Assembly (NCBI GenBank): GCA_023251435.1
Contig: JAHEYU010000048.1
Coordinates: 1-46,306, forward strand
DNA length: 46,306 nt
Source of the DNA: Bacteroidota bacterium
Lineage (GTDB): Bacteria; Bacteroidota; Bacteroidia; Bacteroidales; Prolixibacteraceae
Direction: 5' to 3'
In this document: one piece after another, positions 1 through 46,306 of the stretch
Layout: each line of letters begins with the position of its first letter
Position numbering within the stretch: the first letter of the stretch is position 1
Program-made: the position numbers and the translations under genes
Notes under the pieces: generated by a model
What the model saw: only the letters and a program-made list of their open reading frames with translations
What the model was told of the DNA's origin: nothing
Database searches by the model: none

Positions 1-945
1 GCGCAACAATTCGCGGGTTTTGATTCCCGATTCCTTCATGTCTTCCTCTTTCCAGTTTCCTTCAGAAGCAGCGCTTGTGTTCAACATCGAGCAGGTTTCG
101 TTTTTATCTGTAATCGACCAGCTAATCAAACTGATTTTATTGGTTTCGCACCAGTCAATCCAATTCTGCCATTCGGTATAATTAATTGGGCCGTTTCCGG
201 AAGCTTCCATCCCGGCCGATTCAGAAATAAAAATCGGAATTCCTTTTTTCAGCGCGTAATCGCTGCGGTCGCGCAGAAATTTGCCATGAGTTCCGGCGTA
301 AAAATGCACAGTGTACATGATATTGCTGAAACCCACGATTGGATCGTCAGCCACCAGATGAATATCCTGATCCCAATGAGGGCTTCCTACTAAAATTACA
401 TTGTCAGGATCAATGGCACGGATGGTTTTAATCAGTTCGACTGAATATTCTTTCACCTGTGTCCATGAGTCTTTTACCGGTTCGTTGAAAAGCTCGTAAA
501 TTATATGCGGATTTTTCCCGTATTTGCGTGCCATTTCAGAAAAGAAAACCTTGGCTTCGTCGAGTTTTATCGAATGGCTGTGCCAATCGATGATCACATA
601 AATGTCGTTTTCGATGGCGCCCTGAATTACGGCTTCCACTTTTTCTTTCGACCATTGTGGCTGATCGATGTATCCTTTTTTCGGATCGACACCCATTGCG
701 GCCCTCACTGCCGAGCATTTCCAATCGGTTGCCAGCCATTTTACCGACTCTTTGTTGTAAAAACGCGGCCACCAGTTGTGCCATCCGTAGCTAACCCCGT
801 TAAGTACCGTAGCATTTCCATGCTCATCGGTTAACTGGGTTCCTTTTACCGAAAGGTTGCCATGCTTTTTTACCGGTTGTGCCTGAAGATTGGCTGAAAT
901 AAGGATTACAAGAAGTAATGTTGTTGTAATAAGTTTGAATTTCAT
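1..945 (-). CDS. GH5 endo-beta-1,4-glucanase (subfamily 2-like), 3' end cut by window edge
   Basis: Secreted endoglucanase expected to cleave internal beta-1,4-glucosidic bonds. I translated 315 codons from an ATG at 943-945; the stop lies beyond base 1. Residues 1-22 are a signal peptide ending in LQAQ. The body matches bacterial GH5_2 cellulases in order: SYGWHNWWPRFYN (52-64), VIIDWHSH (117-124), IYELFNEP with the acid/base Glu155, YTVHFYAGTHGKFLRD (211-226) and FISESAG with the nucleophile candidate Glu242. The residue after Glu242 is Ser, where most GH5_2 enzymes have Trp. The gene starts 13 nt after the stop of the GH44 gene, so it is the distal member of the same minus-strand operon. 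Whether a T9SS domain follows cannot be seen. Family assignment is firm; subfamily and substrate are inferred. Confidence 0.9.
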   Translation of the reverse strand, partial: MKFKLITTTLLLVILISANLQAQPVKKHGNLSVKGTQLTDEHGNATVLNGVSYGWHNWWPRFYNKESVKWLATDWKCSAVRAAMGVDPKKGYIDQPQWSKEKVEAVIQGAIENDIYVIIDWHSHSIKLDEAKVFFSEMARKYGKNPHIIYELFNEPVKDSWTQVKEYSVELIKTIRAIDPDNVILVGSPHWDQDIHLVADDPIVGFSNIMYTVHFYAGTHGKFLRDRSDYALKKGIPIFISESAGMEASGNGPINYTEWQNWIDWCETNKISLISWSITDKNETCSMLNTSAASEGNWKEEDMKESGIKTRELLR

Positions 946-958
946 TGATTAAGTTTTT

Positions 959-2866
959 TTAGTGGTTTTTTATCAGTTTAACGGTGGTGATTTGTGTCGG
1001 TGTCTCAAATTTTACCCAGTAAATACCTCCTGAAAGTGAGGCAGTATTTAACCCGATTTGATGTGTTCCTGAATCGAATGTATCGTTGCTGATGGTTTTC
1101 AGGAGCTGTCCATTGGTATTGAATAAACGGATGTTTACAGCGCTTTTTTCAGGAAGTGAAAAGTCGAGGTTAACCCAATCGGTTGTAGGATTTGGATAAA
1201 CAGCTGCTTTAAAACTGTTCTGTTGCATTTCGTAAGCCGATCCCATTACGAGCGCTGTCAGTGAAATTGAATTTACCGATAATGGTGCTAATTCAACAGT
1301 AATATTGCTAGCTGAAGCTTCAACTTGTGTCTTTTTCAGAACATTATTCGAGTGGGAAATAAAGGTTTCAGTCGCACCCAGATTTGAGATCGAATACATC
1401 GGGCTTTTACCCGGATTTACATGAAATTCGGAAAAGTTAAGGTTTACCAGCTGCTTTTCTGTGAGCGAGCGGTTTACCAAAATCACGGTCATAGAATCAG
1501 CAGCTTTATTGATGGTTGGATAAGCCGAAACCAGCGTTTCGTTTTGCGAGGTTGCCTGTACGTAATTTTCCTGGTTGTAACGGCTAAACAAATGCAGTGT
1601 TTCCCACATACCCACTTTCCAGCTCCAGGGAGTAAAAATTTCGACACCCTGTTTCATGAATTCTCCCATTGTTGAGGCATACCAAACGGCCTGCACATTC
1701 GGATCGGTCGATTTAATATCTATTTCGGTCACCCCGAATGTGACACTGTGGTTGGCGCCCAGGTATTTGGTCAGCCAGTCGGAACAGCGCCCTAAAATGT
1801 ATTCTTTGTTAATACTTGTGTCCCACCCGCCGTTAACAGTTCGCACACCGTTGGCTCCCGGATAAACGTAATTCCGGTCGAAAAACACCCGGTGCAACTG
1901 CACACAGTTGGTGGCATCGGTTTCACCGGGATAAAAATGGATATCGAAAACATCGAGCAGTTTGATGCCTGAAGCTTTTTCTTCTTCAGCAATGCGTTTG
2001 ATGAAATACTCCAGCCAGGGTTTACCTCCTGTTGTACTTCCGTTTCCCCAGCGGTACCATTGCCATTCGTTGGCCGGAACCGGTCCAACCAGTTTGATAT
2101 CGGGATATTTTGCACGGGCAGCTTTTGCAACCTTGAAATACAGCTGCATAAACTCTTCGGCTGGTAGTTGGGTTTTCATTACATCGTCGTGGGTTCCCGA
2201 CCAGATTTCGGGTTCATTGTCCATGTTCCAGTATCTGATCTGTTCCTTGTTGTACCCCAGTCCTTTGGCGCCAAACCATTTATCCAGAATTCCTACAGTC
2301 GAATCGGCAGTCCAGCTCATCAGGTATAAATCGGGGTTTCCTTCAACCAGGGCTTTGCCTCCTCCTGCTGGATTTACCTGGCCACCTCCGGCAAGGTTCT
2401 GACCTGTTCCAGACCAACCTTTCGATTGGTTATAGGCCCAATCTCCGAAATTATTTTGGGTGTTGGCTGCCGCTTTTCCAAGTAATTGAAAAGACCACAT
2501 TCCCTGTACGCCCGGCATTTTATCCATCAGGTTTTTAGCCGCTGCGTTCCAGTCATTTGTATAAACATTGTTGTACCAGTCGGGGTGGCTCGATAATTTC
2601 ATGCGCCAATTGTATTTTGTACTGTTATTTCCTCCACCTTGTCGCACAAAGCGCACTCCGGCTTCTTTTGCTTTGGTGATTTCGGCAGTTGAACCCGAAT
2701 TTAAAAAGGTACTTGGAAGTACATTGTTCTTGCCATAAATAAAAGGTGAAACCGGTTTTGTAGGTTTCGAGGCATCAATATCAATCCTGACGGGAGTTTG
2801 CGCGTAAGACATGCCGGCAACCATCAGGAAAAGGGCGAGTACATTTATTTTGGCTGAAAACTTCAT
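959..2866 (-). CDS. GH44 endoglucanase/xyloglucanase with T9SS C-terminal sorting domain
   Basis: 635 aa secreted enzyme. The signal peptide ends near residue 23 (MSYAQ). The catalytic region (about 25-430) carries GH44 hallmarks: VSPFIYGKNN (39-48), a glycine-rich RQGGGNNSTKYNW (75-87), YWNMDNEPEIW with acid/base candidate Glu218, DIHFYPGE (308-315) and FGVTEIDIK with nucleophile candidate Glu381. A small beta-domain follows, as is usual in GH44. The last 80 residues (about 556-635), with VYPNPTTDWVNL, GIYWVKF and a final KLIKNH, are a type A T9SS sorting domain, so the enzyme should cross the outer membrane by the type IX system and be anchored at the surface or released. The family acts on carboxymethylcellulose and xyloglucan. 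The 3' end is 13 nt before the GH5_2 start, and the start is 3 nt after the GH5_4-type stop: one operon. Confidence 0.93.
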   Translation of the reverse strand: MKFSAKINVLALFLMVAGMSYAQTPVRIDIDASKPTKPVSPFIYGKNNVLPSTFLNSGSTAEITKAKEAGVRFVRQGGGNNSTKYNWRMKLSSHPDWYNNVYTNDWNAAAKNLMDKMPGVQGMWSFQLLGKAAANTQNNFGDWAYNQSKGWSGTGQNLAGGGQVNPAGGGKALVEGNPDLYLMSWTADSTVGILDKWFGAKGLGYNKEQIRYWNMDNEPEIWSGTHDDVMKTQLPAEEFMQLYFKVAKAARAKYPDIKLVGPVPANEWQWYRWGNGSTTGGKPWLEYFIKRIAEEEKASGIKLLDVFDIHFYPGETDATNCVQLHRVFFDRNYVYPGANGVRTVNGGWDTSINKEYILGRCSDWLTKYLGANHSVTFGVTEIDIKSTDPNVQAVWYASTMGEFMKQGVEIFTPWSWKVGMWETLHLFSRYNQENYVQATSQNETLVSAYPTINKAADSMTVILVNRSLTEKQLVNLNFSEFHVNPGKSPMYSISNLGATETFISHSNNVLKKTQVEASASNITVELAPLSVNSISLTALVMGSAYEMQQNSFKAAVYPNPTTDWVNLDFSLPEKSAVNIRLFNTNGQLLKTISNDTFDSGTHQIGLNTASLSGGIYWVKFETPTQITTVKLIKNH

Positions 2867-2869
2867 GGC

Positions 2870-4858
2870 TTAGTAAATGATTATCTTTTTATTGATTTTT
2901 TGATTTCCGGAGTTTACCTGAACTACATAAATTCCGGGTCGAAACTCCAAAGTCGAAATCCGGAAATTTGGATCGGGTTTTTGAATTGTCCTGATAACCG
3001 AGCCCAGAATGTCGTATATTTTTACGGTTTCAACGGGTTGATTCATTCCTAAATCAAATATCAGTTCCTGTTGATTTTGAAAAATATTTAAGCGGTTGCC
3101 TGCTATATTCTGATCGATTCCGACTGTAATACCCTTTTTAAATTCAAGATAATCAATATTAAACAACGGTTTGTCGATGATTTTAAGCCGCATGATCTGA
3201 GTTCCGGCTTCGAGGTTCATTGAAAACCCGACCGTTTTTGTATTGTACCAACTGTAGGTGGTAGGCGTACTGATTGTTTCAGATTCAACTGCACCGATTT
3301 TAATACTGAACTTTCCTCCGCCGGCAAAAGCGGCTGTGGCGGCAGTAATATTGTACAGTCCTTTTTCGGTTACATTTACTGTGTATTCGAGCCATTCGCC
3401 CGGATAATTGTCGGCAACAAGGTAAATGCCGCTGCCTGTGTCGTAAATATCGATTGCCTCGTTGGGCCGGTATGCCCCGCTTATATTTTTCGAGTCCGAA
3501 TCGTGGTAGGTAAATCCTTCGCCCCCCATGTCAAAATTTTCTGCTTCCACTTTACCGGGAATGCCAATGGGTTGCCCTGTGTAAAGCTTTCTAACCAGAT
3601 TTACGTATTGTGGCAGCATTACTTTCTGAGGATATGAATATAAATCAGGACTGCTGATATAATGCCCGATTACACGGTAAATATATTCAGAATTCCGGGG
3701 AATTTTATGTTCGCTGAAAGTGGTTGTGTTGCCTTTAAGCGCAGCAACCCGTTGAAAAGTAGAATTCAATGTCCGGCGTTCGATAAAAATACTGTCGTAA
3801 TTTGTTGCCATATTGGCCCAAGTCAGCTTAACAATGGTATCCTGAACAACGACAAGGCTGGATATTTTAGGCGAGGCGACCGAAGAGTTAACCAGTATGT
3901 CTTTGAGATCGTCGATCCATGTTTTGGCTGCACGGTTCATAATCCTGAATTCACCGCCATCGTCCCAGGCACATGGCGTAAACCCAAAAGTATGCGACAG
4001 TTCTATGTAGGCTTTGTATTGCTTCATGCGCGAGTTGTATTCGCATTTTGAGGTTCCGCCAAATTCGCCCAAAAATACCGGGATATTATTTTTAACCGAC
4101 CAGTCTTTTACTTTCTGAAATTTTGCTTTCAGGTTGTTATAATCGGTGGTTCCGAAAGTGCCTGTTCCTTCGAGCCCAAAAGGCCAGGGATCGTAGGAAT
4201 GAAATGATCCGATTAAATACTTGTCGTTGGGTATGGCAGCGGTAATTAATTCGTCAGATCCGCCCCAGTTATGCCCCTGAAAAATAATCAACCTTGTCGG
4301 GTTGGTTTTCCGGATAATGGAAATAATGCGTTGGTGCATATCATCGTTCTGTGGCTTTGTCAATCCGTGAGGCTCGTTCAGGACTTCAAAAATCAGCTTT
4401 TCCGACTTGTCTTTAAACCTGATAGCAATCTGGCTCCAAAGACTATCGAACCGTTCACGCATTAGCGGGTTGGTGTAATTGTTTTTGATCCAGTCGTCGT
4501 GGTGTGAATTTACAACAATGTACATTCCACGGGCCAGACCCCAGTCCAGGATTTGTTCAACACGTTTAAACCATGTTTCGTTAATCCCGAATGGGGTGGT
4601 TGTAGCCATGTGTTTATCCCACCGCACCGGGATACGGATACAGTTAAACCCTTCATTTTTATACATATCAAAAAAATACTCCTGGGTCGATGGATTTCCC
4701 CATTCGCCTTCGTAAGGCGGTTCAAGAGTGTTTCCTAAATTGATCCCTTTTGTCATCTGACTAATAGCCTCTTGCGGGCTCAACTGTGCCGAAACAAATA
4801 CGGGAATGCCAATTAAAAAAAAGATTAAAATTTTTGCAGTCTTCTTAAAAATATCCAT
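2870..4858 (-). CDS. GH5 (subfamily 4-like) endo-beta-glucanase with CBM6-like and T9SS domains
   Basis: 662 aa modular secreted glucanase. Signal peptide 1-24 (FVSAQ). GH5 catalytic domain about 25-330: KGINLGNTLEPP (37-48), RIPVRWDKH (75-83), VVNSHHDDW (115-123), FEVLNEPHG with acid/base Glu162, SFHSYDPWPFG (218-228) and FLGEFGG with nucleophile Glu265. The GINLGNT start and the WGNP motif are typical of subfamily 4 (xyloglucan, lichenan, cellulose). An FN3-like linker domain (about 335-415) is followed by a CBM6-like module (about 437-580) opening with KVEAENFD and containing PGEWLEYTVNV. A T9SS sorting domain (about 590-662) ends in KKIIIY. It is spaced 8 nt from the upstream GH172 gene and 3 nt from the downstream GH44 gene. 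The subfamily call is by motif recall, not alignment. Confidence 0.92.
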   Translation of the reverse strand: MDIFKKTAKILIFFLIGIPVFVSAQLSPQEAISQMTKGINLGNTLEPPYEGEWGNPSTQEYFFDMYKNEGFNCIRIPVRWDKHMATTTPFGINETWFKRVEQILDWGLARGMYIVVNSHHDDWIKNNYTNPLMRERFDSLWSQIAIRFKDKSEKLIFEVLNEPHGLTKPQNDDMHQRIISIIRKTNPTRLIIFQGHNWGGSDELITAAIPNDKYLIGSFHSYDPWPFGLEGTGTFGTTDYNNLKAKFQKVKDWSVKNNIPVFLGEFGGTSKCEYNSRMKQYKAYIELSHTFGFTPCAWDDGGEFRIMNRAAKTWIDDLKDILVNSSVASPKISSLVVVQDTIVKLTWANMATNYDSIFIERRTLNSTFQRVAALKGNTTTFSEHKIPRNSEYIYRVIGHYISSPDLYSYPQKVMLPQYVNLVRKLYTGQPIGIPGKVEAENFDMGGEGFTYHDSDSKNISGAYRPNEAIDIYDTGSGIYLVADNYPGEWLEYTVNVTEKGLYNITAATAAFAGGGKFSIKIGAVESETISTPTTYSWYNTKTVGFSMNLEAGTQIMRLKIIDKPLFNIDYLEFKKGITVGIDQNIAGNRLNIFQNQQELIFDLGMNQPVETVKIYDILGSVIRTIQKPDPNFRISTLEFRPGIYVVQVNSGNQKINKKIIIY

Positions 4859-4866
4859 TGTATAGA

Positions 4867-6045
4867 TTATTCTTCATGCCCCCATAAATTGGGCTTGTTA
4901 CCATTATTCAATCTCCATTCGTGTCTCCAGCGGATCATTTCTTTCGCACCGATAAATGGCATAAATTTCCGGTTCTCTTTGGTTGGAATCGGGTCAACTG
5001 CTGTTGCTTCCCTTGTGTACCAATAGGCAACGCTCGAAAGGTCGAGTGTTAACACATTGGCGTGACCATGCTCGATAGAGAATTTCAGTGATTTATCGAA
5101 ATAAATGGGGTCGGTGATGTGAAATCTGTAAACGTGTGTCCGGTACAGCCATCCGGTTTCGTGCGACGATACACGGGGGTATCCGTAGAATGGATGCAAA
5201 TAAACCGACCGGGGGCACCACGATGTGTTGAAATAATCTTCGGTACCGGTGCCGTGTATTGATGCACGGGTTTCTCCATCCACAAAAAACATGTCGTCGC
5301 CTTCGCCGTACCACATGATACTTGGATTTTGTACGAAATAGTTTACACCCACAAAATGTCCGGCGCCTTTAATATCTGCAATCAGATAGTTGTCGGCTCC
5401 ATCTGGGTTCTTTCCGAATTTATGAAGCGATTCCCATTCATTTTCGCCCGTTTCGGCTGCATTGGTTACCTGACGGTTAAACCATGCGTGGAAACGACCA
5501 GTATTGGCCGGAAGTTTTTCCATTTCAACATAGTCGATGTAAAAGTAGAACGCGTCAATATTGATGTCAGCCTGATTTTCAATCACAATTTTGGCTCCTT
5601 TGGCAAACGGCATCTGAAAATAGGATACCAGTCCGGTTCCACCGGCAGGGCCAACCGATAGCGGCATCGCGGTATAATCGTAGCTTTCGTTCCATCCCTG
5701 ACCAAAAAAAGGCCCGATAGGAGAGTGAACCGATGGTTTGTCGTTTCCGTCCCAGTACATTTTTAAAATGATGTCGGTGCGGTTCAGCTGTTCGGGTCTT
5801 GGAGCAATTGTAATCCAAATATGATTGATAATTCCGGCTCCTGAAACGTCGAAAATGGTGCGGCTTTCGCCCGGTTTTATCTGGCTGATATTGTCGCCAT
5901 TGCCACCAGAACGATCGTAGCTGCTAACTCTTTTCGATTTTAAGCCACTTTGGATGGTTGTTAATCCTGAAAGCAGATTGCTGGGTTGAGCCTGCCCGAG
6001 TAAAGTAAACAGACTGAGCAGAATTATTAATGCTTGCTTTTTCAT
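4867..6045 (-). CDS. GH172 family (former DUF2961) furanosidase-like secreted protein
   Basis: 392 aa with a 19-residue signal peptide (LLGQAQ). It matches the DUF2961 family, now GH172, along its length: early SYDRSGGNGDN, GAGIINHIWITI, PIGPFFGQGW, the central IMWYGEGDDMFFVDGE, and the GTGTEDYFNTSW segment that carries a conserved Glu. Characterised GH172 enzymes act on D-fructofuranosyl or D-arabinofuranosyl linkages and work as oligomers of jelly-roll subunits. No T9SS sorting domain is present, so it is probably periplasmic, acting on imported oligosaccharides. It sits 33 nt after the GH43-like gene and 8 nt before the GH5/CBM6 gene, so it is part of the same operon. Family is confident; the sugar it cleaves here is not determined. 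Confidence 0.9.
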   Translation of the reverse strand: MKKQALIILLSLFTLLGQAQPSNLLSGLTTIQSGLKSKRVSSYDRSGGNGDNISQIKPGESRTIFDVSGAGIINHIWITIAPRPEQLNRTDIILKMYWDGNDKPSVHSPIGPFFGQGWNESYDYTAMPLSVGPAGGTGLVSYFQMPFAKGAKIVIENQADINIDAFYFYIDYVEMEKLPANTGRFHAWFNRQVTNAAETGENEWESLHKFGKNPDGADNYLIADIKGAGHFVGVNYFVQNPSIMWYGEGDDMFFVDGETRASIHGTGTEDYFNTSWCPRSVYLHPFYGYPRVSSHETGWLYRTHVYRFHITDPIYFDKSLKFSIEHGHANVLTLDLSSVAYWYTREATAVDPIPTKENRKFMPFIGAKEMIRWRHEWRLNNGNKPNLWGHEE

Positions 6046-6078
6046 AGTGGTTGTATTTTTGATATTTATAATTAAAGT

Positions 6079-7047
6079 CTATTTCTCATTCAGTTTCTCC
6101 TGAACCTCGTCGTGCCAGAAAAACGGAGCGAGGTATAAACCACCGCGTTTCAATCCGCAGTGACTGATATACCATTTGCCTTTGTCGTCAGTAATAATTT
6201 CAGCAGCATGTGTTTCCAGTGTAGCTACCTCGTCTTCCTGCTCCCAGTAAAAGAGGTCGCGGCTTTTGAATACTTTTGTTGTTACATAGTTCGCTCCCGG
6301 ACCGATAAACAGATAATACCAGTCGCCACGCTTAATCACTACCGGCGATTCGGTATTTCCGCCCCAGGTACCTTTTCCTGAATCTTTGAAAACCACGTAG
6401 CGGTCGGCTGACCAGTTTACAAGGTCGTAACTGATGCGTGCAGCAACAATGTGGTATCCGCCTTCGGGTTTGCTGGTTGCAGTGTAATACATGATCCAGC
6501 GATTGTTTATTTCGTCGTGATAAATGAATGGATCTCTGCCATCAAAGCCATCAACGAAGAGCGGATTACCGGTATATCTCGACCATTCGTAAAGGTCTTT
6601 ACTGGTTGCCAGGTTTATCTGGTATCGGCGGTGATCAGGATCTCCTCCGCAATAGTACATGTAATAGGTATCGTTGTGTTTTACAATGTGCGGCGCCCAC
6701 AATACAGTTTCATTCAAGTCTTTGCGGGCTGCCATTGCATAGTTTTTTTTGATCCATTTTCCATTGAGGCTATCGGCTACAGCATGAGCCAAAAGGCTTT
6801 CGTCCCAATTTTTTGGATCCTCCTTTCCGGTAATGCCAATAAAATGCCATGAGCCTTCGGGATCTTGTATAAAGCAATGATCGTTGATGTACCACTGGTC
6901 TGATTTGGCGGGGCTTTGATCGAATATGAGTTTAAATGCTCCGATCGACATTGGTGATTTTTCTTTTTTCTCCTGACTGAAACTTTGCATGATTAAAGTC
7001 ATGGATATAAATATTGTCAGTGTAAAAGTTAGACTAGTCTGTTTCAT
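6079..7047 (-). CDS. GH43-like five-bladed beta-propeller glycosidase
   Basis: 322 aa secreted protein with signal peptide ending near residue 24 (MQSFSQ). The fold is the GH43/GH32/GH117 beta-propeller type: WYINDHCFIQD at the first blade (candidate general base Asp), LWAPHIVKHNDTYYMYY, DGFDGRDPFIYHD (candidate second Asp) and NTESPVVIKRGDWYYLF (candidate acid Glu), with repeated SxDLxxW strands (TSKDLYEW, SYDLVNW, SRDLFYW). Such enzymes usually release arabinofuranose, xylose or related sugars from side chains. No T9SS domain, so a periplasmic location is likely. It appears to be the first gene of the minus-strand glycosidase operon, since a terminator lies upstream. Exact family (GH43 subfamily, GH117 or a neighbour in the same clan) is not settled by eye. 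Confidence 0.82.
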   Translation of the reverse strand: MKQTSLTFTLTIFISMTLIMQSFSQEKKEKSPMSIGAFKLIFDQSPAKSDQWYINDHCFIQDPEGSWHFIGITGKEDPKNWDESLLAHAVADSLNGKWIKKNYAMAARKDLNETVLWAPHIVKHNDTYYMYYCGGDPDHRRYQINLATSKDLYEWSRYTGNPLFVDGFDGRDPFIYHDEINNRWIMYYTATSKPEGGYHIVAARISYDLVNWSADRYVVFKDSGKGTWGGNTESPVVIKRGDWYYLFIGPGANYVTTKVFKSRDLFYWEQEDEVATLETHAAEIITDDKGKWYISHCGLKRGGLYLAPFFWHDEVQEKLNEK

Positions 7048-7367
7048 TTTAAGTAATTTGAAATGACTGTTTTAAGTCAGGTAATGTATAATCGCAGAAT
7101 GAATGGAAGAGAGTGTAGATATTCAGGTACAGTTTTAACTGCTATGATAGAATTGGGTTCGGTGAATATCGAAAATCAGGCTAATGAATTGGTTCTGTTT
7201 AATATGTTTCGGTTTATGCTTAAGTTGAAATAACTGGCTATTAATTGCTGAAAAGGTCGTTGGGTTTATTGCAGGTTTCACTAAAATTTTAAAAAAGATA
7301 ATAATGTCTGAATTAAAACAAAAAAATAAGGGCCCGGTTAAAGGCCCTTACTCTTTCATTTAGTTGG
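7048..7367. other. 320-nt intergenic stretch between the glycosidase operon and the lamin-tail protein gene
   Basis: It holds the intrinsic terminator described separately at its right end. The remaining 270 nt are AT-rich and contain no ORF that I believe. I looked on the minus strand for a TAnnTTTG element that could start the GH43-GH172-GH5-GH44-GH5 operon and found no perfect match, so that operon either uses a weaker promoter here or depends on readthrough from the upstream gene. Confidence 0.6.
7327..7350 (-). terminator. Intrinsic terminator of the lamin-tail protein gene
   Basis: Perfect 8-bp GC-rich inverted repeat, taagggcc (7327-7334) and ggccctta (7343-7350), with an 8-nt loop. 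Read on the minus strand, the stem is followed directly by a T-rich run (7326 down to 7318). It begins 18 nt after the stop codon of the 7368-11330 gene. Confidence 0.88.
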
Positions 7368-10300
7368 TTATTTCTTCACAATTTTCTGAATATTAATGTG
7401 TTGATCACCATTAGAGATTACAAATACATAAATACCTGCTGGTTGAGCAGCCAAAGAAACGTATTCAGTTGAAAGGTCAACTGTTACATCGCGCAAGGTA
7501 ATACCTGCTGAATTGAATACACGTACTCTGTTACCTTTTGTAAGACCCTGAATGATCACCTTACCATCAGAAGTTGGGTTTGGATACATTTTGATAGTAG
7601 ATACTGCATCAACATCAATTGCTTTGGTAATAACAGAGATGGTATAAACAGCTGTGGTTAAACCGTCAGCGGCAGTAACCAATAATCTGTCACCTGTTTT
7701 AAATGTAGTTGATGTATTGGCAATTCCGTTTTTATCTACAACAGATAAAGTAGCTCCGAATGATGGATACAATTTTGCAAAGAATTCATTAATAACCATC
7801 GTTTTAGGACCGGTAATTACATGATTAACCTGATCAATTGTATAATCGTCAGAAATTACGAAAGCAAAATATTTATTGTCATAGAAGTTAAGCATCGAGA
7901 AATAATAAGCTTTTGTAGTTTTGCCATCAGCGGCAGTTACCACTACTTTATCATCTCTGTAAATATCGCCTTCTGAACGCGCGAAACCAGCTTTGTCGTA
8001 AACTTTCATAGTAGCTCCGGGAGCTGGAGACAGATTGTTAAGTAAAGTATGAACTGAAGTTCCGCCCGGTACAAACTGGATCAATGAGCCAAACTGGTCA
8101 ACGCTGTAAACATCTGAAGTTACATAAGCATCGGCTACATTTGCGTTTGGTTTCAACTGATACAATACTTTTGTAGTACCGTTTTCAGCAACTACTTCAA
8201 AAAATACCTGGTCAGTAGCAATTACATTTACATAAGCTGTATCGTAATTTAGTTTTAAAAGCGACATGTATGCGTCGTTTTCGTCAACCATTGTAATGGT
8301 AGCGCCTGCGGGAACATTCAGACCTGCAAATACAGTTTTCAAAATGGTTCTTTGTGGGAATCCACCGATAGTACCTGTTGAACCAGTTACACCCACGGTG
8401 TATTTGGTTGAAGTAAGAATTGCATTGTTGCTCAATCCTGTAGGTGTAACATCAAGCACATATTTCGATGTGTTTTTGGTGTCTGCAGAAACAACAATCA
8501 ATGTATCGCCTTTACTGATAGCAGCGCCTTCAGCCAAAGCTGCACCGGTAGCTGCAGATTTCACTGTAAGCACTTGCGCTTCATTGGCTTTCATGATGTT
8601 GTTGTAGAACCCTGTTACTGTTGTTCCGGTAGTTAAACCTTTAATAGATTCTTTCTGTGAATATCCAAGGCTAACTTTGTAGATCGTAGATGAAACAGTA
8701 GATCTGTAAACAGTCACTTCATTCATCGTAAGTGAACCAATTCCGGTACAGATAGCGATGTCGGTCCAAGGCCAGCCAAGGTTAAAGCTTGAATAATGAG
8801 AAGGCCTCTGGAAAGTCCACTCGCTGGTTGCTAAACTGGTACCCCATGATGCGTTTGGCTCAGGATTACCTTTGTAGATATTAGAATTTCTGGTAAAACC
8901 TACCAACTGCGAACCTGCATCATGTCCTGCGATTTTCCAGTTGTTGGTGTTAAGTCCACCAAATGATTCGATTAATTGGAAGTCGTCGCGGTCGGTCGCT
9001 GGTTTTAAACCATTTTTAACCGAGTCGTTCAGGATTTTATACAAGTAGATGTTGTTATTACACCAGATTGAAGGAATGTTTTTTCCATTGAGAGCTTCAT
9101 TCCATGGGTTACTGTATTTCTGCCAGTTTGGAACAGTGTTTGGAACAGTTCCAAAATTAACATCCATTTCCTTGGTGTAAGGATGTTTATCAGCAGAAGT
9201 AAAACCATTACAATTGGTCATTTGAGCCATTACGAATACATCACCTGGGTAAACAATCGCATTTACAGCATTGTCAGGAGCCAAAATACGTGGTTGAACC
9301 TGCCAGTTGGCTTCGTCCTGCCATTTCTTACCTGGTACATATTTGAAATACCTGTTGTTCCAATTTGCTGCGGCATTGTCCCATCCCCAGGTATTGGCTT
9401 CAGTACCATAAGCCGCTCTGATCATATAGTTGCTAAGGTCAAGAGGTTCTGTTCCGGGGTTAGCCAATTCAATAAAACTAGTTGACCATTCAGACCTGAA
9501 TACTACCTGTGAGATAAAAGGATCGGCAATAAATGGCTGTACGTTTGTATAATCTTTTTCTTTATCGAAACGAACAGTGTAAGTACTAAAAACAGTGTCG
9601 TTTTCAGCAGTAACTTTAAAGGTAACTGTTCGGTCTTGAACAGAACCGGCCAATGATTTTGCCCTGGTTACAACCACCCTGGAGTCAAGCGCCTGTTTGG
9701 TGAAAACCAAAGCAGGAATTCCATCATATTCGAGCGGAACCTGAACTACATAAGTTTTGTTGGTTGGAGAGAACATTGGAATAGTGTCACCTTTCCATCC
9801 GTAAGAACCTGCAATGTCTCCTTTGAAAGAAGCAGGCATATCAGGCCATGTAATAGATGAAAGCAATGCATTTGAATTGGGAGCAAATTTTTCAAGTTTA
9901 ATGAAATAATCCTTGGCTTTTCCACTTTCAGATTTTACACGAAGAATATCACCGGTTTTAAGGTCGGGTTGAGCAACTCCGCTTTTATAAACAATTTCCC
10001 AGGTGGCTTTAGGAGCCTTTTCTAGATATTTTTGCAAACTATCAATACGGGTTGCAAAAGCGAGGTTTGTAATAGAGTCAATTGGATTTACTCCATGGGT
10101 AACTCGCATTCCACCCCATGCAGTTGGATGGTCGTTGTTACGTCTGCGGGCATAATTGTAAGAAGTTTTTGGGACAACAATATTGTCATCTTTTGTAGGT
10201 TCTAAAGTTTTAATTGTGAAATCTTTAATGATAGGAGTGTTACCACACACATAAAGTTTCAGAATATCGCCTGTACGGGCTGTAATGAAAGTAGAGTCTT

Positions 10301-11330
10301 GCGAATTTGGTGAATAGGTATAACCCCATGCCAATCCGGGAGTTTTCTTGAACTGGAACATGATAGAGTCATTTTTTCTAACTCCCCAGGGTACAGTAAT
10401 TTCGGCTTTGTCTAAGTCAACCAATACTTTTCCGGTTTTAGATACCAATGTGTTGGCATCAAGAGTGGCATTTACCTGATTTCCTGCAGTCCAGAAAACT
10501 GCGCGCCATGGAGCGGTGCCCCATCTGTCGTACCAACCTAAGATTGGAACAGGAATCCATTCAGAATCACTTAAGTCAAGACCTCTGCCGGCATTGAAAT
10601 TAAGATTACCGGTTTTCACAGAATTTTTGCGGATCAAAACACATTCAAAAGTTGCATTTTTAACTCCGGCAACATCGGTTGCGTGATCTTCATTTCTACC
10701 GTTTGCCTGCTGGAACATACCTCCAACCTGATCAACTACAGTCGAGTCTTTTGATATACCGTCTTCCTTAATCCAGTGGTGTCTGAGAAAATAAGCATCT
10801 CTACCACCCCATCCACCGAGTACACCAGTGTAAGGTGTAATACTGTCGATACTGGCCGGACCGGGAGACTCGCTTCTGTGAAGAAGTACGTCGGCAATTG
10901 AAGAGATTTTGTTTTTACTCTCTTGTTGATTTAATTTACCAATGACGGTATAAAACTCTTTTTTCGTTGCTCTTTCAACGTAATTTGCAGGATCTTTTTT
11001 CCAAACTTTTGGGCTGTAATCATTTACAACTGCCAAAAGAAATGATTTGCCGGGGGCAAGATCCTTTTTCGGTAACTTCATAAACCAATTTGCAGCCTGC
11101 ACATAAGGTTGTTCCACAGTTCCCTGCCAGGGATCTACGTGACCCAACTCGAAATTAGCGAGATTAACGGTTTCATTACCCATGTTTGTAATTTCAAGGT
11201 AATTGTGCGGCGTGTCGCCCATTTGGACCTCAGTAATGAGGAGATTTGTGTAGGGTTTTGTAACTTGAGCATTTCCCACTACTACAAAACCTACCACTAC
11301 AAGAAATAAAAGTAAAAGTTTTAATTTCAT
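7368..11330 (-). CDS. Very large T9SS-sorted surface protein with two lamin-tail (LTD) domains and tandem beta-sandwich repeats
   Basis: 1320 aa. Signal peptide about 1-21 (VVVGNAQ). The first LTD-like domain starts at about residue 26 (NLLITEVQMGD, NYLEITNMGNETVNLANFEL) and the second at about 600 (DPFISQVVFR, SFIELANPGTEPLDLSNYMI). Between and after them are repeats built around a GDxLxVxxxDGxTxxxYxI strand pair. Three clear copies of about 85-90 residues lie near 965-1055, 1063-1143 and 1153-1230 (for example DKVVVTAADGKTTKAYYF and GDRLLVTAADGLTTAVYTI), with weaker copies near 440 and 930. The end (about 1240-1320) is a T9SS sorting domain (MYPNPTSDGKVII, GIYVFVISNG, final KIVKK). No catalytic domain is recognised. 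Likely role: surface-exposed glycan binding or adhesion in the PUL; this is inference. It has its own terminator and a promoter candidate upstream, so it is probably a separate transcript. Confidence 0.88.
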   Translation of the reverse strand: MKLKLLLLFLVVVGFVVVGNAQVTKPYTNLLITEVQMGDTPHNYLEITNMGNETVNLANFELGHVDPWQGTVEQPYVQAANWFMKLPKKDLAPGKSFLLAVVNDYSPKVWKKDPANYVERATKKEFYTVIGKLNQQESKNKISSIADVLLHRSESPGPASIDSITPYTGVLGGWGGRDAYFLRHHWIKEDGISKDSTVVDQVGGMFQQANGRNEDHATDVAGVKNATFECVLIRKNSVKTGNLNFNAGRGLDLSDSEWIPVPILGWYDRWGTAPWRAVFWTAGNQVNATLDANTLVSKTGKVLVDLDKAEITVPWGVRKNDSIMFQFKKTPGLAWGYTYSPNSQDSTFITARTGDILKLYVCGNTPIIKDFTIKTLEPTKDDNIVVPKTSYNYARRRNNDHPTAWGGMRVTHGVNPIDSITNLAFATRIDSLQKYLEKAPKATWEIVYKSGVAQPDLKTGDILRVKSESGKAKDYFIKLEKFAPNSNALLSSITWPDMPASFKGDIAGSYGWKGDTIPMFSPTNKTYVVQVPLEYDGIPALVFTKQALDSRVVVTRAKSLAGSVQDRTVTFKVTAENDTVFSTYTVRFDKEKDYTNVQPFIADPFISQVVFRSEWSTSFIELANPGTEPLDLSNYMIRAAYGTEANTWGWDNAAANWNNRYFKYVPGKKWQDEANWQVQPRILAPDNAVNAIVYPGDVFVMAQMTNCNGFTSADKHPYTKEMDVNFGTVPNTVPNWQKYSNPWNEALNGKNIPSIWCNNNIYLYKILNDSVKNGLKPATDRDDFQLIESFGGLNTNNWKIAGHDAGSQLVGFTRNSNIYKGNPEPNASWGTSLATSEWTFQRPSHYSSFNLGWPWTDIAICTGIGSLTMNEVTVYRSTVSSTIYKVSLGYSQKESIKGLTTGTTVTGFYNNIMKANEAQVLTVKSAATGAALAEGAAISKGDTLIVVSADTKNTSKYVLDVTPTGLSNNAILTSTKYTVGVTGSTGTIGGFPQRTILKTVFAGLNVPAGATITMVDENDAYMSLLKLNYDTAYVNVIATDQVFFEVVAENGTTKVLYQLKPNANVADAYVTSDVYSVDQFGSLIQFVPGGTSVHTLLNNLSPAPGATMKVYDKAGFARSEGDIYRDDKVVVTAADGKTTKAYYFSMLNFYDNKYFAFVISDDYTIDQVNHVITGPKTMVINEFFAKLYPSFGATLSVVDKNGIANTSTTFKTGDRLLVTAADGLTTAVYTISVITKAIDVDAVSTIKMYPNPTSDGKVIIQGLTKGNRVRVFNSAGITLRDVTVDLSTEYVSLAAQPAGIYVFVISNGDQHINIQKIVKK

Positions 11331-11382
11331 AATGTTTGATTTTAAATTAAGTGTTTCTTAAGAAAAAGAACTTATTCTCTTT

Positions 11383-11390
11383 CAAAATTA
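11383..11390 (-). promoter_or_regulatory. Bacteroidota -7 element for the lamin-tail protein gene
   Basis: The plus strand reads caaaatta, which is TAATTTTG on the minus strand, a perfect TAnnTTTG. Predicted leader about 45 nt to the ATG at 11330. No TTG was found at the usual 17-23 nt upstream, so the -33 element is missing or weak, as expected for an activator-dependent promoter. Confidence 0.5.
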
Positions 11391-11476
11391 CTTTTTAAAT
11401 CATTCCATTACGATTTCGCAAGGTGTGAAGTATGTAACGAATCTTTCAAAAATAAAATAAATCAACCATCAGTAGA

Positions 11477-11507
11477 TTGGCATTTCTTCCAAAATGGGCT
11501 ATTTTTG
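11477..11507 (+). promoter_or_regulatory. Consensus Bacteroidota promoter for the hybrid regulator
   Basis: TTG at 11477-11479, a 20-nt spacer, then TATTTTTG at 11500-11507: both elements and the spacing match the Bacteroidota primary sigma factor consensus (TTG, 17-23 nt, TAnnTTTG). The start would be near 11513, giving an unusually long leader of about 275 nt to the ATG at 11790. Confidence 0.6.
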
Positions 11508-11651
11508 GTGTATTTGTTGCCTAAATGTGAAAAAATTGTTACTAAAATGGGTTTATTTGTATTTCTATGTGTTTGATTTTATGTAGTTTGTTGCGAAGGT
11601 GAGGCTGAAAAGCTGATAATATTTTCAAAATTGACATTAATAAATGTAAAA

Positions 11652-11750
11652 ATGAAACTTATTTTAGCTGAAAATTTCCTTATCAGACAATGGTTTTACT
11701 ATGCTCTTTTAGTGTTTGCATTGATTTGTGCAATACTTTTTTTACCTTGA
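11652..11750 (+). CDS. Possible 32-aa single-pass membrane peptide in the regulator leader
   Basis: ATG at 11652 in an A-rich context (aaaaatg), stop TGA at 11748-11750. The peptide begins MKLILAENFLIRQW and continues with a hydrophobic stretch FYYALLVFALICAILFLP that could span a membrane. It lies inside the predicted leader of the hybrid regulator transcript, 39 nt before that gene. I know of no family. An ORF of this length can occur by chance in AT-rich DNA, so this is only a candidate. Confidence 0.2.
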   Translation: MKLILAENFLIRQWFYYALLVFALICAILFLP

Positions 11751-11789
11751 ACCCCTGAAAAGATTGATTTTTGACTGATTTCGTAATTT

Positions 11790-14700
11790 ATGAAACCGAC
11801 TTACATATATATAATTGCTTTTTTGTTGTTTGTTCAATCCGGTTTTGGTGGCGATTTTAGATATTTACGCACCAATGAGGGATTGTACAATGGCGAAATT
11901 AATTCTATTGCACAGGATCAATCCGGAAAAATGTGGTTTGCCACCTGGTCTGGTTTAGCAAGCTATAATGGATATAGTTTTCAGTTTTATAAGCCGGAGC
12001 TTGGAAATCTGTTAAGCTTATCAGATAAAAAGACACACAAGATATTTATTGATTCGAAAGATAATCTCTGGGTCGCTTCACTTTCGGGAGTTTCTGTTTT
12101 CCGGAATTCAGATCAAACTTTTCATCCTGTTAATTTAGATGGACTAAAAAAGGCGGAATATTACGTTTTCGGGTTTTTCGAGTCAAACGGAAATGTAATG
12201 ATTCACTGCAATGCCGGCATTTATCTGATTTGCAATCCGGATAAGGGGAAGATCGATTTCACGGCCAGGAAGTTGAAACTTTTTAATGGCAATGCACAGA
12301 CTTTCGAATTTATTCATTTTATGGATACCTATAATGACAAGCTCGCATTGGTTTCTTATGCCGATCAGTATAGTCCCGAAAGAATTCTGCTTTCAGAACT
12401 TGTCGTTACCGAAAAGGATACTTTAATAAAGGTTCAACATCGAATTATTTATAATCCGCAAATTAATTCAATTGCCTGGGATAAAAAGGAAGATAAACTC
12501 TACCTCGGAACGGTTGAAGGCATTTCAATACTTTCGCTTTCCAATTTAAGTATTACAGCTCCGGTATTTGCAAAAGGTATGGTTATTCAGAATTTACTAC
12601 TTGCAAGCGATCACAAATTGTACTTCAACAGCACCGATCCGGCTTTATGGTATGTTGATTTGTTGTCGTTACAAACCGGCAAATATCTTCCCGATCCATT
12701 AAAGATAGGTTCTCTTCTCGATAACAACATTATGTGTTTGTTCGAAGATTTTTCAGGAAATTTATGGGTTGGCCATCAGGGATTGGGTTTAAGTATTTTG
12801 AATTTAAACCGAAAAGCATTTAACTCTTTTAAACGTGATCCATCGAATCCAAAATCGTTGAATGGAAATATTGTGATGTGTTTTAACGGAACCGATCGTG
12901 ATGTTTTTGTTGGGATGAGGCAGGGGGGAATAAATGTAACTTCAAAAGGTCAGAACAAGGAAAGGTTTTCTGAATTCAAAGTATTGAATTACCGTCAACA
13001 GCCAAATTCCGGGTCAAATTTCGATAATGTATGGGATATCGCGAGAGTTTCTGATTCGCTGTTTCTGGTGGCTTCGAACGGAGGACTGGCAAAACTCGAA
13101 AAAACAACCAATGGATGGATTTATGGGCGACCAAATGAACCACCTATTTTTTCCGGGGTCGTCAGAAAAGTACTGGTTGATAAAGACCGGAATATCTGGT
13201 GCGGAACTTTCTCACAGGGCCTTCGTTTTTTCCCTGCCCTGAAAAACAATCCGTCGATGAAATCTTTCAGTTTCCCGTTTGATCCGGGAAATCCTGAAGG
13301 TATTTCGGACAAGACGGTGCTTTCGATGTTAATTGACAGCAAAAACCGTTTTTGGATTGGAACCAACAATGGTTTAAACCTTGTGAAAACACCGTATAAT
13401 CAACTCGATTTATCGGGTCGTAATTCGCCTGACATAAAGTTTAAACAATTTGTATCGACCAAACCCGAGAAAAATTCGCTGAATGCCAATGAAATAAATT
13501 GTATTCTTGAAGATGCTGATGGCAAACTGTGGCTGGCAACTCAGGGCGGTGGAATAAATATTATGGATGCCGATTCGGGAACCATATCATATCTGACAAC
13601 AGAGAATGGATTGCCGGGCAATGATGTTCAGGGTATTCTTACTGATAAATCCGGAATAAAATGGGTAAGCACCAATAAAGGTCTGGTAACGATTAACCTA
13701 AATAGTAAGACGAAACCATTTACCATCTACAGTCAGTCCGACGGAATACAGGGCGAGTCGTTTAAAGTGAATTCTTATTATAAATCGCCCGATGGTGAAA
13801 TGTTTTTTGGCGGCGATAACGGATTTACCCGTTTTTATCCTGATCAAATAAGATTTAATCCGATTCCTCCTAAAATTGGATTTACAAATTTCAGGATATC
13901 GAATGAAATAGTGAATATTGGTGATACCATCAGCGGCGGCAATATTATGGAGAAGGCCATGAATGAGCTGGAAGAAATTGTTCTGCCATTCAATAAAAAT
14001 TCATTTAGTATTGGTGTTGGAGTGCACCATTATCAATATCCGGATGGAAACATGATTCGTTATAAACTGGAAGGGTTTTTAGACAGGTGGATAACAATAC
14101 CGGCAGCAACGAACCAGTATATTTACTTTTCGAAAGTTCCGGATGGACATTATACTTTGCGGGTAAGTGGCGTAAGTGCCGACAATATTGAAGCGACAAA
14201 TGAGCGGATTCTGCAAATACGGATTTTGCCCCCATGGTATCGGACCTGGTACATGACTACTATTTTTCTGATGATAGTTCTTGGCATGATAGGTGGTTTT
14301 ATTTATATGATGGTCAGGCGGCAGCGTATTTCTTTTCAGGAGAAAATTGATGCGATCGCGCTCGAAAACAATGAAAATAAGATGCGGTTTCTTACCAATA
14401 TTGCGCATGAATTGCGTACACCTCTTAGTTTGGTGATTGCTCCGATCGAAGATATGATGCAGAATTACGTGAATATCGAACCCCGTTGGAAAACCCATAT
14501 TAACCTGATATACCGAAATTCGAATTACCTGCTCACACTGATCAACCAGATCATCGATTTCAGAAAACTGAATGCGGGGAAACTGAAGCTTAATTTGCAG
14601 GAAACCGACATCGTTTTATTGGTAAAAGATGTTGTTACAAACTTTAAAGGCCTCGAAAGCCGCCGAAAAACAAATTTGCAGATTAGCGTGCCAGCAAAAT

Positions 14701-15977
14701 CGGTGATTGTAAATATCGACAAGCAAAAAATAGAGGAGGTTCTTTACAATTTGCTTTCCAACGCATTTAAACATACCGGAGAACATCAGTCGATTATTGT
14801 ATCGCTTGAGCAATTGCCAGCTATTTCAGGAAAAAGTGGTGATAGCCAACAGAAAGTAAAAATTACTGTTTTTAATGAAGGGAAAGATATTTCGGATGAG
14901 GATAAAGATCGAATCTTCGAGCGTTTTTATAAGGTAAGCGAAACGGTTGAAGGCGCAGGAATTGGGCTTTCGTTCTCAAAATCGCTGATTGAAATGCATA
15001 AGGGAAGCATTAATGTTGAATCGGTGGAAGGGAAGGGAGTCGCTTTCCATGTTATATTGCCATTCGATGAAATTGTGGTTAACGAGGTGGAATTAAGCAA
15101 GGTAGCCGACACTTCGCTATGGCCTGAGGATGTATATAATATTAATGAGTTGCCCGAATCTGATAACGAAAGCAAGAACCTGACAATTGTAATTGTTGAA
15201 GACAATGCCGATTTGCGTGCATTTTTGATCCATACTTTATCACGTAACTACATTTGTTACGAAGCAGCCGACGGAAGGGAAGGATATGAAGCTATTGCCA
15301 GAATTATACCTGATATTGTTATTTCGGATGTGATAATGCCCCGGATGAATGGATATGAGCTGTGCGAGAAAGTGAAGGAAAACTCAAAAACCTGTCATAT
15401 TCCGATTATACTTTTAACAGCTATTAATGCATCGGAACATGTTGTTTCGGGCTATGAAAAAGGAGCCGACGCTTATGTGACCAAGCCTTTCGACATGAGC
15501 ATCATTAAAGCTCAGATTTCGAGGCTGATTGCCAATCGTGAATTAATCAGGGAAAAGTACATGACCCATAACTTCATGGTCGAAATATCTACATCGAATG
15601 TTTCGAGAGACGATGAGTTTATTATCAAACTAAGACAGCTCCTGGAGGACAACCTTTCAGAGTCGGATTTTAATGTAAAGAAACTTTCGTCTGATTTAAA
15701 TATCAGCACCACCCATTTGTACCGGAAGCTGAAAGCTCTTACCGGCCTTTCGCCGGTTGAGTTCATAAGGATCTTCAAACTGCAGAAAGCCTGCGAGCTT
15801 TTATCCAACTCAAACCTTTCGATTAAAGAGATCGGATATAGTCTCGGGTTTAATAATCTGTCATACTTCGTAAAGTGCTTCAGGGAGCAATTTCATGTCA
15901 CACCATCAGCTTTCAGGCAAAATGGAATGCCCGAGGTTCCAACAAAAAATAGCACAAATCAATCAGGTGTGTCATAA
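11790..15977 (+). CDS. Hybrid two-component system (HTCS) regulator: sensor propeller, histidine kinase, receiver, AraC output
   Basis: 1395 aa, all parts of a two-component system in one chain. Signal peptide 1-20; periplasmic sensor of reg_prop propeller repeats (for example GKMWFATWSGLASYNG, GNLWVGHQGLGLSILN, NRFWIGTNNGLNLV) to about residue 740; Y_Y_Y domain about 745-810; one membrane helix about 820-842. Then HisKA with NIAHELRTPLSL and phospho-acceptor His873; HATPase with the N box LYNLLSNAFKHT and GAGIGLSFS; a receiver with IVISDVIMPRMNG and phospho-acceptor Asp1180; and an AraC-type HTH at about 1285-1385 (STTHLYRKLKALTGLSPVEF, IKEIGYSLGFNNLSYFVKCF). All key residues are intact. In this family the sensor binds glycan fragments and switches on the adjacent PUL. 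It lies between the divergent enzyme and uptake operons, so it probably controls both. Confidence 0.96.
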   Translation: MKPTYIYIIAFLLFVQSGFGGDFRYLRTNEGLYNGEINSIAQDQSGKMWFATWSGLASYNGYSFQFYKPELGNLLSLSDKKTHKIFIDSKDNLWVASLSGVSVFRNSDQTFHPVNLDGLKKAEYYVFGFFESNGNVMIHCNAGIYLICNPDKGKIDFTARKLKLFNGNAQTFEFIHFMDTYNDKLALVSYADQYSPERILLSELVVTEKDTLIKVQHRIIYNPQINSIAWDKKEDKLYLGTVEGISILSLSNLSITAPVFAKGMVIQNLLLASDHKLYFNSTDPALWYVDLLSLQTGKYLPDPLKIGSLLDNNIMCLFEDFSGNLWVGHQGLGLSILNLNRKAFNSFKRDPSNPKSLNGNIVMCFNGTDRDVFVGMRQGGINVTSKGQNKERFSEFKVLNYRQQPNSGSNFDNVWDIARVSDSLFLVASNGGLAKLEKTTNGWIYGRPNEPPIFSGVVRKVLVDKDRNIWCGTFSQGLRFFPALKNNPSMKSFSFPFDPGNPEGISDKTVLSMLIDSKNRFWIGTNNGLNLVKTPYNQLDLSGRNSPDIKFKQFVSTKPEKNSLNANEINCILEDADGKLWLATQGGGINIMDADSGTISYLTTENGLPGNDVQGILTDKSGIKWVSTNKGLVTINLNSKTKPFTIYSQSDGIQGESFKVNSYYKSPDGEMFFGGDNGFTRFYPDQIRFNPIPPKIGFTNFRISNEIVNIGDTISGGNIMEKAMNELEEIVLPFNKNSFSIGVGVHHYQYPDGNMIRYKLEGFLDRWITIPAATNQYIYFSKVPDGHYTLRVSGVSADNIEATNERILQIRILPPWYRTWYMTTIFLMIVLGMIGGFIYMMVRRQRISFQEKIDAIALENNENKMRFLTNIAHELRTPLSLVIAPIEDMMQNYVNIEPRWKTHINLIYRNSNYLLTLINQIIDFRKLNAGKLKLNLQETDIVLLVKDVVTNFKGLESRRKTNLQISVPAKSVIVNIDKQKIEEVLYNLLSNAFKHTGEHQSIIVSLEQLPAISGKSGDSQQKVKITVFNEGKDISDEDKDRIFERFYKVSETVEGAGIGLSFSKSLIEMHKGSINVESVEGKGVAFHVILPFDEIVVNEVELSKVADTSLWPEDVYNINELPESDNESKNLTIVIVEDNADLRAFLIHTLSRNYICYEAADGREGYEAIARIIPDIVISDVIMPRMNGYELCEKVKENSKTCHIPIILLTAINASEHVVSGYEKGADAYVTKPFDMSIIKAQISRLIANRELIREKYMTHNFMVEISTSNVSRDDEFIIKLRQLLEDNLSESDFNVKKLSSDLNISTTHLYRKLKALTGLSPVEFIRIFKLQKACELLSNSNLSIKEIGYSLGFNNLSYFVKCFREQFHVTPSAFRQNGMPEVPTKNSTNQSGVS

Positions 15978-16028
15978 ATTAACCTCTTTTAACAATTAAA
16001 GCGCTGTATATTAATAAATCACAAAAAG

Positions 16029-16064
16029 GCACATTATAATAGCTATGTGCATTTTTTGTTTTTT
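16029..16064 (+). terminator. Intrinsic terminator after the hybrid regulator
   Basis: Inverted repeat gcacat (16029-16034) and atgtgc (16045-16050) with a 10-nt loop, followed by a T-rich run to 16064. It begins about 50 nt after the regulator stop codon and runs into the promoter element of the next operon. Confidence 0.75.
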
Positions 16065-16066
16065 AA

Positions 16067-16074
16067 TACATTTG
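16067..16074 (+). promoter_or_regulatory. Bacteroidota -7 element of the SusCD/FAS1 operon
   Basis: TACATTTG is a perfect TAnnTTTG. The predicted leader is about 48 nt to the ATG at 16129. No TTG is present 17-23 nt upstream, where the terminator stem of the previous gene lies. A missing -33 element is consistent with a promoter that needs the HTCS activator; this is inference. Confidence 0.55.
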
Positions 16075-16128
16075 TGGCGTTGATAAATCTGTTTCAATTG
16101 TTTTATTCAATATTTATGATTTAAAAAA

Positions 16129-18450
16129 ATGACAAAGAATAAACAACTAGCCTTAATTGCTTTATTGGTGTTATTGTTTTTCGGATGCGAAAAGGACGAT
16201 TATAACAAGTACGATCGTCCCACCTGGCTTGCCGGAAAACTATATACGCAGATAGAAAGCAATCCGGATATTTCCACATTTGCCGCGTTGGTAAAGAAAG
16301 CCGGATACGATTCGATTATTGATGTTTCAGGAAGCTACACTGTTTTTGCTCCTTCAAATGAAGCATTCAAAACTTTCTTTCAGGAAAACCCGAAGTACAA
16401 ATCGGTTGCTGATATGCCAGCTGCAGAAGTCGCCAGACTCGTGAAATATCACCTTGTACAAAATCCCTGGAGTAAAAAGCAACTAATGTCACTTGATGTT
16501 TGGGGATGGATTGATACACTCGATTTAAAAAACAATGTTCCGAAGGGGTACAAACGTGAAACTCTGTTGTTGGGTAAAAACCAGAAATACGGCATGCAAT
16601 GGAGCAAATACAAAAAGCTGAACAGCACTTTAAAGCGTACCAATATAATTGATACTACTTCAACCAGCTGGTACCGCCGTGTATATTCAGATACACGCAA
16701 ATACGCACCGGTTTTCTTTAAAGACTATTTTGATATTTATGATCTGGCTACCTCTGACTTCGAATTTTATTTTGGCCGTCAGATTGTAAGCCCCGCAGAT
16801 CTTTATTACATCAATGGCCGTGTTATCAGTGATGAAATATTTGCTGAAAACGGATTTGTATATGTAATCGACCGCGTGGTTAACCCGCTTAAAAACGGAG
16901 TTGAATTACTGACAGATAAGAGTAAAGGAAATTCGTTTACCGACTATTACAATCTGGTGAATTTATTTGCAGAATTGGAGTACAACGAAAAAGCAACCTT
17001 TGCCCAGCCGGGTGCTGCTCAAGGTCTTAAAGTTGATTCGCTCTTCAATTTAAGTTATCCGGCACTTGTTTTCGACATACACAGCGAAAGAACAAAAGCA
17101 CCACGTGGTACTCAGGGCCTTCCGACAAATGTAACCATCAGATATCATCAGGGTATTATTGCTCCTACCAACGAGGCTTTAAAACAACTTGAAGCACAGT
17201 ATCTTGCCGGTGGAAATAACTGGGGAAGTATTGACGCTGCTCCTGAAAACATTAAACGTATTATTGCCAACACCAGTTTATCGATCAATCCGATTTATCT
17301 GACCGACCTTCAAAAAGGATTTCTGAATGGTGAGTCCGACAAAATTACGGTTGATGAATCGAGTATCGTTCAAAAAGAGTACGGAAGCAACTGTACCTTC
17401 ATTGGTGTAAACAAACCTGTTGTTCCACGCGCATTTAGCAGTGTTACAGGTCCGGTTTATACACGGAAAGGTTACTCAAAAATAATGTATGCCATCGAGA
17501 AATCGGGTTTATTGTCGGCATTGAAAAGGAAAGATGCCAATTATTCTTTTTATGTCGAATCTGATGCCTCAACTTCTGCTGACTCCTCTTTAATATATGA
17601 TTCGTTCTCAGAGCGTTTTACTGCTGTTACAATGTATCCGGCAATCAGAACGTTTCAGATTCCAGTTGAAGACTTGCGTATTTTATTGCTCAATCATATC
17701 GGAACCGATCAGCCAAAGGGACTTGCAAGAAAAGAATTTATAAAAAATCTGGCCGGAAATTATTTGATTGTAAATAATGTAACCAAAGAGGTTAGTGGAA
17801 CAGGATCTTCTACCTTCGGATATCAGGGTTCAAAGCAGGTAAAAGTAATTCCAACCAAAATTAGTACCAACAGCGATAACGGATCGACTTACGATATAAG
17901 CAACTGGTTTAATTTCACTGTAAGCGATCTTTACAATACTATTTCATCAAGCTATCCAAAGTTCCATGCCTTGCTTAAAAAAGCAGGATACAGCCAGGAT
18001 AAATTGCTCAGATATAGTTTCATGTCCGACAATCAGAATTATACTGTTTTTGCACCCAGCGACTCTATTCTCAGTCTTACAAATACCGATGCAATGAACC
18101 TCAAAGAACTTCAGGACTTTGTTTTACTGCATTTCATTCAGGGAGATCTTATTTTCACTGATGGAAATAAACAGGCCGGTTATTACGAGACATGCAGAGT
18201 AGATGAAAGTTCAACACCTTTTACAACTGTTAATACTAAAATCAGAATTGAACCGGGTATTGATAAAATCAGCTTCCCGCTAAAGAATGGTTCGCCTGCA
18301 GTTGTTGTGAATGAATCGGCCAAAACAAACTTTCTTACGTCACGAAATTTAAGTACAACCGGAACGGAAGTGTTTACAAATTGTGTGACAACCGGTGTTA
18401 TTCATGAACTCAAAAAGGTATTGACCATTGGTGAAGTAACCAGACAGTAA
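16129..18450 (+). CDS. Multi-FAS1 (fasciclin) surface lipoprotein
   Basis: 773 aa. Signal peptide with lipobox FFGC (Cys20). The residues after the Cys (EKDD) are acidic/basic as in the Bacteroidota lipoprotein export signal, pointing to the cell surface. FAS1-type modules are recognised by their SxFAxLVxKAGYD and YTVFAPSNEAF segments. The first (about 33-265) has a large insertion. A second (about 285-440) is weak, with IIAPTNEAL. A third is at about 447-590, and a fourth at about 595-770 with FHALLKKAGY, NYTVFAPSDS, LHFIQGD and GVIHELKKVL. FAS1 domains mediate adhesion or carbohydrate binding. First gene of the uptake operon, 45 nt before SusC. Likely a surface glycan-binding protein (inference). 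I see no enzymatic motif. Confidence 0.88.
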   Translation: MTKNKQLALIALLVLLFFGCEKDDYNKYDRPTWLAGKLYTQIESNPDISTFAALVKKAGYDSIIDVSGSYTVFAPSNEAFKTFFQENPKYKSVADMPAAEVARLVKYHLVQNPWSKKQLMSLDVWGWIDTLDLKNNVPKGYKRETLLLGKNQKYGMQWSKYKKLNSTLKRTNIIDTTSTSWYRRVYSDTRKYAPVFFKDYFDIYDLATSDFEFYFGRQIVSPADLYYINGRVISDEIFAENGFVYVIDRVVNPLKNGVELLTDKSKGNSFTDYYNLVNLFAELEYNEKATFAQPGAAQGLKVDSLFNLSYPALVFDIHSERTKAPRGTQGLPTNVTIRYHQGIIAPTNEALKQLEAQYLAGGNNWGSIDAAPENIKRIIANTSLSINPIYLTDLQKGFLNGESDKITVDESSIVQKEYGSNCTFIGVNKPVVPRAFSSVTGPVYTRKGYSKIMYAIEKSGLLSALKRKDANYSFYVESDASTSADSSLIYDSFSERFTAVTMYPAIRTFQIPVEDLRILLLNHIGTDQPKGLARKEFIKNLAGNYLIVNNVTKEVSGTGSSTFGYQGSKQVKVIPTKISTNSDNGSTYDISNWFNFTVSDLYNTISSSYPKFHALLKKAGYSQDKLLRYSFMSDNQNYTVFAPSDSILSLTNTDAMNLKELQDFVLLHFIQGDLIFTDGNKQAGYYETCRVDESSTPFTTVNTKIRIEPGIDKISFPLKNGSPAVVVNESAKTNFLTSRNLSTTGTEVFTNCVTTGVIHELKKVLTIGEVTRQ

Positions 18451-18495
18451 CCCAGATAATATTTGAATATTTTAAACCTAAGGTTTTTGAACAAA

Positions 18496-21400
18496 ATGAA
18501 AAAAATCAAAAAAACCATAATTCTGATTCTCGCGATTTGCAGTTTTATCGGGGCCAATGCTCAGACCAAAACCACCATTCGTGGTAAAGTGATCGATCAG
18601 AAGGATAAAGAGGCAGTTATTGGTGCAACAGTTATTGAGTCGGATAAAGATAACCGTGTTGTAAACGGTACTATTACAGATATCGACGGTAACTTTGTTT
18701 ATCAGATGAAAAATCCGGAGAATACCATGAAAGTGAGTGTGATCGGATATAATACAAAAACATTCAAGCCCAATCCGCTGAAAGCTGTTGTAATTGAACT
18801 TGTTTCTTCAGACATTGAGCTGGATCAGGTAACTGTTACAGCCAAGGCAAAATCTGATAACTCGTTAACAAATATTGATGACCGCGACAGGGCTTCGTCG
18901 AGTGTGAAAGTTGATCTGATGCAAATGAAAGATGCCGGTATCACATCGGCTGCCGACGCTCTTCAGGGAAAAGTATCGGGACTTGATATTATCAGCGCAT
19001 CGGGTGACCCGGGTTCGGGTTCGCAAATTGTTATCCGTGGTTTAAGTTCTATGGGAAATAACAAACCGCTGATCGTTATCGATGGTATTTCGCAGGACAA
19101 TGTTCCTTCGAGCTTCGACCTTAGTTCGGCCGACTCACAGGATATCAGTAACATGATCAATATCGCCCTTCAGGATATTAAATCGATCGAGGTACTGAAA
19201 GATGCCGCTTCTACAGCTGTTTACGGTTCGAAAGGTGCCGACGGGGTTTTGCTCATCGAAACTTATCGCGGAAGAATGGGAAAAGTACAGTTCGATTATA
19301 CCTATAAAAACAGTATGAACTTCCAGCCACCGGCAATCCCCATGTTGAATGGTGATGAGTACGTGACACTTCAGCTGGAACAATGGCACAACAGCCGCGG
19401 TGTATTCGATCTTCCACGCGAAATTGCCTACGACAGAGATTATCCCGATTTTTATAACTATTCGGCCAACACCGACTGGTTGGGCGCTATTACCCAGAAC
19501 TCGATTACCAACGACCACTATTTTAAGATCTCGGGCGGGGGCGAAAAAACAAGGTATTTTACTTCTTTCAGTTATGTTGACGAAGGTGGGACCACTATTA
19601 ATACCGGTTCAAAACGTTTTTCAACCCGCGTAAACCTCGACTATTTCCTTTCTCAGAAATTGTTGTTTACAGTTCAGTTTAACTATTCTAACAACAAAAC
19701 TGATGGTAATATTAATATTAATGGCCGAAATATCAGGCAAATGGCATATCTGAAAGCTCCAAACATGAGTATTTGGGAACACGATGCCGATGGAAACCTG
19801 ACAGGTGAATATTTTACCCGTAATTTCGATAAAACTTCGAATTATCAGGGTGACGGATATGGATATTTCAACCCGGTTGCTGTTGCCAATCTTGGAAAGA
19901 GCGACGTTTCGGAGAACATGCTCGAAAACTCTTTCAAGTTAAAATATACGATCAAAGACTGGTTGATTTTTAAGGAAACAGTTTCATTCCAATACACCGG
20001 TAAAAAATCGAACACTTATCTTCCGTACAATGCCATTGGTTCCGACTGGCTGGCATGGACAGTAAACAAGGCCGAAGAAAACAACAGCCTTTATTCAGCT
20101 TTTAAAACTGAAAGCCAGTTTGTGTTCTATGTGCCTTTTACATCAACCGATCATTTGTTATCTGGTACAGCTACCTGGGCAACCAATCAATCGAGCGACG
20201 AAGGTATGAATATCCAGAGTAACCGTATCCCGAGTACCAATATTCAGGACCCGGCTGTTGGATCTCAGATTAACTGGATTAGCTCTGGTTCAAGTCAGAA
20301 AAGTGATCTTGGAGCTTTATTAAGCCTTAACTACAAGTATAAAGACCGCTATATGTTTCAGGGTAGTTACAGGGCCGATGCCAACTCTGCGTTTGGTGCT
20401 GCCAATCGCTGGGGTACATTCAAAGGAATCTCAGGAGGATGGCGTTTCTCTGATGAACCTTTTCTCGATGCATGGAATAGCTGGATGAGCGATTGTATGT
20501 TTCGCATCAGCTGGGGTACTTCGGGTCGTCCGCCATGGAACTCTTATGCCCGCTATTCAACTTACGAAACAACCAATCCGGGTAATTACATCACCAACCC
20601 GGCAATCGTTCCAACCAGCGTACAGTTGGATGACCTTAGATGGGAAAGTATCGCATCAACCAATATGGGGCTTGAGATAAACTTGTTTAAAGACAGATTA
20701 TTCCTTGAAGCTGATGTCTATAATAAGGTTACAACCGATTTGCTTTTTACAGATTACAGTATTCCTACTTCATCAGGCTTTACCCAGCTCAAATTCCTTA
20801 ATGGAGGGGAGTTGACCAATAAAGGCTGGGAATTTATGGTCAATTACAAAATTGTGCGTACGAAAGACTGGCTGGTAACAGTTGATTTTAACACTTCGCA
20901 GAATATCAATTCATTTACAAAGTTGCCCGAAAATTTCAATACCGAAAAATCAACTTCAATTGGTAACGGAGAGTATCCGAAACGTGTTGTTGTTGGCGAG
21001 CCTATTGGATCGTTCTTCGGATTCAGGTATCAGGGTGTTTGGGCATCTGATGAAGATGTGGTTGCCCGGGATGCTGAAGGTAACAATTTATACGACAGTG
21101 AAAATCGTCCGATTCCGGTAACTTATAAAGGAACTTACCAGTTCAAAGGCGGAGATGCCAAATATGAAGACATCAATCATGATGGTCAGATCGATTTGAA
21201 CGACGTAGTATATATTGGCGACTCGAACCCCGAATTTGTGGGCGGTTTCGGATCATCATTAAAATACAAAAATTTCGATATTTCATTCCAGTTCCATTAT
21301 CGTGTCGGATTTGACATTATTAATATGATTGCACTTCAAACCGAAGGTATGGACGGACGAAATAACCAGAGCAAGGCTGTACTTAGTCGCTGGAGAGTTC

Positions 21401-21732
21401 AGGGACAAAACGAAGTTGGCTTATTGCCACGAGCTTATATGGGGCATCCTGCAAACAATCTTGGTTCAGACCGTTACGTTGAGAGAGGTGATTTTATGCG
21501 ATTAAACAATGTGAAACTTGGTTATCGCTTAAGTCAGGAGTTATGTAATAAATTGAATTTGCAGAGCGCAAGTTTCTCATTAAGTGCACGTAAATTATTC
21601 ACCTTTACCAATTATTCCGGTCAGGATCCTGAAGTTGGACAGAATGCTGCTGATCCATTCTGGATTGGTGCTGATTATGCAAATACGCCTCCACCTAAAA
21701 TGGTAACACTAAGTTTGTCAGTTGGATTTTAA
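18496..21732 (+). CDS. SusC/RagA-family TonB-dependent outer-membrane transporter (first copy)
   Basis: 1078 aa from the ATG at 18496; a TTG 33 nt upstream is in frame, but the ATG directly precedes a standard signal peptide (MKKIKKTIILILAICSFIGANAQ). N-terminal carboxypeptidase-regulatory-like domain about 26-110 (IRGKVIDQKDKEAVIGATV). Plug domain about 130-260 with IVIRGLSSMGNNKPLIVIDG and the SusC-specific IEVLKDAASTAVYGSKGADGV. A 22-strand barrel follows, ending in aromatic LSLSVGF. It imports oligosaccharides using TonB energy and pairs with the SusD lid encoded 11 nt downstream. Second gene of the operon. Confidence 0.96.
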   Translation: MKKIKKTIILILAICSFIGANAQTKTTIRGKVIDQKDKEAVIGATVIESDKDNRVVNGTITDIDGNFVYQMKNPENTMKVSVIGYNTKTFKPNPLKAVVIELVSSDIELDQVTVTAKAKSDNSLTNIDDRDRASSSVKVDLMQMKDAGITSAADALQGKVSGLDIISASGDPGSGSQIVIRGLSSMGNNKPLIVIDGISQDNVPSSFDLSSADSQDISNMINIALQDIKSIEVLKDAASTAVYGSKGADGVLLIETYRGRMGKVQFDYTYKNSMNFQPPAIPMLNGDEYVTLQLEQWHNSRGVFDLPREIAYDRDYPDFYNYSANTDWLGAITQNSITNDHYFKISGGGEKTRYFTSFSYVDEGGTTINTGSKRFSTRVNLDYFLSQKLLFTVQFNYSNNKTDGNININGRNIRQMAYLKAPNMSIWEHDADGNLTGEYFTRNFDKTSNYQGDGYGYFNPVAVANLGKSDVSENMLENSFKLKYTIKDWLIFKETVSFQYTGKKSNTYLPYNAIGSDWLAWTVNKAEENNSLYSAFKTESQFVFYVPFTSTDHLLSGTATWATNQSSDEGMNIQSNRIPSTNIQDPAVGSQINWISSGSSQKSDLGALLSLNYKYKDRYMFQGSYRADANSAFGAANRWGTFKGISGGWRFSDEPFLDAWNSWMSDCMFRISWGTSGRPPWNSYARYSTYETTNPGNYITNPAIVPTSVQLDDLRWESIASTNMGLEINLFKDRLFLEADVYNKVTTDLLFTDYSIPTSSGFTQLKFLNGGELTNKGWEFMVNYKIVRTKDWLVTVDFNTSQNINSFTKLPENFNTEKSTSIGNGEYPKRVVVGEPIGSFFGFRYQGVWASDEDVVARDAEGNNLYDSENRPIPVTYKGTYQFKGGDAKYEDINHDGQIDLNDVVYIGDSNPEFVGGFGSSLKYKNFDISFQFHYRVGFDIINMIALQTEGMDGRNNQSKAVLSRWRVQGQNEVGLLPRAYMGHPANNLGSDRYVERGDFMRLNNVKLGYRLSQELCNKLNLQSASFSLSARKLFTFTNYSGQDPEVGQNAADPFWIGADYANTPPPKMVTLSLSVGF

Positions 21733-21743
21733 TTTGAACGAAT

Positions 21744-23219
21744 ATGAAAAAGATATTTAAAATACGGTTTATACTTTTATTCTTTGCTTTAGCAATGCAA
21801 TTTAGCTGTTCAAATTATCTGGAACTGATACCTCCAAATGGTTTGGTACGTGAAGAGTTTTGGCAGACAAAAGAAGATGTGGAAGCAGTTTTAATGGGTG
21901 CCTACCAGTCGTTCTCTCAAATGGACGGAGTTTTGTTTGCTTATGGTGAAGCCCGTGGTGATATGGTTACCTCTCATGCCAACTGGAAAGGATCGAACGA
22001 AAACAGATTGATGGAAAGTAACATCTATCCTGAAAACGGACTTTGCAATTGGGAGCGGTTTTATAAGGTGATCAACTATTGTAACGAAGTAATTAAAAAT
22101 GCTCCGGAAGTACAGGCTGTTGATAACACGTTTACCGATTTTCAGTTGAAAGGCTATTTGTCTGAAGCACATTTTCTTCGGAGCCTGAGTTACTTTTATC
22201 TTGTTCGCATTTTTAAAGATGTTCCGCTTGTATTGGAGCCTTCGGAAAGTGATGTAGTAGATTTTTATCTGCCCCAGACCAAAGGTGAAGATGTGTTGAA
22301 GGCCATGCTAGGCTACCTGAATGAATACCGGCAATATGCTACCGATGGTTATAAAACCCTCGACGAAGTAAAAGGGCGTGCAACCAAAGCCGCTTTCGAT
22401 GCTTTACTTGCCGATATCTCGCTTTGGAATTTCGATTATGCTGCAACGATTGCCTATGCCGACAGAATTCTTTCGAACAAAAACTTTGTGTTGATGCCAA
22501 GTGCCAGATGGTTCGAATTGTATTATCCCGGCAACTCACTCGAAAGTATTTTTGAGTTCCAGTTCAATAATAAATACAGTCAGAATAACAGCACTTACAA
22601 CTTTACCAACCGGTATGCCAATCAATACCTTCCAAGTCAGCGTGCAGCCGAGATTTTTGCACGTAAATACACTGTTGAACTTGTAAGAGGCGAAGATTTG
22701 TCGATTACGAAATTAAGCGAAGACAATTATCTGATATGGAAATATGCCGGAAGGGCACCCGACGGAAAAACACAACGTTCGGGTATCGACCAAAACAGCT
22801 GTAACTGGATTGTTTATCGTCTTGCCGATATATATCTGATGAAAGCCGAAGCACTGTCGCAACTTAGCAGATTTGACGAGGCTGCCAATTTATTAAATAT
22901 AATCAGGAGCCGTGCCAATGTTACCCCGATGGTTATTGGAAACTCTACTGTTGCTTTCGAAGACGCAATCATGGACGAACGTGCCCTTGAATTGGCTTTC
23001 GAAGGAAAACGCTGGTTTGATTTACTCCGTATGGGACGTCGTAACAATTATAGCCGTAAGGATAAACTGGTTGAAATAATTATTAAAAACGTTCCTTCAA
23101 CTCAGAAACGTATTTTGTCAGCTAAACTTACCAATCCGCTGGGTTGGTACCTGCCGGTTTACAAAAGCGAAATAGAGCGTAATAAAAACCTGGTTCAAAA
23201 CCCCTACTATATTTTTTAA
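21744..23219 (+). CDS. SusD/RagB-family surface glycan-binding lipoprotein (first copy)
   Basis: 491 aa. Lipobox QFSC (Cys22) followed by SNYLELIPPNGL. Early motif REEFWQTKEDVEAVLMGAYQ, TPR-type helices (LSEAHFLRSLSYFYLVRIFKDVPLV) and the characteristic C-terminal segment IMDERALELAFEGKRWFDLLRMG. It is of ordinary family length. Forms the extracellular lid of the preceding SusC and captures oligosaccharides. It is separated by 11 nt from SusC and 3 nt from the next FAS1 gene. Confidence 0.95.
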   Translation: MKKIFKIRFILLFFALAMQFSCSNYLELIPPNGLVREEFWQTKEDVEAVLMGAYQSFSQMDGVLFAYGEARGDMVTSHANWKGSNENRLMESNIYPENGLCNWERFYKVINYCNEVIKNAPEVQAVDNTFTDFQLKGYLSEAHFLRSLSYFYLVRIFKDVPLVLEPSESDVVDFYLPQTKGEDVLKAMLGYLNEYRQYATDGYKTLDEVKGRATKAAFDALLADISLWNFDYAATIAYADRILSNKNFVLMPSARWFELYYPGNSLESIFEFQFNNKYSQNNSTYNFTNRYANQYLPSQRAAEIFARKYTVELVRGEDLSITKLSEDNYLIWKYAGRAPDGKTQRSGIDQNSCNWIVYRLADIYLMKAEALSQLSRFDEAANLLNIIRSRANVTPMVIGNSTVAFEDAIMDERALELAFEGKRWFDLLRMGRRNNYSRKDKLVEIIIKNVPSTQKRILSAKLTNPLGWYLPVYKSEIERNKNLVQNPYYIF

Positions 23220-23222
23220 CCA

Positions 23223-24788
23223 ATGAAAAAAACTTCTATCATATTAAGCTTACTGGTTGCACTTTTTCTGCAATACAGTTGTAAAAAATCAGATGTTCTT
23301 GATCCCGGATTTAAGGACATGCAGAAGTTTACTATCTATGGCTATCTTATGGAAAACGAGGAAGAATATTCAAATTTCCTTGAGATACTTAAAGCTGCCG
23401 GATTAGATAAGACACTAAGCGCTTATAATCCCGGAGGTAAAACCGGGGGTGTTGGATATACATTGTTTGTTCCGGATAATAAGGCGGTCGAAAACTTTAT
23501 TAAAGAAAGCGGACAATATGCAACATTGGCCGATTTATTAAAAGATAAAGAATATGTTGGTGCACTGGCCAGATACCATGTATTAAATCAAAGTGTTGCT
23601 TCAAACGAATTCCCTTTCGGTACGTTTACGCAGCCAACGCTATCACAGGATTACCTGAATGTGAATTTTGTGATCGGTAAGGATACTACCTATTACAAGA
23701 TCAACAACCAGGCTCAGGTTATAAAAGCAAATATTGAAACATCAAACGGCTACATTCAGGTAATTGGAACCATGCTGAAGCCCATTACTTTAAATAGTTA
23801 TGGATGGCTAAAAAAGAATACCAATTATTCAATTTTTATTGCGGCACTCGAAGCTACAGGAATTGATCGTACGATTGATGTTGACATGAAGCTTGAAAAT
23901 CAGACGCTAAGACCTTTCACTATTTTGGTTGAACCTGATTCGATTTATAAAAAGAGAAATATTAATTCGTTTGCTGATTTGGCTCAGTTTGTCAGCCCCG
24001 GCAGGACAGACTATAAAACTACAGGTAATCCGATGAATTTATTTGTGGGTTATCATCTACTTACCGGAAGTTACTTTCTTGACGATTTGGCAACAAGGGC
24101 CAGTAACTACAATACATTTGCCGATGTGCCGCTTAATATTAATGGTTTGGGTCTTGATATCGTAATTAATAAATACAAAGAAATTTTTGTAAGCGCCAAA
24201 AAAGATACGACCGACTTTGTTGGCATGTATTACGACGAAAGCAACATAAACACACAGAGTGGTGCCATTCACTTTATCAACCAGGTTTTAAGACCACAGA
24301 TTCCATCAAGAGCCATCGTAACTTATGAATTTTACGAAGAAGCTATACTGAATGAATACAGAAATACTGGCGGTACTTTCCCTATTGAAAACCCTGAACT
24401 ATTAAACACTATTACCTGGTCGGGCGGGGAACTTTCTTTTGTAGAATCGCTTGATGACACCGAAAGGGCCTGGGGTAGAGATTACTTACAAATTTTTGGC
24501 GACTTCACCATCACCTATACTATTCCTAAAATTATTCAGGGGAAATATGATGTTTATCTACATGCCAATGCATTTAGTACACAGAATGCTTTGGTTGAAC
24601 TTTCGATCGATGGAATTAAACTTGGTGGGTTGCTCGACCTGACAAAAGGGGGTAATGCAAATAATCCATATTTCAGGTTTAAAGTTGGAACCGTTGATTT
24701 TAAAAAGTACGACAGTCACGCGGTACAAGTTAAATCATTGATTCCAGGTCGGTTTATATGGGATTATATCAGATTCGAACCAATTTAA
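23223..24788 (+). CDS. FAS1 lipoprotein with C-terminal beta-sandwich (second FAS1 gene)
   Basis: 521 aa. Signal peptide with lipobox QYSC (Cys20). Two FAS1-type modules. The first is at about 40-200 (YSNFLEILKAAGLDKTL, YTLFVPDNKAVENF, LARYHVL); the second at about 205-365 (YSIFIAALEATGIDRTI, TILVEPDSIY, GYHLLTGSY, GAIHFINQVL). The last 150 residues (about 375-521) form a distinct region (SFVESLDDTERAWGRDYLQI, GKYDVYLHANAF, IWDYIRFEPI) that looks like a CBM-type jelly roll with the closing D-Y-I-R-F pattern. Together this resembles a surface glycan-binding protein of a PUL. Starts 3 nt after SusD, so translation is probably coupled. No catalytic motifs seen. Confidence 0.85.
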   Translation: MKKTSIILSLLVALFLQYSCKKSDVLDPGFKDMQKFTIYGYLMENEEEYSNFLEILKAAGLDKTLSAYNPGGKTGGVGYTLFVPDNKAVENFIKESGQYATLADLLKDKEYVGALARYHVLNQSVASNEFPFGTFTQPTLSQDYLNVNFVIGKDTTYYKINNQAQVIKANIETSNGYIQVIGTMLKPITLNSYGWLKKNTNYSIFIAALEATGIDRTIDVDMKLENQTLRPFTILVEPDSIYKKRNINSFADLAQFVSPGRTDYKTTGNPMNLFVGYHLLTGSYFLDDLATRASNYNTFADVPLNINGLGLDIVINKYKEIFVSAKKDTTDFVGMYYDESNINTQSGAIHFINQVLRPQIPSRAIVTYEFYEEAILNEYRNTGGTFPIENPELLNTITWSGGELSFVESLDDTERAWGRDYLQIFGDFTITYTIPKIIQGKYDVYLHANAFSTQNALVELSIDGIKLGGLLDLTKGGNANNPYFRFKVGTVDFKKYDSHAVQVKSLIPGRFIWDYIRFEPI

Positions 24789-24800
24789 ACTATTCATATA

Positions 24801-26345
24801 ATGAGATCTATATTCAAAATTATAATCGCTGCCATCGTTGTTGCCGGATTTGGGTGTACCGAAAAATGGGACGAGCACTATAATAATCAACCCGAAACCA
24901 TCAATACAAATGTTTGGGATGCTATCAAAGGCAAAAGCGAGTTGTCGAGTTTTGTTACCTTAATGGAGAAATACAAATTCGATACACTCTTTTTGTCAGA
25001 CGATACCTACACTTTGTTTGTTCCCGATAACAATGCAATGGCAAAAATGGTTATGTCGCAGGTTAGCGATACCACCATTTTAAACTATCATATTTCGAGA
25101 CATTACATTCAACCTGTCGATATACAGGGAAAACGTAAGTTGCAAACTTTGGCTTTAAAATATTCGACATTCGAGAATGCTGCCGGAAAACCTACTTATG
25201 ACGGAATTAAAATTAATTTCGAAAGTCCGTTATATGTTAATGGTAAATATTTTGTCATGAGTGATGTGGCAACACCAAGACTTAATCTCTATGAATATTT
25301 TGCAGTAAATAATCGCTACCTTAAAACCTACATTGATAAGAAGGACTCTATTATAATTGATAAGGAAAAGAGCAGACCAATCGGTTTTGATGATGAAGGA
25401 AATACCGTTTATGACACGATTGCAATCAAGGTGAATAAATTCGAAATGGCTTTTTTCCCTGTTTCTAAAGAATATCGTAAGTGGACTGCCACTTTTGTAT
25501 TTCCAAAAACAGCCAACTACGAAAATGCATTGACTGCGATGGCTCAAAGTCTGGGTGGCAATTTTGTCGATTACAAAAATATTCCGATAAAATGGCAGGA
25601 AGATATTCTGATTCCATACCTGCTTAAACAGGGAACTTACCTGAATATGCTTGAGCCTTTCGAAATAAAAGATAAAAGTGTACTGTCGTATAAACGTAAA
25701 TACAGTATGCTGAACATACAAGGCGACAGTATAATTGTTGATTATAAACCTACCGATCCATATTTATGCAGTAACGGCATATTTTACGACTATACCAATT
25801 TCGTTGTTCCCGTAAAACTCTATTCCGACACAGTTAAAATGGAAGGAGAATCGTTGATCAAAACTACCGGGATCAATCGTTATGCATGGAGGGATAGTGT
25901 TAAGGTAACAAGCTCAGCTTCGTTTACTGTTTTAAAAGACTATATCAAAGGAGCTTCAAAAGACTCGATTTTGGTTGTTAATTTCCTGAAAGGTTTTAAA
26001 GGAACCTACAAAGTTGAATTCAAATCAACCAATCTGTTCCCCCGGAAATACCGTATGGAGGTTCTTACCCACATGGATATTGGAGGTATATATGACATTT
26101 ACGTCAACAATGTTTTGGTCAAAACCTTTGATTATTACGACTATGTGAGGACCAGAGGATTGATTAAGAGCGTAACTGGCGCTACTTTTGTCCCAAAAGG
26201 CAGGTACAATAAATTTGACTGCTATGTTACCAATATCGTAGATTATGGCAAGCCGCAGATCCGTATCGAATATAAAGGACCTGGCAACGCTCCCGGCAAC
26301 GGGCTGGTAATCGATGCTCTATATTTTATTCCGGTCGCTAATTAA
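24801..26345 (+). CDS. FAS1-like lipoprotein with C-terminal jelly-roll domain (third FAS1 gene)
   Basis: 514 aa. Signal peptide with lipobox GFGC (Cys19) followed by TEKWDEHYNN. One clear FAS1 module near 35-170 (LSSFVTLMEKYKFDTLFLSD, YTLFVPDNNAMAKM, LNYHISRHYIQPVDI); a second, degenerate one lies at about 170-340 (NALTAMAQSLGGNFVDYKN). The C-terminal third (about 370-514) is a beta-sandwich with YKVEFKSTNLFPRKYRMEV, GIYDIYVNNVLV and the closing LVIDALYFIPV, like a carbohydrate-binding jelly roll. It has the same FAS1-plus-jelly-roll layout as the gene before it, but little direct sequence identity by eye. Twelve nt from the preceding gene, 55 nt before the second SusC. Confidence 0.8.
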   Translation: MRSIFKIIIAAIVVAGFGCTEKWDEHYNNQPETINTNVWDAIKGKSELSSFVTLMEKYKFDTLFLSDDTYTLFVPDNNAMAKMVMSQVSDTTILNYHISRHYIQPVDIQGKRKLQTLALKYSTFENAAGKPTYDGIKINFESPLYVNGKYFVMSDVATPRLNLYEYFAVNNRYLKTYIDKKDSIIIDKEKSRPIGFDDEGNTVYDTIAIKVNKFEMAFFPVSKEYRKWTATFVFPKTANYENALTAMAQSLGGNFVDYKNIPIKWQEDILIPYLLKQGTYLNMLEPFEIKDKSVLSYKRKYSMLNIQGDSIIVDYKPTDPYLCSNGIFYDYTNFVVPVKLYSDTVKMEGESLIKTTGINRYAWRDSVKVTSSASFTVLKDYIKGASKDSILVVNFLKGFKGTYKVEFKSTNLFPRKYRMEVLTHMDIGGIYDIYVNNVLVKTFDYYDYVRTRGLIKSVTGATFVPKGRYNKFDCYVTNIVDYGKPQIRIEYKGPGNAPGNGLVIDALYFIPVAN

Positions 26346-26400
26346 TTAATAAGATAAACCAGCTAACTAATCTGATTATAATCTGGTCTCAATCTATAAA

Positions 26401-29400
26401 ATGAAAATTGATACAATGATTAATAACCTATTCACCACTGCAAACTGGAAGAAAGCTGCGCTTATAGTTCCTGTGTTGCTTTTGAGTTTATTTTCATCGG
26501 AGGCGCAAAGCCAAATGCCGAATGACTCCATTGTTGTAAAGGGGGTAATTGTTTCAGGAACAAATACACCATTGTCTAACATTACCATAAGTATCGAGGG
26601 GTCAAGACAGTTACCTGCCGTTACCAACGAAGCTGGAGAATTTAGCATTAAAGCTGGAGCCAGTGATAAATGGTTAATTATTTCACCGGTAAGTGATTAT
26701 AAAACCAAACGCGTATTTCTGAATAACAGAAGCGAATTGAAGGTTTACCTATCGGCAAACGACATGTCAGCGGGTGATGATCCTGTAACCATTCTATCGC
26801 AAAAAACAATCAAGAAAGACATTGTAGCTTCCTATTTCGATTTGAAATCGACAGATGGCTACAAGACTTCGGCGTTTTCGATCGACGAATTTATGCAGGG
26901 GAAAACACCCGGTATTAATGTTGTTCGCAAAGATGGAACGCCCGGATCAGGCGCAATTGTTTCGGTGCGAGGTGTTAATTCAATCATGACCAATACCCAA
27001 CCGCTGTATATCGTTGATGGAATCCCGATGGAAAATCCCGGATTGTTTGGATCAAACCTGGATGGTTATTCCTACAACCCTCTGATGGCAATCAATACAC
27101 TTGATATTTCGAAAGTTACAATCGTTAAAGATCCAACTATTACATCAAGTTACGGATCCAAGGCATCCAATGGCGTTGTCTTTGTCGAAACACTTGACCC
27201 AAGTGCAACTCAAACTTCTATTGACGTTGATTTGCGTACAGGTTATTCTATGGCACCTGCCAACCAGATTCCACAGATGAATGCAGGGCAGCACAAAACT
27301 TTCGCCAATGAGGTACTATTCTCTTCAGGAATGTTTGAAGAAAATATCAAATTACGATACCCAAATTTATTTTTGGAAAGTGATGATGATCGTTTTATTG
27401 ACTACCAGCATAATACTAACTGGCAAGACAAGATTTTTGAGAATTCGACCTTTACCAATGTTAATCTGAAAGTTAAAGGGGGAGATGCTATTGCCCGTTA
27501 CGGTCTTTCTTTCGGTTACACAACCAGCGATGGTATTGTAAAATCGACTGGTTACGATAGTTATAATCTAAGGTTTGTCAGCCGTCTGAATATTTTCAGA
27601 TGGTTAAGAATGAATTCCGGAGTATCTCTGAATTACAGTACTGCGAATTTGAAAGAATCAGCAAAATTGCCACAAACAAACCCAATTATGGCGAGTCTGA
27701 GCAAATCACCGATGCTGAATCCATACCAGTATGACCTTCAGGGTAATATGCTTACAACTTTGAGCGAGGTTGACGAACTAGGTGTAAGTAATCCGGTGGC
27801 GATCATTGAAAAATTTGTTGGAAGAAACAGTAACTACCACTTTATTTCGACCATGGGATTTGAAGCTACGCTTAATAAAGACCTGATGTTGAATTCGAAC
27901 TTCGGTTTGACTTATAATGCAATGAAAGAGCAGATTTTTATGCCTAATCATGGTATGGCACATTATTATAACGACGAGGCATATAACGCAGCTAAATCTA
28001 CCACTAACTACCTTTTGTCGTTCTATAATAATACCTATCTATCGTACAAAAAAGTAATTAATAAAGTACACAATATTTCTTCAAATACAGGTGTAAATCT
28101 GCTGACAAACAATTATCAACTTGATTGGGCGCTTACTATGAATGCTCACCAAAATGATGAATATCAGTCTCTTCAGGACGGAAATAACAACTTGCGCCGA
28201 ATAGGCGGACAAAATCGTACCTGGAACTGGATATCGTTGTACGAAAACCTGAATTACAGTTTCAAGGACAAGTACATGGTGTCGGCAAGTGTTTCTCTTG
28301 ATGGTTCGTCCAGAGTTGGAAATACTGCTATCAATACTTTGAAAATTGCTGATAATCCATTTGGTTTGTTTTATTCGGCCGGTTTGGGATGGCGTTTGTC
28401 GAGCGAGTCTTTCCTGAACGAAATTAGCTGGCTGGATGAATTTAAATTACGAGCCTCTTATGGAAAATCTGGGAACGACGATATCGGTGAATCGAATGCC
28501 TCGGATTATTATCAATCGGTAAAATTCCGCGAAACTGTTGGTTTATATCCGGCAATTATTCCAAATCAGGATTTGAGTTACGAAACAGTAAGTCAGTTAA
28601 ACACTGGTGTCGATCTGGCTTTGATGGGAAGTAGAATTCGTTTAACTTTCGATTTGTTCAAATCTACTACCAACGATATGCTTATTCTTACTCCGATGAA
28701 ATCGTATCTTGGATATAGCTATCGTCCCGAAAATGGTGGTAAAATGCAGAATAACGGAATCGAGCTAAATGCTTTCCTCCGCATTGTCGATGGAAAATCA
28801 TTCAAATGGGATGTTCAGGGAAATTATGCTAAAATTAAGAACGAAATCACTGAACTGAAAGGCGATAAATTAGTAAGTCTGGTTGAAGGTGGCGAAATTG
28901 TAAACATGGTAGGCGAATCTGCCAATAGCTTTTATGGCTACATTTTTGAAGGTGTTTACACTACTGCTGCTGAGGCACAATCTGCCAATTTGTTGAATGA
29001 TAAACTAGCAAAATTTAATGCAGGTGATGCAAAATTTGTTGATATATCTGGTTCCGAAAACAAACCTGATGGAATCATCAACCAATACGACAAAACAGTG
29101 ATCGGTTCATCGATGCCTGATTTCTTCGGAGGTTTCCAGAATACATTTATTTACAAAAACTGGACATTAAATACCCATATCAATTTTGTTTCAGGAAACG
29201 AAGTTTTCAATTACGTGCGCTACAGAAACGAAAAAATGACAGGACTTGAAAATCAAAGCGCCAGTGTTTTAAGCAGATGGCAATACGACGGACAGGTCAC
29301 CAATGTACCCCGTGCATTGTGGAACGACCCGGTTGGAAACTCTGCTTTCTCGACCCGTTGGATTGAAGATGGATCTTATATCAGGATTCAAAACATTTCG

Positions 29401-29604
29401 TTGGGATACCGTATTCCAAATAAATTCCTGACATTTCGTAATGCAGAGTTCTACGTTTCTGCCAACAATGTGCTGACGGTGTCTAAATACCTGGGTTATG
29501 ATCCTGAATTTGCATATTCCTATTCACATGCCGAACAAGGAATCGATTATGGTCAGACTCCACAGTCAAGACAATTTATTTTTGGTATTAAATTAGGATT
29601 ATAA
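26401..29604 (+). CDS. SusC/RagA-family TonB-dependent outer-membrane transporter (second copy)
   Basis: 1067 aa from ATG 26401 (an in-frame ATG at 26416 is the alternative). The signal peptide is preceded by a longer polar N-terminus and ends near residue 36 (SSEAQSQ). Carboxypeptidase-regulatory-like domain about 44-120. Plug about 150-265 with GAIVSVRGVNSIMTNTQPLY and VTIVKDPTITSSYGSKASNGV, where the usual DAAATAIYG text of SusC is altered. The barrel ends in FIFGIKLGL rather than an aromatic terminal residue. It is clearly diverged from the first SusC, so the pair is not a recent duplication. It probably imports a different fragment or the same fragment in a different size range (inference). 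Confidence 0.95.
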   Translation: MKIDTMINNLFTTANWKKAALIVPVLLLSLFSSEAQSQMPNDSIVVKGVIVSGTNTPLSNITISIEGSRQLPAVTNEAGEFSIKAGASDKWLIISPVSDYKTKRVFLNNRSELKVYLSANDMSAGDDPVTILSQKTIKKDIVASYFDLKSTDGYKTSAFSIDEFMQGKTPGINVVRKDGTPGSGAIVSVRGVNSIMTNTQPLYIVDGIPMENPGLFGSNLDGYSYNPLMAINTLDISKVTIVKDPTITSSYGSKASNGVVFVETLDPSATQTSIDVDLRTGYSMAPANQIPQMNAGQHKTFANEVLFSSGMFEENIKLRYPNLFLESDDDRFIDYQHNTNWQDKIFENSTFTNVNLKVKGGDAIARYGLSFGYTTSDGIVKSTGYDSYNLRFVSRLNIFRWLRMNSGVSLNYSTANLKESAKLPQTNPIMASLSKSPMLNPYQYDLQGNMLTTLSEVDELGVSNPVAIIEKFVGRNSNYHFISTMGFEATLNKDLMLNSNFGLTYNAMKEQIFMPNHGMAHYYNDEAYNAAKSTTNYLLSFYNNTYLSYKKVINKVHNISSNTGVNLLTNNYQLDWALTMNAHQNDEYQSLQDGNNNLRRIGGQNRTWNWISLYENLNYSFKDKYMVSASVSLDGSSRVGNTAINTLKIADNPFGLFYSAGLGWRLSSESFLNEISWLDEFKLRASYGKSGNDDIGESNASDYYQSVKFRETVGLYPAIIPNQDLSYETVSQLNTGVDLALMGSRIRLTFDLFKSTTNDMLILTPMKSYLGYSYRPENGGKMQNNGIELNAFLRIVDGKSFKWDVQGNYAKIKNEITELKGDKLVSLVEGGEIVNMVGESANSFYGYIFEGVYTTAAEAQSANLLNDKLAKFNAGDAKFVDISGSENKPDGIINQYDKTVIGSSMPDFFGGFQNTFIYKNWTLNTHINFVSGNEVFNYVRYRNEKMTGLENQSASVLSRWQYDGQVTNVPRALWNDPVGNSAFSTRWIEDGSYIRIQNISLGYRIPNKFLTFRNAEFYVSANNVLTVSKYLGYDPEFAYSYSHAEQGIDYGQTPQSRQFIFGIKLGL

Positions 29605-29620
29605 AAAATTACCTAGAAAT

Positions 29621-31492
29621 ATGAAAATCATGCGTAAAAATCTGAGATATTCCGTTGTTGTTATTTCAGTCTTGATATCACTGATGATTCTGCCTTCCTG
29701 TGAGGATTTCCTGAATCCGGATCAGGAGCTGAACCTGACTCAGGATCAATTATTTGATGACTGGTACGAATATCGTGCTGTTGCGATTGGACTTTACGGA
29801 TTACAGCAGAAATTGGTTGAACAGCTTATGGTGCTGGGCGAGCTTAGGGCTGATTTGCTTACAGTAACTCCCAATGCTGATGCCGACTTAATTGAAATCT
29901 ATAATTTCAAGGCATCGAAGAATAATAAATATGCCGATCCAACCAATTTTTTTAAGCTGATATCTGCTTGTAATAGTTTTATCAGCGTATTGAAGGAAAA
30001 ACATCCTGAAGTTCTGGATAAAAATATTGCTGCTTCGAACTATGATAAGTTGTATGGTGAAGCATTAACAATGCGTGCCTGGGCTTATTTTAATGCTGCC
30101 AGAATTTATGGAAAAGTTCCTGTAATTCACGAATCAATTACTTCAGTAGAGGAAATCGAGAAATATTTGAATTCTTCGTCAACTTTCATCGACGATGTAA
30201 ATATTGTATTCGGAAGAGACGGATTTTACAACGATACAACTTACAAAAAACCAATTACCCTCGAAAAACAATTCTATGATTTAGACATGGTAATCAGGGT
30301 GTTCAGTAAACAATTGGAACAAGAAGTGAAAGCAGTTGGTGTTAATCATTACATCGACAACAACGATAAATCGTGGGAAGTTACAGTTTGGAACACTTTC
30401 GCATGGCACGCTTTACTTGGGCAAATGTACCTTACTTCAGGCGATTTAACAAAAGCTGCCAGCCACCTTAATGCAATAGCATTTACTACTTCAGATAATT
30501 ACAGATATCAGTTAAGTGCTTCACTGGCAAATGGGTTGTGGCGAAATATCTTCAAAGATGTTGACATTACTGAGCATATTTATGTGATGTGGTTTAATAA
30601 GGCGAATCAGCAACAAAACGACTTTCAGCGTTTATTTGATATAAGGGCACCTCACCAGTATATGCTAAAACCAACCAAATCAGCGATCCATTTATGGGAA
30701 GGTCTCTGGAGAGGGTATAATTTGATAGTAGATCTGGCAAAACCCGAATTAACAAGGCTTAGCGCAACATCACCAGGAATGCCCGGTGATATGTTCCGTG
30801 GATATAATACTTCATATCAATATGTAAATAATGAAGTTGTAATGCACCCTGCTATGTATCAGTCCATGTTATATTTTAAATCGCAAAACGACGTGCGAAG
30901 CTATACTTCTATGATGGAAGGAGTTGATACGGTAGTTTATAAATATTCGGTTGATAAAAATGAGTACGATCAGGATGCCAACTTCATCGTTTACCGCGCC
31001 GCCGGCATTCAGCTGTATCTTGCCGAAATTTATACGTGGTGGGCTTTCGAACGTAATGGCTTGATCAGTACTTTCACCACCAATGCAGTAAATATTGTAA
31101 ACGACGGAAGTAACTACAACGTGTTGGCCGACCGCAGTCAGTTGGGTGTGCGCGGTCGAGTCGGATATACCGGAACTTACGGTGGAATTCAGGTGGGTAA
31201 CATTAACTATATTCATAATCCATTTACAAATCAGGTGACTGGTTACACGAATCTTACCGGTAACCTGCTGGCAAAGCAACTTTACCTCGAAGAATTAATA
31301 ATGGACGAAAAAGCAAGGGAACTTGCTTACGAAGGTGAGCGTTTTTACGATTTGATCCGCGTTGCAAAACGCAGAAATGATCCCTCGTTTCTGGCTAAAA
31401 AAGTCTCTGCTAAATATCCTGCAGGTCAACGCGAAGCCATGTACAAACTTTTGCTTGACGAAAAAAACTGGTACATCAATATTTTTGATTAA
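29621..31492 (+). CDS. SusD/RagB-family lipoprotein (second copy, longer than usual)
   Basis: 623 aa, about 130 longer than the first SusD. Lipobox LPSC (Cys27) followed by EDFLNPDQEL. SusD hallmarks: EYRAVAIGLYGLQQ, GELRADLLTV, YGEALTMRAWAYFNAARIYGKVPVI, a middle TPR region (WHALLGQMYLTSGDLTKAASHL) and the C-terminal IMDEKARELAYEGERFYDLIRVAKR. Extra length lies mostly between residues 180 and 400. It lies 16 nt after the second SusC. Last gene before a strong terminator, so it closes the uptake operon. Confidence 0.94.
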   Translation: MKIMRKNLRYSVVVISVLISLMILPSCEDFLNPDQELNLTQDQLFDDWYEYRAVAIGLYGLQQKLVEQLMVLGELRADLLTVTPNADADLIEIYNFKASKNNKYADPTNFFKLISACNSFISVLKEKHPEVLDKNIAASNYDKLYGEALTMRAWAYFNAARIYGKVPVIHESITSVEEIEKYLNSSSTFIDDVNIVFGRDGFYNDTTYKKPITLEKQFYDLDMVIRVFSKQLEQEVKAVGVNHYIDNNDKSWEVTVWNTFAWHALLGQMYLTSGDLTKAASHLNAIAFTTSDNYRYQLSASLANGLWRNIFKDVDITEHIYVMWFNKANQQQNDFQRLFDIRAPHQYMLKPTKSAIHLWEGLWRGYNLIVDLAKPELTRLSATSPGMPGDMFRGYNTSYQYVNNEVVMHPAMYQSMLYFKSQNDVRSYTSMMEGVDTVVYKYSVDKNEYDQDANFIVYRAAGIQLYLAEIYTWWAFERNGLISTFTTNAVNIVNDGSNYNVLADRSQLGVRGRVGYTGTYGGIQVGNINYIHNPFTNQVTGYTNLTGNLLAKQLYLEELIMDEKARELAYEGERFYDLIRVAKRRNDPSFLAKKVSAKYPAGQREAMYKLLLDEKNWYINIFD

Positions 31493-31517
31493 TAATTGTT
31501 AGTTATTGGAATGTATT

Positions 31518-31557
31518 AAATTGGTAATCTGATCATTTTCGGGTTACCAATTTTTTT
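31518..31557 (+). terminator. Intrinsic terminator closing the SusCD/FAS1 operon
   Basis: Ten-bp inverted repeat, aaattggtaa (31518-31527) and ttaccaattt (31544-31553), with a 16-nt loop and a T run through 31557. It begins about 25 nt after the stop of the second SusD gene. Confidence 0.85.
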
Positions 31558-31657
31558 ATACTCTTCGTTCAGGTAAAAACCTTATCCTATTGTATTTATG
31601 TTTTAGTGCAAAGGAAAAATAAAAAATTATCACGATTAATCGGTTTGTTCTGTCGGC

Positions 31658-31688
31658 TTGTAAGAAATTGATATTATAGTTACTTTTG
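31658..31688 (+). promoter_or_regulatory. Consensus Bacteroidota promoter overlapping the start region of the GH30 gene
   Basis: TTG at 31658-31660, 20-nt spacer, TACTTTTG at 31681-31688. Both elements and the spacing fit. The last G of the -7 element is only 6 nt before the ATG at 31695, so the transcript would have almost no leader. If the next in-frame ATG at 31707 is used, the leader would be roughly 12-15 nt. Confidence 0.6.
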
Positions 31689-31694
31689 GGCAAA

Positions 31695-33119
31695 ATGAAA
31701 AATCCTATGTGTAAATATCTGGCATTTGCAGTTTTGTTATTTTCTGCGGTTGGCTGCTCTAAAAGCGGGAAAGTAGATTGGGTATCCACCACAAACAATC
31801 AACCCTGGATTTCGGAAATAGAAGTAAAAATGGATAATGCTTCTTCAGGAGAATCGGTTATTGGTATTTATCCCGACAGTGCAAGGCAAACCATTGATGG
31901 CTTTGGAGGCTGTTTTAATGAACTTGGCTGGGACGCCCTTCAGAGTTTAAATGAAGAAAGCAGATTGACTGTAACACAAAACTTGTTTGATACTATTGCA
32001 GGATGCAGGTTCAATATTTTCAGGATGCCCATAGGTGCCAACGATTATGCGGTTGACTGGTATAGCCACAACGAAACTGCAGAGGACTATGAAATGACAA
32101 ATTTTAACCTCAACCGCGACAAGCAGCGTTTAATTCCCTACATAAAACTGGCTCAGACATATAATCCGGCAATTAAAGTTTGGGCCTCACCATGGTGCCC
32201 TCCGTCCTGGATGAAAACGAACAATCATTATGCCTGTGCTTCCAATCCAAAGGTCAATGATCTTCCAGTTGATAGACAGGGCGTGGAAATGAAAACACAA
32301 TTCAGGATGGAACCCAAAGTGCTTGAAGCTTATGCGCTTTATTTCGGGAAATTTATTCTGGGTTACAAAAATGAAGGGATTGATATTTCAGCGGTTCATG
32401 TTCAGAATGAGATGAACTCGTGCCAAAACTTTCCCTCGTGTATATGGCGTCCCGAAGCTTTGGCCACGTTTATTGGTGATTATCTCGGGCCAAAATTTGA
32501 AGCAGAAGGTATTCAGTCGCAGATTTGGTATGGCACTGTTGAACGGCCTCAGATTGATCGGGTAGATTCGGTTTTACTCGATCAGAAAGCCGCAAAATAT
32601 ATCAATGGTGTTGGCTTTCAATGGGCTGGTAAAGGAGCAATTCCTGAAGTTCACCGAAAATACCCCGACATGAAATTGATGCAGACTGAAACCGAATGTG
32701 GCGACGGTTCGAACGATTGGGCGGCTGCCGAGCATACTTTTGGTTTGATGAAACATTACTTTAGTAATGGTGCCAATGCTTATATGTATTGGAATATGAT
32801 TCTTGACGAAACCGGCAAAAGTCAGTGGGGATGGAAACAGAATTCGATGATAAGCATCGACAAAACTTCAGGAAATATAAATTATAATCCTGAATATTAT
32901 TTGATGAAGCATTTGAGTTATTTTGTGGAACCCGGTTCAAAATACATTCCTGTAAGTACTGATGAAAATTGTCTGGCATTTATAAAGGGAAACCAACTTG
33001 TGATTTTCTATTACAATTCAGAAGAAACCGAAAAAATGACTTCTTTTGCTGTTGGCGGGAAAACGATTACTGCCAACTTGAAATCAAAGTCATTTAATAC
33101 TTTCAAATTGAAGATTTAA
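31695..33119 (+). CDS. GH30 family beta-glucanase lipoprotein
   Basis: 474 aa from ATG 31695. The in-frame TTG at 31686 overlaps the promoter and is rejected; ATG 31707 is a real alternative. Lipobox AVGC (Cys21). GH30 features: QTIDGFGGCFNELGWDAL (66-83), FRMPIGANDYAVDWYS (109-124), WASPWCPPSWMKTN (163-176), VQNEMNSCQNFPSCIW with acid/base Glu239, and LMQTETECGDGSNDW with nucleophile candidate Glu332; a small beta-domain closes the protein. Relatives include endo-beta-1,6-glucanases and glucosylceramidase-like enzymes of PULs. The subfamily is not assigned by alignment. Transcribed from its own promoter after the SusCD operon; the next gene (GT2) starts 9 nt after its stop. Confidence 0.92.
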   Translation: MKNPMCKYLAFAVLLFSAVGCSKSGKVDWVSTTNNQPWISEIEVKMDNASSGESVIGIYPDSARQTIDGFGGCFNELGWDALQSLNEESRLTVTQNLFDTIAGCRFNIFRMPIGANDYAVDWYSHNETAEDYEMTNFNLNRDKQRLIPYIKLAQTYNPAIKVWASPWCPPSWMKTNNHYACASNPKVNDLPVDRQGVEMKTQFRMEPKVLEAYALYFGKFILGYKNEGIDISAVHVQNEMNSCQNFPSCIWRPEALATFIGDYLGPKFEAEGIQSQIWYGTVERPQIDRVDSVLLDQKAAKYINGVGFQWAGKGAIPEVHRKYPDMKLMQTETECGDGSNDWAAAEHTFGLMKHYFSNGANAYMYWNMILDETGKSQWGWKQNSMISIDKTSGNINYNPEYYLMKHLSYFVEPGSKYIPVSTDENCLAFIKGNQLVIFYYNSEETEKMTSFAVGGKTITANLKSKSFNTFKLKI

Positions 33120-33128
33120 TTTAAAATA

Positions 33129-33851
33129 ATGGGTAATCAATTGCTTTCAATTATCATTCCGGCCTACAACGAAGAAAGAACTATTTCCTCCATTCTTGGC
33201 AAAGTATCCGAAGTTATTTTGATTGGTAATCTTAAGAAAGAAATCATCATTGTGAATGATGCATCTAAAGATAGTACCGCGTCCGTTGTCGAACAGTATC
33301 AGATAGATCATCCCGAATTAAATATCAGGTTTTTTAATCAGCCGGTAAACAAAGGAAAAGGAGCCGCCATTCATCGTGGTATTGCCGAAGCAACAGGCGA
33401 TTACCTGATTGTTCAGGATGCTGACCTTGAGTATGACCCCCGCGAATACAACGATTTACTGAAACCAATCCTCGAAGGTTTTGCCGATGTTGTATTCGGT
33501 TCCAGATTTTCGGGCGGGAACCCGCACCGGATACTGTTTTTCTGGCATTCAATCGGCAATAAAATACTCACTTTTGTGTCGAACATGTTTTGCAATCTGA
33601 ACCTGACTGACATGGAAACTTGCTATAAATTATTTAAAATCGATATCATTAAGTCAATTAGGCTGAAAGAAAACCGGTTTGGTTTCGAACCCGAAGTAAC
33701 CGCAAAAGTTGCTAGAATACCGGATGTCAGGATTTATGAAGTTGGTGTTTCGTATTACGGACGTACTTATGCCGAAGGGAAAAAGATCAACTGGAAAGAT
33801 GGACTTCGGGCTTTTTATGTCATTTTTAAATACAATTTATGGGCGAAATAG
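33129..33851 (+). CDS. GT2 glycosyltransferase, polyprenyl-phosphate mannosyl/glucosyl transferase type
   Basis: 240 aa, no signal peptide or clear C-terminal membrane helices. GT-A fold: [19 protein letters not shown] (5-23), [12 protein letters not shown] (39-50), [12 protein letters not shown], and the metal-binding [10 protein letters not shown] (95-104, Asp97/Asp99); later DMETCYKLF and [12 protein letters not shown] are typical of dolichol/polyprenol-phosphate mannosyl transferase relatives. It would move a sugar from a nucleotide donor to polyprenyl phosphate on the cytoplasmic face of the inner membrane. Its start is 9 nt after the GH30 gene and its end overlaps the next methyltransferase by 13 nt, so GH30 and the assembly genes are likely co-transcribed. 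Confidence 0.9.
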
Positions 33852-34585
33852 CAAAAGCCAATCCTGAAGTTAACGATGTTTACGGTTACTCTACACTCGA
33901 AAGCATTTCGGGAGCCGATAAATTTAACCGATGGATGTACGAAACCATCAAGCCATTTTGCAAAGGCCGTGTTCTCGAAATCGGTGGTGGCATCGGTAAC
34001 ATTTCGCAATGTTTCCTGAACGATGGAGAAGAACTGGTGGTGACCGAATTGCAAACAGAATATTGTAATATCATCAGGAAACGTTTCGGAGATCGCCAGA
34101 ACCTGAAAGGGATATTGGAGATGGACATTGTTGATCCGGAATTTGATTTGAAATATGGCGAGTGGTTCGGAACTTTTGATGCTGTATTTGCCTTAAACGT
34201 GGTCGAACATATCGAAGACCAGCACAGAGCAATTGCCAACTGCAAAAAACTGCTTAAAAGAGGTGGCAATCTGGTTATTTTGGTACCGGCATTTCAAACT
34301 CTGTTTAATCATTTTGATACTGCTCTTGGTCATTACCGCCGATATACCAACAAGACACTTCAGGCTGTTTTCGACGAGAACGAATTGGCGATAGTTCATC
34401 GTCAGTATTTTAACCTGATAGGGATGGCCGGATGGTGGGTAAGTGGATCGCTGCTTCAGAAAAAGATAATTCCTGAAGGCCAGATGAAATTGTATAACTT
34501 CTTTGTGCCGGTTTTTAGGATTATTGATAAGGTTAGCAATAAATGGCTGGGCCTAAGTGTAATAATGGTAGGAAGGGTTGAGTAG
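33839..34585 (+). CDS. Class I SAM-dependent methyltransferase
   Basis: 248 aa. SAM-binding motif [12 protein letters not shown] (45-56), acidic post-motif [10 protein letters not shown], and motif [11 protein letters not shown] followed by [14 protein letters not shown]. The C-terminal part ([26 protein letters not shown]) is shared with methyltransferases encoded beside polyprenyl-phosphate glycosyltransferases. The start overlaps the GT2 gene by 13 nt, suggesting coupled translation. Substrate unknown; a sugar or lipid-linked glycan is plausible from context. Confidence 0.88.
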
Positions 34586-34618
34586 TAATTGGCAGATACT
34601 TAATTTACAAAAACATAA

Positions 34619-35308
34619 ATGATGAATAAAGAAAATTTTTATAATTCGATAGCTGATGACTTTGATTCAATTATGAATATGTATGATACAAACAGGCGTA
34701 TCGAAGTAATTTTTGATGATTTTTTAGGTAGAGAAAATCTGAAAGATAAAACGCTACTCGATGCCGGTTGTGGTACGGGTTTGTTTACAAGAAGAGCTAT
34801 AGAAAGAAATGCCAAAGTAACATCTATAGATATTGCCCCGAAATTGGTTGAACTTACAAAGAAAAAAAACCCGGATACAAATGCCATCGAAGCATCACTG
34901 TTAGATCTTCCATTTGAAAACGATACTTTTGACTATGTTATATCTTCGGATGTGATTGAGCACACCACAAATCCTTATGATGCAACAAAAGAATTAATCA
35001 GAGTATTAAAGCCAGGTGGTAAAATATGTATTACCGTTCCAAATCGCACTTTTTGGTTTTTTTCTGTAAAAATTGCCAACCTTTTAAAAATAAGAGATTA
35101 TCAGGGATATGAAAATTGGGTTCATTACAATGAGTTTAGGAAATTTTTAATCCAGAATAATATTGAAATCACTAACTATAAGGGCATTCATCTTTACCCG
35201 TTTGTTTTTTCGTTTCTGAATCCATTATTGTATAGAATTGATAAAATGACGGATAAGAAGCTTGGAATATTTATGGTTAATATTGCAGCTTTTGGAATAA
35301 AAAAATAA
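34619..35308 (+). CDS. Class I SAM-dependent methyltransferase, AT-rich gene
   Basis: 229 aa; two adjacent ATG codons (34619 and 34622) are equally possible starts. SAM motif LLDAGCGTGLF (46-56), VTSIDIAPKLVELTKKK, DLPFENDTFDYVISSDVIEH and VLKPGGKICITVPN place it in the UbiG/Methyltransf_11 type. By hand count over eight sequence lines the gene is about 33 percent GC, against about 43-48 percent in two sampled lines of the methyltransferase gene just before it. This suggests separate ancestry. It lies 33 nt after that gene and 24 nt before the following membrane protein gene. Likely modifies a glycan precursor (inference). Confidence 0.87.
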   Translation: MMNKENFYNSIADDFDSIMNMYDTNRRIEVIFDDFLGRENLKDKTLLDAGCGTGLFTRRAIERNAKVTSIDIAPKLVELTKKKNPDTNAIEASLLDLPFENDTFDYVISSDVIEHTTNPYDATKELIRVLKPGGKICITVPNRTFWFFSVKIANLLKIRDYQGYENWVHYNEFRKFLIQNNIEITNYKGIHLYPFVFSFLNPLLYRIDKMTDKKLGIFMVNIAAFGIKK

Positions 35309-35332
35309 GTTTTGCCAATCTGTATTATAAAA

Positions 35333-36619
35333 ATGAATGAAATGAATCGGTCAGAAGTTAGTAAATTGGTTAAATATGGTTGGTTTTTCCTGATTGCAGG
35401 TTTGGTCATCAACTACATCTATCGTATGGTTTTTCATACCACGCCGATCGAAAAAATCATTGTCGGTTCCGACATGGAAGGTTACTTTCAGTATTTGGTT
35501 CATTTTTTTACACGCGACTGGTCCACTTTCGACAAAATGCGCTGGACAATTGGCTATGGTGAAGGAAAAGCCCTGAGTGTTTTCACTTGCGGTGTAGCAA
35601 TACTGTGGTCGCCATTTTTCCTGATGGCTCATTTAATCAGTATTTTCTTTGGCCTCGATACTGGCGGGTATGCCAATATGTATTATGGTTTCATGTTGGT
35701 TGCAGGCATTGTTTATACCTATATCGGACTGGTTTTCATGTACAAAATCCTTCGCGAATTTTTCGACCATAAAGTCAGTTTAATTACAACCGCTTTGTTT
35801 TTCCTGGCTACCAACGTATTCTTTTATTCCGTATTGCTGGGAGCCGGAATGGCGCATGTGTATTCATTCTCGATGATTGTCATTTATATTTATTTTACCC
35901 ATCAGTTCTTTAAAGAAAACACGAAAAAAAGACTGATTCTGTTGGGTGTGCCTTTTGCTTTGGCTGTTTTAATCCGACCGACCAACATCATTTCAGGTTT
36001 GTATTTTTTTCTGTATGGAGTCAGCAGTATCGATACATTTAAGGAACGTATGGTATTCTGGATAAAAAATTATTGGGCCATCGTTGGTTTATTTATTATC
36101 GGTGTAATTGTATTTATTCCACAGATGGCATACTGGCACTTTGTTACCGGAAAGTTTCTGGTTTATTCGTATCAGGAATATGGCTTTCCAAACTGGAATT
36201 CCCCGAAATTTGGAATAGTTCTTTTCGGAAAATACAATGGCTGGCTAACTTATACACCCATCGTAGTTTTTGGATTAGTAGGTCTGTTTATTTTGTTGTG
36301 GAAGAAGCAGATGAATAGCCTGGCTATTTCGTTGGTTCTGCTAATTGGAATTTATGTCAATGCCAGTTGGTGGGTACCCACATTCAGCGCTGCAGTTGGG
36401 CAAAGAGCCATGATTGACTTTCTTCCGGTTCTTGCTGTTCCGCTTGGCTTTGTAATCAATCAGATCAACGGAATGTCAAGGCAGATGAAGTTCGCAATGG
36501 GGTTTGTCATCCTAATATTTATCTTCTACAATATTCAGTTTGGTTTCCGATACGATTCATGGATGTGGTGGGGTTCGCCAATGAGCTGGACTAAATTCTG
36601 GACTACTTTAAAGTTTTAA
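35333..36619 (+). CDS. Polytopic membrane protein, GT-C (GT39-like) glycosyltransferase candidate
   Basis: 428 aa from ATG 35333; an upstream in-frame TTG at 35312 is rejected and ATG 35342 is possible. About ten hydrophobic helices. After the first helix comes a periplasmic loop with GSDMEGYFQYLVHF, the position where GT-C enzymes carry their acidic catalytic motif; later WWVPTFSAAVGQRAMIDFLPVLAVPLGF fits the same class. GT-C enzymes transfer sugar from polyprenyl-phosphate donors outside the cytoplasm, matching the GT2 gene at the head of this operon. Its last four bases overlap the end of the convergent GT2 gene. Function inferred from topology and context. Confidence 0.7.
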   Translation: MNEMNRSEVSKLVKYGWFFLIAGLVINYIYRMVFHTTPIEKIIVGSDMEGYFQYLVHFFTRDWSTFDKMRWTIGYGEGKALSVFTCGVAILWSPFFLMAHLISIFFGLDTGGYANMYYGFMLVAGIVYTYIGLVFMYKILREFFDHKVSLITTALFFLATNVFFYSVLLGAGMAHVYSFSMIVIYIYFTHQFFKENTKKRLILLGVPFALAVLIRPTNIISGLYFFLYGVSSIDTFKERMVFWIKNYWAIVGLFIIGVIVFIPQMAYWHFVTGKFLVYSYQEYGFPNWNSPKFGIVLFGKYNGWLTYTPIVVFGLVGLFILLWKKQMNSLAISLVLLIGIYVNASWWVPTFSAAVGQRAMIDFLPVLAVPLGFVINQINGMSRQMKFAMGFVILIFIFYNIQFGFRYDSWMWWGSPMSWTKFWTTLKF

Positions 36620-37554
36620 TTTTCGCCCAAATTCGTTTCCGAAATAAGATAGTTTGGCCTGCGTTTGTTTTCGATAAAGAGTTTACCAAGATATTCGCCA
36701 ATAATACCAAGCATCAGTAAATTAATGCCTCCAACGAATAGAACACTCAAGATAACCGAAGTCCAACCTGTAATTGCAAGGTCAGTAAAAAGGTGAATAT
36801 AAGCAGCATACAATCCATAGATAAAGGACAGTAGTGCGATAACAGAACCAAAATAGATGGAAAGCTTCAGTGGTTTTACGCTAAAAGCAGTTACTCCAGT
36901 GGCGGCAAATTTTATCATTTTTTTTAACGTGTATTTGGTGGTTCCGGCAAAACGTTCAGCAGCCTTAAATTCAACATTGATTTGCCTGAAACCCATCCAC
37001 GGAATGAGACCTCTGAAAAACAAAAAATTCTCGTTGAAAAGCTTAATTTGTTTCAGTACTTTTTTGTCAACCAACCGGAAGTCGGCCATTCCGTTTTCGA
37101 TGTTTACATCCGACAACTTTCGCATTAACTGGTAAAAAATCCGGCTCGAAAATTTCTTTTTCACCGAAATACTGTCGTGGTCCATGCGAATGGTGTTAAT
37201 AATTTCGTATCCCTCTTCCCATTTGCCAATAAGTGCTGGAATCACATCCGGCGGGTGCTGCAAATCGGCATCAAGACTAATAGCGCAATCACCCGATGCA
37301 AAATCATAACCAGCCTTTAAAGCGTTCTGATGTCCAAAATTTCGTGAAAATGATATGTATTTGATAGTTGGATTTTCCTTAGCCAATGCTAAAATTACTT
37401 GTAAAGTATTGTCACTGCTACCATCATTTACATAGATTATTTCGTAAAGATAGGTTTCAGGTAAAACCCTGATCAGCTCTTTATTAAAGGTTGACAGGCC
37501 TTCTTCTTCGTTAAAACAAGGTACAATAAGAGATATTTTCTTTCGGGTTTCCAT
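36616..37554 (-). CDS. GT2 glycosyltransferase with two C-terminal membrane helices (GtrB/bactoprenol-glucosyltransferase type)
   Basis: 312 aa. GT-A domain with ISLIVPCFNEEEGL (7-20), IIYVNDGSSDNT (39-50), SRNFGHQNALKAGYDFA and the metal-binding ISLDADLQHPP (92-102); ENGMADFRLVDKKV and FFRGLIPWMGF are conserved in GtrB-like enzymes. Two membrane helices follow (about 232-255 and 265-290), then IGEYLGKLFIENKRRPNYLI, the usual end of this family. It should make polyprenyl-phosphate-glucose or a related donor at the inner membrane. Divergent from the gene at 37610 across 55 nt. That gap holds an imperfect -7 element for this gene (taaatata, 37573-37580, one mismatch). Confidence 0.93.
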   Translation of the reverse strand: METRKKISLIVPCFNEEEGLSTFNKELIRVLPETYLYEIIYVNDGSSDNTLQVILALAKENPTIKYISFSRNFGHQNALKAGYDFASGDCAISLDADLQHPPDVIPALIGKWEEGYEIINTIRMDHDSISVKKKFSSRIFYQLMRKLSDVNIENGMADFRLVDKKVLKQIKLFNENFLFFRGLIPWMGFRQINVEFKAAERFAGTTKYTLKKMIKFAATGVTAFSVKPLKLSIYFGSVIALLSFIYGLYAAYIHLFTDLAITGWTSVILSVLFVGGINLLMLGIIGEYLGKLFIENKRRPNYLISETNLGEN

Positions 37555-37609
37555 TAATTATCTTTTAATTTGTAAATATACTTTTTGTATAATAATTATC
37601 CGGCATGTT

Positions 37610-39817
37610 ATGAAAGATTTCAAAAAGGGAATTCTATTAACCCTTCTCTTGAGTTGTATTGTATTGTTTGTGTTTTATCGTCCTTTGCTGAAAGATCCCA
37701 ATCAAGTTTACTTTTCACCGTCGGGTGACGGATTAAAATCATATATAGTGTCAGTTTATCATCTTGAGCACGATACTTCCCTGTTTCGAAATAATGCAAT
37801 GAATTACCCTTATGGCGAAATGGCATTCTTTACTGATTGTCAACCAATGATAACAAACCCGGTAAAATTTCTAGCAAATATTGGCATTGATTTTAGCCCT
37901 TATATTGTCGGAATTATCAACATGTTGATGCTTTTGTCTATTGTTCTGGCAGCAGTTTTTATTTTTCTGATATTTCTTGAGTTAAATGTTTCATGGTGGT
38001 TTGCAGCAATTGCAGCAATAGGAATCACCATGGTTTCGCCACAAATTGGTCGTTTGGGTGGGCATTTTTCGCTTAGCCATCTGATGTGGTTACCAATGCT
38101 CATCTGGCTCCTGATGCGGTTCGACAAAAAGAAATCCTATTTGATTTCCAGTGTAATTGGCTTGGTTACCTTCCTTGCAGCAGGAATGCACATGTATTTT
38201 TTTGCCTTATTCGGCTTTCTGTTTCTTTTCTACTGGGTGAATTGTATTTACACTAAACAATTTAATATCCGCGATTACAGGTGGATCGTTCATTTTTTTA
38301 TTCAGATTATACTACCGCTGATTTTGGTTCAGCTTATCATTGGCCATAATAATACAATTACTGACAGAACAACCCACCCATGGGGATTTACTACCTATAG
38401 GGCCAATCCGGCTTCGGTTCTGTTGCCTTTGGGCAAGCCTTATGCACAGTTCTTAATGAACGTAGAGAAGTTCAGCACATACGATTGGGAAGCGTTTGCC
38501 TACATTGGGCTAGTTGCCTTAATTGGCTTGATTGCCGGAATTTTTAAGATTGTTAAGCGGGTTAGACTGAAACAATCCTGGTGGAAGGTTTCGGATAATC
38601 GGTTGATAACGGTGTTTTTCTGGGCATCGATTGCCTCGCTATTGCTTTCGTTCAGTATCCCATTCAACATGGGGCTGATGTCTTTACTTGATTATCTAGG
38701 CCCAATTCAGCAATTACGCGCTCTGGCACGTTTTTCATGGCTATTTTATTATTTGATAAATCTACTTGTTTTCTATGGGATTTTCCGTCTCCTGAAACGT
38801 GGTTGGCTGTATAAGATTTTAGCAATACTGGCGCTCGCTTTTCTTTTATACGATGGCTATTTAAATGTTAGAACGTATGCTCCTGGAATGAATAATAGAG
38901 TGCCGGAATTAGAAGATCAAGCCAATATTTCTGCCGAAAATGAGTGGGTCAGTTTGATCAATAAAGATGATTACCAGGCCATTTTGCCATTGCCATATTT
39001 CCATGTTGGTTCTGAAAATGTATGGTTGGAACCCAAATGTGAGATATTAAGGCAGTCATTTATCGTAACGCTGAAAACTGGCTTGCCATCAATAGGAGTC
39101 ATGCTAAGTCGTACTTCTCTTTCACAAACCTACAAAAGTCTTTCACTGGTTTCTGAACCAGTTTCTGCATACGAGATCATTAATGATTTGCCTGATAAAA
39201 AACCTCTGCTTCTAATGGTTGATAACTGCTATGATCTTTCAAATCCCGAGAAAAATCTGGTTCGGCATTCATCGTTGATTTGGAAAGGGCCGAAATTTAC
39301 TTTTTATCAGCTTCCAATTGCCGAGCTTGAGGCTATTTCAATGCAAGGAACTTTGGCTTTTGAAAGTGACATGAAATCCATTCATGATGGCAATGCTGAT
39401 ACAACCCGGATACTTTATTACGATGGGTTTGAAGGCAATCAATTTGATGATTCATTCTTTGGTTCAGGTGCGTTTTCAGCCGAAATCAACAACTGGAACC
39501 GCATAGTAGAGCAAAATATTAAAAATGTGCAACCCGGTGATTCATGTGAAGTACTTTTCTGGGTAAAAGGCTATGAAAAAGATCTGATGCCACGTACTAT
39601 TATTGAGTTTGTGCAAAAGACAGGTGATCAGACGGTTGATTATAAATATGCCCAGTTTCAGCATTATTACTGTTCGCTGAAAGACGGTTGGATGAGAATC
39701 AAAATTCCATTCGTTATTCATTCAACAAACGACCTTGTAATGGTTACCTTGCGAAATGCCGACCTGAAGAATTTTACGCTGGTGGTTGACGAAATAATTA
39801 TTCGGAAGCGGCCTTAG
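37610..39817 (+). CDS. Large polytopic membrane protein with C-terminal soluble domain, GT-C-like
   Basis: 735 aa. About ten or more hydrophobic helices between residues 7 and about 425. The first extracytoplasmic loop contains SPSGDGLKSYIVSVYHLEHD and NYPYGE, the acidic motif position of YfhO/GT-C membrane glycosyltransferases. From about 430 to 735 it is soluble and presumably periplasmic, ending in a beta-rich domain (NNWNRIVEQNIK, CEVLFWVKGYEKD, NADLKNFTLVVDEIIIRKRP) that resembles a carbohydrate-binding sandwich. I do not recognise a characterised homologue. It is divergent from the GtrB-like gene and overlaps the convergent gene at its 3' end by 20 nt. The partner role with the neighbouring GT2 is inference. 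Confidence 0.7.
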   Translation: MKDFKKGILLTLLLSCIVLFVFYRPLLKDPNQVYFSPSGDGLKSYIVSVYHLEHDTSLFRNNAMNYPYGEMAFFTDCQPMITNPVKFLANIGIDFSPYIVGIINMLMLLSIVLAAVFIFLIFLELNVSWWFAAIAAIGITMVSPQIGRLGGHFSLSHLMWLPMLIWLLMRFDKKKSYLISSVIGLVTFLAAGMHMYFFALFGFLFLFYWVNCIYTKQFNIRDYRWIVHFFIQIILPLILVQLIIGHNNTITDRTTHPWGFTTYRANPASVLLPLGKPYAQFLMNVEKFSTYDWEAFAYIGLVALIGLIAGIFKIVKRVRLKQSWWKVSDNRLITVFFWASIASLLLSFSIPFNMGLMSLLDYLGPIQQLRALARFSWLFYYLINLLVFYGIFRLLKRGWLYKILAILALAFLLYDGYLNVRTYAPGMNNRVPELEDQANISAENEWVSLINKDDYQAILPLPYFHVGSENVWLEPKCEILRQSFIVTLKTGLPSIGVMLSRTSLSQTYKSLSLVSEPVSAYEIINDLPDKKPLLLMVDNCYDLSNPEKNLVRHSSLIWKGPKFTFYQLPIAELEAISMQGTLAFESDMKSIHDGNADTTRILYYDGFEGNQFDDSFFGSGAFSAEINNWNRIVEQNIKNVQPGDSCEVLFWVKGYEKDLMPRTIIEFVQKTGDQTVDYKYAQFQHYYCSLKDGWMRIKIPFVIHSTNDLVMVTLRNADLKNFTLVVDEIIIRKRP

Positions 39818-41393
39818 CAAGTTTATAAACTACTTCACCATTTCTTTCATTGAAAAATGTCCTGATTAGTTCGTACTTTTCAGGGAAATATTTTCCGGCA
39901 TTTTGAAAGAATGCTTCTTTCAGGTTGTCGTTAAGAAAATAGATGTAGGTTGGTCTTTCAGGATTCGTAAAATCGGGTTCCTTACCCCAGAAATGCATTG
40001 TATTATCCCACGGAAAAAAGATATAGGAATTCGGATATAATTCAGCAAATGTAGGTTTGAAAAATTCGCGCTGACGTCCGGACCATTCATAGCTATGCAT
40101 CAGAACGTACTCGGGAACCGGTGCACCGTATTGGGTTGTTATAATTATCTTAATAGCATCTTTTTCAGTTGTTTGCATGTAATGCGATGCCTCCAGTTTT
40201 AGGTTCACTTTCTGATCTAAATCTTGCGAAAGGTGCTGCACAACCGGTAACTGCCTGACGAAATAAACTGAAATGAGCAGTGCAATGGCGATTTGTGGAA
40301 TTCTGTATTTCGTAATTGCAGGACTAAACTGACGGATAAATTCGGCAATAATCAGGATCGAAACCGGTATCATCATCAATGCCGGAATAAAATACCGGGC
40401 TTCGTATTGCTTGCAAACGATTATTACCTGAATGGCAGTCGCACTCAATACTGCCAACGAAATTCGCCTGATCAGTCCTACTTCGCGGTTCTTTTTACTG
40501 AAGAATGAAGCCACAAAAACAATCAGCAAAACAATCATTATCCAAAAGAAAAAACGGTTTTCAGTAAACAGGCTGCTGAAATTCGGGCCAAATGTTTTCC
40601 AGTCGATGATATTGCCTTCGCCTTTTCCGTACTGTCCGCTGTGCAGGAAGAGCGCTTTCATCCACCCAAAAAAAACATTGATTTGCAATGTTACCGGTAG
40701 AGCCATCACGAAGAAAGAACCTATAGCAATCAATGAATATTTGATTCGTTCTTTCCAGGTAGTCAGCACAATAAGGGGGATAATCCAAAGTGGGAAATAG
40801 GTGAGTTTGATTGATAATCCAAAAGCTGAAATCAGGCCAAACCAAAGATAGTTGTTGCGAAATCGGTTGTCTTCGGACATGAAAAGCGGATGTAGCAATA
40901 ATATACTTAGTAGCATGACCGGAATTGGCAGCAGATTTTCGGGAACGACACGACCGATATTCAAAAATATAATACTTGTGAACAGGGGCGAAAGTTGAAG
41001 CAAAACACTATATGTCAGGTTGTTGCTAATCCGGTAGAAAATTCGTCCGGCAAAATACACAAAAACAGCTACTACAGTAGTTAACACCAGATTCAGGACA
41101 CGAAGGTACATGTCAAAATTGGCCAGCACATCGTGATTAAAGCTTACCTGATGCGATCTTAAAAAATAAACCAATCTGAAAACCAACGCTGCCAGATATT
41201 GCAAAGGAGTTCCGGGATTATCGATATGCCCCAACATTAATTTTCCATTGGCAATACTCAATCCACTTATAAAATAAATACACTCCGGATCGGCGCCATG
41301 AAGCGAAAAGAAACCGGCGATTTGCAGGATGTAACTTCCCAGAAAAAAGTAGGCCAACGGGGCAATCAGAAAAAGCAGTTTCTTTGATTTCAT
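39798..41393 (-). CDS. Polytopic membrane glycosyltransferase, GT39/GT-C type
   Basis: 531 aa with about eleven hydrophobic helices in residues 1-400 and a soluble C-terminal tail. Extracytoplasmic motifs after the first helix: SLHGADPECIYFISGLSIA (acidic pair) and IDNPGTPLQYLAALV, both typical of GT39/ArnT-like GT-C enzymes. FLNIGRVVPENLL and YEARYFIPALMMIPVSILI also fit the class. It would use a polyprenyl-phosphate-linked sugar to glycosylate a lipid, glycan or protein outside the cytoplasm. The GT2 gene directly upstream (7 nt gap) is the likely donor synthase. Its last 20 nt overlap the end of the convergent 735-aa protein gene. Confidence 0.8.
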   Translation of the reverse strand: MKSKKLLFLIAPLAYFFLGSYILQIAGFFSLHGADPECIYFISGLSIANGKLMLGHIDNPGTPLQYLAALVFRLVYFLRSHQVSFNHDVLANFDMYLRVLNLVLTTVVAVFVYFAGRIFYRISNNLTYSVLLQLSPLFTSIIFLNIGRVVPENLLPIPVMLLSILLLHPLFMSEDNRFRNNYLWFGLISAFGLSIKLTYFPLWIIPLIVLTTWKERIKYSLIAIGSFFVMALPVTLQINVFFGWMKALFLHSGQYGKGEGNIIDWKTFGPNFSSLFTENRFFFWIMIVLLIVFVASFFSKKNREVGLIRRISLAVLSATAIQVIIVCKQYEARYFIPALMMIPVSILIIAEFIRQFSPAITKYRIPQIAIALLISVYFVRQLPVVQHLSQDLDQKVNLKLEASHYMQTTEKDAIKIIITTQYGAPVPEYVLMHSYEWSGRQREFFKPTFAELYPNSYIFFPWDNTMHFWGKEPDFTNPERPTYIYFLNDNLKEAFFQNAGKYFPEKYELIRTFFNERNGEVVYKLAKAASE

Positions 41394-41400
41394 TATTTTA

Positions 41401-42141
41401 TTATTTGAAGATTGCGAAGTTTATAATTCCCCATTTTTGAAACCGGAACTGTAGGGAAGTTTTTAAAACTCCCAATCCATAAATTGAACTGTTTTTGATA
41501 TTTATGCTCGAAGCGTCGTCGAAATATTTGGTGGGGCAGGTAATTTCGGCGATTTCGAAACCGGCATACCATATCTGAGCCAGCATTTGATTATCGAATA
41601 CAAAATTATCGGAGTTGGCGTTGTAGTTTACTTTCTCAAGTACTTCGCGCGAGAATGCCCGATACCCGGTATGATATTCCGAAAGTTTGGCATTCATTAA
41701 AATATTCTGAAACAAAGTCAGTAAACGGTTTGAAACGTATTTATACCAGGGCATTCCACCCGCCAAAGCGCCTTTCCCTAAAATACGCGAACCAAGTACA
41801 ACATGGTACAACTCGTTCGCAATCAGATGAGTCATCGACGGAATTAACTTGGGGGTGTACTGATAATCGGGATGCAACATGATAACAATGTCGGCGCCTA
41901 ATTCGAGCGCTTTGTTGTAGCACGATTTCTGGTTACCGCCATATCCCTTGTTTTCTTTATGGCTTATAATGTGTTTTATCCCAAGACGTTGAGCTTCCTT
42001 AATAGTTTCGTCTTTGCTTTTATCGTCAACAAGTATCACTTCGTCAACAATAGAAAAGTCGATTTCGTTGTAGGTAATTTCAAGTGTTTTGGCTGCGTTG
42101 TAGGCGGGAAGTACTACTACTACCTTCTTGCTGTTAATCAT
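41401..42141 (-). CDS. GT2 glycosyltransferase, polyprenyl-phosphate sugar synthase-like
   Basis: 246 aa, no membrane helix. KVVVVLPAYNAAKTLEITY (5-23), VILVDDKSKDETIKEA, ENKGYGGNQKSCYNKALELG, and a metal-site variant IVIMLHPDYQYTPKLI in which HPD replaces the common DAD. The later EYHTGYRAFSREVLEKV is typical of this subgroup. It precedes the GT39-like gene by 7 nt in the same operon and has a -7 element 41 nt upstream. Likely makes the lipid-linked sugar used by that membrane enzyme (inference from pairing). Confidence 0.9.
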   Translation of the reverse strand: MINSKKVVVVLPAYNAAKTLEITYNEIDFSIVDEVILVDDKSKDETIKEAQRLGIKHIISHKENKGYGGNQKSCYNKALELGADIVIMLHPDYQYTPKLIPSMTHLIANELYHVVLGSRILGKGALAGGMPWYKYVSNRLLTLFQNILMNAKLSEYHTGYRAFSREVLEKVNYNANSDNFVFDNQMLAQIWYAGFEIAEITCPTKYFDDASSINIKNSSIYGLGVLKTSLQFRFQKWGIINFAIFK

Positions 42142-42181
42142 TCTTGTTTTTTTTTGTAAAGATAATCCGATTTCGCTTTTT

Positions 42182-42189
42182 CAAAAGTA
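42182..42189 (-). promoter_or_regulatory. -7 element for the GT2/GT39 operon
   Basis: Plus strand caaaagta is TACTTTTG on the minus strand, a perfect TAnnTTTG, giving a leader of about 35 nt to the ATG at 42141. No TTG at standard spacing. Confidence 0.45.
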
Positions 42190-42214
42190 CCTGAAACTAA
42201 AATACTGATCCGAG

Positions 42215-42222
42215 TATTTTTG
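42215..42222 (+). promoter_or_regulatory. -7 element candidate for the aldo/keto reductase gene
   Basis: TATTTTTG matches TAnnTTTG. The leader would be about 130 nt to the ATG at 42358. No TTG at standard spacing (ctg at 42191-42193 is the nearest). Together with 42182-42189 it forms a compact divergent promoter region. Confidence 0.35.
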
Positions 42223-42357
42223 CTGCGGGAGTATGAACGATTTCAGAATATATCTTGGCAACCCGAAAAGCTAAGCTGCTGATTATTAATAATCCAATTG
42301 ATATATCAATATTTCCGTTATAATCCTTATTTTTAAGCAAATTTAAAATCTGGCATC

Positions 42358-43833
42358 ATGAGTACTTCAGAAAACTATCCATTGTCGCGGCGTAATTTTA
42401 TAAAAGTTTCGGCTGCCACCACAGCCGGTGTTTCAATGTTATCGTTTGGCGGTTGCGCAACCGATAAAATGCCATCGCCCATGAAACGAAAATTTGGCAA
42501 CTTCGATTTCGAGGTAACAACAATTGCGTTGGGAGGTCAGGCTTCGCTGCAATGGACTCCTGAAGATGTAGATCCGGTACCAATTATCCTGAAAGCCTTC
42601 AAGCTGGGAATCAATTACTTCGATACATCAAATCTTTATGCCGATAGTCAGTTAAATTACAACAAAGCTTTTAAAACACTGAACCTGATTCCGGGAGAAC
42701 AGAACTACGACGAAAATCTCCGGAAATCGATTTGGCTTACCAGTAAAACCTGCATGCGTTGGGGTAAACCGGGCTGGCCTGAAAGAGAAAATGTGAATAA
42801 CTGGTCGAACGGTGCGCCTGATGTAAAATGCGCGGTTGACGATCTGAAACGCTCGCTCACACAGCTTTTTGGCGACAACAAAGGTAGTTATCCTGATGGC
42901 GCTTATCTTGATATGATTCTGATTCATACGCTGCACAATACCGCTGAAATTGATGTGCTTTACGAAGGGCTGGAAACGCCGCTCGATCCCAACGGGAATT
43001 TTGGCGCATTGGTTGCCCTGCGCGATTTTCGTGATGGCACCAACCTGACAGGAATGAATCCCAAAAATGAAAAACTGATACGTCACATCGGCTTTTCGGG
43101 ACACGCCAATCCACCTGCGATGATCGATATGATTCAGCGCGACGAATACGGAATTCTGGAAGGAATGCTTGTTGCAATTAATGCCAACGATAAAACCAAA
43201 TACAATATGCAGCACAATGTGATTCCGGTAGCTGCAGCCAAAGGAATAGGAATTATAGCCATGAAAGTATTTGCCGATGCAGCTATTTATCACAAAGAAC
43301 CACGCTGGTCGCGCGAACCCGCCGATGTGTTCCGGAAAGTGGGAACACCCGAATTGCCCAGTCGCCCGCTCATTGAGTATTCACTCACCACACCGGGAAT
43401 TCATACTTTGATAATTGGTATCGGTCAGATTGACGAAGACCCGATGAAATGTCAGTTGATACAGAATTTTTATGCAGCACAAATTAATCCGGATGGAATG
43501 CCTGAAGATGAAAGAACCAGGATTGAAGCACAGGCATTGAAAGTGAAAGCGAATTCGAATTATTTCCAGATTGATAAAGTGGGCTTAACAGCTCCCGGAA
43601 ATATCAGGAAAGAAGAAAACAAAATTATTTGGGATACGGCTTTTGCTGGTGATGTGGCTGTTGCTGCTTACGAAGTTTTGGTAAATGGCGAAAAGGCTGG
43701 TGAAATTGTACATCAGCCTCAAATTCTTAAAAGTAAGCCTTTTGTTTTTGAAGCTACGGTAAAAGAAGGCGATAAAATTGCGGTGGTTGCGGTCGATAAA
43801 AATGGTGTCAGAGCTGAAGCTGTTTTGGCTTAA
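42358..43833 (+). CDS. Tat-exported aldo/keto reductase lipoprotein with C-terminal beta-sandwich
   Basis: 491 aa. A twin-arginine signal, SRRNFIK (10-16), leads a hydrophobic segment and a lipobox-like SFGGC (Cys33), so it is probably folded in the cytoplasm, exported by Tat and lipid-anchored. The AKR barrel (about 44-395) has the full catalytic tetrad by position: Asp89 and Tyr94 in YFDTSNLYADS, Lys130 in WLTSK, His190 in LIHTLHN. IGFSGHANPPAMIDM and LIIGIGQIDED are typical AKR loops. The last 85 residues (about 407-491: IIWDTAFAGDVAVAAYEVLV, KIAVVAVDKNGVRAEAVL) form an FN3-like sandwich not found in standard AKRs. Single gene with its own promoter candidate and terminator. Substrate unknown; a periplasmic sugar or sugar-derived carbonyl is possible. 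Confidence 0.88.
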   Translation: MSTSENYPLSRRNFIKVSAATTAGVSMLSFGGCATDKMPSPMKRKFGNFDFEVTTIALGGQASLQWTPEDVDPVPIILKAFKLGINYFDTSNLYADSQLNYNKAFKTLNLIPGEQNYDENLRKSIWLTSKTCMRWGKPGWPERENVNNWSNGAPDVKCAVDDLKRSLTQLFGDNKGSYPDGAYLDMILIHTLHNTAEIDVLYEGLETPLDPNGNFGALVALRDFRDGTNLTGMNPKNEKLIRHIGFSGHANPPAMIDMIQRDEYGILEGMLVAINANDKTKYNMQHNVIPVAAAKGIGIIAMKVFADAAIYHKEPRWSREPADVFRKVGTPELPSRPLIEYSLTTPGIHTLIIGIGQIDEDPMKCQLIQNFYAAQINPDGMPEDERTRIEAQALKVKANSNYFQIDKVGLTAPGNIRKEENKIIWDTAFAGDVAVAAYEVLVNGEKAGEIVHQPQILKSKPFVFEATVKEGDKIAVVAVDKNGVRAEAVLA

Positions 43834-43853
43834 TATATATCTTGAAATATTTA

Positions 43854-43884
43854 CAGAACCGTTCTCCTTAGAGGGACGGTTCTG
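43854..43884. terminator. Hairpin between convergent genes, likely bidirectional terminator
   Basis: Stem cagaaccgt (43854-43862) with acggttctg (43876-43884), extendable by two or three pairs including a G-T pair. It sits between the ends of the aldo/keto reductase gene (43833) and the convergent gene ending at 43910. T runs on both sides are weak. Confidence 0.55.
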
Positions 43885-43909
43885 CTTTTGAAATCTAAGG
43901 AAAAGTATT

Positions 43910-44431
43910 TTAGTCAGAATCCATCATCTGGTAAAATTCACTAAGCCAATCCAGACCAATTTTAGCTACTTCCAAATCCTGCTCTCCGCTTCCGCCCGAG
44001 AAAACAGCAAGTATATATCCTGAATTTACCTTTCGAATTAATCCACCGTGGTAACCTAATTCTCCTGAAAGCACTTTTCTGACGCCGCTGCCGCTATCCT
44101 TATGAGTATCGGCCATTTCGGAAGCTTTAGTGTAAGCAATGCCCAACAGGTTTGCTGACTCAGTAGTTAGATTGCCAACAACTTTCATTTTCGAAATCCA
44201 TGATTCAGAAACATCACCCGGAATAAAAGCAACAACGGCAACTCCTTTAATCGAAATCTTATATGCCGCTTCTTCGATTAATGCTAAGCTCTTGTCTGCC
44301 TGTTTAATAAAAATTTTCTCTCCTGAATTTTTGCTTGCTGCCTTAACTTCATGGTTCTTTTGTTGAGCCTGAACGGACAGACAGAGCCCTGAAACCATGA
44401 TTAGCGCCAGAATTAGAAGTAGTTTGTTCAT
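43910..44431 (-). CDS. Secreted GlcG/HbpS-like (DUF336) small protein
   Basis: 173 aa with signal peptide ending near residue 22 (SVQAQ). After a 20-residue polar linker the mature part follows the GlcG/HbpS pattern: repeated Ala helix ALIEEAAYKI, strand KGVAVVAFIPGD, helix ESANLLGIAYTKASEMADT, then GYHGGLIRKVNSGYILAVFSGG and GEQDLEVAKIGLDWL. Members of this fold bind haem or act as extracellular stress sensors, or are found with glycolate genes. No such partner genes are seen here, so function is open. Own -7 element 44 nt upstream; convergent with the aldo/keto reductase. Confidence 0.72.
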   Translation of the reverse strand: MNKLLLILALIMVSGLCLSVQAQQKNHEVKAASKNSGEKIFIKQADKSLALIEEAAYKISIKGVAVVAFIPGDVSESWISKMKVVGNLTTESANLLGIAYTKASEMADTHKDSGSGVRKVLSGELGYHGGLIRKVNSGYILAVFSGGSGEQDLEVAKIGLDWLSEFYQMMDSD

Positions 44432-44474
44432 TTTTGGGTAAGTTTAAATAGATTTTTAGAAGCGGTCGTTTCAA

Positions 44475-44482
44475 CAAATATA
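44475..44482 (-). promoter_or_regulatory. -7 element for the GlcG/HbpS-like gene
   Basis: Plus strand caaatata is TATATTTG on the minus strand, matching TAnnTTTG. Predicted leader about 38 nt to the ATG at 44431. No clear -33 TTG. Confidence 0.45.
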
Positions 44483-44514
44483 GCTCGATTTCCCGATATC
44501 GTTAGAAATATTTC

Positions 44515-45276
44515 TTAAACCTCAATTTGTAATCCGTCATACGATAAAAAAACATTTTCAGGAAGATTGTTTTGAACCTCATCAAAAAATCCCATCTGGT
44601 GCGAAAGGTGCGTCAGGTATGCTTTTTCGGGTTTTACTTCAGCAATTATTTCTAATGCCTGATCGAGATTGTAGTGCGAAATATGATCTTCTTTGCGCAA
44701 GGCATTTAATACCAAAACATCCAGTCCGCGAAGTTTTTCAATTTCCACTGCTTCCAAACGGTTTACGTCGGTTACGTAGGCAATTTTTCCGAATCTGAAT
44801 CCGAACACCGGTAATTTATAATGAAACCCACGAATCGGAATCACTTCAAGATCGCCAATGCGAAATGGCTTATTTTCAATTAAATGAAGGTGCATTTGAG
44901 GTATCCCTGGATATTTATAGTTCGCAAATACATAATCGAATATTCGGCGAATCGCAATCTGCACGCGTTCTTCAGCATAAATATCGGTTGGCTGTTTCTG
45001 AACCCAGTTGAAGGCGCGGATATCATCCAATCCAAAAATATGATCGGTATGTTCGTGTGTAAGCAAAATCCCATTCAAGTGGAGAACCTTGTGCGTTAGC
45101 ATCTGCTGCCTGAAATCGGGACCTGCATCAACCACAAGGCATTGATTTTCGGTTTCAATCATCACCGAAGCACGCAATCGCTGATCTTTTGGATTGCCCG
45201 ATAAGCATACCGGACATTGACATGCAACCACCGGAACTCCCTGCGAGGTACCTGTTCCTAAAAAAGTAAGTTTCAC
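44515..45276 (-). CDS. PhnP-like metallo-beta-lactamase-fold phosphodiesterase
   Basis: 253 aa, cytoplasmic. KLTFLGTGTSQGVPVVACQC opens the protein, with a Cys cluster (Cys19, Cys21, Cys24) as in PhnP zinc-binding relatives. The metal motif HEHTDH has His74, His76, Asp78 and His79. Further ligands are in YVTDVNR and LTHLSHQMG. The family contains 5-phosphoribosyl 1,2-cyclic phosphate phosphodiesterase and broader cyclic-phosphate or lipoate-related hydrolases. No phn genes are seen nearby, so the PhnP substrate is not implied. The start codon is GTG (45274-45276); no in-frame ATG lies upstream before the promoter. Divergent from the RsmI-like gene. Confidence 0.9.
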   Translation of the reverse strand: MKLTFLGTGTSQGVPVVACQCPVCLSGNPKDQRLRASVMIETENQCLVVDAGPDFRQQMLTHKVLHLNGILLTHEHTDHIFGLDDIRAFNWVQKQPTDIYAEERVQIAIRRIFDYVFANYKYPGIPQMHLHLIENKPFRIGDLEVIPIRGFHYKLPVFGFRFGKIAYVTDVNRLEAVEIEKLRGLDVLVLNALRKEDHISHYNLDQALEIIAEVKPEKAYLTHLSHQMGFFDEVQNNLPENVFLSYDGLQIEV

Positions 45277-45296
45277 TATTTGAATATTGTTTTATG

Positions 45297-45304
45297 CAAA
45301 AATA
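45297..45304 (-). promoter_or_regulatory. -7 element for the PhnP-like gene
   Basis: Plus strand caaaaata is TATTTTTG on the minus strand, matching TAnnTTTG. Predicted leader about 15 nt to the GTG start, which supports that start codon. Confidence 0.5.
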
Positions 45305-45337
45305 AGGATTGCCCTAAGCACACCGAAGGTTTTTGTC

Positions 45338-45345
45338 TATTTTTG
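45338..45345 (+). promoter_or_regulatory. -7 element for the RsmI-like gene
   Basis: TATTTTTG matches TAnnTTTG, and the ATG is 15 nt further on (45360), giving a leader of about 10 nt. A TTG at 45309-45311 is 26 nt upstream, slightly beyond usual spacing. The element overlaps an in-frame upstream TTG (45333), which is therefore rejected as start. Confidence 0.5.
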
Positions 45346-45359
45346 AAAAAAAATTACAC

Positions 45360-46064
45360 ATGGCCAAACTTTATATGATTCCGACAACTTTGGGAGACAC
45401 GAGCATCGAACGGGTTTTGCCACCTGATTTGTCACAGTTGATCTCTTCTATTTCAGTTTTTATTGTCGAAAATATCCGCACAGCACGGCGGTTCCTCAAA
45501 AAAGTGAATCCGGCCATCGTAATCGATAACCTCACATTTTTCGAGCTTAATCAGCACACCGACAAGAAAGAAATCAGCCGGTTTTTAGAGTCGAACAAAC
45601 AAGGGCTCGATATTGGTATTATTTCGGAAGCAGGTTGCCCCGGAATTGCCGATCCGGGAGCAGAGGTTGTTAGGATTGCACACACCAAAAATATACAGGT
45701 AGTGCCGCTGGTGGGCCCATCGTCTATTCTGCTGGCTTTGATGGCTTCAGGAATGAGCGGACAAAACTTCGCTTTTAACGGCTATCTGCCCATTAAAAAT
45801 CCGGAGAAATCGCAGCAAATAAAAATGTTGGAAAACCGGATGCAAACCGAAGGACAGACACAGATTTTTATTGAAACTCCCTACCGAAATGCACTGTTGC
45901 TGGATGAATTAACCAGAAATTGCGACCCAAAAACCATGCTTTGCATTGCTGCCGACATTACTTTGGATACTGAGTTTATCCTTACCAAACCCATCTCATT
46001 CTGGAAAACCAATATTCCGGATATTCAGAAACGACCAGCCATCTTTATGATTGGGAAGGTGTGA
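45360..46064 (+). CDS. RsmI-like tetrapyrrole-methylase-family SAM methyltransferase
   Basis: 234 aa from ATG 45360. Family motifs: AKLYMIPTTLGDTSIERVLP at the start, ISEAGCPGIADPGAEVVRIA in the middle, VVPLVGPSSILLALMASGM and FIETPYRNALLLDEL. This is the RsmI (16S rRNA C1402 2'-O-methyltransferase) superfamily, but the protein is shorter than RsmI (about 280 aa), and many Bacteroidota carry such a short paralogue beside a true RsmI. Target RNA is therefore not certain. Divergent from the PhnP-like gene across an 83-nt spacer with promoters both ways; convergent with the YjbQ-family gene. Confidence 0.88.
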   Translation: MAKLYMIPTTLGDTSIERVLPPDLSQLISSISVFIVENIRTARRFLKKVNPAIVIDNLTFFELNQHTDKKEISRFLESNKQGLDIGIISEAGCPGIADPGAEVVRIAHTKNIQVVPLVGPSSILLALMASGMSGQNFAFNGYLPIKNPEKSQQIKMLENRMQTEGQTQIFIETPYRNALLLDELTRNCDPKTMLCIAADITLDTEFILTKPISFWKTNIPDIQKRPAIFMIGKV

Positions 46065-46068
46065 GGGT

Positions 46069-46108
46069 GAGCATGGGGCAGAGAGTATGGAGCGAGGTGC
46101 AGAGGAGA
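46069..46108 (+). repeat. Short purine-rich degenerate tandem repeat between convergent genes
   Basis: Two 14-nt units, gagcatggggcaga (46069-46082) and gagtatggagcgag (46083-46096), match at most positions; a third partial unit, gtgcagaggaga, covers 46097-46108. The stretch from about 46056 to 46118 is strongly G/A-rich, unlike its surroundings, and lies between two stop codons. Confidence 0.5.
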
Positions 46109-46118
46109 AAATGAGAAA

Positions 46119-46306
46119 TCAACTCAAAATCGTCACTAACAGCTTTCTTCTTCCTCCAAAATTCCTGAACTCACACAAATAAATGCCTTGCCAGGTTCCC
46201 AGATTCAAACTGTGATTGGTAATCGGGATGGTAAGACTGGCGCCAATCAGAGACGATTTTAAGTGTGCAGGCATATCGTCAGAGCCTTTCAGAATGTGAA
46301 TAAATC
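46119..46306 (-). CDS. yjbQ: YjbQ/UPF0047 family protein, 5' part cut by window edge
   Basis: Only the C-terminal 61 residues are present (in frame from 46304 down to the TGA at 46119-46121). FIHILKGSDDMPAHLKSSLI, ASLTIPITNHSLNLGTWQGI and YLCEFRNFGGRR are the conserved end of the UPF0047/YjbQ family, whose members include a secondary thiamine-phosphate synthase. Convergent with the RsmI-like gene. Confidence 0.88.
   Translation of the reverse strand, partial: FIHILKGSDDMPAHLKSSLIGASLTIPITNHSLNLGTWQGIYLCEFRNFGGRRKLLVTILS

Follow-up and report, generated by a model that had tools for sequence, protein, structure and literature searches.

To our knowledge, solved SusCD assemblies consist of one transporter pair and substrate-specific partners. 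According to passages of the report describing them, the levan and dextran utilisomes of Bacteroides thetaiotaomicron contain one SusCD pair as a homodimer, together with a GH and a surface glycan-binding protein (SGBP) with Ig domains, and the levan SGBP is built from two Ig-like domains and a binding domain (PMC7618045). FAS1 is presented as an adhesion fold in the passages of PMC6032426 that we used. For a cellulose/hemicellulose-like PUL of Gramella portivictoriae, a figure legend names a FAS1 domain protein (PMC4891872); as far as this legend alone allows the comparison, it resembles the locus studied here in having a FAS1 protein within a PUL with SusD and GH5.

The window (the whole analysed stretch of DNA, 46,306 nt) contains a block of seven genes that encodes two SusC/SusD pairs and three FAS1 lipoproteins, F1 to F3. 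Like the utilisomes, as the passages of PMC7618045 describe them, it provides SusC, SusD and further lipoproteins from one locus and combines stalk domains with a putative C-terminal binding domain; unlike them it has two SusCD pairs that differ strongly from each other, stalks presumably made of FAS1, three lipoproteins of this kind and no GH among the seven genes. No description of this module was found by title, abstract or passages in the searched literature, which covered few subscription journals. Newly recognised are the age and conservation of the block as a module, the presence of four FAS1 stretches in F1, and the exchange of enzymes at the flanks. We consider it probable (about 0.6) that the seven genes form one conserved outer-membrane module for glycan capture and uptake, with dual SusCD and with F1 to F3 as partners. 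The block and its surroundings comprise the following features:

1-7047, - strand: genes for GH5 (cut by the window start), GH44, GH5-CBM6, DUF2961 and a GH43-like protein (Pfam)
11790-15977, + strand: hybrid two-component regulator, HTCS (Pfam Reg_prop, Y_Y_Y, HisKA, HATPase_c, Response_reg, HTH_18)
16129-18450, + strand: F1, FAS1 lipoprotein (Pfam, hhalign, lipobox)
18463 (TTG) or 18499 (ATG) to 21732, + strand: SusC1, TonB-dependent transporter (Pfam, NCBIfam)
21744-23219, + strand: SusD1, lid lipoprotein (Pfam)
23223-24788, + strand: F2, FAS1 lipoprotein (Pfam, AlphaFold2, Foldseek, hhalign)
24801-26345, + strand: F3, FAS1 lipoprotein (Pfam, AlphaFold2, Foldseek, profile match)
26401-29604, + strand: SusC2, second transporter (Pfam, NCBIfam)
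29621-31492, + strand: SusD2, second lid lipoprotein (Pfam)
31518-31553, + strand: hairpin with T-run, possible terminator, 25 nt past the SusD2 stop codon
31686-33119, + strand: GH30 glycosidase (Pfam GH30, 1.2e-39) with a lipoprotein-type signal, judged by eye

Coordinates and strand confirm the order FAS1, SusC, SusD, FAS1, FAS1-like, SusC, SusD given in a preliminary description of this DNA, and its gaps of 3-55 nt are also correct (from F1 to SusD2: 12 nt, or 48 nt with the ATG start of SusC1, then 11, 3, 12, 55 and 16 nt). This layout is more than chance, since the order is found again in other genomes beside other neighbours. The single promoter and single terminator that had been claimed fared less well: compared with shuffled sequences, 54 sigma-70-like sites (54.5 expected) and 14 terminator-like sites (13.8 expected) were found in region 15000-33000, and TANNTTTG occurred 56 times in the whole window (54 expected). 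A transcript end at 31518-31553 is plausible, because this hairpin with its 15 pairs is the longest among the 14 terminator-like sites (runner-up 8). With promoter and terminator counts equal to chance, the reading as one operon is supported by the gene spacing and by the conservation of the order.

Both transporters score far above the cut-off of 368 bits for TIGR04056 (NCBIfam; SusC1 692 and SusC2 618 bits) and contain the Plug domain (Pfam), while SusD_RagB (PF07980) and SusD-like_3 (PF14322) were detected in SusD1 and SusD2. Each SusC gene is directly followed by a SusD gene, at distances of 11 and 16 nt. The pairs are diverged, as had been stated: SusC1 shares 27% identity with SusC2 over 965 columns, and SusD1 and SusD2 can be aligned in pieces only (24-33%). 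For the phylogeny we calculated FastTree trees of chosen rows (83 for SusC, 80 for SusD, long branches flagged), with the 30 best SusC places of the own genome (one entered twice) and 28 adjoining SusDs as outgroups. SusC1 (24 rows, support 100) and SusC2 (24 rows, support 99) form sister clades (97), and SusD1 forms a clade of 24 rows (support 100); 23 SusD2 rows lie on one side of a branch with support 89. The second SusD of G269 and G002 scores higher with the SusD1 than with the SusD2 profile; in the tree it groups with SusD2 on a long branch. The nearest own-genome relative of the cassette SusCs, and the next branch outside them, is encoded on contig C132, where SusC, SusD, a FAS1 lipoprotein and a PKD lipoprotein follow in a row with GH127 nearby. 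This locus shares with the block the FAS1 lipoprotein directly 3' of SusD; it differs in having one SusCD pair and one partial FAS1 match (33 bits).

FAS1 (PF02469, curated cut-off 22) was detected by Pfam in F1 (6.5e-24, 84.9 bits), F2 (1.7e-26, 93.3 bits) and F3 (4.5e-9, 37.0 bits). For F1, profile comparison with hhalign resolved four FAS1 stretches:

about 38-253, with a long insert: stretch 1, probability 99.3
about 340-397: stretch 2, probability 96.8
about 449-595: stretch 3, probability 90.6
about 607-767: stretch 4, probability 98.2

Two stretches each were obtained for F2 and F3, the second one being weak in F3, so that the three proteins together hold about eight FAS1 domains. AlphaFold2 models (pLDDT 87.5 for F2, 82.1 for F3) show two FAS1 domains followed by a C-terminal beta-sandwich, and F3 is homologous to F2 along its whole length (profile match probability 98.9). 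The FAS1 fold is thus present by sequence in all three proteins and by structure model in F2 and F3. Foldseek matched both models to 7ehg (titled MiXBM), CBM35 2w1w, CBM6 8j3x and also other jelly-roll proteins; it gave no aligned range, and the CBM matches were placed on the C-terminal part by reading the strands there. The models and matches agree with the earlier statement that two of the three proteins have jelly-roll-like ends. Of the suggested search against FAS1 and CBM families, the FAS1 half was positive; Pfam detected no CBM family in F2 or F3, and no carbohydrate-binding module was found in F1. The arrangement of F2 and F3 resembles the levan SGBP as outlined in passages of PMC7618045, in line with the proposal that FAS1 replaces the Ig spacers of SGBPs. 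TGFBIp and periostin were the best PDB matches of the profiles of F1 to F3 and of the F2 and F3 models. These are animal matrix proteins with four FAS1 domains, as in the four stretches of F1, and the match implies no common role. All three proteins had been called lipoproteins, and a lipobox-like Cys does follow the signal peptide of F1, F2 and F3 in the window (F2 by a looser pattern) and, by strict or loose pattern, in 23 of 24 cassettes for F1 and in all 24 for F2 and F3. Acidic residues after this Cys, a surface export motif of lipoproteins, are only moderately frequent as counted without a periplasmic control, so a surface position is putative. We propose that F2 and F3 bind glycans at the cell surface and that F1 serves as a scaffold.

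The block is not restricted to this locus. A second copy in the own genome is complete and has its genes in the same order (45-61% identical); a third copy is shorter. In 40 of 44 related loci, F2 belongs to a run of genes that includes SusC/SusD; 16 of the 44 have all seven slots and nine have all six of a form without F3, so the plan can dispense with F3. Slot labels were taken from BLAST or from HMMs built on the cassettes themselves. Apart from the own genome, F2 had eight places below 1e-40 in 395 genomes of the phylum, and every one was a complete seven-gene block in one order; at most three candidates were scored per genome, so these counts are lower bounds. Of 18 opened family places with values of 1e-40 or less, 12 were cassettes and six, picked for short frames, were F1/F2 pairs without SusCD. 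Across 24 complete cassettes, chosen by hand with incomplete ones left out, distances correlate between slots at 0.81-0.91, and the minimum identity per slot is 15-35%. Such co-inheritance would equally be expected of a single operon dedicated to one substrate.

The setting of the block is PUL-like, with a regulator and glycan-degrading enzymes nearby (Pfam). The HTCS is likely the inducer sensor of the locus, and the genes in 1-7047, two of which carry T9SS tails, are likely enzymes of the same locus. From GH5, GH44 and GH30 the substrate is probably beta-glucan. The GH30 gene lies beyond the hairpin and may therefore be a separate unit. It was also considered as a beta-1,6-glucanase; the endo-1,6-beta-glucanase model gave 155 bits, short of its cut-off of 700, so we assign the family only. 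Together, FAS1, lipoprotein signals, the CBM-like sandwich on two of three proteins and this setting support in part the outer-membrane glycan-capture complex that had been suggested for this uptake operon, the complex itself being putative.

CAZymes and HTCS are found close to many copies of the block, the regulators also adjoining cassettes in C135, L028-L034, L037, L190, L192 and L200. L040 and L041 have relatives of both GH5 genes next to the cassette, L046 has a relative of one of them, and a GH30-like gene (76%) is downstream in L029. Otherwise the neighbours change: any of three flanking genes per side was common to 24 of 253 pairs (23 complete cassettes, likewise chosen by hand), and enzymes for beta-glucan (window), rhamnogalacturonan or sialoglycan adjoin different cassettes. 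The scan of neighbours, which left out G202, revealed no clear glycan enzyme at G021, L042, L051, L055 and L188. In G343 a transposase adjoins SusD2.

FAS1 genes also occur away from transporters. They are present in 178 of the 395 genomes, often as short single-domain proteins, and no SusC/SusD was seen within roughly 1.5 kb on each side in 20 of 30 loci of the F2 scan. A rule that FAS1 goes with SusCD is thereby rejected; of the proposed survey, the association stands for the F2-related loci (40/44) and fails for FAS1 in general. Thirty FAS1 loci, L122-L151, were left out of this analysis. F1/F2-like pairs without SusCD in eight loci argue against an exclusive link of FAS1 proteins to transport.

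If the seven genes act as one module, SusC1-SusD1 and SusC2-SusD2 would be two TonB-dependent importers with lids, derived from a single ancient duplication and inherited together ever since. The CBM-like sandwich of F2 and F3 could hold glycan at the surface on a stalk of two FAS1 domains, in the role of Ig or PKD domains elsewhere, and F1, with FAS1 and no sandwich, might tie the importers to F2 and F3. Polymer choice would then be set by exchangeable nearby enzymes and by divergence of SusD, F2 and F3. Only tentatively do we suggest a further step, a new class of outer-membrane machine for uptake: an obligate SusC1-SusD1/SusC2-SusD2 heterodimer that three surface lipoproteins hold together with their roughly eight FAS1 domains, a plug-in module paired with differing enzyme sets (beta-glucan, rhamnogalacturonan, sialoglycan).

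It is rather unlikely, though to be taken seriously, that the operon encodes two separate importers for one glycan, for example for different chain lengths or side chains, with F1 to F3 as free, ordinary SGBPs outside any joint complex. Double pairs as such are common, since tandem SusC genes without FAS1, about 2-3 kb apart, occur on at least seven other own-genome contigs (C4, C8, C25, C68, C123, C126, C138; 56 of 103 candidates scored), and a single-substrate operon also predicts the co-inheritance. However, order and content are kept at 15-35% minimum slot identity while neighbours change, and a loose protein set would be expected to rearrange or drop out more, an argument from conservation only. 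The same low identities and the rarity of shared flanks mean that the order cannot be put down to youth or to the transfer of a whole PUL; recent horizontal spread of one PUL with no functional unit is thus very improbable, even though co-transfer would give the correlated distances in all slots. We also regard it as improbable that the FAS1 proteins are adhesins to polymer or other cells, co-regulated with uptake and taking no part in it. The adhesion fold as presented in passages of PMC6032426, the orphan pairs and the many short FAS1 proteins fit this idea, but the order that places F2 and F3 in between SusD genes, directly downstream of one, is fixed, and both proteins end in a CBM-like domain.

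Under the preferred reading as one capture and uptake module, the fixed order in distant Bacteroidota, kept while the digestive enzymes change, makes the block look like one reusable uptake machine. If this is true, part of the Bacteroidota uptake machinery would be a reusable platform that stays constant while enzymes change, and bacterial FAS1 domains, usually just called adhesion domains, would gain a testable job. For annotators, the seven-gene block is a recognisable signature.

The gaps of 3-55 nt and the order of the seven genes agree with the preliminary description of a FAS1/SusCD operon proposed to encode an outer-membrane glycan-capture complex. Pfam detected FAS1 in all three lipoproteins claimed to carry it (F1, F2 and F3), the Plug domain in SusC1 and SusC2, and SusD domains in SusD1 and SusD2; both SusC proteins score above the NCBIfam cut-off. 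The two SusC/SusD pairs are diverged, as had been stated, with 27% identity between SusC1 and SusC2. Motif counts gave no support to the assignment of one promoter and one terminator: promoter-like and terminator-like motifs were as frequent as in shuffled sequence, although the longest hairpin in the 18 kb scanned lies just past SusD2. The block and its neighbours are:

11790-15977, upstream of the block, hybrid two-component regulator (Pfam)
16129-31492, + strand, F1-SusC1-SusD1-F2-F3-SusC2-SusD2
31686-33119, downstream of the block, GH30 gene (Pfam)

When FAS1 domain 1 of F2 served as the hhalign query, F1 showed four FAS1 stretches (probabilities 99.3, 98.2, 96.8 and 90.6; the match of the first stretch spans 75 columns, that at 340-397 54 columns). 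F2 and F3 showed two each, of which the second in F3 is weak (74.9). About eight FAS1 domains are thus encoded by the block. Homology between F2 and F3 extends along the whole length of the proteins (profile probability 98.9). AlphaFold2 models of F2 (pLDDT 87.5, 39 sequences) and F3 (pLDDT 82.1, 21 sequences) matched TGFBIp and periostin best, and at lower ranks 7ehg (titled MiXBM), CBM35 2w1w, CBM6E 8j3x and other jelly-roll proteins. The match table gives no aligned range; we assign the CBM/jelly-roll matches to the C-terminal third because this third consists almost entirely of strands in the F2 model. The PDB entries matched by the F1-F3 profiles either bear a FAS1 name or are known to be of FAS1 type, and none is named as a SusCD-system component.

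FAS1 matches occur on six contigs of the same genome. Contig C135 carries the complete seven-gene order (45-61% identity) with its own regulator, and C52 carries F1-SusC1-SusD1-F2-SusC2, without F3, at 23-39% identity up to the contig end. On C92 (L025, 10620-13550) F1-like and F2-like genes lie tail to tail without SusCD, and on C132 (L027, 8817-15218) SusC, SusD, a FAS1 lipoprotein (partial match) and a PKD lipoprotein are consecutive, with GH127 near. Seven contigs without FAS1 matches (C4, C8, C25, C68, C123, C126, C138) have SusC genes in tandem at a spacing of about 2-3 kb; double SusCD pairs are therefore a common feature of this genome.

A search of genome contigs with the F2 alignment yielded 44 loci, by title mainly from Prolixibacteraceae or unspecified Bacteroidota; L051 comes from a Cesiribacteraceae strain and L055 from a Cytophagales MAG. 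The match lies inside a SusC/SusD gene run in 40 of the 44; the exceptions are L049 (F1/F2 pair), L053 and L071 (tandem F2 pairs, no SusCD) and L065. In L053 a GH2 gene immediately precedes the tandem genes. All seven slots are present at 16 loci, counting L042 with a split SusC2, L040 with F1 cut at the contig end and L038, whose F3 was masked by a longer antisense ORF and revealed by tblastn. Nine loci have all slots of the six-gene form lacking F3 (one, L064, with split genes), and the other fifteen runs miss at least one slot, with contig ends at those inspected.

Among 395 genomes of the phylum, F2 found at least eight places below 1e-40 outside its own genome, in seven genomes with two other family codes and the same class throughout; each of the eight is a full seven-gene block with identical gene order. 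Weaker places in G269 and G002 have the six-gene form, and 20 of the 30 loci read in this search had no SusC or SusD gene nearby. F3-type matches (E <= 1e-10) were confined to nine genomes: the genome of the window, the seven with seven-gene blocks, and G151 (a short frame of 150 residues). Within the family, F2 matched 98 of 140 genomes at E <= 1e-20 and 58 at E <= 1e-40 (counted from the table). Twenty places were opened. Of the 18 at E <= 1e-40, six hold the F1/F2 pair and 12 hold a cassette. Eight of these cassettes are full seven-gene blocks, SusC1 being split in one; two have the six-gene form, and another two are truncated at contig ends. The two places above 1e-40 had no SusCD.

With 31 SusC rows from the same genome and four flanking SusCs as outgroup, the 24 SusC1 and the 24 SusC2 each form a single clade (support 100 and 99), and the two clades are sisters (97); the next branch is the C132 SusC (99). 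In the SusD tree, SusD1 (24 rows) is a single clade (100) and SusD2 (23 rows) one side of a branch (89). Slot-by-slot pairwise identities are correlated (0.81-0.91) across 24 complete cassettes. In all seven slots the nearest rows to the window are L028-L030, those to C135 are L037 or L047, and that to G253a is G033, not G253b from the same genome. For distant cassettes (G007, G150, G253b, L051, L055) the nearest row varies by slot. The simplest reading of these sequence relationships would be a single old duplication of a SusCD-FAS1 locus, followed by inheritance as a unit.

The module is constant while the adjoining enzymes differ. Among 23 complete cassettes, only 24 of 253 pairs have any common gene among the three flanking each side.

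Genes beside individual cassettes (scan without G202)
Window: GH5, GH44, GH5-CBM6, GH43-like, DUF2961, GH30
L028: GH5
C135: GH31, DUF4832
G007: rhamnogalacturonate-lyase domains, GH2, GH28, GH115
G033: GH2, FGGY kinase
G253a: GH95, GH106, isomerase-like TIM barrel, aldolase-dehydrogenase fusion
L192: family-11 rhamnogalacturonan lyase
L194: GH28
L190: GH116
L198: GH2
L199: SASA esterase
G269, G002 (six-gene): BNR (sialidase-like) proteins, DHDPS-family lyase; in G269 also acetylesterase-type, sulfatase and N-acetylneuraminate-epimerase-type genes
L061, L067 (six-gene): GH5 with CBM6/CBM35
L063 (six-gene): alpha-1,3-glucanase domains
G021, L042, L051, L055, L188: no clear glycan enzyme among scanned neighbours

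The kinase, isomerase-like and aldolase-dehydrogenase set of G033 and G253a we take to be rhamnose catabolism. In G343 a transposase adjoins SusD2. In the window, the DUF2961 protein (4867-6045, - strand) adjoins the GH43-like gene, and a DUF2961 gene also trails the L043 cassette. A 1,320-residue protein with a T9SS tail and a weak lamin-tail-domain match is encoded at 7368-11330 (- strand) and in L021 (4900-8838); a 38% identical protein adjoins the C135 cassette, and relatives stand beside L036, L038 and L046. To the right of the locus (33129-42141) runs a series of glycosyltransferase-like, methyltransferase-like and membrane-protein-like genes, judged by eye from translations, which looks unrelated to uptake.

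Eight loci carry F1/F2 tail-to-tail pairs without SusCD (C92, L049, L182-L187); in L185 an ORF of 144 residues lies between the two genes. F2 of these pairs has 373-396 residues, and at the seven listed places its match ends at 352-353 of 517, so the C-terminal sandwich seems to be absent. These pairs suggest that F1 and F2 also act jointly apart from transport.

In the levan utilisome, as described in the accessible part of PMC7618045, a surface glycan-binding protein built from two Ig-like domains plus a binding domain at the C terminus is seated on the lip of SusC, which forms a homodimer. By analogy, and judging from fold and position, F2 and F3 may hold glycan at the CBM-like tip of a stalk, which would be FAS1-FAS1 instead of two Ig-like domains, and pass it to enzymes and SusD lids. 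F1 would serve as scaffold, and joint inheritance of the SusCs would permit a putative SusC1-SusC2 heterodimer instead of the levan-type homodimer.

In print, a FAS1 protein in a glycan-uptake locus was found once, in a figure legend within the accessible part of PMC4891872; that of PMC10199937 reports high transcription of a FAS1 gene and, as a separate matter, an uptake locus with two SusCD pairs. The accessible parts of PMC7661554, PMC6032426 (a FAS1 review) and PMC12611786 hold nothing bearing on a double SusCD-FAS1 module, and no description of one was found in the literature searched, whose coverage excludes most subscription journals.
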